DNA of 64,000 bases, from positions 1-64,000 of the IMG/VR virus record IMGVR_UViG_3300047510_001029. One strand, given 5' to 3'. The notes beneath the pieces are model-generated. The model searched no databases. It was not told where the DNA came from and saw nothing but the letters and a program-made list of their open reading frames with translations. Made by a program: the position numbers and the translations under genes. The stretch comes from a virus. Of the stretch, positions 1-64,000 are shown piece after piece. Position 1 is the first letter of the stretch. The number at the start of each line of letters is the position of its first letter.

Positions 1-266
1 AAGCGTTCTACAAGTGCATCAAAGTCCTTTGCAGGTAATACAATTCTTTCAGGTTTGGCACCTTTACCCCAGAACTTTTCAAACTCCCATTGATAGTTCA
101 TATCCAACCATCCACCATTCAGAGAGTGCCAAAACTCTCCCCAGATATGATAATCATCAAACCGAAATCCTTCGTGAGACATCAAACGATACCACCACCA
201 GAAACTTGAGTACTTAATCGGTTTAAATCCGATTATCCACTTGTTTATGAATGTTGGTAGGTTCAT
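1..266 (-). CDS. Hypothetical protein, C-terminus cut by window edge
   Basis: The reading frame is open from an ATG at 266 to the window edge, giving about 88 residues with the 3' end missing. It is rich in Trp and Tyr (a WWWYR stretch near residue 23, then HIWGEFWHSLNGGW) and ends in view with a LPAKDFDALVER segment. The start overlaps the stop of the next gene upstream as ATGA, which supports both calls and suggests translational coupling. I do not recognise the family. Confidence 0.7.
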   Translation of the reverse strand, partial: MNLPTFINKWIIGFKPIKYSSFWWWYRLMSHEGFRFDDYHIWGEFWHSLNGGWLDMNYQWEFEKFWGKGAKPERIVLPAKDFDALVER

Positions 267-496
267 TTCTTACTCATCACATAAGAATAATAAGGGTCTC
301 TACCCGACAGATTATATGGGTCAAAGTTTGGTTGAGACATTGAGTATTCATCTTGCATCTGACACCAACCATAATTGAGTTCCTCAAAGAAGGCACAACG
401 GTCTATGTTGTCATTATAATCCAAACGGAACATAATGGCAATATAGATGCTATCAAATCCATTCAGAATTGATATAACCCATTTTGGTAATCTCAT
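263..496 (-). CDS. Hypothetical protein, 77 aa
   Basis: Small minus-strand gene coupled to both neighbours by 4-base overlaps (ATGA). It starts with a hydrophobic amphipathic stretch (residues 4-22), followed by an acidic, Tyr-rich half. No family is recognised. It belongs to the run of small early-type genes at the left of the window. Confidence 0.75.
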   Translation of the reverse strand: MRLPKWVISILNGFDSIYIAIMFRLDYNDNIDRCAFFEELNYGWCQMQDEYSMSQPNFDPYNLSGRDPYYSYVMSKK

Positions 497-702
497 TTTC
501 CTTCAATCACATCAAGTTTTTTGTGTATAAAGTCAGTGATGTCAATAGTATTCGCATCCACACCTTCCTCTTGACAGTCAAGGATAAACTCCATAAATGC
601 ACTAAGAATTAGACAAGTGCGGCGATGGTCGTGTTCTGTGATGGTAGTATGAGGAGAAGCAACATACTTCACCACATAATCATAGAGTTGGTCGTAGGTC
701 AT
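493..702 (-). CDS. Hypothetical protein, 69 aa
   Basis: Minus-strand gene whose stop overlaps the start of the following gene (ATGA). The product is acidic and probably helical, with a TITDFIHKKLDVIEGK-like C-terminus. Function unknown. Confidence 0.75.
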   Translation of the reverse strand: MTYDQLYDYVVKYVASPHTTITEHDHRRTCLILSAFMEFILDCQEEGVDANTIDITDFIHKKLDVIEGK

Positions 703-711
703 CAGGTGTCC

Positions 712-945
712 TCAATAACGATGCTCTGGAACAATCGTAGGTTCTTCTACATTCATACCATTCACATTTCCAGTATTACAACTATAAAGTGTTGAAAGTT
801 TCTTACCTTTGCGAACGATGTTGAAATGATCTATTTGACCGTTTGGATGTGTAAATGAGAACCAAACGGCATCATCTCCCATTACTTCATAATGAACGCT
901 CACATTATCCAAGAAGAGTTCATCAACATTTTGTAGTTCGTTCAT
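712..945 (-). CDS. Hypothetical protein, 77 aa
   Basis: Minus-strand gene overlapping the upstream gene by 4 bases. The predicted protein alternates short beta-like segments (VHYEVMGDDAVWFSFTH, then HFNIVRKGKKLSTLY). No family is recognised. It sits in the small-gene operon. Confidence 0.75.
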   Translation of the reverse strand: MNELQNVDELFLDNVSVHYEVMGDDAVWFSFTHPNGQIDHFNIVRKGKKLSTLYSCNTGNVNGMNVEEPTIVPEHRY

Positions 946-1106
946 TGTGAATTAGCAAAAGATTTAGCAAACTCATCATTCACCAGTTTGTGAAGTTCCT
1001 TAATGTCCTGTTTCATTTTAGCACTACTTCCGTCTTTCGCAACCTCATCATAAAACATAGTAAGAGAAATGGAAAGAATATTCAGTTGTCGGGTTGTGAG
1101 GTTCAT
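942..1106 (-). CDS. Hypothetical helical protein, 54 aa
   Basis: The frame can be extended upstream to 1211, but that would run about 100 bases into the neighbouring gene that ends at 1108. The ATG at 1106, two bases after that stop, is the more likely start. The product is helical with a basic centre (AKMKQDIKELHKLVNDEF). Function unknown. Confidence 0.7.
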   Translation of the reverse strand: MNLTTRQLNILSISLTMFYDEVAKDGSSAKMKQDIKELHKLVNDEFAKSFANSQ

Positions 1107-1107
1107 T

Positions 1108-1368
1108 TCAGTTTGCCTGATAAAGTTCAAGAATACGACGAGCAACAACAATCGCAAGTTCTTTGTTTGCGATAGACATATCTTCGCTGATGTTTTTAGA
1201 ACCTTCTTCAATTCCTCGCTCCCCAGATTTGATATAAACTCCTACATTATCTGCTTGGAGTTCTACCCGATAAATCATTCCTTCTGCCTCATCGGTGAGT
1301 TCATAAACATCAGTGGTACTATGAACAATTTGAGTTCCAGGAACTACATTGTAAGGTTGAAAAGTCAT
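1108..1368 (-). CDS. Hypothetical protein, 86 aa
   Basis: Minus-strand gene starting with MTFQPYNVVPGTQ. The N-terminal half looks beta-rich (VYELTDEAEGMIYRVEL) and the C-terminal half helical (IANKELAIVVARRILELYQ). It is the first gene downstream of the promoter at 1392-1445. No family recognised. Confidence 0.75.
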   Translation of the reverse strand: MTFQPYNVVPGTQIVHSTTDVYELTDEAEGMIYRVELQADNVGVYIKSGERGIEEGSKNISEDMSIANKELAIVVARRILELYQAN

Positions 1369-1391
1369 TGGAGTTCTGTGTGTTCTTATGT

Positions 1392-1445
1392 ATTATAAGG
1401 CATCTGGTGCCCCTGTGGAGGGGTCTTGTGCCAGTTCTTCAAGTG
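1392..1445 (-). promoter_or_regulatory. Early-type promoter with conserved upstream element
   Basis: On the minus strand a TATAAT -10 (1392-1397) is preceded by a 16-bp spacer and a TCCACA -35 (1414-1419). The -35 lies in the loop of a CCCC/GGGG hairpin. The 19-bp element CACTTGAAGAACTGGCACA (1427-1445) ends 7 bases upstream of the -35, at the same distance as in related promoters at 3.9, 8.2 and 11.5 kb. The promoter lies inside the 3' end of the upstream gene. Confidence 0.55.
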
Positions 1446-1650
1446 TCTCCGTGTCCCTCAGTTCATCAATTAGTTCCCATAAATCAGCACAGGAAATAAC
1501 CCTCTCACCACATCCAAACTCACGATAATCTTGGTACTCGTGAATTACAAACTCCAGAGCAGCAGCAATTACTTTCTCCCTATCATTTCCTTTTGGACGG
1601 AGAGTATATGCTAAAGTTGCTTCTACAATTCTATCTGCGGGTGATAACAT
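1393..1650 (-). CDS. Hypothetical protein, 85 aa
   Basis: Acidic helical protein (LAYTLRPKGNDREKVIAAAL, then a DLWELIDELRDTETLEELAQ segment). Its start shares a base with the stop of the upstream gene at 1650, so the pair is coupled. Its 3' end contains the conserved promoter element and -10 box of the next transcription unit. Function unknown. Confidence 0.75.
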   Translation of the reverse strand: MLSPADRIVEATLAYTLRPKGNDREKVIAAALEFVIHEYQDYREFGCGERVISCADLWELIDELRDTETLEELAQDPSTGAPDAL

Positions 1651-2081
1651 TATGCTACACCCTCCGCACTATCTTTGAATTCTTTTACTCTTTGGAGATA
1701 ATCTTTACCTTGTTGATAAAGTCCTTCAATCAAGTCCTCAATATCAGCAATCGCAATCTCATTATATTCACGGTTGAGGTTCTCACACCGCAGAGCAGCA
1801 ATCATACAATCTAATGTGATTGCTTGTTGTTGTTCTGGGGTGATTGGTGTTCCGTGAGGTAGTCCAGCACATTCCAGATTGTAGAAGTCATTATATCGTT
1901 GAAGCACACGATTACTTCTCTCTCTTCGTGCTGCCTCTTCAAGCATTTCTTCGTGGTTCATAAGTTTCCTCAGTTTCTCTTTGCCGTATTCAGTCAGTTC
2001 GTGTTTTTGTTTGCGGAGTTCTTGGATTTCTTCTGGATTGAGTATAAACCCATCTGGAATGTGCCCGTATTCTTCAGTCAT
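1650..2081 (-). CDS. Hypothetical protein, 143 aa
   Basis: Charged, mostly helical protein. A region near residues 30-60 is rich in Glu and Arg (MLEEAARRERSNRVLQRYND) and may form a coiled coil. Its start overlaps the previous gene's stop by 8 bases. No family recognised. Confidence 0.75.
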   Translation of the reverse strand: MTEEYGHIPDGFILNPEEIQELRKQKHELTEYGKEKLRKLMNHEEMLEEAARRERSNRVLQRYNDFYNLECAGLPHGTPITPEQQQAITLDCMIAALRCENLNREYNEIAIADIEDLIEGLYQQGKDYLQRVKEFKDSAEGVA

Positions 2082-2247
2082 CTTTGTATTGTTGTGCGTT
2101 AAGTGTTCTCCACATTACAATCTGCTCAAAACATTCTCCAAGACTACGACAAACGAAACTGTCTTCATCAATTCCATCAGGACCATCCCAGATTGTTGCC
2201 GTGTATCCTTTTGTTGGATGTGGTGTATAAGTAATTTCAATTCTCAT
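2074..2247 (-). CDS. Small hypothetical protein, 57 aa (HicB-like flavour)
   Basis: A short frame with ATG at 2247 and TGA at 2074, overlapping the genes on both sides by 8-11 bases. The pattern (MRIEITYTPHPTKGYTATIW, then DSFVCRSLGECFEQIV) resembles the partial RNase-H-like fold of HicB or DUF1902-type antitoxin domains, with beta strands followed by a helix. That resemblance is only an impression; no HicA partner is visible beside it. Confidence 0.6.
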   Translation of the reverse strand: MRIEITYTPHPTKGYTATIWDGPDGIDEDSFVCRSLGECFEQIVMWRTLNAQQYKDD

Positions 2248-2395
2248 TTACCTTTGCCTCCAGTTCGGCAATTTTCAGGTAGAGTTCCTCAAGGTGTGAT
2301 GCTAATTTATATGCGTTGATTTCACACATCTCATAAACTCCAGCATCTGTGAGGTCTCCAAAGATTGTGCGCCAGTCGTCGGTTCTCTCAGTCAT
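2237..2395 (-). CDS. Small hypothetical protein, 52 aa
   Basis: ATG at 2395, TGA at 2237, overlapping both neighbours. The product is helical and acidic (YKLASHLEELYLKIAELEAK) with a heptad-like pattern that suggests a short coiled coil. Function unknown. Confidence 0.6.
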   Translation of the reverse strand: MTERTDDWRTIFGDLTDAGVYEMCEINAYKLASHLEELYLKIAELEAKVNEN

Positions 2396-2642
2396 TGTTC
2401 GTCAATCCTACTTGGTCTTCTATTTTAGCATACTTTCCTCGCATAAAACCCTCATAAAACGCAGCATACACCCATTTTCTCATCAGGTCTTCACGGGTCT
2501 TTGGGTCTTCAATAGAACAGTCTCCCGCAAACCATTCAACAGTCCAAGTCCATTCAGTATGATTTCCATAAAACCATTCATTGAAGGCATTTTCTATGTC
2601 TTCAACAAACTCCCAGTCTTGTATTGGATATTGTTTAGTCAT
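2388..2642 (-). CDS. Hypothetical protein, 84 aa
   Basis: Trp-rich acidic protein (WEFVEDIENAFNEWFYGNHT, then TWTVEWFAGDC). Start and stop both overlap neighbouring genes. No family recognised. Confidence 0.75.
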   Translation of the reverse strand: MTKQYPIQDWEFVEDIENAFNEWFYGNHTEWTWTVEWFAGDCSIEDPKTREDLMRKWVYAAFYEGFMRGKYAKIEDQVGLTNND

Positions 2643-3259
2643 CGTAGCATCTCCTTCATTTTTTGTATTGCGTGATTGAAACCATCTACAAGTAATTCAG
2701 TATCTACATTTTGTGACCCAGCAGCAGATTGTTCTTTCGGCAACCAGTCCTCCACCAAATCCACAATCTCATCACACAAATCAATAGAATATCCAAGTTC
2801 ATCTCTTACCCTATTCCAGAGTTTTTGTGCTTGGTATTTTTTCACCAATCTATTCACAACATCATCCATAGGTTTTGGATTATCTTTCTCATCCCATTCT
2901 ACTTCATCATAATACTCTGGTTCATCAGGACATTCTACTTCATCAGGATACTTTCCGTGTTTTACCTCATTAAACCAAAGTCCTTCAAGAAGACGATGAG
3001 TTTCCAAGTCAGTAACACATACCAACTTCACACCACTAGCATTAACAGCAATATTTCCTTTTCTCTTATACCAAATAACAGCAGTTGGATATTCCAGACG
3101 ATAATAAATCTCATCATTATAAGAGACAATCTCACCCTCAACAGTATTTTCAAGGGTCATTCTTGGTTGAGATTTATGTGTTTCAATCTCTTCCAAAAAC
3201 TCCAACTTACTTTGAAGCATTTTGATTTCTTGTTTTAGCAGTTCAATTTCTTTAGTCAT
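2639..3259 (-). CDS. Hypothetical coiled-coil protein, 206 aa
   Basis: A TTG-initiated form from 3265 is possible, but an ATG at 3259 has GGAG seven bases upstream and overlaps the preceding stop as TGATG, so I use it. Residues 1-30 form a predicted coiled coil (IELLKQEIKMLQSKLEFLEE). A beta-rich segment follows (GEIVSYNDEIYYRLEYPTAV), then an acidic linker and a helical C-terminus. Function unknown. Confidence 0.75.
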   Translation of the reverse strand: MTKEIELLKQEIKMLQSKLEFLEEIETHKSQPRMTLENTVEGEIVSYNDEIYYRLEYPTAVIWYKRKGNIAVNASGVKLVCVTDLETHRLLEGLWFNEVKHGKYPDEVECPDEPEYYDEVEWDEKDNPKPMDDVVNRLVKKYQAQKLWNRVRDELGYSIDLCDEIVDLVEDWLPKEQSAAGSQNVDTELLVDGFNHAIQKMKEMLR

Positions 3260-3594
3260 CACCAATCTCCTAAATCAGGTTCAATATCACCAAGAAGTTC
3301 TTGGGCATACTTAAGTGTTCCTTTCTCAAACCATCCATTACGAAAGTCATCAGTTGCTCCACGACTTTTATACCAAGACAGAATACCGTGCCCAACATCA
3401 TCTCTTTTTATAATCGTCACATTCTGTTCGTCACACCACACTCTACCTTCCTCTCCCATCTCACGAAGAGCATTTAGTGTAGCACAGTTCCAGTTGTTTT
3501 CAAGGAAGTTTCCGTCCTCGTCAAAACCACACTTGGGAGCATCACCACTCCAAGTTTGTCCTCTTTCAATACATCTTGGGCACTTATAGGTCAT
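3259..3594 (-). CDS. Hypothetical protein with N-terminal zinc-binding-like cysteines, 111 aa
   Basis: Begins MTYKCPRCIERG. The CxxC at residues 5-8, with further Cys at residues 22 and 37, suggests a small zinc-binding knuckle. The rest is unremarkable (SWYKSRGATDDFRNGWFEKG). It overlaps the upstream gene as ATGA. It might bind nucleic acid, but that is inference from the cysteines only. Confidence 0.75.
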   Translation of the reverse strand: MTYKCPRCIERGQTWSGDAPKCGFDEDGNFLENNWNCATLNALREMGEEGRVWCDEQNVTIIKRDDVGHGILSWYKSRGATDDFRNGWFEKGTLKYAQELLGDIEPDLGDW

Positions 3595-3719
3595 TTCACT
3601 TCCTCATTAATAATGTCTTTGATGATATTATACTTGATTTTATCAATTTCTTCATCCACCCACTTTTTCACACCCTCATTCATACTTTTGAGTGCGGTTT
3701 CCCATTCTTCGTCAGTCAT
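3591..3719 (-). CDS. Small helical protein, 42 aa
   Basis: ATG at 3719 and TGA at 3591, joined to both neighbours by ATGA overlaps, which is the main support. The product is entirely charged and helical (MTDEEWETALKSMNEGVKKW). Function unknown. Confidence 0.65.
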   Translation of the reverse strand: MTDEEWETALKSMNEGVKKWVDEEIDKIKYNIIKDIINEEVK

Positions 3720-3883
3720 CGTTCAGCAACCACAATAAAATCTTCCATAGAAATATTCCTCTTACTTTTAGCAAGAACTCCTTGATTTGGAAAATAAGGA
3801 ACTGCTACAAGATTATAACAGGGTCTCATCTGTTCGTAAAGAAGATAAAGGTTTTGGTCTTTTTTGTATCTAAAAATCGTCAT
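3716..3883 (-). CDS. Small hypothetical protein, 55 aa
   Basis: First gene after the promoter at 3905-3933. ATG at 3883, stop at 3716 overlapping the next start. The protein is basic at the start (MTIFRYKKDQNLYLLYEQMR). No family recognised; the promoter and the coupled overlap support it as real. Confidence 0.65.
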   Translation of the reverse strand: MTIFRYKKDQNLYLLYEQMRPCYNLVAVPYFPNQGVLAKSKRNISMEDFIVVAER

Positions 3884-3904
3884 TTGTTTTTTATCTATAA
3901 AAGT

Positions 3905-3959
3905 ATCATAACAGAAAAAGCAACTGTTTTCAAGTGCCCTTGTGACGGTTTCTCAAGTG
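3905..3959 (-). promoter_or_regulatory. Early promoter TTGAAA-17-TATGAT with conserved element
   Basis: Minus strand: -35 TTGAAA (3928-3933), exact 17-bp spacer, -10 TATGAT (3905-3910). The 19-bp element CACTTGAGAAACCGTCACA (3941-3959) ends 7 bases upstream of the -35. It fires into the small gene starting at 3883. A good sigma70-type match in the short gap between two genes. Confidence 0.75.
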
Positions 3960-3961
3960 TC

Positions 3962-4231
3962 CTATTTCAGTTCCTCTTCAATTCTTTCAATCTCAAAGAT
4001 TGCATTTAGAAACTCCAGACCATACTTACCTACTACAAAGGCATCTTTATCCTCAAAGAATCTATCACTTATGGTTCTCATAGAGTAATATTCTTTTTCT
4101 TTATCAAAGAAAGCAACGACATAACAATACTCTCTCTCCTCACAACCATCTACTTCTGCCTTATACCAACGGATAAGTTCATACTTTTTGTTACAGGTGC
4201 TCCAACGGAACTCTATGTTACGAAATCTCAT
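3962..4231 (-). CDS. Hypothetical protein, 89 aa
   Basis: Basic N-terminus (MRFRNIEFRWSTCNKKYELI) followed by a beta-like stretch (CYVVAFFDKEKEYYSMRTI) and a helical acidic C-terminus. The start abuts the upstream gene's stop. Function unknown. Confidence 0.75.
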   Translation of the reverse strand: MRFRNIEFRWSTCNKKYELIRWYKAEVDGCEEREYCYVVAFFDKEKEYYSMRTISDRFFEDKDAFVVGKYGLEFLNAIFEIERIEEELK

Positions 4232-4455
4232 TAGTTTGCCTCCTCAATAATCTCCCAATCTTTACAGGTTTTGTCACCGAAACGATTACTTCCAGTACGA
4301 ATACTGACCCAGAAACTGTACTTACGATTTTCAGAAACAAGGAACAAATCACCATCACATTCCTGTTCCACAGTACAGACAGGATTGTTTTCCATAATGT
4401 TGAAAAGGCGGTTCTTTGCCTTGCTGCTTTTAGGTTTGACTGTGACCTTTCTCAT
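4231..4455 (-). CDS. Hypothetical protein, 74 aa
   Basis: The frame opens with a TTG at 4461, but an ATG at 4455 is the likelier start. The N-terminus is strongly basic (MRKVTVKPKSSKAKNRLFNI), followed by beta-like segments (GDLFLVSENRKYSFWVSI). It could be a small nucleic-acid-binding protein; this is inference from charge alone. Confidence 0.7.
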   Translation of the reverse strand: MRKVTVKPKSSKAKNRLFNIMENNPVCTVEQECDGDLFLVSENRKYSFWVSIRTGSNRFGDKTCKDWEIIEEAN

Positions 4456-4615
4456 TTCCAAGTCCTACTGGTGGTTGAATGTCGTTGAGTTCATCATACA
4501 GCATCTTTGCGAACCCGTAGTGGGGTCTTATGCCAGTTTCAATACTGGTACTTGTGGCGACTGCCCACATAATATCAAGTTGTAGTTTATCAGGTAGTGG
4601 TTTCATCTTCTTCAT
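4430..4615 (-). CDS. Hypothetical protein, about 61 aa
   Basis: A longer frame starts at 4642 but overlaps the upstream gene by more than 50 bases. ATGs at 4615 or 4606 are more plausible. The product is mildly hydrophobic (KLQLDIMWAVATSTSIETGI). It overlaps the following gene by about 25 bases. Function unknown. Confidence 0.6.
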   Translation of the reverse strand: MKKMKPLPDKLQLDIMWAVATSTSIETGIRPHYGFAKMLYDELNDIQPPVGLGNEKGHSQT

Positions 4616-4850
4616 CACGGTTCCAATTCCAAGTGCGTTCAATCACTCCAATATCAAATCCAAACTTATATGCCCAGAACAGAATACTCAAGGTACTACC
4701 AGTTCCTGATTTGATTTGAATATAAGGCCAAGATGGATAATCATTCCAACTTACAGATGCTTGAAGAAGTGCCCAGCGTTTATTGTGAAGAATCTGAACA
4801 TAGTATTCGTTCCCAAAATCTTCACGATGTTTGAATGTAATGAGTTTCAT
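4590..4850 (-). CDS. Hypothetical protein, 86 aa
   Basis: Aromatic-rich, beta-like protein (NEYYVQILHNKRWALLQASV, YPSWPYIQIKSG) with an acidic tail ending in EDETTT. ATGA overlap with the upstream gene. No family recognised. Confidence 0.75.
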   Translation of the reverse strand: MKLITFKHREDFGNEYYVQILHNKRWALLQASVSWNDYPSWPYIQIKSGTGSTLSILFWAYKFGFDIGVIERTWNWNRDEEDETTT

Positions 4851-5047
4851 TTTAGGCTCTCAATTTCGTTTGCAAGTTCAATCATATCTTTTTGGTCCAA
4901 CACAATCAAATCATTTTGTGCTGTATAATTTTTGATTTGTCCTGATGCTAAACGTAGAATAAATGCAACAAGTTTCTCTTCAGTATCTGCTCCCATCTGT
5001 CGGGCATCCCAGATACATTTCATAAATTCCGATGCTCTCTCAGTCAT
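4847..5047 (-). CDS. Hypothetical helical protein, 66 aa
   Basis: Helical protein with two probable helices (ASEFMKCIWDARQMGADTEE, then EKLVAFILRLASGQIKN). It overlaps the genes on both sides. Function unknown. Confidence 0.75.
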   Translation of the reverse strand: MTERASEFMKCIWDARQMGADTEEKLVAFILRLASGQIKNYTAQNDLIVLDQKDMIELANEIESLK

Positions 5048-5210
5048 ATAAGTTCTGTTCTTGTTGAATTCTATCTATGTAGTGGTAAATAGTGCCGTTG
5101 GAATACTGAAACTCCTCAAAACGATGTGGTTTCTTTTCTTTCATTTTGACGAGCATATTCATCCAGTCATAATGAGTATTCACAACCCAACCATAATGTA
5201 TATCATTCAT
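5040..5210 (-). CDS. Small hypothetical protein, 56 aa
   Basis: ATG at 5210, TGA at 5040, with short overlaps to both neighbours. Sequence begins MNDIHYGWVVNTHYDWMNML and continues with a basic patch (KMKEKKPHRF). Function unknown. Confidence 0.65.
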   Translation of the reverse strand: MNDIHYGWVVNTHYDWMNMLVKMKEKKPHRFEEFQYSNGTIYHYIDRIQQEQNLYD

Positions 5211-5401
5211 TGATAACTATCTCCAGTAGAAACATCAGAGAACATAAACACTTCACTCACTGAGAGCATTACTGCCTCTGTGATCGCATCTACTATAGCA
5301 CCCTCGGATGGATTTTCAACGTGTTTGAAAGCACGGCGATATCCGAGAAGTGCTCCTTCTTCTACTGCTCGCTCAAGAATTACATATGTGTTTGGTTTCA
5401 T
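5207..5401 (-). CDS. Hypothetical protein, 64 aa
   Basis: Helical protein (MKPNTYVILERAVEEGALLG) with a hydrophobic, Ala-rich middle (AIVDAITEAVMLSVSEVF). ATGA overlap upstream. No family recognised. Confidence 0.75.
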   Translation of the reverse strand: MKPNTYVILERAVEEGALLGYRRAFKHVENPSEGAIVDAITEAVMLSVSEVFMFSDVSTGDSYQ

Positions 5402-5982
5402 TTTACTTTACCGTGAAGAGGACAATCACCATTTACCCATTTTTTATCGTCTGGCATTTCTTCATTATCCATCACAGGACACTTACATCCATTTTCAACA
5501 GCAGCATAACTACCAGGAATAAGACTATTCCAGGCAATATATTCAGCACTCATCGCATCCATTTCCTCATCAGTATATTGAGGATTATCAAGATTCTCAA
5601 GACGGGAGAGTTTTGCCTTAAGGTCACGAACTTCTGCTTCCAGTTCTTTAATATCTTTATCCTGTTGAGCATCATACTCTACAAGTTTTTTGTGATAATC
5701 CTCTGCCAGAATCAGGTCATACTCTTCGGCAGTCTTACGCATCGCTTCTACAGTACGCATTTCGTTGAATGCGACATATGCGGCACCCTTGGCAATACCA
5801 TCAGCATTATGTCCCATAGCATAACAGAACTTCTCAAAGAGTTGAAAGAGTTGAATGGCATTGAGGTCTTCGGCAGGAACCTGAAAAGTATAGTGTTCCT
5901 CTGGAAGAATCTCATCATCGTAGATGCCACCTTTATGTTCCCAAACGGAATCATACTTCAATGTAACTTTTGCGGAATACAT
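5398..5982 (-). CDS. Coiled-coil protein with C-terminal zinc-ribbon-like cysteines, 194 aa
   Basis: First gene after the promoter at 6012-6040. Residues 1-60 look globular, and about 85-135 form a strong coiled coil (KDIKELEAEVRDLKAKLSRL). The C-terminus carries CKCPVMDN followed some 15 residues later by CPLHG, a CxC...CxxH arrangement that could bind zinc. This combination suggests an oligomeric regulatory or adaptor protein, but no family is recognised. Confidence 0.75.
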   Translation of the reverse strand: MYSAKVTLKYDSVWEHKGGIYDDEILPEEHYTFQVPAEDLNAIQLFQLFEKFCYAMGHNADGIAKGAAYVAFNEMRTVEAMRKTAEEYDLILAEDYHKKLVEYDAQQDKDIKELEAEVRDLKAKLSRLENLDNPQYTDEEMDAMSAEYIAWNSLIPGSYAAVENGCKCPVMDNEEMPDDKKWVNGDCPLHGKVK

Positions 5983-6011
5983 AATGCAGGTTTTGCGGGA
6001 TCAATGAACAT

Positions 6012-6065
6012 ACTATAAGACCCCTGACTGGGAAAGTCAAGGGTCGATGGACGGTTTCTAAACTG
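6012..6065 (-). promoter_or_regulatory. Early promoter TTGACT-17-TATAGT inside a hairpin, with conserved element
   Basis: Minus strand: -35 TTGACT (6035-6040), 17-bp spacer, -10 TATAGT (6012-6017). The -35 and most of the spacer lie in an 11-bp hairpin (6019-6045, one mismatch). A variant of the conserved upstream element (6048-6065, one base shorter) ends 7 bases upstream of the -35. It serves the coiled-coil gene starting at 5982 and may also end transcription from the gene that stops at 6068. Confidence 0.75.
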
Positions 6066-6067
6066 GT

Positions 6068-6241
6068 CTAGGAGGACAATATTGCTTTACAAATTCGTTT
6101 ACACTCTGCTTGATTATCACTACACTCAATTAAACACTGATAGTAATCGTTAATAATTTCAGTTTCCTCAATGAATTTATCTATTGTTTGATCTAAGTGG
6201 TTCCAAGAAGCAAGTTGATTGTAAGAAATTAAATTGTGCAT
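6068..6241 (-). CDS. Small Cys-containing hypothetical protein, 57 aa
   Basis: A GGAGG Shine-Dalgarno four bases before the ATG at 6241 fixes the start; the frame could otherwise be read from 6268. Mostly helical, with four cysteines in the second half (YYQCLIECSDNQAECKRICK) spaced as CxxxC and CxxxC, a pattern seen in small helical-hairpin disulphide or metal-binding proteins. No family recognised. Confidence 0.75.
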   Translation of the reverse strand: MHNLISYNQLASWNHLDQTIDKFIEETEIINDYYQCLIECSDNQAECKRICKAILSS

Positions 6242-6351
6242 AATACCTCCACGCACAAAGAATATCATAACAAAGAATTTTCGCTCATTTTTATGACCTC
6301 ATTATTCTAGCATTATGTAGGAGTTCTGTGTGGAATTCTTAACACATCTTA

Positions 6352-6555
6352 TTAGTATGGAAGAGATTTCAAACCATCCAATACTTCTTGAAATCTTTCT
6401 GCACGACTCTTATGATATTCTACATTCTCTTCAAGAACACTCACAATATCGTCTAGGACAATATCTACAGAAGCATCAGTATCAAAGTATTGTTGAATTG
6501 CTTCGGCAAGATACCTCCGCCGATTCCATTCCACACTATAGGGTTTGTATTCCAT
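6352..6555 (-). CDS. Hypothetical protein, 67 aa
   Basis: An in-frame TTG exists at 6561; I prefer the ATG at 6555, placed about 20 bases after the expected transcription start of the promoter at 6577-6605. Helical and charged (WNRRRYLAEAIQQYFDTDAS, then SVLEENVEYHKSRAERFQEV). Function unknown. Confidence 0.75.
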   Translation of the reverse strand: MEYKPYSVEWNRRRYLAEAIQQYFDTDASVDIVLDDIVSVLEENVEYHKSRAERFQEVLDGLKSLPY

Positions 6556-6576
6556 AATCAAAATGTATATGCGGAT

Positions 6577-6605
6577 ATTATAGAGTGCTTTTTGCTATTC
6601 GTCAA
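6577..6605 (-). promoter_or_regulatory. Sigma70-type promoter TTGACG-17-TATAAT
   Basis: Minus strand: -35 TTGACG (6600-6605) begins one base after the TGA stop of the glutaredoxin gene, with an exact 17-bp spacer and -10 TATAAT (6577-6582). It drives the small gene at 6352-6555. It lacks the conserved 19-bp upstream element found at other left-end promoters. Confidence 0.75.
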
Positions 6606-6606
6606 G

Positions 6607-6843
6607 TCATATAAGTTGCTTTTCTTTAAGATACTGAAGCGTCTCCTTAAGACTTCCAATATGCTTATAGTCAATCGCTACCTGAGGAAACTCTGCGTGG
6701 TCTCCAAACTCAGCATAGAATTGTTTCTCATTATAATCTCTTCCAAGTTTATACTCTAAATGAGAAATATTTAAACTTTCCAGAAGTGATCTTGCTCTAT
6801 CACATTCCAGACATTTTTCTTTAGAATACAATACTGCTTGCAT
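6607..6843 (-). CDS. Glutaredoxin-like protein (CLEC active site)
   Basis: A 78-residue thioredoxin-fold protein of glutaredoxin size. The redox motif is C11-L-E-C14 in place of the usual CPYC, and the cis-proline segment EFPQV is present (about residue 53). Glutaredoxins supply electrons to ribonucleotide reductase or reduce mixed disulphides. A second, canonical glutaredoxin (43692-43928) occurs in the window; both end in LKEKQ plus two hydrophobic residues, suggesting paralogy. Whether CLEC works as a dithiol or a monothiol centre cannot be told from sequence. Confidence 0.85.
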   Translation of the reverse strand: MQAVLYSKEKCLECDRARSLLESLNISHLEYKLGRDYNEKQFYAEFGDHAEFPQVAIDYKHIGSLKETLQYLKEKQLI

Positions 6844-7166
6844 CAGTCTCTTCTCCTCCAGTCTCCATCCTCATCATCTCTGCTGAACCAATCTACAATC
6901 TCATCAACACTATCAAATCCAGTTTTACCAAATCTTTCGTGCCCCAATCCACCAATATCAAGTTGGTTTAGGAAATCATCTAAATCTCCTTCTTGCATAT
7001 CAGGATTTTCTGCTTTTCTTCTTGCCTGACGAAGAAACTTTGCTGCAGTTTGATTTGCTTTTGCAAGTTTTTCCGCCCAGATCATATCTTCCAGACCGAC
7101 TGCTTCGTGCTTGGCAATACGACTACAGATTTCTTCAAGTCTTAATCGGTATTGAGTAGAGAGCAT
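6843..7166 (-). CDS. Conserved cyanophage-type hypothetical protein, 107 aa
   Basis: The ATG at 7166 has GGAG seven bases upstream; a longer frame from 7196 lacks a ribosome site and overlaps the upstream gene, so it is rejected. N-terminal helical region (YRLRLEEICSRIAKHEAVGL, WAEKLAKANQTAAKFLRQAR) and acidic C-terminus ending in RDDEDGDWRRRD. I recall similar proteins in cyanomyoviruses, but function is unknown. Confidence 0.75.
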   Translation of the reverse strand: MLSTQYRLRLEEICSRIAKHEAVGLEDMIWAEKLAKANQTAAKFLRQARRKAENPDMQEGDLDDFLNQLDIGGLGHERFGKTGFDSVDEIVDWFSRDDEDGDWRRRD

Positions 7167-7185
7167 ATGTAGTCTCCATATTGGG

Positions 7186-7425
7186 TTATTTAGCATTTGA
7201 TTCTAACTCGTCTCTCAATTCTTTTGCAAGTTTATATGCTCGTCTCCACATTAAATAACGAACAATAGGATTATCTGGAGAGTAGCGAATCCACCACTTA
7301 AACTTCTCAAACTGAAATTTTGCAAGTTGAGAACTCAAATAAACTGCCTTTGCAATACTTTCGTCCGTTGCAATCAAGTACGTTATACAAACAAAGATTA
7401 GCAGATAAACATAAGTGGAAGTCAT
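7186..7425 (-). CDS. Small membrane protein, 79 aa
   Basis: One clear N-terminal transmembrane segment (residues 4-20, TYVYLLIFVCITYLIAT) followed by a basic, aromatic cytoplasmic-type region (FQFEKFKWWIRY, then WRRAYKLAKELRDEL). It overlaps the upstream gene as ATGA. It may act at the host inner or thylakoid membrane; the role is unknown. Confidence 0.75.
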   Translation of the reverse strand: MTSTYVYLLIFVCITYLIATDESIAKAVYLSSQLAKFQFEKFKWWIRYSPDNPIVRYLMWRRAYKLAKELRDELESNAK

Positions 7426-7595
7426 TTTCTCAGTGTTTTAAGGTATTGAAGCACATTCTCACGAATATACATCAGTTCGTGATAGCACTTTTGATTATGA
7501 GCGCAATTACGAAGTTCGTGATCTGGTTTCAATACACTTTCTTCAAAGAGTGTAAGACCGCGATTCCACTTATCAATTTGAGTTTCTTCTGTCAT
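7422..7595 (-). CDS. Small hypothetical protein, 57 aa
   Basis: ATG at 7595, TGA at 7422 overlapping the next start. Helical; contains C31 and C37 within RNCAHNQKCYHE, and a basic C-terminus (LQYLKTLRK). Function unknown. Confidence 0.7.
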   Translation of the reverse strand: MTEETQIDKWNRGLTLFEESVLKPDHELRNCAHNQKCYHELMYIRENVLQYLKTLRK

Positions 7596-7617
7596 ATTTT
7601 TTTTATGCTATTAGTAT

Positions 7618-7872
7618 TTAATCAGGTTTAGAATCCGTTAAATATGACTCAAGACTTGAAGTGGTCTTTCTTTTTCTTGGAGTTTGTTGAACCTTCTTTT
7701 TAATGTACTCTTTAGCAAGTGTGAGTGTCTTAGCAGTATGAACCTGCTGCCCATTACAAATCACGATAAACTGAGTTCCCCAAGGAACTGCTGCCCACTT
7801 TAAATCTTTGGTCACATAACCGTTTGGGTCTCCTGGTTTAGGATTCAAGAGACTTTCGTTTTGAATATTCAT
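7618..7872 (-). CDS. Hypothetical protein, 84 aa
   Basis: Has a central beta-like part (KWAAVPWGTQFIVICNGQQV) and a basic segment (KEYIKKKVQQTPRKRKTTSS) that could contact nucleic acid. It overlaps the upstream gene as ATGA. Not recognised. Confidence 0.75.
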   Translation of the reverse strand: MNIQNESLLNPKPGDPNGYVTKDLKWAAVPWGTQFIVICNGQQVHTAKTLTLAKEYIKKKVQQTPRKRKTTSSLESYLTDSKPD

Positions 7873-8012
7873 CCGAAAATTGCAGTTACACTAATTACTT
7901 TTGCTGTTGGATTGCGGGCAAGAGCAGTTTGTTTTGCGTCCTGATAATCTTTTGCTTCAACGATTTCGTCAAAGACTTTACCCGCAACATAGAGTTGAAC
8001 TTTACAACGCAT
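7869..8012 (-). CDS. Small beta-alpha protein, 47 aa (paralogue of next gene upstream)
   Basis: ATG at 8012. MRCKVQLYVAGKVFDEIVEA is followed by a helix and NPTAKVISVTAIFG. It aligns over its whole length with the adjacent 48-residue gene (8024-8170): shared pattern V-x-hydrophobic-V-A-G near the start, E-x-V-x-A, and ARNP-x-A at residues 32-37. The two look like a tandem duplication. Function unknown. Confidence 0.7.
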   Translation of the reverse strand: MRCKVQLYVAGKVFDEIVEAKDYQDAKQTALARNPTAKVISVTAIFG

Positions 8013-8023
8013 TTGAAAATCTC

Positions 8024-8170
8024 TTACCGACTGTTGCCAGCAGTCACATTCACGATACGAGCATTAGGATTTCGTGCCTTGACGACATCCTGTGCCTCAC
8101 GAGGATTGTTAGCATAAACTTCTTCAGTCAGACGATGATTACCAGCGACGAAGATGACGTTGTACTTCAT
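8024..8170 (-). CDS. Small beta-alpha protein, 48 aa (tandem paralogue)
   Basis: ATG at 8170, first gene after the promoter at 8194-8222. Sequence MKYNVIFVAGNHRLTEEVYA, a helix with REAQDVVKARNPNARIV, then a short strand. It is paralogous to the next gene (7869-8012). Small beta-alpha proteins of this kind are common in cyanophages; no role is known to me. Confidence 0.7.
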   Translation of the reverse strand: MKYNVIFVAGNHRLTEEVYANNPREAQDVVKARNPNARIVNVTAGNSR

Positions 8171-8193
8171 GGATTTCTGTGGATTACCTTAGT

Positions 8194-8248
8194 ATTATAG
8201 TAAAATATTTGGGTTCTGTAAATCTCCTATGTGCCAGTTTAAAAAGTG
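8194..8248 (-). promoter_or_regulatory. Early promoter TTTACA-17-TATAAT with conserved element
   Basis: Minus strand: -35 TTTACA (8217-8222), exact 17-bp spacer, -10 TATAAT (8194-8199). The 19-bp element CACTTTTTAAACTGGCACA (8230-8248) ends 7 bases upstream of the -35. It starts transcription of the tandem small genes at 8170 and below, just downstream of the oxygenase gene that ends at 8255. Confidence 0.8.
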
Positions 8249-8254
8249 TCTTGG

Positions 8255-8878
8255 TCAATCTTTCCAATTGGGACTTTCATGCATTTGATACTTGACGGCA
8301 ATTGAAAATCTATGAGAGCTACGAAAAGAAGTTGCCCTATGAAGTAAATTAGCGTCAAAATAAATTAGGCGGTTTGGAATAGGTGGTACTCCATAAATGC
8401 TATTATCAATAAAAAATTGAGTTTCTCCCCCCTCATCCAATTCCCATCTTTTGTTTGGATAATATAAAAATGTTGTACCTATATCACCATCAGTATGAAA
8501 ATATGGGTTCTCTAAGGGGGCAAAACAATTAATGTACACACGAGTGACATCTTTTTGTTTATAGATTGGAAATCTATTTTCTATCGCCAAAGTAAATAAA
8601 TCAAAGAATTTTCTTTGATTTATGAATTTATTACATCCACCACCAGGCAAATACACTTCTTCATATGAAGGAAGTTCATTTAGTTCATCCCTATAAAAAT
8701 AAACTTCATGAACTAATCCAGTACAATATTTCGCAAGATCTTTTTCATAATTTTCATAGTATGGGCCATCATATTCCTTATCCTTTTCTCCATAGAAATA
8801 TGAGGCATTTTCACAATAGTTGAATATAAACTGGTGATCTTCCTCAGAAAAAAATTCATCATAAACATTAATAGTCAT
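8255..8878 (-). CDS. 2OG-Fe(II) oxygenase-like protein
   Basis: About 207 residues. Fe-ligand motif HTDGD (HxD) about two thirds along, and a distal LLHRATSFRSSHRFSIAV segment supplying the second His and an Arg for 2-oxoglutarate, as in prolyl-4-hydroxylase-like dioxygenases. Start chosen at the ATG at 8878 because it has AAGGA close upstream; an ATG at 8896 is possible. It is the last of three consecutive oxygenase genes. The substrate is unknown; phage members of this fold may modify proteins, nucleotides or glycans. Confidence 0.8.
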   Translation of the reverse strand: MTINVYDEFFSEEDHQFIFNYCENASYFYGEKDKEYDGPYYENYEKDLAKYCTGLVHEVYFYRDELNELPSYEEVYLPGGGCNKFINQRKFFDLFTLAIENRFPIYKQKDVTRVYINCFAPLENPYFHTDGDIGTTFLYYPNKRWELDEGGETQFFIDNSIYGVPPIPNRLIYFDANLLHRATSFRSSHRFSIAVKYQMHESPNWKD

Positions 8879-9533
8879 TTTGTCCTTGCTCTCCATACTG
8901 TAAAACTTTTATATTCATAGCTATTGTAATTCTTGGATACTTCCTATTATAATTTTTTGGTAAAACAGAATGACGAAGATATGAGGGAAACATAATAAAA
9001 TCACCTTCTTCAATTTGTGGTGAATATTTAGAATCATACATATTTCTTTCCATTTCCAAAGAAAGATTCCTTACCTGTTCCAATGGATCCGAAAACACTG
9101 GAGGATTATGAGAAGTTTTGTCAAAGGATAAAAAGTGAATGCAGGAAAACTGTACATTATTAAATGGTCCCCCCAAGTGATCGTGTTCCTCTTGATATTC
9201 ATCTTTTGCATAACAATTATACCATATTTCATCAATCATAATCTGATAATTATAATCAAAAAACCTATCAAAACATCTTGCGTATTTCTGTTCTAAAATT
9301 GATTGATATGTATTATCTTCCCCAAAGAAAACTTCTTTCCCTGGTTTTTCTCCAGAAAAAGAAGTTTTTAGTTTATGAGTAAACCACCCTTCTGGGATTT
9401 GAAGGTCTTCGGAATCTTTAAGAATTTTAGAAACCAAATCTTTTTTAATCTCATCATTATTTTCCACTTTTGTCTGGAAAAATGATATTGGAAAAATTGA
9501 GATTTTTGATTGATCATCATATGTTTTTTTCAT
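8868..9533 (-). CDS. 2OG-Fe(II) oxygenase-like protein (2OG-FeII_Oxy_5 type)
   Basis: 221 residues. The motif EEHDHLGGPFNNVQFSCIHF supplies the first metal ligands. A late GDFIMFPSYLRHSVLP segment gives the second His, followed by RKYPRITIAMNIKV, a strand typical of this family. Common in T4-like marine phages. It overlaps the next oxygenase gene by about 10 bases, implying co-translation. Substrate unknown. Confidence 0.8.
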   Translation of the reverse strand: MKKTYDDQSKISIFPISFFQTKVENNDEIKKDLVSKILKDSEDLQIPEGWFTHKLKTSFSGEKPGKEVFFGEDNTYQSILEQKYARCFDRFFDYNYQIMIDEIWYNCYAKDEYQEEHDHLGGPFNNVQFSCIHFLSFDKTSHNPPVFSDPLEQVRNLSLEMERNMYDSKYSPQIEEGDFIMFPSYLRHSVLPKNYNRKYPRITIAMNIKVLQYGEQGQNDY

Positions 9534-9536
9534 TTG

Positions 9537-10214
9537 TTACATTTCTTCTCTTAGGTATATATTTCCCGCAATAGAGACTCTATAGTCATCTGAAGTATAA
9601 AAAGGATATACTGTGTGCATAAGCCAAGATGGAAACATTACTATAACACCTTCCCAGGTTTTATCTATTTCTAATGTCAAAGACTGAATATCTCCAGATG
9701 CAGAAGTGAAGGAGAAGGAAAACAAAGAATTGAATGCTTGATTTGAATTCTTACAATTATCCTGATTCAATTCATTTTGAAGATCATAAGGTATTCGAAC
9801 CCAAATCACAAAAGAATAATCTCCGCTATGGGAGTGAATGGGATTGAATTCATATTTTTTCTGAAAATTTACCCACAAACTTTCAAGAATATATGTCCTT
9901 TCTTTGTTAAAAAATGTATCAAAATGATCATATTTTTTATATGGGTTTAATTTTTCATCCTCAATAACATAAAAATAATTTTCAGCGATTTTTAAAACAA
10001 ATTCTTCTAATAATTCATAACTTTTCCCAGAAAATTTATATTCTTCAGAAATATTTCCAGCCAAATATTGATTCCATTTTTTAAACTCATCTTTATTGTT
10101 TAGAAGATAATCAATGTCCTCGTTTATTAGATTCAATATTTTATTTGGAATTTTAGATTTTACATAATACAAAGACGTAATTGGTTCAGCATAGATTTTT
10201 AATTCTTCAGTCAT
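9537..10214 (-). CDS. 2OG-Fe(II) oxygenase-like protein
   Basis: The long open frame to 10565 is antisense-like noise in the helicase gene; the coding start is the ATG at 10214, one base after the helicase stop, giving 225 residues. The motif NPIHSHSGDYSFVIWVRIPY and a late VMFPSWLMHTVYPF followed by YRVSIAGNIYL match the 2OG-FeII_Oxy_5 pattern. Same family as the next gene. AT-rich, unlike the helicase gene before it. Confidence 0.8.
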   Translation of the reverse strand: MTEELKIYAEPITSLYYVKSKIPNKILNLINEDIDYLLNNKDEFKKWNQYLAGNISEEYKFSGKSYELLEEFVLKIAENYFYVIEDEKLNPYKKYDHFDTFFNKERTYILESLWVNFQKKYEFNPIHSHSGDYSFVIWVRIPYDLQNELNQDNCKNSNQAFNSLFSFSFTSASGDIQSLTLEIDKTWEGVIVMFPSWLMHTVYPFYTSDDYRVSIAGNIYLREEM

Positions 10215-10215
10215 C

Positions 10216-11442
10216 TTACCTCCTAACAACACTGACGGCAACGTCGCCCTGCTGGAAGATGATATCCACGACGTTCTGGACTGCCTTCGCGGTGCCCGCA
10301 GAAGCACGGTCAAACACGGGGCAGACCACCAGACCATAGGACTTGGTGTAGGACTCCAGAGCGCCCGCCTGAAGCGCCCCAGAGCGGATTCCAGCAGCGT
10401 CAGCAGGGTGAAGGCGCAGAGTACGCCCAACGGTCTGCCCGATGCCCACAACGTCCATAGAGCGCAGGAACACGACCGCTTCCAGAGCAGAGATGTTGAT
10501 GCCTTCGGCAAGAATGCTGTGATGAAGAACCACAAACTTCTTGTCGGCATCCTTGCCCCACTCATTCAGCGTATCAAAGAACACCTCACGATTGACTTTC
10601 TGACCGTCAATAAAAGCACCGTGCTTTGCGGTGATGTGAAGCACAGAGTATCCTGCCTCTTCCAGTTGCTGGGCAAAGTCAGTTTCAGACAGCAGACCGA
10701 TGATGTGCTTGGTTGCCTTCGCACACACCAGAATCTTATCCACAGGGTTCTCCTGAATGATCTGGAGCAGATACTCACAGTCACGCTGGGCGATGTCCTC
10801 ACCCTTCACAGAGAGGCGCATCGGGGCGGTGATGACCTTAGGGGGAATGATGTAACCACCCTCCACCAGTTCAGGAGCAGGAACCTTAGCGATGATTTGA
10901 CCATACACATCAGCGTCGTTCATACCTGCCTTACCCACAGTCACAGAATACTTGGGCGTGGCGGTGAAGAAATAACAACGCTTTGCCTCAGCAGCAAAGT
11001 GCTCAACGGCAGGGAAGAAGTGACGCTGAACGCTATTATGTGCCTCATCAAAGTAGATCGTATCCACCTCAATATCTGCATCAACCAGACGCTGCAGAGA
11101 GTTATAGGTGGTGAAAATCAGTTGATGCTTGTAGGCACGACGGCACCAGTTGTAAATCTCTGCGGGTTTGGTCGTGCTATAGTGGTGCGTCTCACCCGAA
11201 TGAACGTGAAGCACAGCAACGGTAGTGATGAACTCCAGATACTCACTGGAGAGTTGCTCGGCAAGCAGAATGCGAGGAGCAACCACTACAACGGTCTTAG
11301 GGGCGTCAGACTGAAACTCACGCATAGCATCGAAGATTCCCACGTTGGTCTTACCACCACCAGTCGGGAACACACAGATACCCTTAGAATGCTGAGCGAG
11401 GGCATCCAGAGCAGTCTGTTGGTGAGGACGGAGTTGAATCAC
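10216..11442 (-). CDS. SF2 DEAD/DEAH-box helicase
   Basis: 408 residues. Walker A PTGGGKT at 26-32, DEAH at 132-135, motif III TAT at 160-162, and a motif VI-like GQTVGRTLRLHP around 335-346, so both RecA-like lobes are present. Similar to the helicase part of type III restriction enzymes and UvsW-like phage helicases, but without an evident DNA-binding accessory domain. Its base composition is clearly richer in G+C than the flanking genes (long runs such as gcctcagcagcaaagtgctc), suggesting recent acquisition or different selection. Transcribed from the promoter at 11466-11494. Confidence 0.9.
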   Translation of the reverse strand: MIQLRPHQQTALDALAQHSKGICVFPTGGGKTNVGIFDAMREFQSDAPKTVVVVAPRILLAEQLSSEYLEFITTVAVLHVHSGETHHYSTTKPAEIYNWCRRAYKHQLIFTTYNSLQRLVDADIEVDTIYFDEAHNSVQRHFFPAVEHFAAEAKRCYFFTATPKYSVTVGKAGMNDADVYGQIIAKVPAPELVEGGYIIPPKVITAPMRLSVKGEDIAQRDCEYLLQIIQENPVDKILVCAKATKHIIGLLSETDFAQQLEEAGYSVLHITAKHGAFIDGQKVNREVFFDTLNEWGKDADKKFVVLHHSILAEGINISALEAVVFLRSMDVVGIGQTVGRTLRLHPADAAGIRSGALQAGALESYTKSYGLVVCPVFDRASAGTAKAVQNVVDIIFQQGDVAVSVVRR

Positions 11443-11465
11443 GGTTCTCTGCTGAATATGAAAGT

Positions 11466-11520
11466 ATTATAGCAGCAAAAAAGGGGTCTTGCGACCCCCT
11501 GTGTGCCAGTTTGGAAAGTG
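11466..11520 (-). promoter_or_regulatory. Promoter with conserved element overlapping a terminator
   Basis: Minus strand: -10 TATAAT (11466-11471), 17-bp spacer, position-defined -35 TCGCAA (11489-11494, weak). The 19-bp element CACTTTCCAAACTGGCACA (11502-11520) ends 7 bases upstream of that -35, exactly as at other sites, which supports the call despite the poor -35. It drives the helicase gene. Confidence 0.6.
11477..11498 (-). terminator. Rho-independent terminator after the fibre gene
   Basis: On the minus strand a GGGGTC-GCAA-GACCCC hairpin (11483-11498) is followed by six T (11477-11482), just after the fibre gene stop at 11525. The loop is a GCAA tetraloop and the hairpin contains the -35 of the helicase promoter, so the site both ends and starts transcription. 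Confidence 0.85.
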
Positions 11521-11524
11521 GTTG

Positions 11525-13261
11525 TTATGGCACTAAAACAGTACTTAAAGTTCCAGTATTAGAGACAGTTAATCGATATTTTGTTCCGTTTGGAGATGTT
11601 AATATTACACCCCTTGCCGTACTGACACCAACATAAAGATCTCCAGCTCTAATTGCCACATCTCCATCTACACGTACTCTTGTTCCAGCTGGATCACTTG
11701 GATTATCTGGATTAGTTGTTCCTACTCCAACTGAACCAAATAATGCTGTTACACTAATTCCTTCAATTCCTGCTCCATATCTAAGTGCCGTTGTTCCAAT
11801 TCCAATTCCAGAAGAATTAATAACTACAGCATCTTCTGGATCAATTAAATAATCACCACCAATGTGTAAAGGTTCTAATGGATTTATATTTCCAATACCA
11901 ATTTTTTGTTCAAAAAGTCCCAAATTAGTTACTTTAAGATCATAGAATGTTGAAATTCCAGAGGTAAAGTTTAATGGTAAATCAAACAAAGAAGATCCGT
12001 CAGCATCTACTACACCATTTTGACCATCTAAAATATAAAGATCTCTTACAGTTACAGTAGCTCCTACACCAGTTGCATAAACACTTCCACTAACATTTAA
12101 AGATGTAACTTGTGCAGATCCATTTACTTCAAGACTATGTGTTGGATTTGTAATACCTATACCAAGTCTTCCACCATAGGTCAAGGTCATCAATGCATTT
12201 GTTGAATCTGGAGCATATATCCAATTGAAATTGCCAGTTCCAACTCCAGAGACTCCATAATGTAAATAATAATTTAAATTTCCAGTATCATAGTTAATAA
12301 TGTCTAAAGACCTAGTTGTGCTTGAAGGATATAATCCATTCGTATTACCAAATCTAAGACCTCCAGTATTTCCCGTCGGACTTAAACTTCTACCTAAAGT
12401 AATATTAGTTGTATCTGCAGTAAGATGTAATGTAGTGCTCGATGATCCTACAACGTGAACAGCAGCATAAGGTACATCTGTATTCACTCCAACTGACCCA
12501 CTTGTTCTAAGTCTTGTGGAAATTGTAGAAACTCCAACAGTTGCTGCTTCTATATTAATTGTAGCATTAGAAGTTAAATCTCTTGCTGTAGATGCAATCC
12601 CAACTAGAGTTCCATTAAATGAACCTAGGGCAGTAATAATTCCAGCAACTTGGAAATTATCTGGAATTTTAGCATTAGGAAGAACTGGTAATCTTTCCGA
12701 ACTTATTGTTCCCGAAGAAATATTCGACGCATTTAGGTCAGTTAATCCTGTTCCAACTCCAACAAAAGAGTTTGCAGTAATAATTCCAGTAGTATATACG
12801 TTACCTGTCAATTCATCTACAGAAAATCCAGTCCCAGTTATAGGATCCTCTCCAATCTGCAAAGAATACTGAGGAAAAGTAGTTCCTATACCAACTTTAA
12901 ATGTTGTAAAAATTCCAGAGTTGGGAATGTCTATGTACCATCCATCAATTGCAACAGCATAAAATCCTGTAAGACCTCCAGCACTTCCATAAAATGTTGT
13001 CGCATTAACTGCCCCAGTAGAAGGGTTAAATGTAATTCCTGTTCCTACTTTTACATCATTATAAAATGTGGAGACTCCAGATACTGCTAGATTATTTGCC
13101 GTAACTAATCCAACAATTTTTGCATTTCCACGAAGATCAAAAAATTCAGTCGGAATAGAAGTACCAATTCCGACTAATCCATTTGGATCTACAATAAAAT
13201 TATCATTATCAACCTGAACGCCACTTCTAAAATTAAATGACTTTCTATAATTATTTGCCAT
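11525..13261 (-). CDS. Tail-fibre-like structural protein, 578 aa
   Basis: Low-complexity beta-rich protein starting MANNYRKSFNFRSGVQVDND. It carries repeated segments of the type VGIGTxxPxxxLxVxGxAxV (for example near residues 30, 125, 270, 370, 455 and 515), like the triple-beta shafts of phage fibres that use Gly-Ile-Gly-Thr turns. No catalytic or chaperone domain is visible. It is the last gene of the first fibre cluster and ends just before a strong terminator. Likely part of the baseplate-attached fibres that contact the host surface. Confidence 0.8.
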   Translation of the reverse strand: MANNYRKSFNFRSGVQVDNDNFIVDPNGLVGIGTSIPTEFFDLRGNAKIVGLVTANNLAVSGVSTFYNDVKVGTGITFNPSTGAVNATTFYGSAGGLTGFYAVAIDGWYIDIPNSGIFTTFKVGIGTTFPQYSLQIGEDPITGTGFSVDELTGNVYTTGIITANSFVGVGTGLTDLNASNISSGTISSERLPVLPNAKIPDNFQVAGIITALGSFNGTLVGIASTARDLTSNATINIEAATVGVSTISTRLRTSGSVGVNTDVPYAAVHVVGSSSTTLHLTADTTNITLGRSLSPTGNTGGLRFGNTNGLYPSSTTRSLDIINYDTGNLNYYLHYGVSGVGTGNFNWIYAPDSTNALMTLTYGGRLGIGITNPTHSLEVNGSAQVTSLNVSGSVYATGVGATVTVRDLYILDGQNGVVDADGSSLFDLPLNFTSGISTFYDLKVTNLGLFEQKIGIGNINPLEPLHIGGDYLIDPEDAVVINSSGIGIGTTALRYGAGIEGISVTALFGSVGVGTTNPDNPSDPAGTRVRVDGDVAIRAGDLYVGVSTARGVILTSPNGTKYRLTVSNTGTLSTVLVP

Positions 13262-13280
13262 TTCTTATAGTATTTTTAGT

Positions 13281-13288
13281 TATTTATT
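13281..13288 (-). promoter_or_regulatory. Late-type promoter motif AATAAATA
   Basis: AATAAATA on the minus strand, 20 bases before the fibre gene at 13261, matching the NATAAATA late consensus of T4-like phages (T4: TATAAATA). It overlaps the TAA stop of the upstream gene. Confidence 0.6.
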
Positions 13289-14321
13289 ATTGTGGGATTG
13301 TATTGATAATCGTACTTCCAATAATAGTTCCGGCACCAACATTTCTAATAGTTGTACCAGTTCCATTATTATAAATGATAATTGCTCTTCCACCACCACC
13401 AGCGGCACCTCCTGCTGCATTGCCTGCAGCACCTGCAGTTCCTGAACGTCCACCAGCTCCTCCTCCTCCACCTGCACCACCAGTTCCACCGTTTGTCCCA
13501 CCGGGGCCGCCAGTTCTAAGTGTTCCTGAAGATCCAGGATTTCCGTTATTAGCGGATCCAGATCCGCCAGGTCCTCCAGTTCCAAGAGGGAATCCAGCTC
13601 CTCCTCCACCACCATTACCACCAGATCTTCTTTCCCTTCTATTTCGAGTGAAAGATCCAGTTCTAGTGGTTCTATTAATCCAACTACCCCCACCACCTCC
13701 ACCACCACCTGCTTGAATATATCCTCTATTTACTACAGTAACTGGATAATCAATTCCCAATGCACTAGTTCCAGAACCTCCAGGTTGTCCTGCTTGAGAG
13801 TTAGATCCTCCTGCACCACCATTTCCACCAGCACCATAAATCTGTGCATTTTGACCAATTTGCATCTCTAATTGAGTATTAGTATCCCAAGATCCAGTTC
13901 TTACGGCAACTTGATTAATATTATTTTTAGAGGATCCAATAATTTTATTGACATTGATAATTATTCTAGTCCCCGATGTACTAGATGGATTACTTTTTAC
14001 TGCACCCGAAGGAATTATAGGAATAGAATTATTTGGATATCTAGATCTTGCAACAAGTCTTTGAGAATAATCTGGAACTGAAAACAAATCAACAATAACA
14101 TTCAATTTTTTATTATAAAAATCACTAAACTTAATAGCACCTGATTGGGGTATTAAAGCAGTAACAATTCCAGAAGCATTTACTGCGTTATCTAATGCAA
14201 GATTACTTAAAGACCCCACATTTTGACTTACTCTATAAGCACCTAAATTTATTCCAGGTGGTGTTCCAAATTCATTTGCAATTTGAGAAAAAGAAATCGG
14301 ACCAGATGCTTGTAATGCCAT
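13287..14321 (-). CDS. Glycine-rich tail adhesin-like protein, 344 aa
   Basis: Start taken at the ATG giving MALQASGPISFSQIANEFG; a TTG six bases upstream is possible. Residues 1-150 are a structured base. From about 165 the protein becomes extremely Gly-rich with runs such as GGGGGGGGS and blocks of GGAGG separated by short loops (NNGNPGSS, RTGGPGG). This resembles the glycine-rich polyglycine-II sandwich of gp38-type tail-fibre tip adhesins of T-even relatives, where the loops between Gly runs determine host specificity. It may therefore be a receptor-binding tip; this is inference from composition. Confidence 0.8.
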   Translation of the reverse strand: MALQASGPISFSQIANEFGTPPGINLGAYRVSQNVGSLSNLALDNAVNASGIVTALIPQSGAIKFSDFYNKKLNVIVDLFSVPDYSQRLVARSRYPNNSIPIIPSGAVKSNPSSTSGTRIIINVNKIIGSSKNNINQVAVRTGSWDTNTQLEMQIGQNAQIYGAGGNGGAGGSNSQAGQPGGSGTSALGIDYPVTVVNRGYIQAGGGGGGGGSWINRTTRTGSFTRNRRERRSGGNGGGGGAGFPLGTGGPGGSGSANNGNPGSSGTLRTGGPGGTNGGTGGAGGGGGAGGRSGTAGAAGNAAGGAAGGGGRAIIIYNNGTGTTIRNVGAGTIIGSTIINTIPQ

Positions 14322-14323
14322 CT

Positions 14324-17300
14324 TCAATTAACTCCTTTAAGTTCGTTAATTTCTTCTTTAAGTTCTTTAATCGCTTCAATTAAGAGGGGAACAAGTTTTT
14401 CATATTGGACTGCAAGATATCCATTATCTCTTTCAATTACCACTTCAGGAAGAACTGCTTGAACTTCTTGTGCAATGACACCAACTTCTGTTCCTTCTTT
14501 TCCAGATTTATCATTCCAATCAAAAGTATTACCACTTAAGGATAATACTTTATCTAGTGCATTGGGAATAGGAGCGATGTTATCCTTTAATCTTTGATCA
14601 GAAGTATAGAAAGCAGTGATATCTCCAGTTACATCAAGTTGTCCTGTTATATCAATACCAGCAGATTTTGTAGATAATTTAACTGAATTATCAAAATAAA
14701 GACTTACGGCACTATTTTCTGTGAATGTAGCAAGAGTTTCTGTTCCAGCAGCATTTCTAATTTCTAAGAGATTGGATTGTAGAATTAAACTAGCAGTTCC
14801 AGAATCTTTAATATAACTGTTTGATCCATCGTGATAAATGTCTAAATCATTTCCATTCCCAAGATACAAATGATCATTATCATTGAATCTTAAGTTTGAA
14901 TCTACTACAATAGAACTGTTAAATGTTACACTATTTTGGAAAGTTGCCGCACCATCTACATTTAGAGTTGAATCAAAATCAACTGCTCCACCAACATTTA
15001 ATCTTCCACCAATTCCAACTCCACCAGATACAATTAATGAACCAGTGGTTGTTGATGTTGATGGAGTATTATTTGTAACTTTTAATCCAGCACTAAAAAC
15101 TCCAGCAGCTTTTAATTTAATTTCTTTATTGAAAGTAACTGGTCCGTCAAATTGAGAAAGAACTGTTCCAGATACTCCACCCTCAACGAGAAGTCTATCT
15201 TTAATAGTAACTTCATCAAATACAGAACTTAGTTTTTTAGAATTTTCACCAGTTACAGTTGGAGTTGGAATATCATAAGAAACAACTTCTCCACTTGCTG
15301 CAATAGTTTTGGTGTTTCCATTAAAGAAATCGCCATTATTATTCATACCAGTATAGACAACAACTCCAGCAGATCTTTCCTGAGCTTGTGAGAAGAATTG
15401 TTCTGCTTCTGATAATGTCTTAACTTGAACTTGAGGTAATCCAGTTGAATAGTTACCAGGACCATATCCAAGATATTCAAAAGTATGACCTGATGCGCGA
15501 ATAATTGAAGGTCTGCGGAATTCAATTGCGACTGGATCAATTTTACGAACTAAGGAATCATTATCATGAGCCTCTGAAACAGTTCCAAAAATACCACGTT
15601 CTACAGTTGCTTGAGTGGAATTATTATCACTGGTAACTCTCATAATCTCATTATCAATCTGAATATAAGATCCAAGAGGTAATCTTTGCGCCGTTGCAAT
15701 ACCAACAATATTACTGATAAAGATTGTTGTTGCGGTAGATGTCACACTAGCATTAAGTTTAAATGCTCTTCCATCATAAAATGAAACGCCGCGACTACCA
15801 AGATTTTCTCCTGTTACATCAGAAACCCCACCATTTGAGGATAGACCGTGCTTAAGAACATAACCATTTACTGCAGAAATTGATTGGTTTGTAACTGCCG
15901 TAAATGAGGTTACACTTTGTCTGTCTTTTACAACATAGTCACCAAGATTGTTATTACTTGAATCTATGATTCTAAATTTATTTCCAACTAACAATCCATG
16001 TGCAGAAGAAGTTATAAATGTTGTGATTCCTGTTGCCGAAGTATAATTTGAGGATGTAATTTGTATAGAGGGACCTACAACAAAAGCATACTGTCCCGAA
16101 AGAATTGTGGGATCTCCACTTGTTCTAGCAATTGCAACAGAAGTTGAAGATGGAACAGATGATATACGATAATATCCATCAGAGGTAGTTCCAGTTCCAG
16201 TAACTTGTACGACATCACCAATATTTGTAGAAATTCCCACTGTGGTGATTGTATATCTTGCAGCACTATCCCCAACACCAATTCTACTTTGATCAAAATA
16301 TAATGCAGTAGCACTATATCCAGATCCAGGACTCATAATATTTACAGAAGTGATGGAATTTCCAGCACCAGACACAACAACATTTGCGGTTGCTCCATTC
16401 CATGTTCCAGTTTGAGAACCGTTTAAAAGTTTGACCCCATAATAAGTTCCTGGATTATATGTAGAACCTGGTGTTACGGATCCAGTTACAATACCAGATA
16501 ATCCGTGGAATCTTGAGAAATTTATTGTACTAGTTCCAGAATTAAAGGAAGAAATTGAGAGTCCAATTCCAATTTCTTTGAGTATTAAGTCAGATGTTTC
16601 TCTAGTAATACTTTTTTTCAGATCATTTGTTACAACATCACCAATTGGAGCACGCTTTGCATAAGTTTTTGCTGATCTTGGATTATCATTTACATTATCA
16701 CGATCTAATTGAGGATAAAGATCAGCAGGAAGTTGTCCAAATTTTAGACTTGTAAATTCTTCAGTGACCTGATTATTTGCATTTAAAACATACAGATGAT
16801 AAATTCCATCTTGCTTATCTTGAATATAAGGAGAAATTACTTCATTACGATAAACAAATAGATTTGCTTTCCAATCATTTCGTTCAAATCTTGGAAGATT
16901 TTCATCTCTTACGCTTGTATTACTCGTAAAAGTTCCTGTCGTTTGAGTAGCGCCTGTAACTAAGTTATTGGTCGAGTAACTGAAGGTATTTACATCTGTA
17001 ACTCCAGTGACTTCAAATGAACCATTATATCCAGAATTGAAAGTTCCAGTTGAATTTGTAGAGCTCTTAACATTTCTAATAATAACAGTTTCACCCACTT
17101 GGATATTATGAGGGAGCTCAGAAATTACTGTAACTGTACCAGAACTTTCAGTGCAAGTTGAAATGAATCTTGGATTTTTATTGTAATCATAATCAGTTCT
17201 TCCAATACTTGTTCTCGTAAAATCTACACTACTTCTAGATCCAGTAGTGCTGCTTTCTTGAAGAATAAATCCAGATTCTGGATCTTTTGAGTTTGATAGT

Positions 17301-19723
17301 TCTTTCGGAATTACAACTCTAAACTTATAGAGTTTTTCATCTAGACTTCTTTCGTCAGAAATTCTCTTTACAAAAGCAACGTCAGTTGTTTCTCCATAAG
17401 TTTCAACGCCACCAGCAGCAAATGCATTATAAATTTCATTTCCAGAATTGACGTGAATAAACCAATTACCATATTCAGCATCATATTGAATTGGAGATCC
17501 AAGTTCTCTAACATCTTTATCGGAAACACGACTCAAGATTTTTAGATTTGTTCCACCATAAACATCAATTTCTTGATTTTGAAGTGCGTTTGTATATGAA
17601 GATGCTAATTTAATTGCATTACTACTATCTTTAATTGCATAGTATGTTTGATGTGCTTCAATATTCTCGGGCAAATCACCATCATCACTTATGATTTTAA
17701 CTTTTTCTCCAGTTAAAATACCACTGTTAGATCCAACATTAAAAGAATTTGCAGTAGGACCAGAAATTACAGTATATGTTTTAACAGAACTTGTACTTCC
17801 AAGAGCGGTGGTAAAACCAGATATACTGATTTCATTATCACACATATAGATGGAAGCTGAGTAAGTTACTCCTAGTCCAATCAAATGCAATTTATCATTT
17901 AATTTCGCACCAATTCTATATCCTTGTGTAATTGATGATGGTGGATTATCTGGAGAAGTAAATCCAAAAAGATATAAATGATTTGAAATTCCTTTCGTAA
18001 CTCCTATTGAAGTTGTTAATCCAACATCTAAAGATACCCAATCAATTTCTTCTTCTACTCCAGTAATTGCTCTTGGGGGAATAATAGATGTAATAAATGC
18101 TCTATTATCTTTTTCAAATGATTCTTTTTTAAATCCAGAAGAACTTAGAGAAATCTGTCCAAAGTTAGAGTTAGAGTTTGTAATTGAAGCATCGCCACCA
18201 GTTTGAGCATCAAAATGCTTATTAAATCCAATCGCAAATACAGAAACTACCTGAATAAATGCATCATTTGAAATCTTAATATGCGAAGATTCCCACCCTT
18301 GTCGATAAATTGCATCGGAATCTAAATGATAGACTTTACTTTCATCTGTTTGAGAGGATCCTTCCGATAAAGCAGCACCATAAACTGTACTATAATTTAC
18401 GGACTGATAGGTTCTCGATGGTTTATCGTATTTTGCAAATGCTCGATCATCTTTTTGTAGAGAAACTGCCGTGAATTGTGCTACAACGGTACTTCTAAAA
18501 CCAGATGCCTTACTTCCATCAGCATGAAGTCCATTCATACCCCAAACTGAACGAAGAGAGCAGTTAAAGATATACGGAGAAGCACCTGATACAGTATCAG
18601 TTTCTACAGTAACTGTTGCGCCAGAAAAACTTGGACTTGCTGAAATTGTTACATATGATTCTAGTGCAGGTAAAAGATAAGTGAATGAAGTTGGACTCAG
18701 AATATTTTGAACAGTAGTTGAAATATTATAGTTGTCCGTTAGACCAGTGCCATCACCAACTCCTTTAATTTTGATCGGAGTTCCTTCATTTAAACCGTGC
18801 TCTTGTGTAGTTGTCACGGTCACAACAGCACTTGCTACAAAACCATTTCCAGAAATAATGTTAGAAATTTCGAGTGGATCTGAAGCAAAAGCTCCTACAA
18901 TTTCCCATTCTGGATTTCTCTTTGCAAATCCATCAGAATCAGATGGAAATTTTTCACGAATTTCACGATATGCATTATAAGCATTAGAGACCTTACTATA
19001 ATACATATCAAGGTCTGTGAGACCATAAGAACTTACTTCATTTACACCATCACAAAACTCAAAGCAAGTTAGTTTGTGGTGAGAAAAGTTAGGTGTTGAT
19101 AAATAAACTCCACCAAAATTATCGGGGTTTGTATAAACCAATCCACTTGAGTCCCCATCAAACATGGAGAATTGCCAGAAATAACAAGCACCAGTAATTC
19201 TAAAAATTGCAGAATTATCTACATTATCATCAGTTGGATTTGGAATATATTTTGGACGAATTTTTGTTTTTCTAAGATCTAGACCAACAATTGAAGTTCC
19301 TCTTGGTACTACAACACCACCATAGTAACTATTGAACTTATAAAGAATGTTATCTTCTTGGTTTAAATCAAAATTAGATTCTAAACCAAGAGAAAATACT
19401 GAAGACGCAACAGATTCTGACCCCGATCTACTAACTGCTTTTGCTCCAGAATTATCGTAAATTGCCCATCCTGGGCGGTTATCTACTAGATGTTCTCCAG
19501 GAAAAAGAAGAATTGTCGTCTTTTCTACGAGGTCGTTATTATTTCCCCGTACATATGAAAATCTTGCCGCTTCTAAAAGTGCTCTCTGAATCGTTTTAAA
19601 TGGACGAGCAAGAGAATTGCCTTGATTTTCAATACCATCAGTAGAATCAAGGTCGTTTGGATTTACATAAAGAATACGACCTTCGGTATTCTTAATAAAA
19701 TTGTCTAATTTATTCAGAGGCAT
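14324..19723 (-). CDS. Very large tail fibre with C-terminal S74 chaperone, 1,799 aa
   Basis: Largest gene in the window. The N-terminus (FIKNTEGRILYVNPNDLDST, then ARPFKTIQRALLEAARFSYV) is of the pectate-lyase-like or baseplate-attachment kind found in cyanophage fibres. The middle is beta-rich with repeated short motifs (TVTTTQEHGLNEGT, VTVISELPHNIQVGE). From about residue 1,590 there are fibre repeats including NGNDLDIYHDGSNSYIKD. Residues from about 1,707 form a peptidase S74 intramolecular chaperone: TSDQRLKDNI with the Ser of the autocleavage site, then VGVIAQEVQAVLPEVV and a terminal coiled coil. S74 domains drive trimerisation and then cut themselves off. Confidence 0.9.
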   Translation of the reverse strand: MPLNKLDNFIKNTEGRILYVNPNDLDSTDGIENQGNSLARPFKTIQRALLEAARFSYVRGNNNDLVEKTTILLFPGEHLVDNRPGWAIYDNSGAKAVSRSGSESVASSVFSLGLESNFDLNQEDNILYKFNSYYGGVVVPRGTSIVGLDLRKTKIRPKYIPNPTDDNVDNSAIFRITGACYFWQFSMFDGDSSGLVYTNPDNFGGVYLSTPNFSHHKLTCFEFCDGVNEVSSYGLTDLDMYYSKVSNAYNAYREIREKFPSDSDGFAKRNPEWEIVGAFASDPLEISNIISGNGFVASAVVTVTTTQEHGLNEGTPIKIKGVGDGTGLTDNYNISTTVQNILSPTSFTYLLPALESYVTISASPSFSGATVTVETDTVSGASPYIFNCSLRSVWGMNGLHADGSKASGFRSTVVAQFTAVSLQKDDRAFAKYDKPSRTYQSVNYSTVYGAALSEGSSQTDESKVYHLDSDAIYRQGWESSHIKISNDAFIQVVSVFAIGFNKHFDAQTGGDASITNSNSNFGQISLSSSGFKKESFEKDNRAFITSIIPPRAITGVEEEIDWVSLDVGLTTSIGVTKGISNHLYLFGFTSPDNPPSSITQGYRIGAKLNDKLHLIGLGVTYSASIYMCDNEISISGFTTALGSTSSVKTYTVISGPTANSFNVGSNSGILTGEKVKIISDDGDLPENIEAHQTYYAIKDSSNAIKLASSYTNALQNQEIDVYGGTNLKILSRVSDKDVRELGSPIQYDAEYGNWFIHVNSGNEIYNAFAAGGVETYGETTDVAFVKRISDERSLDEKLYKFRVVIPKELSNSKDPESGFILQESSTTGSRSSVDFTRTSIGRTDYDYNKNPRFISTCTESSGTVTVISELPHNIQVGETVIIRNVKSSTNSTGTFNSGYNGSFEVTGVTDVNTFSYSTNNLVTGATQTTGTFTSNTSVRDENLPRFERNDWKANLFVYRNEVISPYIQDKQDGIYHLYVLNANNQVTEEFTSLKFGQLPADLYPQLDRDNVNDNPRSAKTYAKRAPIGDVVTNDLKKSITRETSDLILKEIGIGLSISSFNSGTSTINFSRFHGLSGIVTGSVTPGSTYNPGTYYGVKLLNGSQTGTWNGATANVVVSGAGNSITSVNIMSPGSGYSATALYFDQSRIGVGDSAARYTITTVGISTNIGDVVQVTGTGTTSDGYYRISSVPSSTSVAIARTSGDPTILSGQYAFVVGPSIQITSSNYTSATGITTFITSSAHGLLVGNKFRIIDSSNNNLGDYVVKDRQSVTSFTAVTNQSISAVNGYVLKHGLSSNGGVSDVTGENLGSRGVSFYDGRAFKLNASVTSTATTIFISNIVGIATAQRLPLGSYIQIDNEIMRVTSDNNSTQATVERGIFGTVSEAHDNDSLVRKIDPVAIEFRRPSIIRASGHTFEYLGYGPGNYSTGLPQVQVKTLSEAEQFFSQAQERSAGVVVYTGMNNNGDFFNGNTKTIAASGEVVSYDIPTPTVTGENSKKLSSVFDEVTIKDRLLVEGGVSGTVLSQFDGPVTFNKEIKLKAAGVFSAGLKVTNNTPSTSTTTGSLIVSGGVGIGGRLNVGGAVDFDSTLNVDGAATFQNSVTFNSSIVVDSNLRFNDNDHLYLGNGNDLDIYHDGSNSYIKDSGTASLILQSNLLEIRNAAGTETLATFTENSAVSLYFDNSVKLSTKSAGIDITGQLDVTGDITAFYTSDQRLKDNIAPIPNALDKVLSLSGNTFDWNDKSGKEGTEVGVIAQEVQAVLPEVVIERDNGYLAVQYEKLVPLLIEAIKELKEEINELKGVN

Positions 19724-19755
19724 CGTATTATGACTTCTAAATTATTGCTATCTTT

Positions 19756-19762
19756 TATTTAG
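19756..19762 (-). promoter_or_regulatory. Late-type motif CTAAATA
   Basis: CTAAATA on the minus strand about 33 bases before the 1,799-residue fibre gene. The same heptamer occurs before several other late-type genes. It overlaps the TAA stop of the gene ending at 19759. Confidence 0.4.
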
Positions 19763-20070
19763 CTGGTCAAATCTTCCTCATCAAAAAGATATTCTACATC
19801 TGGTGGCATATCCTCTGGGTTTTCTAGGTCCATTGGGAACAAGCAAGGATGTGCCTCTTCGTCTATAAGATAGAACGAGTTTTTATATAAGTCTTCTGGT
19901 TCAAAAGCTCTATATTTGTCTGCTGTTCTACAGAGTTCTTGGTCGTATAAGTGCCCGTCTGGGAGCTCATCAAAGGTAAAGGGAATCTCGTTGATGAAGT
20001 ACATTTTCACAATCATACTACCATTATTGTACCAACAGTATGCGTGACTGATTCTGTACTTAAAAGACAT
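19759..20070 (-). CDS. Hypothetical protein, 103 aa
   Basis: The frame extends to 20145, but that would run into the tRNA-Leu gene; the ATG at 20070 (MSFKYRISHAYCWYNNGSMI) is the sensible start. Acidic C-terminus (PEDMPPDVEYLFDEEDL). No family recognised. Confidence 0.7.
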   Translation of the reverse strand: MSFKYRISHAYCWYNNGSMIVKMYFINEIPFTFDELPDGHLYDQELCRTADKYRAFEPEDLYKNSFYLIDEEAHPCLFPMDLENPEDMPPDVEYLFDEEDLTS

Positions 20071-20105
20071 AGGGTTTTGTGCCCGACATCTTATATTTAT
20101 TTTAA

Positions 20106-20386
20106 TGCGAGTAGGGAGACTTGAACTCCCACGGGCAATGCCCAACAGATTTTCTTACCACTATAGTTTTCACTACCCTTTCGGTTTGTGGTCTGGACTA
20201 TACCTTCACCATACCTTTCGGTTTAGGTGTTCCCCGTCTAGTCTCTACACCTTCATCTTACGATGCTTGGCTCGGTATTGCCATTTTACAGGTTTCACCG
20301 AATTTGAGGAATTACACTCATAAAGTTTCCTAAATGAGGCTCAATTTTCATAAGTCTGGTGTGTCTACCGATTCCACCATACTCGC
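20106..20386 (-). tRNA. tRNA-Leu(UAA) interrupted by a group I intron
   Basis: Exon 1 is 20352-20386 (35 nt) and exon 2 is 20106-20153 (48 nt); joined they give an 83-nt class II tRNA. Acceptor stem GCGAGTA/TACTCGC, D-arm, anticodon loop CUUAAAA (anticodon UAA), long variable arm GGGC-ATT-GCCC, T-arm GGGAG-TTCAAGT-CTCCC and discriminator A; CCA is not encoded. The base pair at 27-43 is a C-U mismatch. The interruption lies after the first anticodon base, the same place as the classic cyanobacterial tRNA-Leu intron. It has its own promoter at 20397-20425. Confidence 0.95.
20154..20351 (-). ncRNA. Group I self-splicing intron in tRNA-Leu, 198 nt, no ORF
   Basis: The sequence matches the cyanobacterial (Anabaena-type, subgroup IC3) tRNA-Leu intron in order. 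IGS segment ATTGAG pairs with exon CUU through the U-G pair at the 5' splice site. A P4-like helix TCGGT/ACCGA is followed by GCCAAGC. A Q/R-like region reads GAAGGTGTAGAGACTAGACG. The P7 pair GACTA/TAGTC differs from Anabaena GACTC/GAGTC by a compensatory change. GAAA-tetraloop hairpins lie near the 3' end, and the terminal G precedes the 3' exon. At 198 nt it is about as short as the smallest natural group I introns I know (Azoarcus tRNA-Ile, about 205 nt). Confidence 0.92.
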
Positions 20387-20396
20387 TTGTGAGACC

Positions 20397-20425
20397 ATTA
20401 TAACTCATAGAGTTGTAGTGGTCAA
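20397..20425 (-). promoter_or_regulatory. tRNA-Leu promoter TTGACC-17-TATAAT
   Basis: Minus strand -35 TTGACC (20420-20425), exact 17-bp spacer and -10 TATAAT (20397-20402). The -35 starts one base after the end of tRNA-Met. The predicted transcription start would be only a few bases before the tRNA-Leu 5' end, so the intron-bearing tRNA can be made independently of the other tRNAs. Confidence 0.8.
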
Positions 20426-20426
20426 G

Positions 20427-20499
20427 TGCTGGTTGCGAGGATCGAACTCGCCTCCCATCGATTATGAGTCGATTGCATTCGCCAGATTGCTAAACCAGC
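20427..20499 (-). tRNA. tRNA with CAU anticodon (Met, or lysidine-modified Ile2)
   Basis: 73-nt class I tRNA: acceptor GCTGGTT/AACCAGC, T8-A9, anticodon stem ATCGA/TCGAT with loop CUCAUAA (anticodon CAU), T-arm GCGAG-TTCGATC-CTCGC, discriminator A. An elongator Met is most likely by default; Ile2 decoding AUA after lysidine modification cannot be excluded. CCA not encoded. Confidence 0.92.
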
Positions 20500-20503
20500 A
20501 AGG

Positions 20504-20575
20504 TAGGACTGCTGTGAATTGAACACAGTTCACACCGTTATAAGCAGTGGGCCTTAACCAATAGGCGACAGTCCC
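20504..20575 (-). tRNA. tRNA-Ile(UAU)
   Basis: 72-nt tRNA: acceptor GGGACTG/CAGTCCT (G-U at the first pair), anticodon stem CACTG/CGGTG with loop CUUAUAA (anticodon UAU), T-arm CTGTG-TTCAATT-CACAG, discriminator A. It reads AUA directly, which bacteria usually do with a lysidine-modified CAU tRNA. Only four bases separate it from the CAU tRNA, so the two are probably cut from one transcript. Confidence 0.92.
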
Positions 20576-20590
20576 ATAAAACCCCGAGAA

Positions 20591-20764
20591 TCAGGGTGCT
20601 TCGTTGTTCAACTCAGTGTATATTCGTATGAGTTGCTCATCCGCAGGCATCATAACTGCTGTCCGCCCATCTTCACCAATTATACCTAAACTCTCTCCGT
20701 TTTCAACTCTCTCAATCAGTTCGTCAAAACGTTCTTGAAATTCTTCCACGGTGAAAACTTCCAT
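20591..20764 (-). CDS. Phd/YefM antitoxin-like small protein, 57 aa
   Basis: ATG at 20764, TGA at 20591. The sequence MEVFTVEEFQERFDELIERV then ENGESLGIIGEDGRTAVMMP follows the beta-alpha-alpha-beta-beta layout of Phd/YefM N-terminal domains (T-V-x-E-F/A near the start, a V-E-N-G-E turn, then I-I-G-E-D-G strands). It is shorter than full antitoxins because the toxin-binding tail is nearly absent, and no toxin gene is next to it. It might act as an orphan anti-toxin or autorepressor; inference only. Confidence 0.6.
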   Translation of the reverse strand: MEVFTVEEFQERFDELIERVENGESLGIIGEDGRTAVMMPADEQLIRIYTELNNEAP

Positions 20765-20788
20765 TTTTTCGTTATTTATAGTATAGCA

Positions 20789-20989
20789 TCACTGCCCATA
20801 AACTGCAAGGTCTGCATATTGGATTTGGTCAGGTTCAAGATTGGCAGTCACAACTTCCAACACATTCATAAACTGCTCGGTGGTTTCACAATTGACCTCT
20901 TTGGTACTTCCTTGATCGCTGAGAAGCAAGAAGGACTTAGTGCATACGTCAATTACAATGCCTTGTACAGTTTCTTGTGTGATACTCAT
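20789..20989 (-). CDS. Hypothetical protein, 66 aa
   Basis: An ATG at 21013 is in frame, but it lies at the -10 box of the promoter at 21016-21044, upstream of the expected transcript start. The ATG at 20989 (MSITQETVQGIVIDVCTKSF) is therefore used. Beta-rich first half, acidic second half (TTEQFMNVLEVVTANLEPDQ). Function unknown. Confidence 0.7.
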   Translation of the reverse strand: MSITQETVQGIVIDVCTKSFLLLSDQGSTKEVNCETTEQFMNVLEVVTANLEPDQIQYADLAVYGQ

Positions 20990-21015
20990 TAGGTGGTTTT
21001 GTTGATTACCCACGT

Positions 21016-21044
21016 ATTATAGAGCACCCCGGGGCGGGTGTCAA
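21016..21044 (-). promoter_or_regulatory. Perfect consensus promoter TTGACA-17-TATAAT
   Basis: Minus strand -35 TTGACA (21039-21044), 17-bp spacer, -10 TATAAT (21016-21021). The TGA stop of the upstream fibre gene is inside the -35. The GC-rich spacer contains a CACCC...GGGGTG inverted repeat including CCCCGGGG. It drives the small gene at 20989 and probably the Phd-like gene and tRNAs beyond. Confidence 0.85.
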
Positions 21045-22960
21045 GTCCCAATGATCCCATATCTGCCTCTGGAAGCGTCAAATTTGTTCTTGACCTCATC
21101 ATCCGTATAAGATCTCTGATACACTTTTACGACCGATACTGATATATTAGAGTAAATGTTTTCATCAGTCCAGGCAGCAATCTTAGTTGTAGTTGTACTT
21201 GCGGTTCCCAAAGCAACATCCCCAGAATAAGTAGCAACTCCAACACCATTGACATAGAGTTTGGTATTATTTGTTCCGTTTCTTACAACAACACCGTGAT
21301 ACCAAGCACCATTTGTAATTGCAGATCCAACAAGAGTTGTAGTTGCAGCTCCAGAAGAAACAGTATAGATTAATCTGTTTTTAGAAATCCCAGAGAATAT
21401 TCCACTTTGTCCATAAGAAACTCCCAGCATATTAGTGCTTGTAGAAGTTGAATTTACATCTACAATTGTGTTTGCATAATTCAAGTAATTTCCAAAACTA
21501 AAAGTTGATGAAACTGTATCATTATTGAGAGATTTGGGGCTGATATAAACACTTCCGATTCCAATTGCAGTTACCGTTGTTCCAACAGAAACAATAGTCG
21601 ATAATCCCACAACATTTTGACCTACAGCAATACTTGTGGTTGTAATACCAGTAATAATGCCAGAAATAGGTCTAACTGTGCCAGCAGCAGATACAACTGA
21701 ATTAAAGATACTGGATGGACCTCCATTAACCTTAAACCAGGTTTCCATTGTCCAGGTTGTTCCTACACCCAAAACATTAGCTTGATTTGTTGTTTTAATT
21801 CCAGTTTGTACATATTGATCAATTGCATTAAATGTAAAGTAATTGCCATCAGAAATACTATAAGAAATAGAAGTACCTATTGGATATATCGTTGCATTAT
21901 TTCCATATCCACTTCTATCATACCAAATTGTTCCAATACCCGAATATGAATCAGGATCTCCAACATCTAGATATAAAACAGTAGCATCAGCATTTATTGT
22001 TACATCAGTATTATAATTTTTAACTGAGGCAATTGCTCCTAGATTCTTTGTTTCTCTTGCTACAATTTGATTATCAATTCTTTTAGATCCCCAAGCAGCA
22101 AGTTCTTTTTCGCTTTTATTTTCTTTGATTGTGTTTAAATCTTCTCTTAAAGAATCTCTTTGCTTTCTTAGATCAATAATTTCGTTGTATAAAACTCGAA
22201 TACTAGTTCCAATTCCAACGCATCTGGCAGGATTAGTAGCGCCACTATAAGTACGAAATACACTTATAACTCTTGCATTATGATCAGATTGAGTTTCTGA
22301 TATATCAAATCTACCATTTCCTATATTATCTCCACTACCATCAACTTTATTTCCAGTTAATGTCCTATCTTTATTTTTATAGAAATTAGGATCTTGCAAA
22401 TTTCGATATCCATATCCAGAATATTCAGGAGTAAGATTATTTACAGAGTCTGGTTCAAAGGGATTAAGTATATCATATCTTGCTGTAGGTCCTGCGACAT
22501 TTGGATATATACGAAGATTTTCAACCTCTTCCTTTACAGTAACATTAGTTCCATAAAATGTTCCCAGAAAACTAAAAATACCACCACTGTAGGCAATTCC
22601 TGGCCAACAATTACCAGTTGCTGCTTCGTCAGATAAAATAACAATTTGTTCTTTTTTTACATTAATTTGATTATTCAAAGAAATAATTTCATCATCTATG
22701 ATTTTACAGAATGCTTGAAGAGTTTCTGCTTCATTAGCGAACTTAGATCTAAGTTCTGAATCAACTCCTTCGTTGATATAATTACTAGGTTGTTCCGTAA
22801 CCTTTTCAGTTAAAGTTCCATCAGAATTTTGTTCTGTTTCAACAACTGTAATTGTTTCGGGAACAGTTAAATTAGTTTGAGATTCTAAGGCCCCAATTAG
22901 TTGATTCTGTTCGTCTTCAAGAATTTTAAGAACATCACTTCTCAAATTTTCATCAATCAT
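21041..22960 (-). CDS. Tail fibre/adhesin with LamG-like jelly-roll domain, 639 aa
   Basis: N-terminal 110 residues are charged with coiled-coil potential (IIDDEIISLNNQINVKKEQI), and a second coiled coil lies near 265-295. From about 330 a concanavalin/LamG-like jelly roll begins: VLYLDVGDPDSYSGIGTIWY, NATIYPIG..., TWTMETWFKV, then WYHGVVVRNGTNNTKLYVNG. Such domains bind carbohydrates or act as adhesin lobes. Residues 420-540 hold an insertion of beta-repeat sequence. The position between the S74 fibres suggests a host-surface-binding fibre. Late motif AATAAATA lies upstream. Confidence 0.85.
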   Translation of the reverse strand: MIDENLRSDVLKILEDEQNQLIGALESQTNLTVPETITVVETEQNSDGTLTEKVTEQPSNYINEGVDSELRSKFANEAETLQAFCKIIDDEIISLNNQINVKKEQIVILSDEAATGNCWPGIAYSGGIFSFLGTFYGTNVTVKEEVENLRIYPNVAGPTARYDILNPFEPDSVNNLTPEYSGYGYRNLQDPNFYKNKDRTLTGNKVDGSGDNIGNGRFDISETQSDHNARVISVFRTYSGATNPARCVGIGTSIRVLYNEIIDLRKQRDSLREDLNTIKENKSEKELAAWGSKRIDNQIVARETKNLGAIASVKNYNTDVTINADATVLYLDVGDPDSYSGIGTIWYDRSGYGNNATIYPIGTSISYSISDGNYFTFNAIDQYVQTGIKTTNQANVLGVGTTWTMETWFKVNGGPSSIFNSVVSAAGTVRPISGIITGITTTSIAVGQNVVGLSTIVSVGTTVTAIGIGSVYISPKSLNNDTVSSTFSFGNYLNYANTIVDVNSTSTSTNMLGVSYGQSGIFSGISKNRLIYTVSSGAATTTLVGSAITNGAWYHGVVVRNGTNNTKLYVNGVGVATYSGDVALGTASTTTTKIAAWTDENIYSNISVSVVKVYQRSYTDDEVKNKFDASRGRYGIIGT

Positions 22961-22984
22961 TTTTATTCAATCTCTCTTTGTTCT

Positions 22985-23857
22985 TTATTTATTTTGTTGA
23001 TTTAGATCATTAATCTGTTTTTGGAGTTCTTCAATTTGTTTTTGTTGTTCCTGAACTGCTGAGATTAAAATAGGAACAAGTTTTTCATAGCGAATTAACT
23101 TATAATTTTCATCATACATCTTTCTTTCACCGACAAGATCAGGAGCGATTTCCTCAACTTCTTGTGCGATAAGTCCATATTGTCTTTTAACTTTTCCAGG
23201 ATAACCATATTCATCATCAGGTTCTCTGAATTCTTGTAAAAATGAAGAAGGGCACTTATCTTCTCTCCAATCAAAACGAACTGGTTTTAAATCCAAAACA
23301 ATATCCAGACCATTTTCAAATCTCTCAATATTCTTTTTTAAACGAATATCTGATGTTGCATCTGGATCTGTTGATATTTTAAATCCATTAAATGACCAAA
23401 ACCCATTTAAATTCCCCTTTGGAGAGGTTAAATCATCCGATGGAGTAACAGTAAAATGCTCTGGAACTACGTCAGCCTTTAATCCTGCAAAATTATTAGT
23501 TATTGCAGAATAATCCACATCTAAGGCACCTGTTTTTATAGATGATCCAATTTCAAAAACTGTTCCAAGAGTTTGTGTGATTCCAGTTACAAAGACTCCA
23601 GACCATCCAGCAATAATTCCAAAAGAACCAAAAATATTTGGAATTACTGGTTTTAGATCAAATGGATTTTTAAGCATCCATAAGTTACCACAAAGTAATT
23701 TTTCTCTTAATGTTACAGAATTACTTTGCTGAACGGTTTCTCCTGAAATAATTACATTACTACCAAAAGTAGTTTCAGTGGAATTAAAGGTTTTTTTTCC
23801 TTTTTCGGGAAAATCTGGGAACCCTAAAAATTTTAATACAAGTGAAATAAGTCCCAT
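22985..23857 (-). CDS. Short fibre/spike-tip protein with S74 chaperone, 290 aa
   Basis: Residues 1-165 are a compact beta-rich N-terminal part starting with a hydrophobic helix (MGLISLVLKFLGFPDF). From about 168 a peptidase S74 chaperone follows: TSDIRLKKNIERFENGLDIV, FDWREDK, YGLIAQEVEEIAPDLV, then a C-terminal coiled coil (EEL-QKQINDLNQQ). It overlaps the spike gene upstream by one base, so it may fold on or next to the central spike. Trimerisation followed by self-cleavage is expected from the family. Confidence 0.88.
   Translation of the reverse strand: MGLISLVLKFLGFPDFPEKGKKTFNSTETTFGSNVIISGETVQQSNSVTLREKLLCGNLWMLKNPFDLKPVIPNIFGSFGIIAGWSGVFVTGITQTLGTVFEIGSSIKTGALDVDYSAITNNFAGLKADVVPEHFTVTPSDDLTSPKGNLNGFWSFNGFKISTDPDATSDIRLKKNIERFENGLDIVLDLKPVRFDWREDKCPSSFLQEFREPDDEYGYPGKVKRQYGLIAQEVEEIAPDLVGERKMYDENYKLIRYEKLVPILISAVQEQQKQIEELQKQINDLNQQNK
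22986..22993 (-). promoter_or_regulatory. Late-type promoter motif AATAAATA
   Basis: AATAAATA on the minus strand 26 bases before the LamG-domain fibre gene. Its last two bases fall in the TAA stop of the S74 gene ending at 22985. Confidence 0.55.
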
Positions 23858-24429
23858 TAGATTACTCCTACAGATCCTAGTATTGATGAAAGTAAATCTT
23901 GACCTTGTGCTATTTGAGATACTGCATCATAATTATGTGCCAAAGAAAATGCCCTCACAAGGAAATTATTAGTAACTGCATTACCATTTATCGCAATTTC
24001 ATCTATTTTATCTGCCTCTAATTTAATTCTTCCAGACCCTGCATTTATATTAACATTTCTACCTGCTTTTAGATCTAAGTCCTCTCCAGCTTCTATCATT
24101 ACAGTGTGTGCTTTGATTTTAACTGCACCAGTACTTGTTGCTGTAATTGTAATATCTCCACCCTGACCCGTAATACAAATATCTACATCACCTTCAGATC
24201 CTTTTTTACCCGCAGAAATTTCAATACCTCTGTCATTTAAAATCTTATAAGATCCAGACTCATTAAAAGTTTGAAGATGTTGATTATTTTCTTTGGTAAA
24301 AGAATATATGTTAAAAATTGATGATGAATCTGCGTTTGGTCGAGGATCATTAGTTGTAATTACGAAATTTGGACCAACGCTAATAAAGTCCTTAGCTTCA
24401 TAATTTAATTTTAGTGCGATATCTGCCAT
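23857..24429 (-). CDS. Baseplate central spike beta-helix protein (gp5C/gpV-like), 190 aa
   Basis: Residues 55-150 form a run of short strands with alternating residues (DVDICITGQGGDITITATST, AVKIKAHTVMIEAGEDLDLK, NVNINAGSGRIKLEADKIDE), which is the triple beta-helix signature of membrane-puncturing spikes such as the T4 gp5 C-terminal needle and P2 gpV. In T4 this is the tail of gp5. Here it is a separate gene directly downstream of the gp5-like OB-fold gene (7 bases apart), so the spike has been split off. Expected at the tip of the tail tube. Confidence 0.85.
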   Translation of the reverse strand: MADIALKLNYEAKDFISVGPNFVITTNDPRPNADSSSIFNIYSFTKENNQHLQTFNESGSYKILNDRGIEISAGKKGSEGDVDICITGQGGDITITATSTGAVKIKAHTVMIEAGEDLDLKAGRNVNINAGSGRIKLEADKIDEIAINGNAVTNNFLVRAFSLAHNYDAVSQIAQGQDLLSSILGSVGVI

Positions 24430-24435
24430 TTTAAA

Positions 24436-26457
24436 TTATATTGGACAATCTATTTGTGTTTGAATTTTAGTTCCTAGGAAAATAGGACCAAACACTGGAC
24501 TTATAACAGCACCGAATCCTGTTTCAGAATTTACAGTAATTCTAGGAAGATCTGTAATTTCAACACTATTTATTGGTCTAGCAGATATAATACGCCCATC
24601 TTCAATAGTTAAATCATATTCATTTCCAAAATCATCAGTTGCCGTATCACCTTCAGAGTAATTAAGACCAGAAGATTGAATTACAGTATCCGTAACTCCA
24701 CTAGGTTCTTGATCTCCAATTGGATAACCAATTCCAGGAGATACAATATAAATCGCCTCAAGTTCTCCCTTATCATTAATTACAGATCTTGCCTTTGCTC
24801 CGTATCCTAATCCACAATTGTCTGTGATTTCAACAAATGGTGGGAAACGATAACCTGAACCTGCATTTGTAATAGTAGCTCCAATAATACTAGTTGTTTG
24901 GAAAACGTTCTGATATAAAGATGTACTTTGAATTATAGATCCAAAAATTGGAGCAGCAGCGCCATTTATACCACCCCCACCAAAAATCTTAAGAGTTGGA
25001 GGACCACAACTTGTTGGAGTTCCAGTATAGCAAGAATTAATGTCTCCCCCAAATTCTAGAGAAGAATTTCCATTCAAAATATCCACAGCCGAATTGATTG
25101 AATCTACAGAATTTTGAAAACTTTGTGATACTCCAGATACTCCTTGAACCGTTGATTCCACAAGAGATGATACATTATTAACTGCATCCATAATATTTTG
25201 AAGATTAGTACTTTGAGGATTTTTTGGGCCAACACCAATAATCCATTCTTTTGTTCCGTCACATTTTGTATTACTTTGCCCACAATCAAGAGATCCGAAT
25301 AAACCAGTTAATCCTCCTCGTAAGAAACTAGCAACATTAAAAGCAACTCCCAAAATACTAAGAATTCCATCTAGGGCAGAAGTTAAACCAGCAGAAACTT
25401 GATCTACAACTGCGTTTAACATTACACCAATAAATTGTTCTGCGGCACATGTTACAAAAGATTTTACATTTTGAATAAGTGAGTTTAGAATTTCTACTAT
25501 AAATCCTGCTAACCCATCCACAACTGCATTTTTAATGCAAATAATCGCCTTTTCAAGTATTTGGACTGGAACAATACAGGCATTTTCTGCCCTACATCCT
25601 GCTTCGTGTGCAATTGCTGGATTTTGAGTAGCAGCGTATGTTGCTCCATAAACTGCAATATATAAAGCTTGTATTCCTCTTGGTATGATTCCAGGTTTTT
25701 TTTCATCACCCACTAGAAATAATTCTAACCTTTTAAACATCTCATTGATTACCCAACCCAAAGCACCTTTAATAACTTCAGCAGTATTTCTAACTTTTAA
25801 ATTATATTCGCCAATTTTTGCCTGTTTATCTTGAATCCATTTAAGTAAATTATCAATTTCCGATTTAATTACTGGTTGAGTTGTGTTCTCACAAGTATTT
25901 GCCAATACAACTTTTGTTCCTACTGCACTCGATGCTGTTTGTCCTTTATTAGGATCAATTGCCGGAGGTACTCCTCCTGAAGTGATAGTACCTTCATTTG
26001 TAGGAGTCCCTGTAGGTAATCCTCTCATAGATAAATCTGGTTTTGGTATATTTTTAGTATATCCAGTAAAAGGTGTAAATGGATTTTGATAATTTAAATC
26101 TCCCCAAGTATCCGTCTTTCCCAATACACCCATAATGACAGGAATTTGGGCATTATCACCATCCATAAAGAACCCAATTACCATATCACCTTGTCTTACT
26201 TTTGGATTTGTGCCATAAAAAGCACCACCAGATCCAGCAGTTGTTGGCAACATTACCTGAGCCCAAGGTAATTCTTCATCACTCAAATCATTAGGGTCAA
26301 GAGAATGATAACCAAGAATTCTAACCTTAACTCTAAGACCCCAACCATTTTTATCTGCTTGTTCTTGCCACACTTCAACAGGAGGAATTTGCCCCAACCA
26401 CCAACGGAAACCATCCCTACCTATAAAATGACTTTGAAGTAATGATTGGTCTAACAT
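24436..26457 (-). CDS. gp5: gp5-like baseplate hub protein with OB-fold N-terminus, 673 aa
   Basis: Residues 10-135 (HFIGRDGFRWWLGQIPPVEV, WGLRVKVRILGYHS, MVIGFFMDGDNAQIPVIMGV) are an OB-fold gpV/gp5 N-terminal domain as in cyanophage gp5. T4 gp5 then has a T4-lysozyme domain and the beta-helix; I see neither here. Instead residues 205-470 are helical with repeated hydrophobic segments, and 490-673 are beta-rich (GAKARSVINDKGELEAIYIV). The cell-wall hydrolase function appears to sit in the gene at 27789-29813, and the needle in the gene at 23857-24429. Confidence 0.85.
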   Translation of the reverse strand: MLDQSLLQSHFIGRDGFRWWLGQIPPVEVWQEQADKNGWGLRVKVRILGYHSLDPNDLSDEELPWAQVMLPTTAGSGGAFYGTNPKVRQGDMVIGFFMDGDNAQIPVIMGVLGKTDTWGDLNYQNPFTPFTGYTKNIPKPDLSMRGLPTGTPTNEGTITSGGVPPAIDPNKGQTASSAVGTKVVLANTCENTTQPVIKSEIDNLLKWIQDKQAKIGEYNLKVRNTAEVIKGALGWVINEMFKRLELFLVGDEKKPGIIPRGIQALYIAVYGATYAATQNPAIAHEAGCRAENACIVPVQILEKAIICIKNAVVDGLAGFIVEILNSLIQNVKSFVTCAAEQFIGVMLNAVVDQVSAGLTSALDGILSILGVAFNVASFLRGGLTGLFGSLDCGQSNTKCDGTKEWIIGVGPKNPQSTNLQNIMDAVNNVSSLVESTVQGVSGVSQSFQNSVDSINSAVDILNGNSSLEFGGDINSCYTGTPTSCGPPTLKIFGGGGINGAAAPIFGSIIQSTSLYQNVFQTTSIIGATITNAGSGYRFPPFVEITDNCGLGYGAKARSVINDKGELEAIYIVSPGIGYPIGDQEPSGVTDTVIQSSGLNYSEGDTATDDFGNEYDLTIEDGRIISARPINSVEITDLPRITVNSETGFGAVISPVFGPIFLGTKIQTQIDCPI

Positions 26458-26463
26458 ATTTGT

Positions 26464-27789
26464 TTATTTTCTACCAAAAGTATCTCTAATTAATTTTAAA
26501 GAGGTATAAGAACGAGTAGCATCAAAATGATGACATAACTCTTTAATCATATATAGACCACTTTGATCCTCATCATATTCTCTAGCAGATGCTCTTGAAA
26601 TCTTAGGAAATAGACATTCAATTACATCACCAGCTCTCAGATTTGTATTTGAAGGAACCATCACATTCAAAGTTTGCATAAACATATTATTGTATCTCAT
26701 CAATACTTGCGATTGGTATTCTGTTGGATCTGCATTTGTGCTTGTAGAAATTCCCGGTTGCATTGTTCCAACATCAAGAACTCCTGTAATAATTCTCGTC
26801 GGACAATCTCCTAAAGTTTTCCCAGCATTATCAGAAATTTTAGGTAAATTAATTAATTCTTTTCCAAGATTGTTTGTATTGTCTGCATAATCACTATACT
26901 TGAATGTAACTTTGCCTGGTTCAGTAATAGATCCTGTTAATGGATTGAAAAAATATCTGACATTTGAATATGTTCCTAATCTTAGTTTTTCAATTAAATT
27001 TTGATTTTTTTGTATCGTATAATTTAAAATTTTAAAGTCATTATTCGTTCTCTGACCTTCAGCATCATAAGTTTCAGTTGCTTCACTATATGTAAAGGTC
27101 TCTTTTTTTGGTTGTTGAGTTAATAAATCAATTGATCTAAATTGAAATCCATCAACTGTCTGATAAAAGAAAAACCCCGCCGTGCCACTTCCCGATTTTT
27201 CTGGAACACCTTTTGAAGCTAACCAAGTTAGAACAGTAAATGGTTTTCTAAGATTACCAATGAAAGAATAATTATTTGATGTTTGATCTAATGTACCAAT
27301 TTTATTTGCTCTCAATACATCTGTAAGAATTTTATTTACGGATTCATTAATTGGTAAGTTTGCATATTTTTTAGCAACTCTAGTTGTCTCATTTGTGATT
27401 GCTTCCCTAGACACTAAATGAAGAGTAAAACTTTCTTTGTTGTTCTCGGCAATTACATCACTTATGCTAGAAACATACAAATAAGTCTTAGGATCAAATG
27501 AAAAATCTAGTCCTGGATTTCCCTCTCTATTTCCAGCAATTTTCATTCCAACTCTCTCTCCTCCTCTTAAAGGAAGACCAGTGTAAATTGCTTGTAATTG
27601 ATTATCTTTACTATCTGCACCGACAACTGTATTACCCGTATTAATAACTCTGATTTTTGCAGTGATGGTTGGTGAGAATATATCCTCATAATAATCAATC
27701 ATCACAGAACCTGATGTAATATCTACAGTTCTTGACTGATCATTTGATTCAATCGTAATTTCTTCAAATATTGACTGTTTAATTGACAT
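26464..27789 (-). CDS. gp27: gp27-like baseplate hub protein, 441 aa
   Basis: Beta-rich protein with MSIKQSIFEEITIESNDQSR, a YEDIFSPTITAKIRVINTG segment, and a C-terminal EYDEDQSGLYMIKELCHHFD that resembles hub proteins of the gp27/gpD/gp44 class, which form the trimeric ring linking tail tube and spike. It is located between the gp5-like hub and the hydrolase, as expected for a hub. It shares only weak motif similarity with T4 gp27; the identity rests on context and fold-like pattern. Confidence 0.75.
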   Translation of the reverse strand: MSIKQSIFEEITIESNDQSRTVDITSGSVMIDYYEDIFSPTITAKIRVINTGNTVVGADSKDNQLQAIYTGLPLRGGERVGMKIAGNREGNPGLDFSFDPKTYLYVSSISDVIAENNKESFTLHLVSREAITNETTRVAKKYANLPINESVNKILTDVLRANKIGTLDQTSNNYSFIGNLRKPFTVLTWLASKGVPEKSGSGTAGFFFYQTVDGFQFRSIDLLTQQPKKETFTYSEATETYDAEGQRTNNDFKILNYTIQKNQNLIEKLRLGTYSNVRYFFNPLTGSITEPGKVTFKYSDYADNTNNLGKELINLPKISDNAGKTLGDCPTRIITGVLDVGTMQPGISTSTNADPTEYQSQVLMRYNNMFMQTLNVMVPSNTNLRAGDVIECLFPKISRASAREYDEDQSGLYMIKELCHHFDATRSYTSLKLIRDTFGRK

Positions 27790-29813
27790 TAGACGTAATT
27801 TAAATCTAAGAGAAGTTTATTTTTTATAAAATTATTTAACAAGGCAGATTCATTAATTGAAAATGTAATGCCATCACCACCGCCACCTGACACAACTTGT
27901 TGTATGATGGGAGAACTTCTATCATCAATTACAACTACTTTTCTTCCTTGTCTTTCTTGCGTTATTCCTTCCGCAAGACCTTCTCTATAAGAACTATCTA
28001 TTTGTGCTTGCTGTTCTTCTTGAGTAGTAGTTGCTGCTGGAGTAGGAACTAATGGAACTGATGGTCTTGATTGAGGTGTTACTTGGGTTGGAGTTTTCTT
28101 AATTGGGTGATTTTTTAACCAGGTTGGAATATCTTCACGAGTTTTAAAATTTCCCATTGAATCTGGAGCATCTTTTGAGATCTCCCAGTGTAAATGAGGT
28201 CCAGTAGATCTTCCAGTACTTCCAACATATCCTAACAATGCTCCCTGATTAAATCTTTGACCTTTTTTAACTTCAGCAGGCTTTAACATGTGACCAAAGA
28301 AATGATATGATCCATAAACATCATCTTTCCATATAATCCAATACCCATACCCAGCTCCGTGATCGGGACCTCTTCCAGGAGCACGATTTTCATGTGTAAC
28401 AATACCAGAAAAATATGCATAAAGTGGAGTTCCTGAAGGGGATGCTAAATCATATCCGGTGTGAGGCTTTCCCTTCCTCAATCCCATAACAGAAGTTATA
28501 ACAGCACCTGAATTAGGTTTAAATGGACTAAAAGGAACTCTTGCAGGTCTTCTTCCCATAGAAGAACCGCTATCTCCAGAAACTGGAGCAAAATTAGATG
28601 ATGGGACAGGTCTTGCTGGAGGTGGAGATGTTGATGGCGGTGTTAAACCTAAATTTGGAATTTGCCCAACTGTTGTTCCACTATATCCATACTGCCATCC
28701 AAAATTATTATCACCTGCTTTTCTTTGAATTGATCCAGAAAATCGATTATTTGAAGCTTTAAAATCTGTCCTTCCACCAACAAATTTTACTGCTTCTTTT
28801 TGTAATGTTGGATTTGTAATATTGTTAGCAACTCCCTTTATAGTTGAGACAGAAAATCCAGTTGCTTTTGCTGCAGATTCTGCGTCAGTAATTTCATACC
28901 ATTCTGGATTTGGTATTTGTTTTCTATCACTTCTTGGTTTTGGACGTTCCCAAGTTGGTTGATATTGACTTTCTCTTAAAATAAGTTGTCGAATATTTTT
29001 AGATCCATAAGCACCAGATGCTACACGATTATAAATTGATTGTGCTACGTCTGCTTGCCCTTGAGGATCACTATCTTCCCTAGAGACAACTGCAACCAAA
29101 GTCCAAAAATCAGAATTTCCTCCACGAGTTCCAGATGGTGGTTGGGGTTGTCCTGTTCCACTATCCTGTTCTTGTTGTTGTCTTTCTCTTTCTAATTGAT
29201 CTGAACCAAGTGGAGGAATATCAGTAAAAGGTTGAAGAATTACATTAAATGCATCTATAATTCCTTTTCCCAAATCATCAACATTTGTCATTAAATTTTC
29301 AAATGAATTTTTTAATCTTGAAGAACTATCTAAGAAATCAAAACTCGAAATATTAGTAAGAGCTGCGCCAAAAACATTGGTAATTCCCGTTAATACTTTT
29401 AGAGTCTCATCACCATAATTACTTAAAATACTTCCAGCAGTTTTAAGTCTTCTAACAAGTTGATTTCCTAGTGCAGACCAGGTTGGTATATTACTCAAAA
29501 GCCATCCTGCAGTTGCATACTTTAAAAATCCCATCAATCTATCACCAATACTCAATCCTTGTTGAGTTGTTGTCGCTAAAGATTTTGGACCCCTTCTTGC
29601 TCTGACAAGAGTGGGTGCTAGTAATTGAGTTTGTAAAATATTTCTTCGATCTCTCTCTTCTCTTCTTTTTTTAATAGTTTTAATACTTGAATATAAATTT
29701 GTTTTTTGCTTTATATTGGAAGTTAAAGAAGACTGTATTGATTTAGCAGTTTTCCCTGTCTGTGCTGCTGAAGATCTTAAACCTTTGAGAGAAATTGTAG
29801 GTTTTATTGCCAT
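27789..29813 (-). CDS. Baseplate-associated cell-wall hydrolase: SleB-like plus M23 peptidase, 674 aa
   Basis: N-terminal 200 residues are basic and helical, probably for attachment. Residues 235-360 match a hydrolase_2/SleB-type domain (VVSREDSDPQGQADVAQSIY, NRVASGAYG, SQYQPTWERPK), likely cleaving peptidoglycan glycan strands. A Pro-rich linker leads to an M23 metallopeptidase at 436-550: HTGYD (H451, D455), H508 in FFGHM, and GPHLHW (H540, H542), i.e. a full Zn and catalytic set for cutting peptide cross-links. Position in the hub suggests it opens the wall during injection, replacing the gp5 lysozyme of T4. Confidence 0.9.
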   Translation of the reverse strand: MAIKPTISLKGLRSSAAQTGKTAKSIQSSLTSNIKQKTNLYSSIKTIKKRREERDRRNILQTQLLAPTLVRARRGPKSLATTTQQGLSIGDRLMGFLKYATAGWLLSNIPTWSALGNQLVRRLKTAGSILSNYGDETLKVLTGITNVFGAALTNISSFDFLDSSSRLKNSFENLMTNVDDLGKGIIDAFNVILQPFTDIPPLGSDQLERERQQQEQDSGTGQPQPPSGTRGGNSDFWTLVAVVSREDSDPQGQADVAQSIYNRVASGAYGSKNIRQLILRESQYQPTWERPKPRSDRKQIPNPEWYEITDAESAAKATGFSVSTIKGVANNITNPTLQKEAVKFVGGRTDFKASNNRFSGSIQRKAGDNNFGWQYGYSGTTVGQIPNLGLTPPSTSPPPARPVPSSNFAPVSGDSGSSMGRRPARVPFSPFKPNSGAVITSVMGLRKGKPHTGYDLASPSGTPLYAYFSGIVTHENRAPGRGPDHGAGYGYWIIWKDDVYGSYHFFGHMLKPAEVKKGQRFNQGALLGYVGSTGRSTGPHLHWEISKDAPDSMGNFKTREDIPTWLKNHPIKKTPTQVTPQSRPSVPLVPTPAATTTQEEQQAQIDSSYREGLAEGITQERQGRKVVVIDDRSSPIIQQVVSGGGGDGITFSINESALLNNFIKNKLLLDLNYV

Positions 29814-29814
29814 T

Positions 29815-31092
29815 TTATATCACCACATTATAATTTAGTTGAGCATATAATGTGTAAAAATTATCAGGATTTGCAGAAGGAATTAATGGAACATCAGTTA
29901 AAGTTCCACCTCCACTAGAAGCAACTGTAGATTCTTGTTGATTGCCACTTTGAAGATAGACAACATCTGGAGCAGGTTCTGCGGGAGGTTGTAAGTTCCT
30001 TTGCTGTGCTGGTGGAGTTTGAACTTGAGATTGGTCGGATCTAAATGGAATTACTTGAAGTCGTTGTGGTCCTGCTGGTTGTGCTGCAGAAGTTGTTGTG
30101 CTTGTAACAGGAGCTGCCACTTCTCCTGCAGAACCTGCAGAAGCACTTGAGGCATCTAAATTAGTTTCTCCATCATTCATTCCAAAAAGATTTGGAATAG
30201 ATAAACCTTGAAAATCAAAATTTCCAAATTGATTTGTAATATTAGACAACCCTTCTTTTATTTGATCTCCAAAAAAACTATATGCTAAAGCTGCCGAACC
30301 TGTAAGTGGATTTGGTAATAATGCAGCAGCGCCATATACTCCAGCACCAACATAATCCCCCTCCATAGCAGAAGAAACTGCACCAAATCCAGAAGCAAGT
30401 CGTGTTATTGGTCCCAAAAATCTTTGTAGAGACCTTAAAGCACCACCACCTCCAGGTGAAGTAGTTGTTGGTCTCGGAGTTGGAGTAGGTGTTGGCGTTG
30501 GGGTTCCTTTTCCTAATAATTTACTAAAAGCATCAGCAATAGCTTTAAATGGAGATTTAGCAAGAGATAATATTCCCTTTGATATATCATCCACAACCCC
30601 ACCAATAGACTTTAAAACTGACCCAAAACCATTTTTAATAGTTCCTAGTCCAGATCCTATCGCACCAAAAATATTTGTTAAAAGACTTCCAACTCCAGCA
30701 AGAGTACTTTTACCTAAATCAACTGCTTTACCTAAACCTTTTAAGAATACTCCACTAACAGCACCAACAAACAAAAAATTTAAAGCTTTTTGAATATTAC
30801 CAAAAGTAGAACTTAAATTTCTTTCTAATTTATTTACAGGTTCTACAAAAGAAGCAGATACTTGCCTTTCAAGTGCTTCTTCTTGACCCATTCTAATTTT
30901 TCTTTCAGATAAAAGTTGTTGATCTCTTCTTTCATCTAAAAGTCTTTGCTGATCTTGGGCACCGTCAGTGCGAATTAAATTTGCAATTCCTATAAGACCG
31001 TTATTAGTTGAAACAAGTTCCGAACGAACTCCTTCTACCTGACTTTGAAGACCTATCAGTTCAATACTACTTGTAGGAGTTCCGTTAGCCAT
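29815..31092 (-). CDS. Baseplate hub/tail structural protein, 425 aa
   Basis: N-terminal coiled coil (residues 10-90, LQSQVEGVRSELVSTNNGLI and DERRDQQLLSERKIRMGQEE), then hydrophobic Gly-rich segments (90-175: FLFVGAVSGVFLKGLGKAVD; SLLTNIFGAIGSGLGTIKNG), a TPTPTPTPTP linker, further hydrophobic stretches (residues 220-270), and a Pro/Gln-rich tail. Hydrophobic glycine-rich parts resemble tape-measure or membrane-active proteins; it might help the tube cross the inner membrane. Between gp26-like and hydrolase genes, so probably part of the hub. No family named. Confidence 0.75.
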   Translation of the reverse strand: MANGTPTSSIELIGLQSQVEGVRSELVSTNNGLIGIANLIRTDGAQDQQRLLDERRDQQLLSERKIRMGQEEALERQVSASFVEPVNKLERNLSSTFGNIQKALNFLFVGAVSGVFLKGLGKAVDLGKSTLAGVGSLLTNIFGAIGSGLGTIKNGFGSVLKSIGGVVDDISKGILSLAKSPFKAIADAFSKLLGKGTPTPTPTPTPRPTTTSPGGGGALRSLQRFLGPITRLASGFGAVSSAMEGDYVGAGVYGAAALLPNPLTGSAALAYSFFGDQIKEGLSNITNQFGNFDFQGLSIPNLFGMNDGETNLDASSASAGSAGEVAAPVTSTTTSAAQPAGPQRLQVIPFRSDQSQVQTPPAQQRNLQPPAEPAPDVVYLQSGNQQESTVASSGGGTLTDVPLIPSANPDNFYTLYAQLNYNVVI

Positions 31093-31258
31093 TCGGTGAA
31101 TTCTTCAGGTTTTCTTCTTCGATATACTGTTGGAGTAAAGTAATATAAATTTCGCGCTCCCAAGGGATCATATTTTCTAACTCTGTTAATGAATATTTAT
31201 GATGCTGAATGAGAGCAAAGTTAGTTTTATAATATGACGCAAGATCTTCGTGCGCCAT
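31085..31258 (-). CDS. Small tail/baseplate assembly protein, 57 aa
   Basis: ATG at 31258, two bases after the gp26 stop; TAA at 31085 overlaps the next start by 8 bases. Helical: MAHEDLASYYKTNFALIQHH then LTELENMIPWEREIYITLLQ. The short MIPWEREIYI pattern resembles the second helices of tail assembly chaperones, which often sit as tiny frames behind a larger partner. By analogy it may be a chaperone companion of the gp26-like protein. Too short to appear in most frame scans. Confidence 0.75.
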   Translation of the reverse strand: MAHEDLASYYKTNFALIQHHKYSLTELENMIPWEREIYITLLQQYIEEENLKNSPNG

Positions 31259-31260
31259 TC

Positions 31261-31980
31261 CTAGGCGAAAAAAGATGTTAAACCCTCAAGTACAACTTCA
31301 CTTTCGACGCCAGTATTTGGATTCTTAACTTTAACAGTATGAGAAAGTTTAGGCATCGTTTCAAAGAACTTTTCAACTTCTTTAAATTGTTGAGAAGTCA
31401 GTTGTTCTAGAAACTCATTTAATTCTTTTTTGGTAGAATCTGCCGCCGCCCAAGATTCTTCTTCACTATAAATTTGTTCAATACAAGAAGCAATCATATT
31501 AAAAGTATCTTGAATTCCACTATTATCTTCGTTTGAGAAATTATTCTTAACGAATTCTTGCATTGAAGGATATTTCATTCTTAAAGTTAAACTTTCATCA
31601 AGTTTAATATCTCTCGAATGTTCTGATTTTACAACTACTTTAATCTCATCTAGATTAATTGTTGCAGGAACTTGTGTTGTTCCATCGTCTGGACAAGTTA
31701 AAAGAACATCAACATCTTCACCGACTGATTTTCCACGAATGTTTAGAAAGAGATATTCAATATCAAAGATTGATAATTGATCAACTTTAATTCCGCGAGT
31801 TAGAATGCAATTTCCAATTACAGTTTTTAATGCGTCTGCAATTTGCTTTGGATCTTCACTCTCCATCGCAATAATCAGAATCTTTTCTTCTTTAACTAGA
31901 AAAGGTCTGTATTTAATTTTCTTCTTTAATGAAGGAATTTCCAACTCATAAGTTGGTGTTGCAATTGTTGGTAAAGGCAT
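31261..31980 (-). CDS. gp26: gp26-like baseplate hub subunit, 239 aa
   Basis: Matches the T4_baseplate (gp26) family layout: MPLPTIATPTYELEIPSLKK, then IKYRPFLVKEEKILIIAMES and DALKTVIGNCILTRGIKVDQ, then FDIEYLFLNIRGKSVGE. T4 gp26 (208 residues) is a hub assembly component. The acidic C-terminal half (LEQLTSQQFKEVEKFFETMP) completes it. It leads the hub operon with the small chaperone-like gene next to it. Confidence 0.88.
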   Translation of the reverse strand: MPLPTIATPTYELEIPSLKKKIKYRPFLVKEEKILIIAMESEDPKQIADALKTVIGNCILTRGIKVDQLSIFDIEYLFLNIRGKSVGEDVDVLLTCPDDGTTQVPATINLDEIKVVVKSEHSRDIKLDESLTLRMKYPSMQEFVKNNFSNEDNSGIQDTFNMIASCIEQIYSEEESWAAADSTKKELNEFLEQLTSQQFKEVEKFFETMPKLSHTVKVKNPNTGVESEVVLEGLTSFFA

Positions 31981-32008
31981 AATAACCTAAAAACTTCAGT
32001 AAATTTAT

Positions 32009-32824
32009 TTAGTTGATAACTGGGCGTCCTTGAGCATCAAAGAATCTTCTATTAACTTCAGCAGTTGTTCTCGTATCTATATTAGCGTCATAAAAAACAA
32101 CACCACTGTTACCACGAACTGGAATCAGTCTAGATGTTGTTACATCTCCAGTTTGAGTTGATTGCTTGTTATTATCATCACCTATAAAAGTGTTGATGCT
32201 GAGTGCTCTTCCTGCAATGTAACGATCAAATTTAAATGTCGCAGAAACTTTCATAATCTCAGATGATTGATAAGAAATTGTAGGTGCGCTCATAGCATAA
32301 GGCCAAAGACCTATAAACCTGTATTCTATTTCTTGATTATAATCTCTATCAAATTTTAAAATTCTAGTGAAACTACACTTATAAGTTTCTGGATATTGCA
32401 TTCTCATAAAGTAGTTTGCATTTGCCTGATTGACTGGCGGCAAACTACTTCCAAGTGGATTATGAGAACCACTTGCAATGAATTCCATCCAAGATTCTAA
32501 AAACTTCATTTGTTGATAATTACTATCAACATAAAAATCCAATCCAATTTCATCATACATTCTGGCAGTAGCAAATTTTTCACTAACTCCAGTGAAGTTT
32601 CCATCAACATTTTTAGTGGCAAAGGATGCTGTTGGAAGAGATGCATTGAAACAAAGCAGACCCGCATTTTCAGCAACAAATGGTAAAGTTACTGACCTGC
32701 GTATCAAATAATTTGTCAAGGGAACAGGTAGTCCTCCAAAAATTACTTGATAATGAGATGTTTGTGCTAGATTTCCAAAGAGTGATCTGAAAGTAGATAT
32801 TTTTCTGGGTCTTATTGTCGACAC
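32009..32824 (-). CDS. gp54: Tail-tube-like baseplate protein (gp54-like tube initiator), 271 aa
   Basis: N-terminal STFRSLFGNLAQTSHYQVIF and central ARMYDEIGLDFYVDSNYQQM with FLESWMEFI, PETYKCSFTRILKFDRDY and IEYRFIGLWPYAMSAPTISY form the tail-tube fold pattern shared by gp19, gp48 and gp54. In T4, gp54 primes tube polymerisation on gp48. As a clear gp48 is encoded at 34412-35293, this is most likely gp54, although a plain tube-like paralogue is possible. Confidence 0.72.
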   Translation of the reverse strand: MSTIRPRKISTFRSLFGNLAQTSHYQVIFGGLPVPLTNYLIRRSVTLPFVAENAGLLCFNASLPTASFATKNVDGNFTGVSEKFATARMYDEIGLDFYVDSNYQQMKFLESWMEFIASGSHNPLGSSLPPVNQANANYFMRMQYPETYKCSFTRILKFDRDYNQEIEYRFIGLWPYAMSAPTISYQSSEIMKVSATFKFDRYIAGRALSINTFIGDDNNKQSTQTGDVTTSRLIPVRGNSGVVFYDANIDTRTTAEVNRRFFDAQGRPVIN

Positions 32825-32891
32825 TCTAAATACCTTATATGAGTATTATGCTACAGTTATTTAGATGTCTTCTTACAACGGAAAGTTAAAT

Positions 32892-32899
32892 TATAAATA
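32892..32899 (+). promoter_or_regulatory. Late promoter TATAAATA (plus strand)
   Basis: Perfect T4-type late -10 TATAAATA on the plus strand, 24 bases before the GIY-YIG gene, with GGGAG at 32903-32907. It is the only clear promoter for the plus-strand group gp4, gp48 and gp53, which supports late expression of these structural genes. Confidence 0.75.
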
Positions 32900-32923
32900 T
32901 AAGGGAGACCTAACATAAAAATA

Positions 32924-33583
32924 ATGTTTGTATATCAAATAATTAATAAAATCAATAATAAAAAATATATAGGAATAACATCTAGATCATTAAATAAAAG
33001 ATTTAATGAACATAAAAAACATTTAAATTGTGGAATAGCAAAAGCAATAGTAAAATATGGAGAAGAAAATTTTTATATTGAAAAAATAGAAGAATGTAAA
33101 GATTGGGATAATTTATTAGAAAGAGAAAAATTTTGGATTAGCAAAATTAACCCAGAATATAATCAAACATTAGGTGGAGAAGGCTTACTGGGATTTAATC
33201 ATACGGAAGAAACTAAAAATAAAATAAGTTTAAAAAATAAAGGAAAATCTGCACCTGATCCAAAAGGTGAAAGATTAAAAGAGTATAAAAAATTATACGG
33301 AAATTTTTGGACTGGAAAAAAACATACAGAAGAATATAAAAAATTAAAATCAATAGATAGATTAAATTACTATCAAACAGAAGAAGGACAAAAACAACGC
33401 AAACAAATATCACAAACTTTAAAAGAAAAAGGAATAAGGCCCCCAAATGATAAATTGGGTTTATCAAAAGGAACAAAGTGGTGGAATAATGGAAAAATTA
33501 ATAAAAGATCTATTGAAAGTCCGGGACAAGATTTTGTGCTTGGAAGAATAAAGGGGCAATGGAAATGGGATAAAAATAAATGA
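32924..33583 (+). CDS. GIY-YIG homing endonuclease, 219 aa
   Basis: GIY-YIG domain at the N-terminus: MFVYQIINKINNKKYIGITS (the YQI...YIG pair), R22/R27 in SRSLNKRFNEH, E72 region of LLEREKFWISK, and YNQTLGGEGLLG. A NUMOD3-type DNA-binding motif HTEETKNKISLKNKGK follows, and a second copy-like HTEEYKKLKS. Free-standing genes of this type are selfish elements inserted between phage genes. It is extremely A-rich, unlike gp4 beside it. Its stop overlaps gp4's start by 4 bases, so gp4 translation depends on reading through this gene. Confidence 0.92.
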   Translation: MFVYQIINKINNKKYIGITSRSLNKRFNEHKKHLNCGIAKAIVKYGEENFYIEKIEECKDWDNLLEREKFWISKINPEYNQTLGGEGLLGFNHTEETKNKISLKNKGKSAPDPKGERLKEYKKLYGNFWTGKKHTEEYKKLKSIDRLNYYQTEEGQKQRKQISQTLKEKGIRPPNDKLGLSKGTKWWNNGKINKRSIESPGQDFVLGRIKGQWKWDKNK

Positions 33584-34023
33584 AAAAATTTTTGCAAGGG
33601 AAATACTCACCAAAATTTCCAAAAAAATATAAAGGAAATCCCTGTGAAATATACTATAGATCAAGTTGGGAACGTAAATTTATGAAATATTGTGATACAA
33701 ATGAAAACATTTTAGAATGGTCCAATGAAGAAATGTTTGTTTGGTATAAATCTCCACTAGACGGAAAACCTCATCGTTATTTTCCCGACTTTCTAATTAA
33801 GGTGAAAGAAAGTAGTGGAGCAATTAAAAAGTATATGATTGAGATTAAACCAAAAAGACAAACAATTCCTCCACCAAAACCAAAGAGACAAACTAAGCAA
33901 TATATCAGTGAGGTCTATGAATATGCCAAAAATCAATCCAAGTGGGAAGCAGCAAGAGAGTGGTGTGCTGATCGTGGATACGAATTTAAGGTAATTACGG
34001 AAAACGAACTCGGTATCAAGTAA
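33580..34023 (+). CDS. gp4: Head completion protein gp4 (TnsA-like nuclease fold)
   Basis: 147 residues, close to T4 gp4 (150). PD-(D/E)XK/TnsA-like motifs: E23 of CEIYYRSSWERKFM, then HRYFPDFLIKVKE (central Asp), and MIEIKPKRQT (E-x-K). In T4, gp4 (gp50/65) finishes DNA-filled heads before tail joining. It starts inside the stop of the homing endonuclease gene and ends one base into the next start, so the group is coupled. Confidence 0.9.
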   Translation: MKKFLQGKYSPKFPKKYKGNPCEIYYRSSWERKFMKYCDTNENILEWSNEEMFVWYKSPLDGKPHRYFPDFLIKVKESSGAIKKYMIEIKPKRQTIPPPKPKRQTKQYISEVYEYAKNQSKWEAAREWCADRGYEFKVITENELGIK

Positions 34024-34403
34024 TGCCAAGAAAGACTCTTCAACAAAAATCAAAAAGAAATCGAGTAGCAAGACTCGTAAAAGAACTGAATGGAACTGAA
34101 AGAGCGGATGATATAATGCTTGAACTAATGGGCATTCTTAGAGAAACTAAAGACCCCCCAAGAGCAGGAGCATTTTACATTTTTGTTTATAATGCTAAGA
34201 CTCCAAATACAAGATACGATCAAAACCCCCTAGTTGCCGTTACGAATGTATATAAGTGGGGATTTAGAGGATTTAATTATCATTGGGGAGAAGAAAGGCA
34301 ATATACTTGGGATGAAGTTGCTGGAGGAATGTATGAGGTTTATCAAGAAGAGCTCAGCGATTTAAGAAAACTACCTTTTGGAAATATTCGTCTAAATAGT
34401 TAA
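34023..34403 (+). CDS. Conserved structural-operon protein of unknown function, 126 aa
   Basis: Basic N-terminus (MPRKTLQQKSKRNRVARLVK), central GAFYIFVYNAKTPNTRYDQN, and WGFRGFNYHWGEERQYTW. Genes of this kind lie between gp4 and gp48 in cyanomyoviruses as I remember them. The late operon position suggests a head or tail role; I do not recognise a T4 counterpart. Confidence 0.78.
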   Translation: MPRKTLQQKSKRNRVARLVKELNGTERADDIMLELMGILRETKDPPRAGAFYIFVYNAKTPNTRYDQNPLVAVTNVYKWGFRGFNYHWGEERQYTWDEVAGGMYEVYQEELSDLRKLPFGNIRLNS

Positions 34404-34411
34404 AAAAGTAA

Positions 34412-35293
34412 ATGGCAGAACTGTTAAGATATCCACTTACTAAGCTTGATTCTTCTGATGATTATTTAAAGATTACTGCGCTTGAATATAAAGCTCCAGG
34501 ATTTTCACCTGTCCAAAATAGTCCCACTCCTCTTGCAGCACCAACAGCAGGAGATCCTAGAGATGTAAAGAAAGAATTGGATTATTTTATACTTCCTATT
34601 CCTGAAGACATAAAGGATACGAATGCTACTGGATGGGGAGAAAGTTCTTTAAATCCATTAGAAGCAGGAACAGCAGGTTTATTACAAAATTTAGGAAGTT
34701 TAGATATAAACGCAATAAAAAACACTGCAAACACAGCACTTGATGAACTTACTGGTGGATCAGCTCAAAAATTTTATACTGCTTTAGGAATAAAACTAGG
34801 AACTAACATATTATTTGGAGGAAATACATCTATTGATAAAACTCTTTCAAGATACGCAGGAGCAGTCACTAACTCGAATATTGAATTAATTTTTTCAGGT
34901 GTTTCTTTAAGACAGCCATTTTCATTTGCATTTGATATGGTCCCTCGCTCACAAAAAGAAGCACAAGTAGTCAAACAAATCATTAGAAAATTTAAAAAAT
35001 ATAGTGCTGCAAAAAGACAAGGAGTAGGAACTGGTAGTGGATTATTCTTAAAGGCACCTGATGTATTCCGACTTGAATATATGAGTGGAGGAAATCGTCA
35101 TCCATATCTAAATAGATTTAAAATTTGTGCTCTTACTGGAGTAGGAGTTAATTATACTGGTTCTGGAACTTACGCAACTTATTCTGATGGAGCACCAGTA
35201 AATATAGTTTTAAGTCTTACTTTTAAAGAACTCAGCCCAATATATGCTGAGGATTACGATACAGGAATAGGCGCAGAGGGAACAGGATTCTAA
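34412..35293 (+). CDS. gp48: Baseplate tail-tube cap gp48, 293 aa
   Basis: The C-terminal half carries the gp48 pattern: FAFDMVPRSQKEAQVVKQII, FKKYSAAKRQ, LFLKAPDVFRLEYMSGG, HPYLNRFKICALTGVGVNYT and NIVLSLTFKELSPIYAEDYD. gp48 caps the tube on the baseplate hub. It lies one gene after gp4 and its stop overlaps the start of gp53, as in other T4-like phages. Confidence 0.88.
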   Translation: MAELLRYPLTKLDSSDDYLKITALEYKAPGFSPVQNSPTPLAAPTAGDPRDVKKELDYFILPIPEDIKDTNATGWGESSLNPLEAGTAGLLQNLGSLDINAIKNTANTALDELTGGSAQKFYTALGIKLGTNILFGGNTSIDKTLSRYAGAVTNSNIELIFSGVSLRQPFSFAFDMVPRSQKEAQVVKQIIRKFKKYSAAKRQGVGTGSGLFLKAPDVFRLEYMSGGNRHPYLNRFKICALTGVGVNYTGSGTYATYSDGAPVNIVLSLTFKELSPIYAEDYDTGIGAEGTGF

Positions 35294-35940
35294 TGAGCTA
35301 TTTCAGAGAACTTCCAAACTTAGAGTATCAATCATTCTTATCGAATAGAAAGTCTTCAAGTGATTATTTACTTGTAAAAAATCTATTTCGTAGAGTTAAA
35401 CTTCGTGATGACTTACAAAATGTATTCACTATCTTTGATAAGTATCAAATTCCCGATGGATCACGTCCAGAACTTGTTGCAGAAGAACTTTACGGAAGTG
35501 TTCAGTATGATTGGGTTGTATTAGTAACTGCTGGAATTACAAATGTAAGAGATCAATGGCCCCTTTCTGATAGACAAATTTATGATTATGCGGAAGAAAT
35601 TTATGGTGAAGATTTGAATGCAATTCACCATTATGAAACTACAGAAGTCAAAGATTCGCAAGATCGTTTAATTCTTCCCGCTGGTAAAGTTGTGGATTCT
35701 GATTTTACAATTCCAAATCCAGATAATATTATTACTACACTCAATCCTGTTAATGGAATAACTAATTACGAATATGAAGTTCGTAAGAACAATGAAAAAA
35801 GAGGTATTTACGTCCTAAAACCAAGATATTTACAACAAGTTCTTCTTGATACTAGAAGAGAAATGACTTATGGTAAGTCATCGCAATATGTAGATAATAA
35901 GACTATTAAGACCGAGAATACCAGAGTTACCTCACCATAA
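35293..35940 (+). CDS. gp53: Baseplate wedge subunit gp53, 215 aa
   Basis: MSYFRELPNLEYQSFLSNRK, LVKNLFRRVKLRDDLQNVFT, FDKYQIPDGSRPELVAEELY and YDWVVLVTAGITNVRDQWPL match the Phage_gp53/LysM-like family. gp53 joins wedges into the hexagonal baseplate around the hub. The first base of its gene overlaps gp48's stop. Its 3' end overlaps convergently, by a few bases, with the Mom-like gene on the other strand. Confidence 0.9.
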   Translation: MSYFRELPNLEYQSFLSNRKSSSDYLLVKNLFRRVKLRDDLQNVFTIFDKYQIPDGSRPELVAEELYGSVQYDWVVLVTAGITNVRDQWPLSDRQIYDYAEEIYGEDLNAIHHYETTEVKDSQDRLILPAGKVVDSDFTIPNPDNIITTLNPVNGITNYEYEVRKNNEKRGIYVLKPRYLQQVLLDTRREMTYGKSSQYVDNKTIKTENTRVTSP

Positions 35941-36519
35941 GAGATTTAAAGACTTATCAAAGACCATTACATATCGGTGTTTGCGGGAGCGTTCTTTCCA
36001 TTCTCCTGCAGCACCTTTAACTTTGCCTCTAGAGTGTTTAGTTCCGTCTGCAAAGTAGAAGTCTTTTTTTGGGTCTGAGAGTCCGCAATATTGGAAATTA
36101 CAAGCGCGATAGATTGTGCCAGAATGAAAATCACTATCAGCGTAAGAGATAATTGCTTTAACTTCAGTATCCTTCCGTAACTGTCTAATCGCTCTTGAAA
36201 CAAACCAAGAAGTGATATTATGCTCACCAGATTGTATGTCTGGGTGGATGCAGAGACGCGAAAGTTCAAAAAGTCCTTGTTGTTCATTTCGTTCTAGACC
36301 AAAAGCGCCTTTGGCAATTTCTGGAACAGGGAGACCCGTGAAAATTATTGCCCCAAGCAATTGTCCAATATTTAAAGGAGAGAAATCATTCTTCTTAAAA
36401 AGTCCATAATTATACCCAGACTTAAAATCCTTTGAAATATCTTTGAGATAGTGATAGGTCAGTAGAAGTTCTTCTGCCTGTTTTTTTGTAATTCGGTCAA
36501 TGTAGTAATCAGATTTCAT
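35932..36519 (-). CDS. Mom-like DNA modification protein (GNAT-type fold), 195 aa
   Basis: MKSDYYIDRITKKQAEELLL then THYYLKD-type start; LGAIIFTGLPVPEIAKGAFG, LFELSRLCIHPDIQSGEHN, TSWFVSRAIRQL, KAIISYADSDFHSGTIYRAC and NFQYCGLSDPK reproduce the order of motifs in phage Mu Mom family enzymes, which alter adenine in DNA to resist restriction. The SYADxxxHxGTIYRA motif is the most telling. The gene begins two bases after a strong terminator for gp32, so transcription may come by readthrough or from an unseen promoter. The actual modification is unproved. Confidence 0.75.
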   Translation of the reverse strand: MKSDYYIDRITKKQAEELLLTYHYLKDISKDFKSGYNYGLFKKNDFSPLNIGQLLGAIIFTGLPVPEIAKGAFGLERNEQQGLFELSRLCIHPDIQSGEHNITSWFVSRAIRQLRKDTEVKAIISYADSDFHSGTIYRACNFQYCGLSDPKKDFYFADGTKHSRGKVKGAAGEWKERSRKHRYVMVFDKSLNLLW

Positions 36520-36547
36520 AAAAAAAGGGGAGACCCTTGACCTCCCC
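36520..36547 (-). terminator. Rho-independent terminator downstream of gp32
   Basis: Minus strand hairpin GGGGAG/CTCCCC (36542-36547 with 36527-36532) with a short loop, followed by seven T (36520-36526). It lies 18 bases after the gp32 stop and directly before the Mom-like start codon. Confidence 0.85.
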
Positions 36548-36564
36548 CGTATTATAGCACAGAA

Positions 36565-37482
36565 TCAGTCGTCAGATGCCAACTTTGCGAAGTATGAAAG
36601 CGCATCGTCATCATCATCCTCAACGGGAGCACGACGAGTCGGTTTCAAATTATTAAGTTCGCTGCGGAGTTCGTCATCAAGGTCGGGAGCAGAACCACGG
36701 GTGTTGTCCTCACTCTCAACTTCTTCATCCACACGGGAAGAACCTTTAGAACCCAGAACATAACCAAGACGCTTTTTCAGTTCGTCATAGGTTTTGAACT
36801 GATCGGCAGCGACGAGTTCAGCAAGAGAATATTGCTTTTTCCAGACTGATTCCAGTTCATCATCGTTGTCTAGGAGAGCAGAAGGATTCGCAAACTCGCT
36901 GGAATCATAGTTACGATAACCAGCAACATTCTTTGCCTTCAGTTTGAAGTTAGCACCCTTCCAGAAGTCAAAGGGGTCAATTGCTTCCTCATCTTCAAAC
37001 TCAGGTTGCATTGCAGCAGTGAGTTTATCAAAGATTTTTTTACCAAACTTGAACAAGAAGACTTTACCTTCGTTCTCAGGATTAGCAGGATCCTTCACAA
37101 CGTAAATATTGCTAATGTAAGTCAGTTTGCGCTTCTGCTTACGTGCCAGTTCTTTACCTGCATCAGTTCCATTGTTCCACAGTTCGGTATTCATTTCCGA
37201 AACGGGATCTTTTTGCCCCATAGTGGTCAAAGAATTTTCAATATACCAACCGCCAGGACCTTGAAAGGCGTGGCTATAAAGTTTCACAAAGGGCAGATCT
37301 TCACCATCGGGAGCAGGCAGAAAGCGAATGACTGCGTAACCATTACCAGATTTGTCGCAATCAAGTTTCCACACACGATCATCGCCAGATGATGTATTAT
37401 TATTCATTTTTTCAACTTCTTTCACCAGTTTTTCGGTGAGAGAACCAAGTTTAGATTGTTTTTTAAGGTCGGCAAAACCCAT
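36565..37482 (-). CDS. gp32: Single-stranded DNA-binding protein gp32, 305 aa
   Basis: N-terminal LAST-type cooperative motif (KKQSKLGSLTEKLVKE), OB-fold core (WKLDCDKSGNGYAVIRFLPA, FVKLYSHAFQGPGGWYIENS, KRKLTYISNIYVVKDPANPE, KVFLFKFGKKIFDK), and an acidic C-terminus (PVEDDDDDALSYFAKLASDD) for partner binding. T4 gp32 uses three Cys and a His for zinc; here only one Cys is visible, so the zinc site seems lost. Coats ssDNA and recruits gp59/gp33 encoded just upstream. Own promoter at 37527-37555. Confidence 0.95.
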   Translation of the reverse strand: MGFADLKKQSKLGSLTEKLVKEVEKMNNNTSSGDDRVWKLDCDKSGNGYAVIRFLPAPDGEDLPFVKLYSHAFQGPGGWYIENSLTTMGQKDPVSEMNTELWNNGTDAGKELARKQKRKLTYISNIYVVKDPANPENEGKVFLFKFGKKIFDKLTAAMQPEFEDEEAIDPFDFWKGANFKLKAKNVAGYRNYDSSEFANPSALLDNDDELESVWKKQYSLAELVAADQFKTYDELKKRLGYVLGSKGSSRVDEEVESEDNTRGSAPDLDDELRSELNNLKPTRRAPVEDDDDDALSYFAKLASDD

Positions 37483-37526
37483 TTTAGATACCTCGGATAG
37501 TTTGGATTCGGGAGATTTACTTAGAT

Positions 37527-37555
37527 ATTATAACAAAAAATCACTTATCAGTCAA
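37527..37555 (-). promoter_or_regulatory. gp32 promoter TTGACT-17-TATAAT
   Basis: Minus strand: -35 TTGACT (37550-37555), exact 17-bp spacer, -10 TATAAT (37527-37532), 45 bases before the gp32 ATG. The -35 overlaps the stop of the DUF1825 gene ending at 37548. Confidence 0.8.
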
Positions 37556-37877
37556 GATACTTTTTAAGTGATTCAATAGTTTTTGTCATACTACCAAAAA
37601 GAATGCTCATATCAGTCTCTGGTGGAAATCCCATCAGAGCAACTGACTTTCTTAGGTTTTCTTTCATTTCTACCGCTTCTGGGTCGTCAGAAAGAGAAAG
37701 TCTGGTGTACATAATTCGCTGCTTTTCAAGCAGTCGTGTCATTTTTTCAATGTGTTCCAGTTTGTCTTCTCGGGGCATCATACCAAAAGTTAAAATACTT
37801 TTGTATATAAACTCCTGAAGTTCGTGAATTTCTTTTAGTTCTTCCTGAATAAGTTCAGAATCAAAAAAACTACTCAT
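37548..37877 (-). CDS. DUF1825 family protein, 109 aa
   Basis: MSSFFDSELIQEELKEIHEL, MPREDKLEHIEKMTRLLEKQ, RIMYTRLSLSDDPEAVEM and MGFPPETDMSILFGSMTKTI reproduce the helical DUF1825 layout, known from cyanobacteria and their phages. Function unknown; lies between gp59 and gp32, overlapping gp59's end by 8 bases, so it probably works in DNA replication or late transcription. Confidence 0.8.
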   Translation of the reverse strand: MSSFFDSELIQEELKEIHELQEFIYKSILTFGMMPREDKLEHIEKMTRLLEKQRIMYTRLSLSDDPEAVEMKENLRKSVALMGFPPETDMSILFGSMTKTIESLKKYLD

Positions 37878-38457
37878 TTACAATATCCCTCAAAATTCGC
37901 TTGTACTGAAACACATCAATATTTAGAAACGGCATATACTTTTTAATTTTTAAACTTACGGTTTCCCACACCGGGTCCAGAAGTTTCCTGTCAAACTTAT
38001 TCCCGAACAGGAATATTATATCATAAATTACCAAAGTTTCAATACAAATCTTCCCGCTCAGGAATTTTTTTAGAATTGGTGGATGCCCTTTGGAGCAGTT
38101 CAGAGCATCTTCTAATTTTACTTCCGAGAACAATTCGGTTGATTGCTCCTTGAACAAGTAACTCAAACTCTGCTGTCTTTTCATCCATTCCTGGTAGTTT
38201 CTTTCTCCAGAATTGATAATTTCGCCAATCCATATGCTTTGGGGATTATCTGCTACTATAAAGTTTGATACTAAAAAATCTACTATTTCTTTATCGGAAT
38301 ACTTACGACTGGTTTTCTCGAAAAAATATCGGTCTTTGCGTTTGTTAAATGATGTAAGTGTTGCTCTTGTTTTTTTATATTTAAAGTAATCATATTTGGG
38401 ATTGGTGAAATGATTCTTAATTCCCAAATATGCTTGATAAGTTTCAAAAGGTGACAT
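37870..38457 (-). CDS. gp59: gp59 helicase loader, 195 aa
   Basis: MSPFETYQAYLGIKNHFTNP, KYDYFKYKKTRATLTSFNKR, DRYFFEKTSRKYSDKEIVDF, then LSYLFKEQ and the C-terminal FLSGKICIETLVIYD/IIFLFGNKFD. Fits the T4 gp59 family (217 residues), which loads replicative helicase gp41 onto gp32-coated DNA. It shares a base with gp33's stop and sits in the usual gp33-gp59-gp32 order. Confidence 0.92.
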   Translation of the reverse strand: MSPFETYQAYLGIKNHFTNPKYDYFKYKKTRATLTSFNKRKDRYFFEKTSRKYSDKEIVDFLVSNFIVADNPQSIWIGEIINSGERNYQEWMKRQQSLSYLFKEQSTELFSEVKLEDALNCSKGHPPILKKFLSGKICIETLVIYDIIFLFGNKFDRKLLDPVWETVSLKIKKYMPFLNIDVFQYKRILRDIVNE

Positions 38458-38771
38458 CAGATAGGCAAACGAGCACGGGAAGTTTTCTTCATAAAGTTAA
38501 GACTAATCGCATCATACTTTAATCTTTCTTTGAGAGGTTTGGAGACTAGTTTAGTAACCGATTCTACATCAATACCGTTGATTTCACAATAATGACAAAT
38601 AGCATCAATATAATTGCAGTTTTCTTCCGCAACTATTTTTTCAATTTCTAAAGCAAACTTGGAAGGAGTAAGAAACTTATCTTCTATTGCTTTTTCTAAT
38701 TCTTTGTTCGTTTCCGTTTGTTCCATAGATTCTATATTAATTTCTAGAAATGTCTCTAATATATTTGCCAT
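38457..38771 (-). CDS. gp33: gp33 late transcription coactivator, 104 aa
   Basis: The family's hallmark C-terminus is present (ERLKYDAISLNFMKKTSRAR), with a helical middle (FALEIEKIVAEENCNYIDAI). gp33 binds host RNA polymerase and links it to the sliding clamp for late promoters, which here appear to be NATAAATA. Its stop overlaps the gp59 start. Own promoter at 38793-38821. Confidence 0.88.
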   Translation of the reverse strand: MANILETFLEINIESMEQTETNKELEKAIEDKFLTPSKFALEIEKIVAEENCNYIDAICHYCEINGIDVESVTKLVSKPLKERLKYDAISLNFMKKTSRARLPI

Positions 38772-38792
38772 AATTTAACATTAATAATATGT

Positions 38793-38821
38793 ATTATAAG
38801 ATAAAATAATAGTTTAGTCAA
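38793..38821 (-). promoter_or_regulatory. gp33 promoter TTGACT-17-TATAAT
   Basis: Minus strand: -35 TTGACT (38816-38821), exact 17-bp spacer, -10 TATAAT (38793-38798). The TGA stop of the nuclease gene (38818) is inside the -35 hexamer. Confidence 0.85.
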
Positions 38822-39495
38822 GCAGACATTAGTTCAAGTTTATCATTCACAAACTTTTTAATATATTCCACAACAAGCTTCATATATTTGTTCAGGTCTC
38901 TTTCTTCATAAACAACACATTCACCATTTTCACACGCCATAATAATTACAAGTTTTTTAACTTTAATATCTGTCATCTCGTAAAGTGCCATTCCATAGAA
39001 CATAGCCTGAACGAAATAATTCTCAATCCAATCTCTTGGTTTTGGTTTTTTAGAAGTCTTAAAGTCTATGATGGCAAGTTCTCCATCAAACTCGGCAATA
39101 CAGTCAGTAGTACCGGCAACACCAAGTTGTTTACTATATAGAGCTCCTTCCAGACAGTAGATATTATCAATCCTATTCAGATTAGATTTAGCAATCTTAA
39201 AAAGAAAATCTGATATGGGTTGAACAGGAGGAAGGTCCCTATTATAAAGATAGTTCTCAACTAAAGTATGTAGGTCTGTTCCACGACTTGTTGCTGCTTT
39301 GGTGATACGGTCAGCCTCTTCTGTGCCGACCTTTTTTCTCCACTTAACAAAGATTTCCTTATTAAAATGACTGGTTACGGAAGTGATAGAGACCAACTTG
39401 AGTAGTTGGTCTTCATCGGGTACGGAATAATATCGGACTCCATCAATTGTTTCTCTTTCAAGTTGAGGAAGTACATTATCAAGATGATTAAACAT
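38818..39495 (-). CDS. PD-(D/E)XK exonuclease (RecB/Cas4-like), 225 aa
   Basis: Motifs in order: SRGTDLHTLVENYLYNRDLP (His), LGVAGTTDCIAEFDGELAII followed by DFKTSKKPK (D...D-x-K), then QAMFYGMALYEM (Q-x3-Y). This is the RecB/Cas4-like nuclease set. Probably processes DNA ends in recombination-dependent replication. Next to phoH and gp33; it abuts phoH by one base. Confidence 0.85.
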   Translation of the reverse strand: MFNHLDNVLPQLERETIDGVRYYSVPDEDQLLKLVSITSVTSHFNKEIFVKWRKKVGTEEADRITKAATSRGTDLHTLVENYLYNRDLPPVQPISDFLFKIAKSNLNRIDNIYCLEGALYSKQLGVAGTTDCIAEFDGELAIIDFKTSKKPKPRDWIENYFVQAMFYGMALYEMTDIKVKKLVIIMACENGECVVYEERDLNKYMKLVVEYIKKFVNDKLELMSA

Positions 39496-40247
39496 TAAAA
39501 ACCTGCTTCTAGTTTTGCAATAATGTATTCTTTGACAAGTCCAGAACGAACAATATCATCTACACCAAATTCGATTATATCAAATGATGGCATTTTACGC
39601 AATACGGTCATAAAATCAACGATTCCATTACGCTCATTTGTTTTCTGAAGGTCGCTCTGAGACGCATCTCCACAGAACATAATCTTTGAGTTCTCACCAA
39701 CACGAGTGATAATAGAATCTAGTTCGTGATATGACATATTTTGAAACTCATCCACAATAATAATAGAATTATCGAGAGTGGTTCCTCTGAGGAATGAAGT
39801 GCTCCAGAACTTAATGGTTTCCTGTGCCTTGAGATTGCCATAAAGCATCTCAAATTCGGCATCACTTGAAAGTTGGAACATATACTTCACCATATTCTTA
39901 TAAGGAATCTGGTAAATGTCCGACTTATCATCATAAGAACCGGGAAGAAATCCAATTTCTCTTGTGGCAACTAAAGAACGAACAAGATAGATTTTTTCGT
40001 AGGGTGTTCTTTCATCCAAAACCTCACGAAGAGCATTATAAAGAGTGATAAAAGTTTTACCCGTACCGGCACACCCATAGGCAACCAAGTGCTTTTGGGC
40101 GGCATAAGAATTAAAAAGTTTCTTTTGATTTTCGGTAAGTGGGTCAATATCTACTAGATATTCAGCACTTAACGGTTTTTTACGCTTCATTTGACGAGTT
40201 GTAAGACCAACCCCGATTGGTTGCTCTGCTCTTTTTCTTCTTGCCAT
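39495..40247 (-). CDS. phoH: PhoH-like P-loop ATPase, 250 aa
   Basis: Walker A GCAGTGKT at 58-65, Walker B IIVDEFQNM near 165-175, and sensor-like KIMFCGDASQSD. Belongs to the PhoH family widely carried by marine phages. Believed to be an RNA- or DNA-linked ATPase; the physiological job in phages is unresolved, so the Pho-regulon link should not be taken as function here. Confidence 0.93.
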   Translation of the reverse strand: MARRKRAEQPIGVGLTTRQMKRKKPLSAEYLVDIDPLTENQKKLFNSYAAQKHLVAYGCAGTGKTFITLYNALREVLDERTPYEKIYLVRSLVATREIGFLPGSYDDKSDIYQIPYKNMVKYMFQLSSDAEFEMLYGNLKAQETIKFWSTSFLRGTTLDNSIIIVDEFQNMSYHELDSIITRVGENSKIMFCGDASQSDLQKTNERNGIVDFMTVLRKMPSFDIIEFGVDDIVRSGLVKEYIIAKLEAGF

Positions 40248-40248
40248 A

Positions 40249-40491
40249 TTAGAGTTTTTTTACAGTTGATTTTGGTGCTTTACTTGCATTGTCCAATACC
40301 TGATTCCATGAAGGATGCTTAGAAATTAATTTATTGCGCCAATCTCCCACTTCACCGGGAGTAGCACACCCCTCAGACCAATCTCTTTTCCATTCAGGAT
40401 TGTCTTTATACCACTGCATAATGTCGTTAACACTCATTTCAACGACTTTCTTTTCGCCAGTTTCTTTATGAATAATTGGATATATTGCCAT
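40249..40491 (-). CDS. Hypothetical protein, 80 aa
   Basis: MAIYPIIHKETGEKKVVEMS followed by VNDIMQWYKDNPEWKRDWSE and PGEVGDWRNKLISKHPSWNQ. The pattern is conserved in cyanophages in my memory (often labelled FmdB-like or virion-associated), but there are no zinc cysteine pairs here (single Cys). Late-type CTAAATA lies about 25 bases upstream. Function unknown. Confidence 0.75.
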   Translation of the reverse strand: MAIYPIIHKETGEKKVVEMSVNDIMQWYKDNPEWKRDWSEGCATPGEVGDWRNKLISKHPSWNQVLDNASKAPKSTVKKL

Positions 40492-40521
40492 AAGTTTTAA
40501 TAATATGTAAGATTATTTAGA

Positions 40522-41277
40522 TCAGGGACTCAGACGTGCCTTGTGCAGACGCTTTTCTTCATAGTAACTGAAGATTTCAGGAACCCATTCTTTCATTACA
40601 GGGACCATACCTTCGCAAAGTGCCTGAATCTCTACTTGAGCATCCAGTTTTGCTCTCAGGTCTAAGAAGTGCAGTGCGGCACGAAGAGAGAATGAGACCA
40701 CAAAGTTTTGACGAATGTTCTGAGGAAGGTAGTCACGAAGATGTTCCTCTGCCATACCACGCTGTTCGTAACCCTCAGCATACCTCTCAGATGCCGCCAG
40801 ACAGAACTTTAACTGCCTTTCATAATCTTCCCTTGTCCATTCGTACTTGTGCCCTTTACGGTCCAGGTAGAGACCTTCTGGGCGCACATAATAAACCTCT
40901 TCTGGTTTCAGTTCTCCCTTAGCAACCTTCAATACGCGACGACCAGTATAACGCTGAGACTGAACATCAAAGGATACTCCAACACGGTGAGTTCTTGCCT
41001 GAACAATCACATTATGAACGAATCCAACACAGTCCAGAGAGATGGCAGGATGCTCCAGCGGTCCCCAATGACCTCTTTCATTTGCGAGAAGTTGTTCAAT
41101 TACCCATTTACCACAATCTTTTTCACCAGGAGTCATTTTGGTGTGAATGGGATCTTCCGAATAATCGTTCTTACCCGCCTGATAAACAAGAGTCTGAGGA
41201 AGTTGTGTCTGACGAATCATTACAACTTTCATATGACGATCCAGTTCAAGAAGGTCTTTTGCTTTAATTGGTTTCAT
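40522..41277 (-). CDS. thyX: Flavin-dependent thymidylate synthase ThyX, 251 aa
   Basis: ThyX motif RTHRVGVSFDVQSQRYT at about 95-111 (variant of RHRxxSxNxxSxRY). FAD/dUMP-binding residues are consistent in QARTHR and HLRDYLPQNIRQNFVVSFSL. It makes dTMP from dUMP using folate and flavin, feeding phage DNA synthesis. The last base region overlaps the upstream small gene as ATGA. Confidence 0.95.
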   Translation of the reverse strand: MKPIKAKDLLELDRHMKVVMIRQTQLPQTLVYQAGKNDYSEDPIHTKMTPGEKDCGKWVIEQLLANERGHWGPLEHPAISLDCVGFVHNVIVQARTHRVGVSFDVQSQRYTGRRVLKVAKGELKPEEVYYVRPEGLYLDRKGHKYEWTREDYERQLKFCLAASERYAEGYEQRGMAEEHLRDYLPQNIRQNFVVSFSLRAALHFLDLRAKLDAQVEIQALCEGMVPVMKEWVPEIFSYYEEKRLHKARLSP

Positions 41278-41441
41278 TTTTTACCAAATCCTTTTGATGT
41301 TTTTACTTCTAGTTCTGCAAATTCTTCCTTAATAATTCGCAACTGTGATTTCATTTCCTTTAATTGTTCATCGGAATATAAGTGATCTTGCTTAATTAAT
41401 CTTCCAAGCAATTTTATAAGTTTTTTTGCTCTTACCGACAT
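41274..41441 (-). CDS. Small basic helical protein, 55 aa
   Basis: ATG at 41441, TGA at 41274 overlapping ThyX's start. MSVRAKKLIKLLGRLIKQDH is a strongly amphipathic basic helix; a second, acidic helix follows (RIIKEEFAELEVKTSKGFGK). The start shares a base with the stop of the next gene (TAATG). Function unknown; coupling to thyX is the main clue. Confidence 0.7.
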   Translation of the reverse strand: MSVRAKKLIKLLGRLIKQDHLYSDEQLKEMKSQLRIIKEEFAELEVKTSKGFGKK

Positions 41442-41587
41442 TAGTTAAAAACCTCATCATAATCAACTTCTTCTGGACGAATATCATCATACTTATATTG
41501 CTGAGTATCTGGATATACTTCTGCCTTGAGTGCGTCCAAGAGCAGTTCCATATTCCGAATAATTAATTTAAGTTTGTCCTTATCCAT
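41441..41587 (-). CDS. Small acidic protein, 48 aa
   Basis: ATG at 41587, TAA at 41441. Helical N-terminus (MDKDKLKLIIRNMELLLDAL) and an acidic tail (YDDIRPEEVDYDEVFN). First gene behind the promoter at 41609-41637; leads the thyX group. Confidence 0.7.
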   Translation of the reverse strand: MDKDKLKLIIRNMELLLDALKAEVYPDTQQYKYDDIRPEEVDYDEVFN

Positions 41588-41608
41588 TTAGATTAATATT
41601 CTGTTTTG

Positions 41609-41637
41609 ATTATACAAAAAAAGAGAGGACTTGTCAA
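41609..41637 (-). promoter_or_regulatory. Perfect promoter TTGACA-17-TATAAT inside a terminator
   Basis: Minus strand: -35 TTGACA (41632-41637), 17-bp spacer, -10 TATAAT (41609-41614). The -35 occupies the loop of the terminator hairpin (41620-41647), and the terminator's T-tract forms part of the spacer. Confidence 0.9.
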
Positions 41638-41647
41638 TCCTCTCTTT
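41616..41647 (-). terminator. Rho-independent terminator (10-bp hairpin plus T7)
   Basis: AAAGAGAGGA/TCCTCTCTTT perfect 10-bp stem (41620-41629 with 41638-41647) and an 8-base loop. On the minus strand it ends in a run of T (41616-41622). It terminates the small membrane-protein operon and simultaneously holds the thyX-group promoter. Confidence 0.9.
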
Positions 41648-41657
41648 GGAAAAAATA

Positions 41658-41744
41658 TCACTTATAAAGCCACTGAATATACATTGATAAAATAATAGTC
41701 AAAAGAGCGATTCCAGCACTCATTGAGACTATGAGATTTGCCAT
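41658..41744 (-). CDS. Single-pass membrane micro-protein, 28 aa
   Basis: MANLIVSMSAGIALLTIILS followed by MYIQWLYK: one transmembrane helix and almost nothing else. GGAG seven bases before the ATG, and start/stop overlap with the next frame (TAATG) support translation. Similar in size to photosystem micro-subunits, but no specific match is seen. Confidence 0.6.
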   Translation of the reverse strand: MANLIVSMSAGIALLTIILSMYIQWLYK

Positions 41745-41842
41745 TATTTTGCTCCGATTAGTTGTGCTAATTGTGCTAAATGACGACGCTCTTCTTTTTG
41801 TTTTTGTTCTTTGATAAGTTGCAGGAAGTTGAGTTTTTTCAT
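41744..41842 (-). CDS. Micro-protein, 32 aa
   Basis: ATG at 41842 overlaps the DUF4278 stop (TGATG); TAA overlaps the next ATG. Basic amphipathic helix (MKKLNFLQLIKEQKQKEERR). Coupling to both neighbours is the support. Function unknown. Confidence 0.55.
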   Translation of the reverse strand: MKKLNFLQLIKEQKQKEERRHLAQLAQLIGAK

Positions 41843-41973
41843 CACTTCACCTCCTTTACAAACTTAACCCCACGATAAGTCTCATTATACTGTTGGGGTT
41901 GCTGTTGTGCCTGCTGTTGCTGGCGACGAACTTCGGTGTCATAAGAAACACCACGATATACGACTTGTGACAT
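41842..41973 (-). CDS. DUF4278 family protein, 43 aa
   Basis: MSQVVYRGVSYDTEVRRQQQ then a Gln-rich linker (QQAQQQPQQ) and YNETYRGVKFVKEVK. The Y-R-G-x-x-Y/F motif occurs at both ends, typical of DUF4278, found in cyanobacteria and cyanophages. Function unknown. It leads a three-frame overlapping group with the 32- and 28-residue micro-proteins. Confidence 0.8.
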   Translation of the reverse strand: MSQVVYRGVSYDTEVRRQQQQAQQQPQQYNETYRGVKFVKEVK

Positions 41974-42027
41974 TAGGGTTCTCCTTAGTTTTTAGGTTAA
42001 AGAGCGTTCCTTCAGTCGGCGTTTGCG

Positions 42028-42049
42028 TTCGCTATTTGCGAATAGCGAA
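42028..42049. repeat. Inverted repeat TTCGCTATT-TGCG-AATAGCGAA
   Basis: Perfect 9-bp inverted repeat with a 4-base loop, in the leader of the DUF4278 gene. No T-tract follows on either strand, so it is more likely an operator, an RNA hairpin in the 5' leader, or a processing signal than a terminator. Confidence 0.6.
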
Positions 42050-42123
42050 TGAACGATCCGTTCCGCGTCGGCTTACTTCCGTCCCGTAGGATGAACGTTA
42101 TAGTATATATTCTATCACAACAT

Positions 42124-42171
42124 AAAAAAAGTAGCAATAGATACTAAATTGTATCATCTCGCTACTTTTTT
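42124..42171. terminator. Bidirectional terminator (11-bp stem)
   Basis: AAAAAAGTAGC/GCTACTTTTTT arms (42125-42135 with 42161-42171) enclose a second hairpin GATAC/GTATC. A-tract on one side and T-tract on the other allow termination on both strands. It separates the gene ending at 42227 from the DUF4278 group. Confidence 0.8.
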
Positions 42172-42226
42172 GAAAAATCTTAATAGGGAATTTTTACCCC
42201 GAAAATTTTTTACCCCATATGGGAAA

Positions 42227-42583
42227 TCACTTTCGCTTTTTCTTTTCGGGAGATTTATATCCCCAAGTCTTAGGATTATGCTTACCATAACCCCAACTAA
42301 TACTCTTCAGATTATCACGAAACTTATCCCAGTACATATCAAACAAACGAGTTCTTGTTCCTCTTGTAAGATCAAAACAAATCTTATCATCTACCATGTA
42401 TTTGATAATGTAAGCATCATTTGGAGCTTCTTTGGTACAGACTTCAGCATAAGAACCATTTTCAACCATTATTTCACAACCGTAGCGTGACTTACAGGAT
42501 TCTTTTTCCGCTGGTGTCCAAAATTCCATATGGTTTTCTTCTTTTAAAGTCTTTTCAGACGTTTCTTGTGTTTTATTTCTCAT
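42227..42583 (-). CDS. Hypothetical protein, 118 aa
   Basis: GGAG eight bases before the ATG at 42583. Middle part EFWTPAEKESCKSRYGCEIM, DAYIIKYMVDDKICFDLTRG and TRTRLFDMYWDKFRDNLKSI; the C-terminus is basic (SPEKKKRK). Probably nucleic-acid linked but unrecognised. Followed by a bidirectional terminator. Confidence 0.75.
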   Translation of the reverse strand: MRNKTQETSEKTLKEENHMEFWTPAEKESCKSRYGCEIMVENGSYAEVCTKEAPNDAYIIKYMVDDKICFDLTRGTRTRLFDMYWDKFRDNLKSISWGYGKHNPKTWGYKSPEKKKRK

Positions 42584-42604
42584 TATCTAAACTCCAAACT
42601 ATAG

Positions 42605-43228
42605 TTATGATCGTCCCCCCCACTGAACGTCAGGGTATGCTTCAACAATAATTTCTTTTGTAATCTTATATTTTGTTTGCAGTTTCTTGTCTTTAACAAG
42701 AATTAGAATTTCTGCTTCAAGTGGATGAAGTCCTTGTAGAATATTAATGAACATTGTTTCTCTACGAAGAGAACTCAGACCATCATTGCCACCTTTTACA
42801 AAATTATAAAATTTTTGATACTCTTTACGAATTGAAGAACGTCCCTGATCCTGAGATCCAAGAGAATTGCTACCTATTTCTTCCATTTTAGAAACGGCAT
42901 CAGTAATCTTCTCACTAACAGTTCCACTGAAAGAATTTTGTTCCCCAACGCTTGCATAAGGAACATCCCCTACTGGAAGCATAGAAATAATACTTTCATC
43001 AAAATTCCAAATAAAAAGTGTTTTTAGACAAGGATGGTCATATTTTCTGAGAGCCTCTACTTTTTTAGCATTGCTTCTTTGCTTACAGACAGCGTTCAAA
43101 ATTTCAAACACAAAAGGATTTGTGGGGAGATCTGGAATTGTTTCAACTGCTGCCTTTGTTTTTGGTGTAGTTGTTTTTAAAATCTTCGTAGTTGGTGATT
43201 TTTTAGTCACAGTCGGTTTTGTAGTCAT
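42605..43228 (-). CDS. Conserved phage protein of DUF6433 type, 207 aa
   Basis: Thr/Lys/Pro-rich N-terminus (residues 1-30), then FVFEILNAVCKQRSNAKKVE, HPCLKTLFIWNFDESIISML, VGDVPYA, and C-terminal ILQGLHPLEAEILILVKDKK with KYKITKEIIVEAYPDVQWGG. This matches, as far as I recall, a family widespread in T4-like marine phages with unknown function (DUF6433). Confidence 0.75.
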   Translation of the reverse strand: MTTKPTVTKKSPTTKILKTTTPKTKAAVETIPDLPTNPFVFEILNAVCKQRSNAKKVEALRKYDHPCLKTLFIWNFDESIISMLPVGDVPYASVGEQNSFSGTVSEKITDAVSKMEEIGSNSLGSQDQGRSSIRKEYQKFYNFVKGGNDGLSSLRRETMFINILQGLHPLEAEILILVKDKKLQTKYKITKEIIVEAYPDVQWGGRS

Positions 43229-43269
43229 AAAAATTAAAAATAAAGTTTTCTATAAGTTAATTTATAATA

Positions 43270-43500
43270 TTATTCTTCTTCATCTTCATCATCATAATCG
43301 TCAAACAATCCTTCTTGAAAGGTTACGGCAACCACTTCATCAGGAATTACATTACCATGTTGATCAAAAAACTCTGGGTGTAGTTTTGGTTTGTCTTGAT
43401 GCTCCATCATATATTCTCTAGAAACCCATCCAAGCACAATCCCAAGAATAAAAAATAAAACAATTAAAAATGAACCGAAAACTAAACTAACTGCTAACAT
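43270..43500 (-). CDS. Small membrane protein, 76 aa
   Basis: GGAG upstream of the ATG at 43500. Residues 3-25 (AVSLVFGSFLIVLFFILGIV) form one transmembrane helix, then SREYMMEHQDKPKLHPEFFD and an acidic tail (DYDDEDEEE). Probably inner-membrane anchored with the tail in the cytoplasm. Function unknown. Confidence 0.78.
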   Translation of the reverse strand: MLAVSLVFGSFLIVLFFILGIVLGWVSREYMMEHQDKPKLHPEFFDQHGNVIPDEVVAVTFQEGLFDDYDDEDEEE

Positions 43501-43572
43501 CTTTTTTTCTCCGGGAAACTATTTTTTTCCTTAATGAAAAAGAAAATTCAAAATAAATGGTAACTTCCCGAT

Positions 43573-43674
43573 TTAGAAAGCATACCATCTTCTCAAAAAT
43601 GATATGGAAAGGATAGGTTTGCTTTCTGTTTCCTCCATATAATAGAACTTCAATGCCACGATTTCTGTGGTCAT
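43573..43674 (-). CDS. Possible micro-protein, 33 aa
   Basis: The stretch 43501-43691 contains two overlapping candidates on the minus strand. I favour the 33-residue frame from ATG 43674 (MTTEIVALKFYYMEETESKP, then ILSISFLRRWYAF), preceded by GATAAATA, over a 70-residue TTG-initiated frame (43487-43699), which is basic and looks less natural. Low certainty. Confidence 0.35.
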   Translation of the reverse strand: MTTEIVALKFYYMEETESKPILSISFLRRWYAF

Positions 43675-43691
43675 TATTATTTATCTTTACT

Positions 43692-43928
43692 TTAGACAAT
43701 TTGTTTTTCTTTCAAAAATTTAATTGTATCTATACAACCCCCAAGTTTCTTGTCTTCACAAAGAACTTGAGGAAATGTTGCGTTAGGTCCGAATTCTGTT
43801 GTGAATTCTTCTCTAGTAAAATCTTCTCCTAAATTATACACCACAAAGTTGCTTCCTGTCAATTCCAATACTTGTTTGACTTTATAGCAATAAGGGCACT
43901 CTGATTTTGAATATACAGTAAAGTTCAT
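43692..43928 (-). CDS. Glutaredoxin (CPYC active site)
   Basis: 78 residues, with the canonical C11-P-Y-C14 centre (MNFTVYSKSECPYCYKVKQV) and a cis-Pro segment TFPQV. T4-like phages encode such proteins (T4 nrdC) to reduce ribonucleotide reductase. It has a sister gene with CLEC at 6607-6843. A late-type TATAAATT lies about 25 bases upstream after the terminator at 43961. Confidence 0.92.
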   Translation of the reverse strand: MNFTVYSKSECPYCYKVKQVLELTGSNFVVYNLGEDFTREEFTTEFGPNATFPQVLCEDKKLGGCIDTIKFLKEKQIV

Positions 43929-43960
43929 AGTTTATGTTATTTTATATTAATTTATATAAG

Positions 43961-43984
43961 AAAAAAGAGGAGATTTCTCTCCCC
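43961..43984 (-). terminator. Rho-independent terminator
   Basis: Minus strand hairpin GGGGAGA-GAAA-TCTCCTC (43967-43984, one G-U pair) followed by six T (43961-43966). It ends the short RNA started at the promoter at 44065-44093. Confidence 0.8.
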
Positions 43985-44059
43985 TTATTATACCACCATT
44001 TCACTTCTCCCACCACAGAGAAGGTCTTCATTCTCAAAGATACAAAGAAGTTGAAGACT
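43961..44059 (-). ncRNA. Candidate structured small RNA, about 100 nt
   Basis: Lies between a perfect promoter (44065-44093) and a terminator. Predicted stems in order: GTCTTC/GAAGAC (44024-44058), CTTCTC/GAGAAG (44004-44023), and the terminator hairpin. An alternative reading is a 29-residue frame beginning MKTFSVVGEVKW at an ATG near 44032 that runs through the terminator. No long frame occupies the gap, and the RNA explanation fits the paired stems better. Confidence 0.5.
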
Positions 44060-44064
44060 TTGAT

Positions 44065-44093
44065 ATTATAAGAGAATTATATGATTCTGTCAA
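44065..44093 (-). promoter_or_regulatory. Perfect promoter TTGACA-17-TATAAT
   Basis: Minus strand -35 TTGACA (44088-44093), exact 17-bp spacer, -10 TATAAT (44065-44070). The TGA stop of the glycosyltransferase-oxygenase gene (44090) is inside the -35. Fires into the small-RNA region and on toward glutaredoxin. Confidence 0.88.
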
Positions 44094-45508
44094 TCGGGTT
44101 CAGCATCAAAAAAGAACATCTGCCACAATCTCGCATTCTCCATCACCGTACCAAAATACTCTGAAGCAGAATGAATGGCACTAGCATCAAAAATAACAAG
44201 ACGATTATAGACATTTCCAAGAACATCTACAGGTTCCCAAGGAGTTCCATCTAAATGTGGATCTCCAGGAATATCTTTCCAAGCAGCATCCCATCCTTCA
44301 TCATGAAAAGTTCTTGCTCTAGTTTGTTTATGAGCATATAAAGTTGTTCCACATTGATAAGGAGCATTTGGAGTTAGATATAACATTCCACCCCATTGTT
44401 GATTATCACAATGCCATACTAAAGGTTCTCCAGCCCAAGCAACCTGGAATCTACCATTCATATCATATCCTTCCCATCCCGTAACTTTTTTACCCATTAT
44501 TTCTTCAAATCTTTCCTTTAAACCTGGAAATAAAAATTGCTGGTGAGTTCTTCTACCAATGAATCCTCTTCCAAGACCACCTTCAAGATAGTCTTGTTTT
44601 AAAGCAAATTCTCTCATCTGATCTGGATTCTCATAAAAATTATCAACAATCCAACAAGTCCCTCTGGTTTTTACATATCCAGGATTGACTAATAAAAAGT
44701 TTGTTTCTTCTTGATCTTCCGAATCTTCACTGAAAAACCATTCTACCGATTTAGATTTTCCATATTTTTCCCACCAATCACGAACTAAATGTGAAGAATA
44801 TTTCTGATTATCCTTAAGATTTGATTCAATAAACTTAGGATAAAAAGAGGACGCAATCTCCGTATTTTCTACAAACAATGGAAGAGTATATACTGTTTCT
44901 TTATTGTCTGCATTAAACAAAACATTTTCAATAAAAGGAACTGTATTAGGATAATATGGTAGATTTAAATCAAATATATTTTCCCCTTTACAGTGAAAAT
45001 CAATAAGTTGTTTTGCATATCTTCTTGAAACAATGTAAGAACAAGCTGACCAATTATCCCATACATACGAATGAAACTTCATAAACCTATCTGCACTATC
45101 AGAAGTTTCGGTTTCAAAGTTTCTGATTAAAGAAAGTTGTATGATTCCCCAATTAGAAGGTAAATGATTAATAAAATCATCCCATGTGAAATTCCATTTT
45201 TCATTTAGTTCTAGTAAAACATCATCCTCACAAAAAAATCCATACTCCTCATCCGTATTTGTATACCATTCAGATATAGCCCTAAGGTGAGATATAACCG
45301 CACAGATTTCACCTCGATTCATCTCACCCAAAAAAGGACTAGAAACATCAGAGATATCACTTAAAGAATTATTTACACCATCATAAGCATAGCAAAATTT
45401 AATATTTAAATTATATTTTTCAACTTGTTGTGAAATAATTTGATGCCTATGACTAGATTGTTCTAGTGTCACACAATTTATGACAGGAAAATTAATTAAA
45501 TTATTCAT
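44090..45508 (-). CDS. GT25 glycosyltransferase fused to a 2OG-oxygenase-like DUF6445 domain, 472 aa
   Basis: N-terminal about 250 residues are a GT25 family glycosyltransferase: INCVTLEQSSHRHQIISQQV, FCYAYDGV, GEICAVISHLRAISEWYTNT and the metal-binding EDD at 94-96. The C-terminal 200 residues follow the DUF6445 pattern: NPGYVKTRGTCWIVDNFYEN, WHCDNQQWGG (H366, D368), YNRLVIFDASAIHSASEYFG (H446) and R460, a full Fe/2OG ligand set. GT25 contains collagen galactosyltransferases. Its target here is unknown, possibly fibre proteins or host glycans. Confidence 0.85.
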   Translation of the reverse strand: MNNLINFPVINCVTLEQSSHRHQIISQQVEKYNLNIKFCYAYDGVNNSLSDISDVSSPFLGEMNRGEICAVISHLRAISEWYTNTDEEYGFFCEDDVLLELNEKWNFTWDDFINHLPSNWGIIQLSLIRNFETETSDSADRFMKFHSYVWDNWSACSYIVSRRYAKQLIDFHCKGENIFDLNLPYYPNTVPFIENVLFNADNKETVYTLPLFVENTEIASSFYPKFIESNLKDNQKYSSHLVRDWWEKYGKSKSVEWFFSEDSEDQEETNFLLVNPGYVKTRGTCWIVDNFYENPDQMREFALKQDYLEGGLGRGFIGRRTHQQFLFPGLKERFEEIMGKKVTGWEGYDMNGRFQVAWAGEPLVWHCDNQQWGGMLYLTPNAPYQCGTTLYAHKQTRARTFHDEGWDAAWKDIPGDPHLDGTPWEPVDVLGNVYNRLVIFDASAIHSASEYFGTVMENARLWQMFFFDAEPD

Positions 45509-45509
45509 T

Positions 45510-48335
45510 TTAAAATCCTAGATGTTTTCTTCTTACAAAACTTAAATCATATGTTGTTTCTGAAATTGAATGTTCCTTTCCTTTAAATGGTAAATCTTCA
45601 GGGCTACACATTCTCCAACCAGGTCCCCATTTTTCTGTCAGATATTCTATATTTAAATTATTTGAATGATCTAATTTTTCTTTAAGTTCTGGTTCACTTT
45701 TTTGTGTTTGACATCCCTCTTTATAATATTCAGTCTTATCCCCGTGCCCGTGATAATAATTTGAGTTCAGGGACATTACTTTTTTAATGGAATGATGTTG
45801 AAATCTCATTATGTAATCAGAGTCTTCACAATAAGCAGGATATAAATTCTCATCAAACAATCCAAACTTTTGAACGACATGATCCCTCATTAAGAATACA
45901 TCCCAACTACCCACACCAAAGTCTCCAGCGTGTCCGTGAATTATTCCAATCTCAGAATCAGATTCGGCAACGGAAACCATTTCCTCTAAGAATCCAGGGC
46001 AAAAAGCAACATCATCACTCACAATAATCCAATAAGGTGCCATCATATAAGATTTAATAATTAAATTCCAAGCACCACCACATCCAATGTTTGCTGGCAT
46101 ATGACAAACTTTAATATTTTTAATATATTTGTGGGTGATCTTGGTTAAGTTATTTAATTCTTCATCAAGCTGACCTCTTCCATTATTATTAATAATAACA
46201 AAATTATCAACTGGATAATCAACGCTTTCTAAAAGACGTTTTATCCAATAACAATTATTTACAACCGCCGTTCCAATCACCGGAATACTTTTTTTTTTAT
46301 CTTCGATATTATTTTCAATATAAATCATAAACTGTGCATGACCATATTCATTATACCATTGTTCAAATGGTACAAGAAAGTCTTCATTGAAGATTATATC
46401 AGTTATTTCTCTACCACTCAGTTCAAACACTTTATAATTATTATGATCCTTTAAATAAAGATTTATAAAATTTCTAAATTTTTCCATAGAATTACCATTA
46501 CTGGTAAAATGCCACTCACCTGCGATGTACTTAACATTATTCAAGAGAAAATTTTTATTTTCTTCAGTAAATACATCATATTCTCCACCTTCACAGTCAA
46601 TTTTTAGAAAATCTATGTGATTAATATTATTTTCCCTAAGAATGTCTTTAAAGGTTTTTGATTTATAAAATCCTTGATGAAAATGAATGTAATCATTTTC
46701 AGTAGGTTCTTTGAAATCACAAGTTTCACTAGAAACTGAAGAATCAATAATAGTTACGGGAAATCCACTTAAATTATTTTTGATAGTGTCAATTAAATTG
46801 ACAGAAGGTTCTATACAGTAAATATGTTTTGGATTTTTATTTAATACTGAATAAGAAAATGCTCCAACATTTGCACCAATGTCCATTACAATGTCATTTT
46901 CTTTTACTGAAAAAAATCTATCATAGATATGATCTTGAAATATTTCTTTCCCAATGATATTTTTTTCCTCATCAGATAATACTCCCCAATCAAAATCTTC
47001 AGTTGAGATTTTTTTATTATTGATGTTCATAGGAAGTTTGTTTTTAAATAACTGATTTAAATCTATTTCAACATTCATTTTTTTAAGATTATCAATAGCT
47101 TTTTGTTGGAAAGTATCTGCCATCTGATAATTCTTAAGAAGATCTAAAAGTAAATCTCTTGATTCTTCACACAACCCACACCACCAACTGCTGATTGCTT
47201 TCTGAAAAAGAAGCGCATATTCCCCAGGATAATTCACGACTGTTCTCAGTGGTGATGGATTTAAATCAGCAACTTTCAATCCTATAGAAGAAATTGTGAA
47301 AGATTCATTCCAACTTCCATCTTTATTTTCCTTTTCATAAAACTTACTCATCAGATAATAAGCTTCTGGTCTTTTGGGACAAATCGCAAGAGCGTGTAGA
47401 AGAAAACCTTTCACAGTAAAGTTGCGAGTACCCTGCGAATCAAAGCACATAGCACCACGAATCAGACACTCATACTTAAGAAGGTCATCATCTGTTCTTT
47501 CTGCCGCACGGAGATAATAAGAAACTGCTGTAGCAGTCTGTCCGATGTCATGATAATAAACTGCTAAATCAAAGTTGTGTTCTGCGTTCTCTGGTTGATT
47601 AATGTAATTATGAAGAAGTTCAGTCAAATCAGAAGAATTATATTTTTGTTGAGTTTTTTGTATTCTACAACAAAAATAACAAGAACTTTCCTGACAATCT
47701 GTTCTAATTACATTATTAAAAATATAACCAAAATAATTTTCATCATTGCGCCCATTATCTAAAATTTCAAATCCATTTTGAATAAGTTTATTCTTCCACC
47801 AGATTGGAGGAAAAACTGATTGATGAAGAATGTATAATTGGTCATCAATTACAACTTCATGAGGAATTTTAGATATACCAAAGGAACAGATTCCATCTTC
47901 TTTTAGATGCTTTTTAATCTGTTTCAGCATATTATCAATCTTATCCACAGAGATATGTTCGAAAACTTCCTCCGAATGAATGTAATCAAATTTTAAAGGC
48001 TCATCGTTCTCATACAACTGATATTCTTCTGTAATGTCACAAAGAAACAAATTGGTATTGTGGTATTTGTCCCAGTTGTATTTTCCGCTTCCAGTTAAAC
48101 AATTAGAACTTCCCTCCAATCCGATTGCATCATGCCCTCTTTCAATAAAATCAACTACAAACTTTCCACCAGAACAACCCAAATCAAGAACAGAAATTTT
48201 TTTTCCACCAAAATATTGTATAACTTCAGATATTAATCCAATCGAACTAAAATTATCATTCACACACCCAACGGGACAAAGATGATCTGGAGAATCTAAT
48301 GCTACTTCTTTTTTTGCATCTAATTTAAAAGTCAT
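45510..48335 (-). CDS. Four-domain methyltransferase-TPR-FkbM-glycosyltransferase protein, 941 aa
   Basis: Order of domains: (1) class I SAM methyltransferase, VLDLGCSGGKFVVDFIERGH at about 49-68, FDYIHSEEVFEHISVDKIDN; (2) TPR-like helices about 230-420 (AVYYHDIGQTATAVSYYLRA, PEAYYLMSKFYEKENKD); (3) FkbM methyltransferase from about 480, IVMDIGANVGAFSYSVLNKN and HIDFLKIDCEGGEYDVF; (4) GT2-type glycosyltransferase from about 700, VIINNNGRGQLDEEL, then YWIIVSDDVAFCPGFLEEM and CEDSDYIMRFQHH. Builds and methylates a glycan on an unknown carrier. Ends adjacent to the GT25 fusion gene. Confidence 0.88.
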   Translation of the reverse strand: MTFKLDAKKEVALDSPDHLCPVGCVNDNFSSIGLISEVIQYFGGKKISVLDLGCSGGKFVVDFIERGHDAIGLEGSSNCLTGSGKYNWDKYHNTNLFLCDITEEYQLYENDEPLKFDYIHSEEVFEHISVDKIDNMLKQIKKHLKEDGICSFGISKIPHEVVIDDQLYILHQSVFPPIWWKNKLIQNGFEILDNGRNDENYFGYIFNNVIRTDCQESSCYFCCRIQKTQQKYNSSDLTELLHNYINQPENAEHNFDLAVYYHDIGQTATAVSYYLRAAERTDDDLLKYECLIRGAMCFDSQGTRNFTVKGFLLHALAICPKRPEAYYLMSKFYEKENKDGSWNESFTISSIGLKVADLNPSPLRTVVNYPGEYALLFQKAISSWWCGLCEESRDLLLDLLKNYQMADTFQQKAIDNLKKMNVEIDLNQLFKNKLPMNINNKKISTEDFDWGVLSDEEKNIIGKEIFQDHIYDRFFSVKENDIVMDIGANVGAFSYSVLNKNPKHIYCIEPSVNLIDTIKNNLSGFPVTIIDSSVSSETCDFKEPTENDYIHFHQGFYKSKTFKDILRENNINHIDFLKIDCEGGEYDVFTEENKNFLLNNVKYIAGEWHFTSNGNSMEKFRNFINLYLKDHNNYKVFELSGREITDIIFNEDFLVPFEQWYNEYGHAQFMIYIENNIEDKKKSIPVIGTAVVNNCYWIKRLLESVDYPVDNFVIINNNGRGQLDEELNNLTKITHKYIKNIKVCHMPANIGCGGAWNLIIKSYMMAPYWIIVSDDVAFCPGFLEEMVSVAESDSEIGIIHGHAGDFGVGSWDVFLMRDHVVQKFGLFDENLYPAYCEDSDYIMRFQHHSIKKVMSLNSNYYHGHGDKTEYYKEGCQTQKSEPELKEKLDHSNNLNIEYLTEKWGPGWRMCSPEDLPFKGKEHSISETTYDLSFVRRKHLGF

Positions 48336-48344
48336 TTCAATACC

Positions 48345-49040
48345 TCAAAGTACAAGATCGTCGTCTTCAAAAAGATCTAAAAGTTTGTTTGGTCCTATTC
48401 TATTATCAAGCATTTGATGTGGAATTACGAATTCATAATTGAAACTATCTTTCCACAAAAAAGCAATTTCAGAAGCAATTGCCTTCTGTTTATCAAAATC
48501 AAATTGAATATAATCATGAAAATTCATTTTAGGAAATCCAATCAAGGTGTCATTATTAAGTTGATATATCCATCTATGATGATGGTATCCTTTGTAAGGT
48601 AATCCACAATTTGATTTATATTCAAATGTAACTAGTTCAGTATATTTTGAAGGCATACTAATAAATCCAGCCTTGCCAATATGATTAATCATTTCACAAG
48701 TTATTTTTGGATTATTAACATCCTCAAGAGTATGACTACAGATTACAAAATCAAACTTACCGTTCTTTTCAACATCTTCTAATACAACATTCCATTCTCT
48801 TGGATCATCAATATCTACTTTGAAAATTTTAATCTCATTTTTAGATACATTACTAATATCTTTAGGTTCTAAAAAATTATCTACAACGTGAGTAATCCAT
48901 TCAATTGCCCAAGGATTTGCTCCTGCCCCAATATCAAGAACTCTATGTTTATGATCATTAATATCAAAGAGAGATTGAAGATAATTAAATGCTAAATTAT
49001 GATTTGTATTGATGTGTGATAAGTTTTTTGCCAAAATCAT
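48345..49040 (-). CDS. SAM-dependent methyltransferase, 231 aa
   Basis: Class I fold with motif I VLDIGAGANPWAIEWITHVV at about 34-53 and a motif IV-like FDFVICSHTLEDVNNPKITC. After it, FISMPSKYTELVTFEYKSNC and GYHHHRWIYQLNND are typical of sugar- or lipid-linked methyltransferases in glycan clusters. The start overlaps the stop of the next gene by 4 bases. Target unknown; part of the surface-glycan module. Confidence 0.85.
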   Translation of the reverse strand: MILAKNLSHINTNHNLAFNYLQSLFDINDHKHRVLDIGAGANPWAIEWITHVVDNFLEPKDISNVSKNEIKIFKVDIDDPREWNVVLEDVEKNGKFDFVICSHTLEDVNNPKITCEMINHIGKAGFISMPSKYTELVTFEYKSNCGLPYKGYHHHRWIYQLNNDTLIGFPKMNFHDYIQFDFDKQKAIASEIAFLWKDSFNYEFVIPHQMLDNRIGPNKLLDLFEDDDLVL

Positions 49041-50026
49041 TTTAAAAATACCTCATTAAATTCTTCCATAACACTTTCCTTAGTATAAGAATAACAATAC
49101 TCACCCCAATCGTAATCTTTAATTTTGTTCTGATCTAAGTTAGTAAGTATTGTATATAGTTCGTTCTCATCCTGGTAATATATTGCGCTATCTTTCATCA
49201 AATATATGTGTCCGACATCATAATACCAAGGAACTTCTACAGGATTCCAAGTGATAATCGGTTTATTCCGAAATGAAAATTCGGCAAGAGACAAACTAAA
49301 AACTTCACCATCAAGTCTTCCGTGCATCATAGCATCGCAAGTATTCACAAATCTAGACTTGTATTCTACATCCATAGTCCAAGGAAGATAGATGACTCTT
49401 TCGTGCTGAATGAACTCTTTGGTATTCAGAAAAACAAACCAAAGATCTTTTCTAGAACTGAGTGCTCTGGAAATAGCACCATAAGTAAAGTCAAGATTAA
49501 AAGTTTCATATCCACCGTGTCTTCCGAGAACTAAATCTCCCTTTGGAATTCCAAGTTCTTCTCTCAAATCATCTTCAATATGTGGGGCATCTTTTTCCAA
49601 AATATGATGAACGTATGGATGTACTCCACCGTGTTTATCTGACATATACTTACAAACTCCAGCATAAACTGTACCGTGTGGATCATCCATTCTGAAGACA
49701 CAATGAGTTAAAGTCTTCACGTTCGTTGGCATAATTCCATCATTCTCTCCCATCTTAATGGCATAAAATGCATCAATCTTATTTCGATCACAAATCAATT
49801 CTAACTTTTGTCGAAGAGCATCATTTCTTCCGTCGTTGATCCAATACTCTGGATATAAAATAACATCAAAGTCTTTGAATCTATCTAAACAATATGTTGG
49901 ATGTGCGATTGAAGAAATGATTACAGATTCATTTCCTAAGATTTCTCTATTGTACTTCGCATACTTATGAAGACATATCTCTGTCCCCCGTTGACCCATT
50001 TGAAAACTATGAAATCCTACTCTCAT
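49037..50026 (-). CDS. GT-B-type glycosyltransferase, 329 aa
   Basis: N-terminus MRVGFHSFQMGQRGTEICLH, with a Rossmann-like start, and a C-terminal half DAMMHGRLDGEVFSLSLAEF, FRNKPIITWNPVEVPWYYD, similar to GT4 donor-binding lobes (E-x-F-x-L-S-x-A-E). Overlaps the genes on both sides by 4 bases. Likely adds a sugar in the same pathway as the neighbouring enzymes; donor and acceptor unknown. Confidence 0.8.
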   Translation of the reverse strand: MRVGFHSFQMGQRGTEICLHKYAKYNREILGNESVIISSIAHPTYCLDRFKDFDVILYPEYWINDGRNDALRQKLELICDRNKIDAFYAIKMGENDGIMPTNVKTLTHCVFRMDDPHGTVYAGVCKYMSDKHGGVHPYVHHILEKDAPHIEDDLREELGIPKGDLVLGRHGGYETFNLDFTYGAISRALSSRKDLWFVFLNTKEFIQHERVIYLPWTMDVEYKSRFVNTCDAMMHGRLDGEVFSLSLAEFSFRNKPIITWNPVEVPWYYDVGHIYLMKDSAIYYQDENELYTILTNLDQNKIKDYDWGEYCYSYTKESVMEEFNEVFLK

Positions 50027-50889
50027 GATATAAACAAATGCGAATACTTTTCCTTTACTTGATTTGAACTTGACTGAAATAAAAACTCTTGAACTGTCTT
50101 AAGTTCAAATATTTTTTGAGGCAAGAGATTAACTGAATATTTTTTTAAGATATGATCTTTTCTCCCCAAACAATCTGTAGAGTTTTCTTTTGCTTCAAAA
50201 TTATTTTGGAGCGATACTTCATCCCAGTGAAGGAAAGATTCCTGTTTGATTTTTAATCTATTTAAATCTCCCATCCAACTAAAATGCCAACCAGCATCTT
50301 CTACGATTCCATTATCATATGTAAAGACATCAGAATACACAATATCATTTTTACACAGAGCATAAGACTCACGAATATCAGAGAGAGTATATCTTTGCAA
50401 ATGATGTTTCATACACAAAAAAGCAGCTCCCCAGGGAACAGGTTGATTATTAGGTCCATAAACTCTTAGGTCTGCTCTACCATTTAAGAATATCATAGGA
50501 ATTCTTAAAATATTATTTGGATTTTGTTTTGCCACATTTGCGTAATACTCAACAAAATCTGGATTGATGATTTCATCACAGTCCCCTACGATAAAAATAT
50601 CATCATCTTGTATAAGGTTTGCTGCAACATTTCTCTGCATTCTTTCTCTTACCCAAGCATTTGGTTCCTTCTCATAAGAAGGTAAATCCAATTCCAGGAC
50701 TTGAATTTTATCCGATAATAGGCCAAGGTTTTCAAGAGTCTCTTTACAAGTAAAAGATTTCGAATCTCCTTTATGAGTTTTATTCGCATCACAAATAATA
50801 AACTGATCTACCTTATCATAAAGTAGATTAATTCGAAGTTCTAATAATTCTTTCTCGTTGAAATAAGGAAAACAATCAACTATTCTCAT
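50023..50889 (-). CDS. GT17-type glycosyltransferase, 288 aa
   Basis: MRIVDCFPYFNEKELLELRI is the GT17 (beta-1,4-N-acetylglucosaminyltransferase) start. A DxD-like IFIVGDCDEIINPDFV lies near 95-110, with the family's AGWHFSWMGDLNRLKIKQES farther on. Expected to transfer GlcNAc or another hexose. Overlaps the GH130-like gene upstream and the GT-B gene downstream. Confidence 0.88.
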   Translation of the reverse strand: MRIVDCFPYFNEKELLELRINLLYDKVDQFIICDANKTHKGDSKSFTCKETLENLGLLSDKIQVLELDLPSYEKEPNAWVRERMQRNVAANLIQDDDIFIVGDCDEIINPDFVEYYANVAKQNPNNILRIPMIFLNGRADLRVYGPNNQPVPWGAAFLCMKHHLQRYTLSDIRESYALCKNDIVYSDVFTYDNGIVEDAGWHFSWMGDLNRLKIKQESFLHWDEVSLQNNFEAKENSTDCLGRKDHILKKYSVNLLPQKIFELKTVQEFLFQSSSNQVKEKYSHLFIS

Positions 50890-51853
50890 TTATAAACTTC
50901 TCCATAAAATCTTCAGGAACTTTAAGTAGATAAGCAGCGTTATCCTGAAATCCAAAGGTCATTAAAAAATTTCCATTATGTTTTGCCATTCCTACACAGA
51001 ACTCAACATCACCATCCATAAAATTAAATTCTTTAGTATGAAGAGTAATATTCCAATTCTTGTCCCAGACTATAAAACGATGATAGTATCTTGCATCCTT
51101 TCTTCCAACCTCACTATTGAATAAATCAACTTCATGAGTACAAGTTATATAATGGTCTCCAACAGTAAGAACCTGTGATCCCCCACGCAAATCTCTAGGA
51201 AGAGGAATCATATCTGCCATATGAACTGTAGTCGAAGTTTGTGTTTCAGGATCCACTTTAACCACTTCTGTTGGATTGGACCACTTCACATAATGAAATG
51301 GCATATCAAGAATTGGCATCCAATTCTTTTCACAGTAAGAATTCGGATCATTTGGTGGTGGAATGCGGAATCTATCTACTTCCTCCACAGTATTTTCAGA
51401 GACAACAATTTCACAGAGTTCCATTCTCCCCGTTCCAATTGTATCTAAGTCTCTCCTCACACCTGAGATATAAAGTTTCTCGTTCCATTTAAAAATTCTT
51501 GCATCCTCTAAACCAACAAAATCCCAAAGTTCTTTATCAGGAAATTTTGAGGTATCAATTTTATTGAACCTAGTGATAGAGTAATTATCATCCAGTTCGC
51601 AATAATAATTATGAGTTCTTAAGTGCATATCATTCTCAGGATGCACATAAGTCAAAGGACCCCATTGATGTTGAAATAATTTTTTTTCAGAATGATAGAA
51701 GGTATAATTAACGTGGCGAATGATTACTCTTATCTTATCTCCATCTACAAAGATGGAAGGATTCATAATTCCAGTTCCATTAGTATATTCTGCTGGAATT
51801 ATGAGTGGGTGAATTGAACCACCATTATCTAAGGCAAGTTTTACGAAGTTCAT
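50876..51853 (-). CDS. GH130-like beta-propeller glycosidase/phosphorylase, 325 aa
   Basis: Five-bladed propeller pattern: AEYTNGTGIMNPSIFVDGDK (N-P-S), FVGLEDARIFKWNEKLYISG (GLEDxR is typical), LRGGSQVLTVGDHYITCTHE and FMDGDVEFCVGMAKHNGNFL. GH130 members cleave beta-mannosides by phosphorolysis; phage versions may only bind sugars. Starts downstream of late motif AATAAATA at 51878-51885. Function inferred. Confidence 0.78.
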   Translation of the reverse strand: MNFVKLALDNGGSIHPLIIPAEYTNGTGIMNPSIFVDGDKIRVIIRHVNYTFYHSEKKLFQHQWGPLTYVHPENDMHLRTHNYYCELDDNYSITRFNKIDTSKFPDKELWDFVGLEDARIFKWNEKLYISGVRRDLDTIGTGRMELCEIVVSENTVEEVDRFRIPPPNDPNSYCEKNWMPILDMPFHYVKWSNPTEVVKVDPETQTSTTVHMADMIPLPRDLRGGSQVLTVGDHYITCTHEVDLFNSEVGRKDARYYHRFIVWDKNWNITLHTKEFNFMDGDVEFCVGMAKHNGNFLMTFGFQDNAAYLLKVPEDFMEKFINENS

Positions 51854-51877
51854 AAAAACATAATGAGTTCTTGAGAG

Positions 51878-51885
51878 TATTTATT
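51878..51885 (-). promoter_or_regulatory. Late-type promoter motif AATAAATA
   Basis: AATAAATA on the minus strand 25 bases before the GH130-like gene; it overlaps the TAA stop of the fibre gene ending at 51884. Confidence 0.6.
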
Positions 51886-53509
51886 ATCCTAACTGAGTGA
51901 CTAAAACATTTAAATCTGTTACTGTGATTGGGTTCGTATCCTCAAGATTTGATATATGAATCTCAACATAATCATTTAGATTATGTTTATGGACATCAGT
52001 AAGAGTAACAGATCTTGTATCTCCTTGTGTTCCTTCCATTGTAACTTCCGATGCTGTCAAATATTCCCCACCATTAGAACTATCATAGATAGCAACTTTA
52101 AAATTCGTATATTCGCTTGGAACTAATGTTAAAGTGACCTGAGTAAGATATTCTCTTTCAACTCCAGCAATGCAAGTTAAACGATTATCTGTATGAGTAA
52201 ATTTTGAGTTTCTTGCACCTGCAGTTGTTGTAATACCAGCAATCTTAGTATAGGTATCTGTAGATGCAAAAGAAGTTTGAGTGGCATTATCCTTCATATA
52301 ATACTGCCCGATTACAAAACTATTATCAATACCTCTGTTCGAATCAAAAAAGGCATCTCTACCATCTATGTTGGTATGAGTACTAATTCCAAGTTTTGTT
52401 CCTGGACCTGAGAAGTTACAAGTTTGAAGAATAAAACTTTCTGCAATAGCAAAATTTACTCCATCTTGAACTGTAATGCCAGTATATCCAGATGGAACAA
52501 CAAAAGAGCAAGTTGTTGCGCGAATACGACGAGTGCAACTAAAAGTATTTGGAAAATTGAGAATAGATTTTGAACCACCTAATCCAAAGTTTCCAGTGAA
52601 AAGACACTGATTAAATCCTACTGTACCAGTTGTCCCATCAAAAGTTAAGTCTTGAGAGTTAAGAAATGCACCATCAAGCATAATGAAGTTGTTATAGGAA
52701 GAAATAATACCTACCTTTGCACAGTTGGTAAAATTAACTCCGAACCAATCAAGTGCATGAACTGAAGGAATAGATGCTTGAAGATTGATTGCATAAGGTG
52801 CTTCAAGAGTAATGTTTCTGATTGGAAGAGAATAAACACTACTCAACAAAGCGACATCAGTAGCAATACCAGTAGATTTAATTCTACAGTTCTCAGATGA
52901 TCCACCAAGAATAGTTGTGTTATCTCCAGCAACTAAACGATTACCATTTAAATCTACAGTTGTTGTGAAGAAATAAGTGTAGTTATCTTTAAGATTGATT
53001 ACACCATTTACTGGACTTGGGAGATCATTTATAGTCCCGACGAAAATAAAATTTACAACGTCATCAAGAAACTTGAACTGAGTTTCACCACCTCCACCAA
53101 TCGTTGCCATCTGCTGTTGGATACGATTAATGAAAAGTTGATAATGATCGTTAAGTTGTTGAACAGTTACAAATTGTTGATCTAGGGGTGTAAGTGGATC
53201 ACTGTTTTTTATTTCTGGAGGTTCATTGAGCAAACCTTCATTTAATTGTTGTTTTGGTATAGGTATTACTTGATTTTTGAGTTCTTGGCGAAGTTCATAA
53301 ACTTCGTCGTGATGATTTACAATATAATTTTCAAGAAACTGAACATTTCTTTGAAGTTCTTCTGTTTTTTCCTGTAATTTATCTACTTCTGTTTTTTTCT
53401 GATCTGCTTCATACTCCTCAAAAGTTCTTTTCTTACTTGAAGAACTTTTAGGAGTTGTTTTCTTTTTGGATGGACTAGTATGATGTAGAATTTTAGAATA
53501 GTTATTCAT
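51884..53509 (-). CDS. Fibre protein with coiled coil and beta-helix, 541 aa
   Basis: Basic N-terminus, coiled coil about 30-85 (KLQEKTEELQRNVQFLENYI, HHDEVYELRQELKNQ), then FIFVGTINDLPSPVNGVINL. After that come many short strands of pectate-lyase-like right-handed beta-helix type (residues 150-400: NCRIKSTGIATDVALLSSVY, SIPSVHALDWFGVNFTNCAK, NSQDLTFDGTTGTVGFNQCL). The C-terminal domain is beta-sandwich-like (SEVTMEGTQGDTRSVTLTDV). A tail fibre or tail-spike-type protein. Late promoter TATAAATA upstream. Confidence 0.82.
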   Translation of the reverse strand: MNNYSKILHHTSPSKKKTTPKSSSSKKRTFEEYEADQKKTEVDKLQEKTEELQRNVQFLENYIVNHHDEVYELRQELKNQVIPIPKQQLNEGLLNEPPEIKNSDPLTPLDQQFVTVQQLNDHYQLFINRIQQQMATIGGGGETQFKFLDDVVNFIFVGTINDLPSPVNGVINLKDNYTYFFTTTVDLNGNRLVAGDNTTILGGSSENCRIKSTGIATDVALLSSVYSLPIRNITLEAPYAINLQASIPSVHALDWFGVNFTNCAKVGIISSYNNFIMLDGAFLNSQDLTFDGTTGTVGFNQCLFTGNFGLGGSKSILNFPNTFSCTRRIRATTCSFVVPSGYTGITVQDGVNFAIAESFILQTCNFSGPGTKLGISTHTNIDGRDAFFDSNRGIDNSFVIGQYYMKDNATQTSFASTDTYTKIAGITTTAGARNSKFTHTDNRLTCIAGVEREYLTQVTLTLVPSEYTNFKVAIYDSSNGGEYLTASEVTMEGTQGDTRSVTLTDVHKHNLNDYVEIHISNLEDTNPITVTDLNVLVTQLG

Positions 53510-53525
53510 TCTCGTGTTTTTTTAA

Positions 53526-53533
53526 TATTTATA
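53526..53533 (-). promoter_or_regulatory. Late promoter TATAAATA
   Basis: Perfect T4 late -10 on the minus strand, 17 bases before the fibre gene's ATG. The TAA stop of the upstream chaperone gene sits in the middle of the motif. Confidence 0.75.
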
Positions 53534-53909
53534 GTTCAGGTGGAATAGGCCAATTAATAGTATTGGGGAACTCTTCCTGTTGTGGAACATCTAAGAGTGC
53601 TTGGCGATAAGCAATCCAATCATTTTTTTGTTGTTGAGTAAATGCTTCCCATCGTATTGCATTAATTTTATCCACATAAATTCTTAACCACTTATCTCTA
53701 AGTTCTCTCTGTTTTTCTGCAAGTTCTTCTAATGTTGGTTCTGGTGGTTGTGGATAAACCCATCCAGATTCAGTCCAAGTCCAACCAATATCTCCATCGT
53801 GCTGTGGAGCAACTTCAATTCCTGGTGTTGGATTATGTTCCTCTGGACTATTCAGAGAAACAACATTGATAACTTTTTTTGTAACTGTATCTAAAAGACA
53901 AACTCTCAT
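53529..53909 (-). CDS. Tail assembly chaperone-like protein, 126 aa
   Basis: MRVCLLDTVTKKVINVVSLN, EVAPQHDGDIGWTWTESGWV, then helical LEELAEKQRELRDKWLRIYV and a C-terminal YRQALLDVPQQEEFPNTINW, PIPPEL. The R-Q-A-L...P...F-P...W-P signature is that of phage tail assembly chaperones (Phage_tail_APC, XkdW-type). Next to the collagen-like fibres, so it may help fold them. Confidence 0.8.
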   Translation of the reverse strand: MRVCLLDTVTKKVINVVSLNSPEEHNPTPGIEVAPQHDGDIGWTWTESGWVYPQPPEPTLEELAEKQRELRDKWLRIYVDKINAIRWEAFTQQQKNDWIAYRQALLDVPQQEEFPNTINWPIPPEL

Positions 53910-53913
53910 TTTT

Positions 53914-54801
53914 CTATAAGTATTCTAGTATGTAAATAACACCACCAATTCCATCACCACCGGCAGATCCTGCACTAGTATCTATATTAGCAGCACCTCC
54001 TCCACCAGCACCATAAGTTACAGATGCAGTGCCTGCAGAAACTGCACCACCTTGAGCTGCTCCTCCTCTACCACCTCCTCCCCAATATGATGAACCTCCC
54101 ATACCTCCTATAGCAATTTCGGCAACATCATTACCTACTCCCGAACCACCGTCACCACCCGGAATGTTTATATCTCCACCCGTAGCACTACCTCCAAGTC
54201 CTCCAAGACCAGTACCACCAGTTGACGGTGCTCCCCCACCAGATCCTAACGCACCACCATTTGCAGTTAGAGTTGCACCTGTTCCGGCGGGATCAAAGGT
54301 AGTATTTCCTCCTGCAGTTCCATCAGTACCTCCTGTTTCAGATCCGCCAGTACCATTTGATCCTACAGTATAAGTGGCAGTTGCTCCCATTTCTGCTGCG
54401 GTATAAACTTTAATTACAGTTCCACCAGCACCACCGCCACCACCTCCAGTTCCATTGGATGTGTCTGCAGCAGCACCATCAGCGCCACCTCCACCTGCTC
54501 CACCGCCTGTTACATAAACTATTGCTTTCTTCAATCCTGTCGGCGCAGTATAGGTTGCACCAGATCCTGTGGTATAAACTTGAAGTCCTAATAAATGATC
54601 CCCTTTGATTCCTTGAATACCTTGAATACCTTGAATACCTTGAATACCTTGAATACCTTGAATACCTTGAATACCTTGAGTTACTACAGAAATCCCCTGA
54701 ATACCCATAATACCTTGAGTTCCCAAAGTACCTTGAATACCTTGAACACCTTGAGTTCCCTGAAAATTAGAACTTAAAAAATTAGAAAGATTTGTCGGCA
54801 T
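53914..54801 (-). CDS. Collagen-like fibre with glycine-rich head, 295 aa
   Basis: MPTNLSNFLSSNFQGTQGVQ then about 14 Gly-x-x triplets dominated by Gly-Ile-Gln, followed by a beta-rich globular part from about residue 72 ([39 protein letters not shown]) with many Gly runs in the C-terminal 180 residues. The triplet stretch is expected to form a triple-helical shaft. Near-duplicate of the next gene upstream. Triplets lack Pro and have a single Lys, unlike animal collagen. Confidence 0.85.
   Translation of the reverse strand: MPTNLSNFLSSNFQGTQGVQGIQGTLGTQGIMGIQGISVVTQGIQGIQGIQGIQGIQGIQGIQGIKGDHLLGLQVYTTGSGATYTAPTGLKKAIVYVTGGGAGGGGADGAAADTSNGTGGGGGGAGGTVIKVYTAAEMGATATYTVGSNGTGGSETGGTDGTAGGNTTFDPAGTGATLTANGGALGSGGGAPSTGGTGLGGLGGSATGGDINIPGGDGGSGVGNDVAEIAIGGMGGSSYWGGGGRGGAAQGGAVSAGTASVTYGAGGGGAANIDTSAGSAGGDGIGGVIYILEYL
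54611..54680. repeat. Tandem 9-bp repeat coding Gly-Ile-Gln
   Basis: Seven complete copies of ccttgaata (plus strand) plus a partial one, in the collagen-like segment. Prone to slippage, so triplet number may vary between isolates. Confidence 0.9.
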
Positions 54802-54802
54802 T

Positions 54803-55684
54803 TTATGTATATTCTACAATATAAATGACACCAGTATCTCCAACACCTCCAGCAGCACCAGTTGTACTATCTATATTCGCAGCACCTCCTCCACCAGCAC
54901 CATAAGTTACAGATGCAGTGCCTGCAGAAACTGCACCACCTTGAGCTGCTCCTCCTCTACCACCTCCTCCCCAATAAGATCCCCCCCCAACTCCACCAAC
55001 AGCAATTTCGGCAACATCATCACCCGCCCCAGAACCACCACCACCACCAGGAATATTTATATCTCCACCCGTAGCACTACCTCCAAGTCCTCCAAGACCA
55101 GCGGCACCAACACCAGGAGCACCTCCACCAGATCCTAACGCACCACCAAGTCCTGTAATTGAAGAACCAGCACCAACAGGAATAAAGAAACTGTTTCCTC
55201 CTGCGGTTCCTGATGTTCCGCCTGCTGCAGCACCAGCACCACCAGCAGCGCCTACAGTATAAGTTGCAGTTGCCCCTACTTCTGCGGCAGTGTATAATTT
55301 GATTGCAGTTCCTCCTGCTCCACCACCACCGCCACCAGAACCAGAGGCAGTATCAGCCCCGTCAGCACCACCACCTCCTCCACCGCCTCCAGTTACATGA
55401 ACCAAAGCCTGTATCAATCCTGCGGGAGCAGTATAAGTTGCGTTGGAACCTGTATCATAAACAACAACATTTACTGTTGGACCAAGACCTTGAATGCCCT
55501 GGATTCCTTGAGTACCTTGAATGCCCTGGATTCCTTGAATGCCCTGGATTCCTTGAGTACCTTGAGAACCAGTAATACCTTGAGTTCCTTGAATTCCTTG
55601 CGTGCCTTGTGTTCCCTGAATACCTTGAGTACCTTGAGCACCATCAAAATTAGAACTTAAAAATGTAGAAAGATTGGTTGGCAT
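54803..55684 (-). CDS. Collagen-like fibre with glycine-rich head, 293 aa (paralogue)
   Basis: [20 protein letters not shown], then about 16 Gly-x-Gln triplets with Ile or Thr in the middle, followed by a beta-rich head closely similar to that of the next gene (GGAALxG-type Gly loops, then [38 protein letters not shown]). Tandem duplication with divergence in the middle of the heads, suggesting different binding tips. Late motif CATAAATA upstream. Confidence 0.85.
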
Positions 55685-55723
55685 TTTATAATTCCAAAAA
55701 TTATACTACAACAAACTTTTATG

Positions 55724-55731
55724 TATTTATG
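55724..55731 (-). promoter_or_regulatory. Late-type promoter motif CATAAATA
   Basis: CATAAATA on the minus strand, 40 bases before the first collagen-like gene; matches NATAAATA. Confidence 0.5.
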
Positions 55732-55762
55732 GTAGAATACATACTATAAAGTAATTATAAGT

Positions 55763-56341
55763 ATGAGTGAGTTTGTAAGAAAAGGTTGGTATTATCTTCC
55801 TAAAATTATTACACCAGAAGAAGCAATTAGTATCAAGTATCAAAATCTCTGTGGTGCGATGAGTGACTTAGGTTCTCTTGAAGGACACTGGGATCCAGAG
55901 AGAGGTAGAGTATTGACTTGTTATGCTCCACCTTCTTGTGCTTTTGTAATGAAAAGAGTTCAACCAATTCTAGAAGAACTACTTGGAGAAGAACTCATCC
56001 CATCTTATTGGTTCTCTACAACTTATCATAAAGGTGGATGGATGAACTGTCATACTGACCGCCCATCTTGTGAAATTTCAGTCACGATGAATATTTGTGG
56101 TGATGCTGCGTGGCCTATCAAACTCAAAGACCTGACTGGTAAAAGAAGAGAAGTCGTCACACCAGTTGGAGATGGTCTTGCTTATCTTGGAACGATTGTA
56201 CCTCACTGGAGAAGTCCTTTGAGAACTCACGAGAATGACCGCTTTATGCAGTTGTTCCTACACTTTGTTAGAAAAAATGGTCAGTATGCTGACTATGCTT
56301 ATGACCGAAATGATAAGTGCTATACCTTACTTACCAACTAA
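55763..56341 (+). CDS. 2OG-Fe(II) oxygenase-like protein, 192 aa
   Basis: Only plus-strand gene in the right half. Motif GGWMNCHTDRPSCEISVTMN gives HxD, and TIVPHWRSPLRTHENDRFMQ supplies the second His and an Arg. Also YYLPKIITPEEAISIKYQN at the start. Likely hydroxylase, substrate unknown. It is placed between the collagen-like fibres and another oxygenase gene with which it overlaps convergently by 4 bases. Confidence 0.8.
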   Translation: MSEFVRKGWYYLPKIITPEEAISIKYQNLCGAMSDLGSLEGHWDPERGRVLTCYAPPSCAFVMKRVQPILEELLGEELIPSYWFSTTYHKGGWMNCHTDRPSCEISVTMNICGDAAWPIKLKDLTGKRREVVTPVGDGLAYLGTIVPHWRSPLRTHENDRFMQLFLHFVRKNGQYADYAYDRNDKCYTLLTN

Positions 56342-57000
56342 GATACCTTTACTCCATATTTATCTTGTAATTCTTTGTCTTGCTCTGCTTTCGTCTTAAA
56401 TCCTTGAACGGTCATCCAATTGACCATCGTATAACGAGTTCCTGAGATGACTGGTTCTACTTTATGAGCAAAGAACTGAGAAGATGGAAAGGCAACTAGA
56501 AGTCCTGGTTCTGGACGAATGGTTACTCGGAGATCTGGGAATACAAAGTTTCCACCCTCAAAGTCATCGTTGAGAAAAAGAACTGTAGATACATCACGGT
56601 CTATAGACTTCTTCCAGATGATATTTCCATCAGGACACTTCCATTTTGCTACGGCATCATAGTGTGCCTGGTAGTGTCCTCCTGGATTATAGACCAATAG
56701 TTGCGGCATTTCACTATCTTTGATTTTGAATCCATAAAAAGGATTGATTACGTGATGAACTATATTATCATAGAGTTCTTTGATTTGAGGAATGATAGTT
56801 TCAATATCTGCTGCCTTTACATTTCTTGATTTTAAATCAATTTTTCCCGGATGATCTTCTCCAGTTTGATTTGCTTTGTCTGGGTCAAAAACTCCCATCT
56901 GTTCCTGATGAGAATTCTTTGCGTGATGAATAAGAAACTCAATTGCCTCTGGTGTAAGAACCTTTGGTTGAATTAGAACATTAGAAAGTAAATCATTCAT
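56338..57000 (-). CDS. Prolyl-4-hydroxylase-like 2OG-Fe(II) oxygenase, 220 aa
   Basis: P4H-like pattern: VYNPGGHYQAHYDAVAKWKC (HxD), DRDVSTVLFLNDDFEGGNFV, EPGLLVAFPSSQFFAHKVEP (second His) and GTRYTMVNWMTVQG (Arg). This is the best canonical hydroxylase of the window. CTAAATA lies about 25 bases upstream. Target unknown; the neighbouring Gly-x-x fibre genes are plausible partners but lack Pro in the triplets. Confidence 0.88.
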   Translation of the reverse strand: MNDLLSNVLIQPKVLTPEAIEFLIHHAKNSHQEQMGVFDPDKANQTGEDHPGKIDLKSRNVKAADIETIIPQIKELYDNIVHHVINPFYGFKIKDSEMPQLLVYNPGGHYQAHYDAVAKWKCPDGNIIWKKSIDRDVSTVLFLNDDFEGGNFVFPDLRVTIRPEPGLLVAFPSSQFFAHKVEPVISGTRYTMVNWMTVQGFKTKAEQDKELQDKYGVKVS

Positions 57001-57024
57001 ATCAAAATGATGTAAGTATCTTAT

Positions 57025-58866
57025 TTAGTTTGAGTTTGAGGTTGCTGCTAAAAAACTTCTTGATTGAGGTAATTGAGGTATTGATGTTGTTACGGTTTCT
57101 GTGGAGAAATCTAGACGGTCAATGGTACAAACAGAAGGAGGAGCAAAACCACCACCAAAGTAACCATAAGAACTACTTGAGGTTGCTGCTAAAGCATCTC
57201 TTGCCTGAGATAACTTAGGTGTTGGTACTGTTACGGTTTCGGTAGAAAAATCTAAACGGTCTATGGTGGAAATAGCAATACCAGTATTACCACCACCAAA
57301 GTAACCATAAGAACTACTTGAGGTTGCTGAAGTAGTTCTTGCTTGAGATAACTTAGGTGTTGGGACTGTGACGGTTTCTGTGGAAAAATCTAGACGGTCA
57401 ATGGTACAAACATAAGCGGGAAGAAAAGCACCACCACCAAAATAACCATAAGAACTATTTGAGACTGCTGCTAAAGCACCTCTTGCTTGAGATAATTTAG
57501 GTCCTGGTGTTGTTACGGTTTCTGTGGAGAAATCTAGACGGTCAATGGTGCAAACATAGGTAAAAGAACCATAACCACCAACAAAGTAACCATAAGAACT
57601 ACTTGAGGTTGCTGCTAAAGAACTTCTTGCTTGAGATAACTTAGGTGTTGGAACTGTGACGGTTTCATTGGAAAAATCTAGACGGTCGATAGTAGAAAAA
57701 TCAGCAGTATCGAGAAAAGAATAACCACCACCAAAGTAACCATAAGAACTACTTGAGGTTGCTGCTAAAGAACTTCTTGCTCTAGATAACTTAGGTGTTA
57801 GTCTTGTTACTGTTTCTGTAGAGAAATCAAGAAGGTCAATGGTGGAAACAGTAACACCACCACCAAAGTAACCATAAGTCTTATTACCCACTCTGGGAAA
57901 CTTTGCGGTATTTGAGACTGCTGATAAATATCTTCTTGCTGTAGGTAAATTGTTTCCTGAATTACTGACGGTTTCATTAGAGAAATCAAGACGACTGATG
58001 GTGTTTAAGTAAGCACCATTAAAACCACCACCAAAATAACCATAAGAACTACTTGAAGTTGCTGGCAATTCTGCTCTTGCTGAAGGTAAATTTTTTCCTG
58101 GATTACTTACAGTTTCATTAGAGAAATCTAGACGACTGATAGTACATAGAAAAATACCTGGAGGACCTGGAATATAACCCCCACCAAAGTATCCATAAGA
58201 ACTACTTGAGGTTGCTGATGAAAATCTTCTTGCTGTAGGTAAATTGTTTCCTGGATCACTGACGGTTTCATTAGAGAAATCAAGACGACTGATGGTGCTT
58301 ATAACAGGAGGAGCAAACCCACCACCAAAGTAACCATAAGAACTACTTGAAGTTGCTGTCAATTCTGCTCTTGCTGTAGGTAAATTCTTTCCTGGATCAC
58401 TGACGGTTTCATTAGAGAAATCAAGACGACTGATAGTACATAGAAGAGTACCTGGAGCACCTGGAGTATAACCCCCACCAAAGTATCCATAAGAACTACT
58501 TGAGGTTGCTGCGAAATTAATTCTTGGTGAAGGTAAATTATTTCCTGGATTACTGACGGTTTCATTAGAGAAATCAAGACGACTGATGGTGTTTATAGCA
58601 CCAGGAGTAGTATCACCACCACCAAAGTAACCATAAGAACTACTTGAGGTTGCTGCTAATTGATGTCTTACTGAAGGTAAATTGTTTCCTGGATCACTGA
58701 CGGTTTCATTAGAGAAATCAAGACGACTGATGGTGCTTATAAAAGGAGGAGCAAACCCACCACCATAATACCCATAAGTCGCACTCTCAGGCCAATATGC
58801 AAAGTTTCCGTATGCTACATTTTTGACTTGTTCTGTTCTTGCGTCCTGAAGTGAAAAGGTAGGCAT
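57025..58866 (-). CDS. Kelch-like propeller fibre with 12 repeats, 613 aa
   Basis: After a short N-terminal tag (QVKNVAYGNFAYWPESATYG) come twelve repeats of about 45-52 residues built on the core YGYFGGG...ISRLDFSNETV...LPxAR...AATSSSS. The first six have SRLDFSNETVS and NNLP; the last six have DRLDFSTETVT and PKLS. They are divided by NTAKFPRVGNKT. Kelch repeats (Gly-Gly doublet, then a Trp/Phe) form beta-propellers, so this looks like two six-bladed propellers in one chain. Likely a host-recognising tip. Homologous to the gene at 59702-61570. Confidence 0.85.
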   Translation of the reverse strand: MPTFSLQDARTEQVKNVAYGNFAYWPESATYGYYGGGFAPPFISTISRLDFSNETVSDPGNNLPSVRHQLAATSSSSYGYFGGGDTTPGAINTISRLDFSNETVSNPGNNLPSPRINFAATSSSSYGYFGGGYTPGAPGTLLCTISRLDFSNETVSDPGKNLPTARAELTATSSSSYGYFGGGFAPPVISTISRLDFSNETVSDPGNNLPTARRFSSATSSSSYGYFGGGYIPGPPGIFLCTISRLDFSNETVSNPGKNLPSARAELPATSSSSYGYFGGGFNGAYLNTISRLDFSNETVSNSGNNLPTARRYLSAVSNTAKFPRVGNKTYGYFGGGVTVSTIDLLDFSTETVTRLTPKLSRARSSLAATSSSSYGYFGGGYSFLDTADFSTIDRLDFSNETVTVPTPKLSQARSSLAATSSSSYGYFVGGYGSFTYVCTIDRLDFSTETVTTPGPKLSQARGALAAVSNSSYGYFGGGAFLPAYVCTIDRLDFSTETVTVPTPKLSQARTTSATSSSSYGYFGGGNTGIAISTIDRLDFSTETVTVPTPKLSQARDALAATSSSSYGYFGGGFAPPSVCTIDRLDFSTETVTTSIPQLPQSRSFLAATSNSN

Positions 58867-59697
58867 TTATAAACCGAACACAGAATACTGAGAAGTTCTT
58901 GTTTGCCGCCAGAACTCCATATGATTGTATTTATTCATAACATAGTCACTAAGATACTTTGAGTTATCACGATGTATCTTCTCTACCTTATTTCTTACCG
59001 TATGCATATTGTCTAACTTATAAACCTCATCGTTCTCATCACACTTCGGAATGACATTCCCAAAACTATGAGAATAAGAAGGTAATTCCAGAAACTCATA
59101 GATACGATTGAGTTCTTGTTGTGGATTTCTTGTAAGGTCATCATATTCCACTAACAGAATATTGTTTCTATATCCTTTAGAGAATGCTTGTTGAAGTGCG
59201 TGATAAGATTGTCCGATAATACCTTGAGGAGACATTAGGTAATCACAACGATTATCATTTGTGATTTCAAGATTGTTTCTAAGAAGTGCTTCATCAATAA
59301 AAGAAACTCTTGAAGTTTTATGAATGAGTAAAAGAAACGATGAAAGAATATCCTGAATAGACCTTACGGGACAAATAATCTTTGGATCTTTTGTAATGTA
59401 ATCTGTAATGTGTTGGATTTGATTGACCCAACCTCTTGACTTATCAATAATAATATTCTGTGGAGTATTGAAATAATAGTTATGAGGTATGGACGATAAA
59501 ACCTTATGTGCTCCTTGTGGATTTGGAGTTGCCTTATATTGTTCTGAGTTATGTAAAAGGTATTCTTGTGTATAGTGTATCGTATCCAGAAGTGGAGAGT
59601 TTGTGGATGCGTGTATCTCTGAATTTTGATTGAGTAGTGCCGTCAAGAGTGTGGAACCTGAACGTGGAAGTCCAGACATAAAGTAAAAGGTTTTCAT
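58867..59697 (-). CDS. Sulfotransferase, 276 aa
   Basis: P-loop-like PAPS-binding motif SGLPRSGSTLLTALLNQNSE at 8-27 and a 3'-phosphate-binding segment ICPVRSIQDILSSFLLLIHK, followed by LVEYDDLTRNPQQELNRIYE, all typical of sulfotransferase families. It transfers sulfate to a sugar or a protein Tyr. Between two propeller fibre genes; it starts one base away from the first. It might sulfate a fibre-bound or host glycan. Confidence 0.88.
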   Translation of the reverse strand: MKTFYFMSGLPRSGSTLLTALLNQNSEIHASTNSPLLDTIHYTQEYLLHNSEQYKATPNPQGAHKVLSSIPHNYYFNTPQNIIIDKSRGWVNQIQHITDYITKDPKIICPVRSIQDILSSFLLLIHKTSRVSFIDEALLRNNLEITNDNRCDYLMSPQGIIGQSYHALQQAFSKGYRNNILLVEYDDLTRNPQQELNRIYEFLELPSYSHSFGNVIPKCDENDEVYKLDNMHTVRNKVEKIHRDNSKYLSDYVMNKYNHMEFWRQTRTSQYSVFGL

Positions 59698-59701
59698 AAT
59701 A

Positions 59702-61570
59702 TTAGTTTGAGTTTGAGAGTGCTGATAACTGTAATTTTGCTGTAGATAATTTAGGACTTGGAGTTGATACTGTTTCTGTAGAAAAATCTAAACGATCTCT
59801 GGTGGAAACAGAAGCAGTAGGAGTATTACCACCACCAAAGTATCCGAAAGAACTACTTGAGGTTGCCGCTAAAAATGACTTTGATTGGGATAACTTAGGA
59901 CTTGGAGTTGATACAGTTTCTGTGGAGAAATCTAAACGATCTATAGTAGAACGATTAATTCTAGTAGGAACAGTAGGAAGAGCATAACCACCACCAAAGT
60001 ACCCGAAAGAACTACTAGAAGTTGCTGTTAGAGCACGTCTGTCTATAGATAACTTAGAACTTGGAGTTGATATAATTTCATTAGAAAAATCTAAACGTTC
60101 TATGGTGGTAACAGTAGCATTACCAGAATTACTACCCCCACCAAAGTACCCATAAAAACTACTTGAGACTGATGCTGACCTACCACCCAATTGAGATAGT
60201 CTTTGTGTTACGACTGTTGTGATTTCTGTAGTAAAATCTAAACGATCTATAAGAGAACTAAAATTACCAGCACCAAAGTAACCATAAGAACTATTTGAAA
60301 CTCCAGCACTTGCTTCTCTTGCGATTGATAACTTTGGACTTGGAGTTGTGACTGTTTCATTAGAGAAATCAAGACGATCAATGGTGCTTACAGGAGCAGG
60401 AGTAGGAAGTTCTCCACCACCAAAGTAACCATAAAAACTACTTGAAGTTGTTCCTGGATCAACTTTTGCTTGAGATAACTTAGGTGTTGGAGTTGTGACG
60501 GTTTCTGTAGAGAAATCTAAACGGTCTATGGTGGAAAGACCAAAACCACCACCAAAGTAACCATAAGTCTTATTGCCTCTGAGAACTGATTGACCTCCTG
60601 AGACTGCTGATAAAGATTCTCTTGTTGAAGGTAAATTGTTTCCTGGAAGACTATTGGTTTCATTAGAGAAATCAAGACGACTGATGGTGTTTATAATAGC
60701 AGGAGTAAGACCACCACCAAAGTAACCGAAAGAACTACTTGAGGTTGCTGCTAATGATGCTCTTGTTGCAGGTAAGTTCTTACCAGGATTACTGACAGTT
60801 TCATTAGAATAATCAAGACGACTGATGGTGTTTATAATAGGACCAGCAGCACCAATGGCACCACCACCAAAGTAACCATAAGAATTACTTGAAGTCGCCG
60901 CTAAAATATATCTTATTGTTGGTAAGTTCTTACCAGGATTACTGACGGTTTCATTGGAAAAATCAAGACGAGTGATGGTGCATATAAAAGTAGGACCAGG
61001 AGGAACAGCACCACCAGCAAAGTATCCATAAGAATTATCTGAGGTTGCTGATAAATCTCTTCTTACTGTAGGTAAATTTTTTCCCGGATCACTAACTGTT
61101 TCATTAGAGAAATCAAGACGAGTGATGGTGCATATAAAAGTAGCGGGAAAAGAATAACCACCACCAAAGTAACCATAAGAACCACTTGAGATTGCTGCTG
61201 AATTTCTTCTTGCTGGAGATAAGTTATTACCGGGATTACTGACGGTTTCATTGGAGAAATCAAGACGACTGATAGTGCTCATTTGTGAAGTAGGAGTTGG
61301 AGCACCACCACCAAAGTAACCATAAGAACTACTTGAGGTTGCTGCCAAATCAAGTCTTACTGAAGGTAAATTGTTTCCTGGGAGACTGTTGGTTTCATTA
61401 GAAAAATCAAGACGACTGATGAGGGCTGTGATAGTAGGAGTACCACCTCCTCCAAAGTATCCATAAGTCGCACTCTCGCTCCAGTTCGCAAAGTTCTTCT
61501 GTTCTACATTGAGAATCTGTTTATCATAAACATTATTCAGTCCAAAAACATCCCCTACGAACTTTGGCAT
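59702..61570 (-). CDS. Kelch-like propeller fibre with 12 repeats, 622 aa (paralogue)
   Basis: N-terminal MPKFVGDVFGLNNVYDKQIL and ANWSESATYGYFGGGGTPTI, then twelve YGYFGGG-type repeats: six with SRLDFSNETVS or SLPGNNLPS, a spacer with GGQSVLRGNKT, then six with DRLDFSTETVT. Same two-block plan as the gene at 57025-58866. The N-termini differ, but both place the first repeat after WPESATYG or WSESATYG. Loops between the strands vary most, as expected for receptor-binding surfaces. Confidence 0.85.
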   Translation of the reverse strand: MPKFVGDVFGLNNVYDKQILNVEQKNFANWSESATYGYFGGGGTPTITALISRLDFSNETNSLPGNNLPSVRLDLAATSSSSYGYFGGGAPTPTSQMSTISRLDFSNETVSNPGNNLSPARRNSAAISSGSYGYFGGGYSFPATFICTITRLDFSNETVSDPGKNLPTVRRDLSATSDNSYGYFAGGAVPPGPTFICTITRLDFSNETVSNPGKNLPTIRYILAATSSNSYGYFGGGAIGAAGPIINTISRLDYSNETVSNPGKNLPATRASLAATSSSSFGYFGGGLTPAIINTISRLDFSNETNSLPGNNLPSTRESLSAVSGGQSVLRGNKTYGYFGGGFGLSTIDRLDFSTETVTTPTPKLSQAKVDPGTTSSSFYGYFGGGELPTPAPVSTIDRLDFSNETVTTPSPKLSIAREASAGVSNSSYGYFGAGNFSSLIDRLDFTTEITTVVTQRLSQLGGRSASVSSSFYGYFGGGSNSGNATVTTIERLDFSNEIISTPSSKLSIDRRALTATSSSSFGYFGGGYALPTVPTRINRSTIDRLDFSTETVSTPSPKLSQSKSFLAATSSSSFGYFGGGNTPTASVSTRDRLDFSTETVSTPSPKLSTAKLQLSALSNSN

Positions 61571-61571
61571 T

Positions 61572-62432
61572 TTACTCTAGTTTGAGGTCTTGATTGAATA
61601 ACGAACTTGTGATTTGTTTTGCTTCTTCTTTCTCTTCAATACCCGAAAGAAGTGCTTTATCCATACCAGTAATCTCTTCAATACCAGCAGCAACATTTTG
61701 CTGAAGTGCGTTCAGGAAATCAAGAGGATTGTTAGGATCTCCAAAAGTTCCTTTGGTTCTATTCACATCATCAGGAAGAACCGTAGGGGCACTTGCGCGT
61801 CTCATAGAACGAATATTACCAGCATTTACGCCAGTCTTTGCAGCAAGTAGGTCATCAAGAGATTGATTTGCAAGTCTGCGTTCCCAGTAGTTTGGTTGGT
61901 CTGCATTATATTGGTCACGAGAAACTAACTGACCACCATTCAATTCAACAAGACGATTGATAAGTTTATCAAAGCATTCAAGTTCTTCTACTGAAGACTT
62001 GAAACCACGATTGAGTCCTTCAAGCATTCTGTGAAAATGAAATTCATCAATATCATACCAAGTGAGTTCTTCACCACCTTGACGATTTTTCCACCAGATT
62101 GGTTGAGTCTTATCCTTTCCTTCCCACTTATAATAAAACTCTCTTGCTGCTCTTTTTGCTTCAATGATTTGTTGGAGTAGTCCTTCTGCTACGCTTCTAC
62201 GATTGATAATTGCTGCCTTGAATGCGGAAGGAAGTGTAAAGTTATCGTGAATGATAAACTTTTCAATCTGAAAATCAGAGCGTCCTTGTGCGAGTTCTGT
62301 TTCACTTTCAGTCCAACGATTTGCTTCGTTGAGAACTTTCAGCATAAACTCATTACTGTCATCTAGAACTTCCTTAGAAGTCGCAAGAGCAATTGCTTCA
62401 TAGTTATTAGACATAGTATTCTTCAGTTTCAT
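61572..62432 (-). CDS. Hypothetical protein, 286 aa
   Basis: ATGA overlap with the upstream gene supports ATG 62432; an ATG at 62414 (MSNNYEAIALATSKEVLDDS) is possible. Helical throughout (FKAAIINRRSVAEGLLQQII, LTWYDIDEFHFHRMLEGLNR) with an acidic end. No family recognised. Sits two bases before a propeller-fibre gene, so it may be a fibre connector or chaperone. GATAAATA lies 8 bases upstream of the start. Confidence 0.75.
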   Translation of the reverse strand: MKLKNTMSNNYEAIALATSKEVLDDSNEFMLKVLNEANRWTESETELAQGRSDFQIEKFIIHDNFTLPSAFKAAIINRRSVAEGLLQQIIEAKRAAREFYYKWEGKDKTQPIWWKNRQGGEELTWYDIDEFHFHRMLEGLNRGFKSSVEELECFDKLINRLVELNGGQLVSRDQYNADQPNYWERRLANQSLDDLLAAKTGVNAGNIRSMRRASAPTVLPDDVNRTKGTFGDPNNPLDFLNALQQNVAAGIEEITGMDKALLSGIEEKEEAKQITSSLFNQDLKLE

Positions 62433-64000
62433 TTTTTATTATTTATCGCAACAAAAATGCCGCTATTCTCATTGAACTTTCTTGTAATACTAACTTCAAA
62501 GTTTTTTTCTTCCAGATATTTTTTCAAGTCTTCAAGATTATGTGAGGTAATATTGTTGTGATATTCACCAACGATTTTATTGACTTTGCTAAGTAACTTT
62601 GAATTGAAAAGAATTTCAAACTCTGAACCTTCAGTATCAATCTTGATTAGAGATACTTTAGAAAAATGTGCGAGTATATCATCCAACCCTATGGTTGAAA
62701 CTGTGACTGGAATACCTCTTGGTTGATAAAATGAATGAAGACCTGTGTTACATCCTTTCACGACCGTAAGATTTTTTTGCCCCTTCTTATCAGAGACTGC
62801 TAGATTATAAGGTTGAAAGTGTTTATAGTCCTTGAGATTGTGAATGAGTGACTCAAAGTTATTTGGTTCTGGTTCAAAGGAATGAATGTTCTTACATCCC
62901 ATATCCATACACAACTTCGTGAAGTATCCTTTATGTGCTCCAATATCAATTACAATATCATCAGGAGCAAAGGTTTCAATACCATATTCATTCTTATGAT
63001 AAACTTCGTTGAAGATATATTCATCATCAATATAAACTGCTCGTTTTGTAACAACCTCAATCAATTCACTCCAATCTCTAGCGATTGTTTTCCAGTTGTA
63101 ATGATGAATTGCTAGAGATGCTAGGTCATTTGTCGCAGCATAAAAAGTCTCTGGTTCTTTATCAAAAAATGAAAGTGCCTGAATAATTTCTTTCGCAAAG
63201 TTTTGGTGAAATGTATCATCAGGCAACCAACCTCTTGGAGTATTCTGCCCCGACATCGGAATATACTTCCCTCTTCCAAATGATGTCTCTGGAAGTGCTC
63301 CCATATCGGTTGTGATAGGGAAGCAACCACAACTCATTGCCTCCGCTAATGAGACACAGAAGGTTTCTTCCCATACATTTGGGTGAATATAAAATGCAGC
63401 ATCCTGAATATGAGGTAGTAAATCTTCACGGTCAATACAAGGTGAATACTCCACACCTGGAAGTGCCTGGAGTTCCTTGTAGATGGAAATGAATGGTGAA
63501 GGCTCTAGTCCATTCTCAGTTGTGATGGTCTCATTTTCTCCTTCTCCTGGTTGAATTGCACCATAAAGAGACATTGAAGAAAACACCTTGAGTTTTGCAT
63601 CTGGATGATGTTTGATGACTTCTTTCCAGATGGGTACTAATGGTGTGATACCCTTATGAGGAGCAGAAAAGAAGATACAGGTCTTTGATTTTGGTTTTCC
63701 TGATGGACGGAACATCTCATCCACACCATTTGGGATGACTGTGATTTTTTCTGCTGGTGCTCGGTTATACTTGATGTATTGCTCTCTTTCCCAGTTAGAG
63801 ACACAAACAATACGATCAATCTGCGATACTAACTCTGGAAGTCTTAAGAGTTGTGGTTGATCGCAGTTATCGTGGGCCCACAGAATTTTATATTGCTTCT
63901 TTGATTGTGCTAATTCTTCTATACTTCTTGAGATTTCAACATTATTTGGAATTGTATAATATTGATTGAGATAATAAAAAGAACTTTCAGTTGCTCCAGA
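62429..64000 (-). CDS. GT4 glycosyltransferase fused to FkbM methyltransferase (N-terminus cut)
   Basis: The frame stays open to the window edge, so at least 523 residues are visible and the start is missing. The GT4 C-lobe is clear: KITVIPNGVDEMFRPSG, IFFSAPHKGITPLVPIWKEV, YIHPNVWEETFCVSLAEAMS, CGCFPITTDMGALPE. A FkbM methyltransferase follows (from about residue 340 of the visible part): DDIVIDIGAHKGYFTKLCMD, NIHSFEPEPNNFESLIHN and VSLIKIDTEGSEFEILFNSK. A frame that looks as if it starts at 63724 is only an internal GTG. It resembles part of the 941-residue fusion protein in its FkbM-plus-glycosyltransferase design. Confidence 0.88.
   Translation of the reverse strand, partial: SGATESSFYYLNQYYTIPNNVEISRSIEELAQSKKQYKILWAHDNCDQPQLLRLPELVSQIDRIVCVSNWEREQYIKYNRAPAEKITVIPNGVDEMFRPSGKPKSKTCIFFSAPHKGITPLVPIWKEVIKHHPDAKLKVFSSMSLYGAIQPGEGENETITTENGLEPSPFISIYKELQALPGVEYSPCIDREDLLPHIQDAAFYIHPNVWEETFCVSLAEAMSCGCFPITTDMGALPETSFGRGKYIPMSGQNTPRGWLPDDTFHQNFAKEIIQALSFFDKEPETFYAATNDLASLAIHHYNWKTIARDWSELIEVVTKRAVYIDDEYIFNEVYHKNEYGIETFAPDDIVIDIGAHKGYFTKLCMDMGCKNIHSFEPEPNNFESLIHNLKDYKHFQPYNLAVSDKKGQKNLTVVKGCNTGLHSFYQPRGIPVTVSTIGLDDILAHFSKVSLIKIDTEGSEFEILFNSKLLSKVNKIVGEYHNNITSHNLEDLKKYLEEKNFEVSITRKFNENSGIFVAINNKK
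62440..62447 (-). promoter_or_regulatory. Late-type promoter motif GATAAATA
   Basis: GATAAATA on the minus strand 8 bases before the start of the 286-residue gene (or about 26 before its alternative start). The latter spacing would be more usual. Confidence 0.4.

What the first reader, a model, noticed from the sequence alone, without database searches (positions are those of the whole stretch)
57025..61570. Twin fibres each with two six-repeat kelch-like propellers
Both proteins (613 and 622 residues) contain twelve YGYFGGG-type repeats that fall into two blocks of six with different consensus (ISRLDFSNETV...NNLP versus IDRLDFSTETV...PKLS), separated by a distinct spacer ending in GNKT. The plan fits two six-bladed beta-propellers per chain, which would be an unusual receptor-binding tip for a T4-like phage. 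The loops vary, the core does not, as in fast-evolving binding surfaces.
Basis: partly seen in the sequence, partly recalled or inferred. Interest (0 to 1): 0.75.

Follow-up and report, generated by a model that had tools for sequence, protein, structure and literature searches.

The report
Swappable propeller proteins of cyanophages
The two repeat proteins are strings of two closed six-bladed "propeller" domains, and they are two of three sister proteins that each such virus of cyanobacteria carries: each sister keeps its own short attachment tag while the propellers are exchanged as whole units between viruses, which suggests an interchangeable set of grippers for recognising host cells.

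Summary
Both proteins carry 12 kelch-type repeats in two blocks of six with a GNKT-ending linker. AlphaFold models with Foldseek support closed six-bladed propellers: protein A folds confidently, and block 2 of protein B alone matches Keap1 Kelch. Across 180 distinct complete relatives, repeat number is quantised in sixes (12, 18, 24), which argues against a solenoid or a 12-bladed ring.

The "twins" are two of a triplet; the third gene lies just beyond the window. Near relatives carry one copy each of three classes, set by a ~20-residue N-terminal tag (helical in the model of A). Tags track class (54/54 nearest neighbours), whereas propellers keep no memory of class and resemble those of the other paralogues in the same phage. 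Natural near-identical phages differ by replacement of one propeller only, with breakpoints in the linker and at the stop codon. Amino-acid changes concentrate about twofold in the loop after the GGG.

Best reading: a three-socket set of tag-anchored, exchangeable receptor-binding propeller chains (confidence about 0.6). Presence in the virion is inferred from genomic setting and one precedent, not shown. They are not fibres in the usual sense. New variant of a known kind (modular phage adhesins, kelch propellers).

The parts
57025..58866 (-). Kelch protein A, class I tag, 613 aa, 6+6 repeats
   Evidence: AlphaFold pLDDT 90.2
58810..58851 (-). A: N-terminal class I tag (residues 6-19), predicted helix
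   Evidence: DSSP on the model, low pLDDT 55-67; tag class conserved across phages
57898..58803 (-). A: propeller 1 (approx. residues 22-323), six blades, closed by the strand after the last repeat
57877..57912 (-). A: linker NTAKFPRVGNKT; equivalent linkers are the 5' breakpoint of natural propeller swaps in relatives
57028..57876 (-). A: propeller 2 (residues 331-613), six blades
57022..57028 (-). CTAAATA late-promoter-like motif overlapping the stop codon of A; the same place is the 3' breakpoint of swaps in relatives
58867..59697 (-). Sulfotransferase gene, partner of the class I kelch gene (immediately upstream of it in most relatives)
   Evidence: Pfam Sulfotransfer_3 7.8e-16; synteny
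59702..61570 (-). Kelch protein B, class II tag, 622 aa, 6+6 repeats
61508..61555 (-). B: N-terminal class II tag (GDVFGLNNVYDKQILN)
60599..61492 (-). B: propeller 1 (approx. residues 27-324)
   Evidence: homology to A (67% identity)
60566..60598 (-). B: linker GGQSVLRGNKT
59705..60565 (-). B: propeller 2 (residues 336-622)
   Evidence: folded alone with the linker: pLDDT 91.7, pTM 0.90; TM 0.87/0.90, 1.8 A to Keap1 Kelch
61572..62432 (-). g286, conserved 286-aa gene immediately upstream of the class II kelch gene in 46 of 49 gene orders compared
   Evidence: no known function
62429..63724 (-). Glycosyltransferase/FkbM methyltransferase, overlaps the start of g286; partner of the class II cassette
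56338..57000 (-). 2OG-Fe(II) oxygenase closing the kelch cluster in most relatives

Best explanation
Each protein is a chain of two closed six-bladed kelch propellers behind a short N-terminal docking tag. The phage makes three such chains (classes I, II, III), each with its own tag, so each probably plugs into its own site on the tail or baseplate. The propellers, chiefly through the variable loop after each GGG, bind host-surface molecules. Specificity changes by exchanging whole propellers between phages and between the three chains by recombination at the conserved linker and stop-codon borders, with slower loop mutation on top. Shown here: the repeat plan, propeller fold prediction, one-of-each triplet, tag and body decoupling, cassette swaps, loop variability. 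Inferred: virion location, docking by the tag, receptor binding. A guess: that the linked sulfotransferase, glycosyltransferase and 2OG-oxygenase modify these proteins or the host glycan.
For: Propellers: A model pLDDT 90.2 with half of it matching six-bladed kelch structures at TMt 0.87-0.94 and 1.7-2.4 A; B block 2 alone pTM 0.90 and TM 0.87/0.90 to Keap1. Quantisation: 12 (73), 18 (11), 24 (4) of 97 proteins, and 65 of 79 further proteins found through partner genes are multiples of six; most exceptions show gaps the size of a missed divergent repeat. Triplet: 29 contig groups with exactly one I, one II and one III, plus S-SKS1 with three tags. Decoupling: tags 0.637 same class vs 0.422 other; propellers 0.546 vs 0.545, but 0.613 within a phage, 0 of 2000 shuffles. 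Swaps: of 18 same-class pairs sharing at least one block at 93% or more, 10 have the other block below 75%; L060 vs L065 are 99-100% identical in DNA up to the linker of the class I gene, 50-69% across propeller 2, then 95-99% after its stop, and each allele appears in two or three assemblies. Loops: nonsynonymous change 11.7% in the loop vs 5.4% elsewhere, synonymous 5.5% vs 4.6%. Setting: tail and fibre genes around, late-promoter-like CTAAATA at the stops of 38/57 class I and 42/70 class II kelch genes. Precedent: a kelch-domain protein, CBB_552, was found in virions of phage CBB by mass spectrometry (PMC5259590).
Against: No proteomics or EM for any member. The tag helix is predicted with low confidence (pLDDT 55-67) and its partner is unknown. 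A pTM of 0.55 leaves the relative placement of the two propellers open. Modifying enzymes next door do not prove a surface role. Most swap examples come from one group of related contigs, not from the window's own phage, which has no close relatives with other alleles here.
Confidence: 0.6

Rival explanations
1. Virion surface decorations or whiskers on head or tail shaft that help weak, general attachment, rather than specificity-determining adhesins at the baseplate.
For: Kelch proteins and tail whiskers occur together in phage CBB, and one kelch protein is in its virion. Three sockets and variable chain length (2-4 propellers) would suit decorations. Sulfotransferase and glycosyltransferases nearby fit surface modification.
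Against: Whole-propeller replacement among near-identical phages and the loop bias look like specificity change. Genes sit with tail-fibre genes.
Confidence: 0.2
2. Intracellular adaptor proteins that bind host or phage proteins during infection, as poxvirus kelch proteins do.
For: Fold and family hits to Keap1 and KLHL kelch domains; N-terminal tag could recruit an effector.
Against: No BTB or other effector domain; three co-maintained tags with interchangeable bodies; late-gene setting among tail fibres.
Confidence: 0.1
3. Enzymes of the galactose-oxidase or mutarotase type with a kelch fold.
For: Pfam names some matched kelch models 'galactose oxidase, central domain'.
Against: Invariant columns are mostly repeat-core positions, repeated in every blade; no single blade carries a distinct conserved site, and whole propellers can be replaced by ones 45-70% identical.
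Confidence: 0.05
4. The apparent swaps are assembly chimeras of repeat-rich genes.
For: Repeats are prone to mis-assembly; a few proteins have blocks of 4 or 5 repeats.
Against: Breakpoints fall at the linker and stop, not at random repeats. L060 and L061 share one allele, and L065, L066 and L067 the other, in separate records. The donor propeller exists intact elsewhere (L037, 99%).
Confidence: 0.05

Closest known systems
Kelch beta-propeller (Pfam PF24681/PF13415; Keap1, KLHL domains; designed SAKe6 proteins)
   Same: Six four-stranded blades, diglycine motif, conserved Arg aligned with that of SAKe6.
   Different: Two to four propellers per chain, no BTB domain, phage-specific tag, sequence identity only about 13-22%.
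phrog_19111 (unknown function)
   Same: Both proteins and the third paralogue are members, E 1e-206 to 1e-168.
   Different: The family carries no function; the triplet, tag classes and swapping are not in its annotation.
S-SKS1 kelch-repeat genes (SWZG_00001, 00287, 00289, 00291), hypothetical proteins
   Same: Same three tags, same sulfotransferase and g286 partners, same linker plan.
   Different: Several of the S-SKS1 open frames are interrupted in the deposited sequence.
CBB_550/552/554 kelch-domain proteins of jumbo phage CBB
   Same: Kelch propellers in a myovirus; one is in the virion.
   Different: No close sequence relation detected; no triplet or tag system described there.
Modular phage receptor-binding proteins (constant N-terminal anchor, exchangeable C-terminal tip), e.g. 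T-even and Klebsiella phage adhesins (from general knowledge)
   Same: Works alike: constant docking end, exchangeable binding end.
   Different: Exchange unit here is a closed propeller in a beads-on-a-string chain, sorted onto three tag classes.

Membership tests
Kelch propeller superfamily | Kelch repeat profile above curated cut-off | tested here: met
   PF24681 94.6 and 67.4 bits vs cut-off 50
Kelch propeller superfamily | Closed ring of six (to seven) four-stranded blades | tested here: met
   Predicted only; quantisation in sixes
phrog_19111 | Profile match over most of its length | tested here: met
   E 1.1e-206, profile 7-416 of 443
Phage receptor-binding protein | Component of the virion | not testable with these tools
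   No proteomics for these phages; only the CBB precedent
Phage receptor-binding protein | Binds the host surface and determines adsorption | not testable with these tools
   Needs binding or deletion experiments
Phage receptor-binding protein | Constant anchor with variable, exchangeable binding region | tested here: met
Trimeric phage tail fibre | Elongated shaft or trimerisation domain | tested here: not met
   No such domain by Pfam, PHROGs or model; oligomeric state itself was not tested
Diversity-generating retroelement target | Variable repeat with template repeat and reverse transcriptase nearby | not tested
   No reverse transcriptase was among the family hits of the neighbouring genes searched, but it was not looked for specifically

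The most novel reading that the evidence does not exclude
A three-socket, quick-change host-recognition device: three paralogous chains, fixed to three different virion sites by class-specific tags, share one pool of propeller domains that are moved as intact units between chains and between phages, with the inter-propeller linker and the stop-codon/late-promoter motif acting as recombination borders.
Probability: 0.45. Interest if true: 0.8.

Novelty: new variant of a known kind. Interest (0 to 1): 0.64.

Why it matters
How large cyanophages recognise picocyanobacteria is largely unknown, and this family is common in viral metagenome contigs (177 confirmed stretches in one scan) yet close homologues occur in only one isolated phage among 50,697 records. 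If right, it gives a named candidate, S-SKS1 and its three genes, in which host recognition can be tested directly, and it shows evolution treating a beta-propeller as a plug-in cartridge. It also gives a clean natural record of domain exchange with exact borders.

Tried and rejected
Cellular relatives: a scan of 84,980 species genomes found none confirmed. Tag on non-kelch proteins: not found in fetched loci, and a tag-III pattern scan of viral contigs returned only 16 stretches, on contigs already known to carry kelch genes. Solved relatives by sequence: only Keap1/KLHL-type and designed kelch, plus one entry, 9tsn 'Kelch protein', whose source the tool does not name. General sigma-70 and late-promoter counts over the window: no enrichment; only the positional signal at kelch stops stands out, and the ATAAATA upstream of class I genes is not used as evidence because it lies within the sulfotransferase coding sequence. 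Papers: searches found no description of this triplet. A few relatives with 4 or 5 repeats in a block may be real or assembly collapse; not resolved.

Full report
WHAT IS THERE. The two open reading frames are as reported. Each has twelve repeats of 44 to 56 residues, in two blocks of six with different consensus, and a longer spacer after the sixth repeat. Pfam recognises kelch repeats above its own cut-off, and both proteins are members of phrog_19111, a family without known function. The window is part of an 82,149-base virus record. Its tail genes match tail, fibre and baseplate families, and its baseplate hub lysozyme is closest to Synechococcus phages S-SKS1 and S-SRM01, so the source is a cyanomyovirus-like phage.

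PROPELLERS OR NOT. Sequence logic already points to closed rings: each block begins with the YGYFGGG strand and ends with the strand that normally precedes it, the usual way in which a propeller is closed by its ends (inference). An AlphaFold model of A from 66 natural sequences has mean pLDDT 90.2; pTM is 0.55, which fits two rigid domains with loose relative placement. Foldseek matches one half of it to six-bladed kelch structures with target TM 0.87 to 0.94 and 1.7 to 2.4 A for designed SAKe6 proteins and Keap1. Block 2 of B, folded alone, gives pTM 0.90 and TM 0.87/0.90 at 1.8 A to the Keap1 Kelch domain. An independent test is repeat number. In 97 distinct complete relatives it is 12 in 73, 18 in 11 and 24 in 4, with linkers every six repeats. 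In 79 further proteins found through neighbouring genes rather than through the repeats, 65 are multiples of six, and most of the rest have the length of two or three propellers with gaps the size of missed divergent repeats. A solenoid or a 12-bladed ring would not predict this. The proteins are related by descent, so the counts are not independent trials.

THREE, NOT TWO. A third 6+6 paralogue lies just outside the window at 64031-65893 of the record. Across relatives the first 20 to 30 residues fall into three classes: I (FSLNEVRTEQ; protein A), II (GDVFGLnxVYDKQ; protein B) and III (GVFGLKKVYKKQ; the third). Twenty-nine contig groups carry exactly one of each; most groups with two of a class are merged near-identical strains, and a few distant ones are not. 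S-SKS1 also has three tags. Propeller number per chain is usually the same in the paralogues of one phage: (2,2,2) in 29, (3,3,3) in 3. Each class has its own upstream partner: sulfotransferase for I, g286 with a glycosyltransferase/FkbM gene for II, a glycosyltransferase for III; the III cassette usually comes first, the I and II cassettes come in either order, and a 2OG-Fe(II) oxygenase usually closes the cluster. In Marine virus AG-345-L05, a distant relative with kelch-like chains, a g286 homologue is fused to a glycosyltransferase.

TAG AND BODY EVOLVE APART. In 18 complete triplets every tag is closest to a tag of the same class (54/54). After dropping near duplicates, tag identity is 0.637 within class and 0.422 otherwise, while propeller-1 identity is 0.546 and 0.545: the propellers hold no trace of class. 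They are more alike within a phage (0.613 and 0.619 for propellers 1 and 2; none of 2000 shuffles reached this for any pair of classes). So the three chains keep different ends and share a pool of bodies.

PROPELLERS ARE SWAPPED WHOLE. Of 18 same-class pairs sharing at least one block at 93% or more, 8 share both and 10 share only one, the other being below 75% (the 8 were counted without regard to class). Between L060 and L065 the DNA is 99-100% identical up to the linker of the class I gene, 50-69% across propeller 2, and then 95-99% from its stop codon on, before falling to 87-89% further away. L060's propeller 2 is 99% identical to that of L037, whose propeller 1 is only 57% identical. Each of the two alleles appears in two or three separate records. 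Breakpoints lie in the linker (GGQSIxRGSKTYGYFGGG) and at the shared end (SNSN, stop, ATAAA) in the pairs inspected. One block appears in class I of one phage and class II of another at 94%.

LOOPS. Across 1513 repeats the seven or so positions after the GGG and two positions after the conserved Arg are the most variable. Among close relatives nonsynonymous change is 11.7% in that loop and 5.4% elsewhere, with similar synonymous change. The effect is about twofold, less absolute than "the core does not vary".

HOW IT PROBABLY WORKS. The likeliest reading is a set of three tag-anchored adhesin chains on the virion whose propellers bind host-surface ligands. Shown: plan, predicted fold, triplet, decoupling, swaps, loop bias. 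Inferred: virion location, from the tail-fibre setting, the late-promoter-like CTAAATA at kelch stop codons (38/57 class I and 42/70 class II genes, none of the two motif forms on the other strand there; that this is the cyanophage late motif is my recollection, the T4 form TATAAAT is in PMC3037559), and the CBB precedent (PMC5259590). Not known: tag partners, ligands, role of the sulfotransferase, glycosyltransferases and 2OG-oxygenase.

NOVELTY. Kelch propellers and modular adhesins are both known, and kelch proteins have been reported in giant phages. I found no paper describing multi-propeller chains in three tag classes or propeller-by-propeller exchange, within a library that lacks most subscription journals. 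I therefore rate it a new variant of a known kind.

Noticed in passing
L001 (S-SKS1, NC_020851.1 about 201813-206324): In the only isolate with close homologues, the class I and class II kelch open frames are each interrupted inside the repeats in the deposited sequence; this could be sequencing error or real loss in culture.
   Followed up: partly
window 61572-62432; L094:5897-7792: g286 is far more conserved (65-89%) than the kelch proteins it precedes and has no known function; in AG-345-L05 its homologue is fused to a glycosyltransferase.
   Followed up: partly
L078:3081-8042 and 12397-17091 (record 66580-71541 and 75896-80590): Two very long proteins (1653 and 1564 aa) made largely of collagen-like GTQGIQG triplets, next to the kelch cluster.
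   Followed up: no
L094:2361-5267 and 8271-11021: Distant kelch-like chains in a single-cell marine phage; one matches phrog_19111 and starts with GVWSL, the other has a stretch matching a virion structural protein family (phrog_701) between its repeat regions.
   Followed up: partly
window 45510-48335: A 941-aa protein with matches to methyltransferase and galactosyltransferase families, part of a large sugar-modification set in this phage.
   Followed up: no
L048:8627-11194: A kelch chain with an extra C-terminal domain of about 235 residues without a PHROGs match.
   Followed up: partly
L042, L033, L034: Rare chains with a block of only 4 or 5 repeats; real deletions or assembly collapse.
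   Followed up: no
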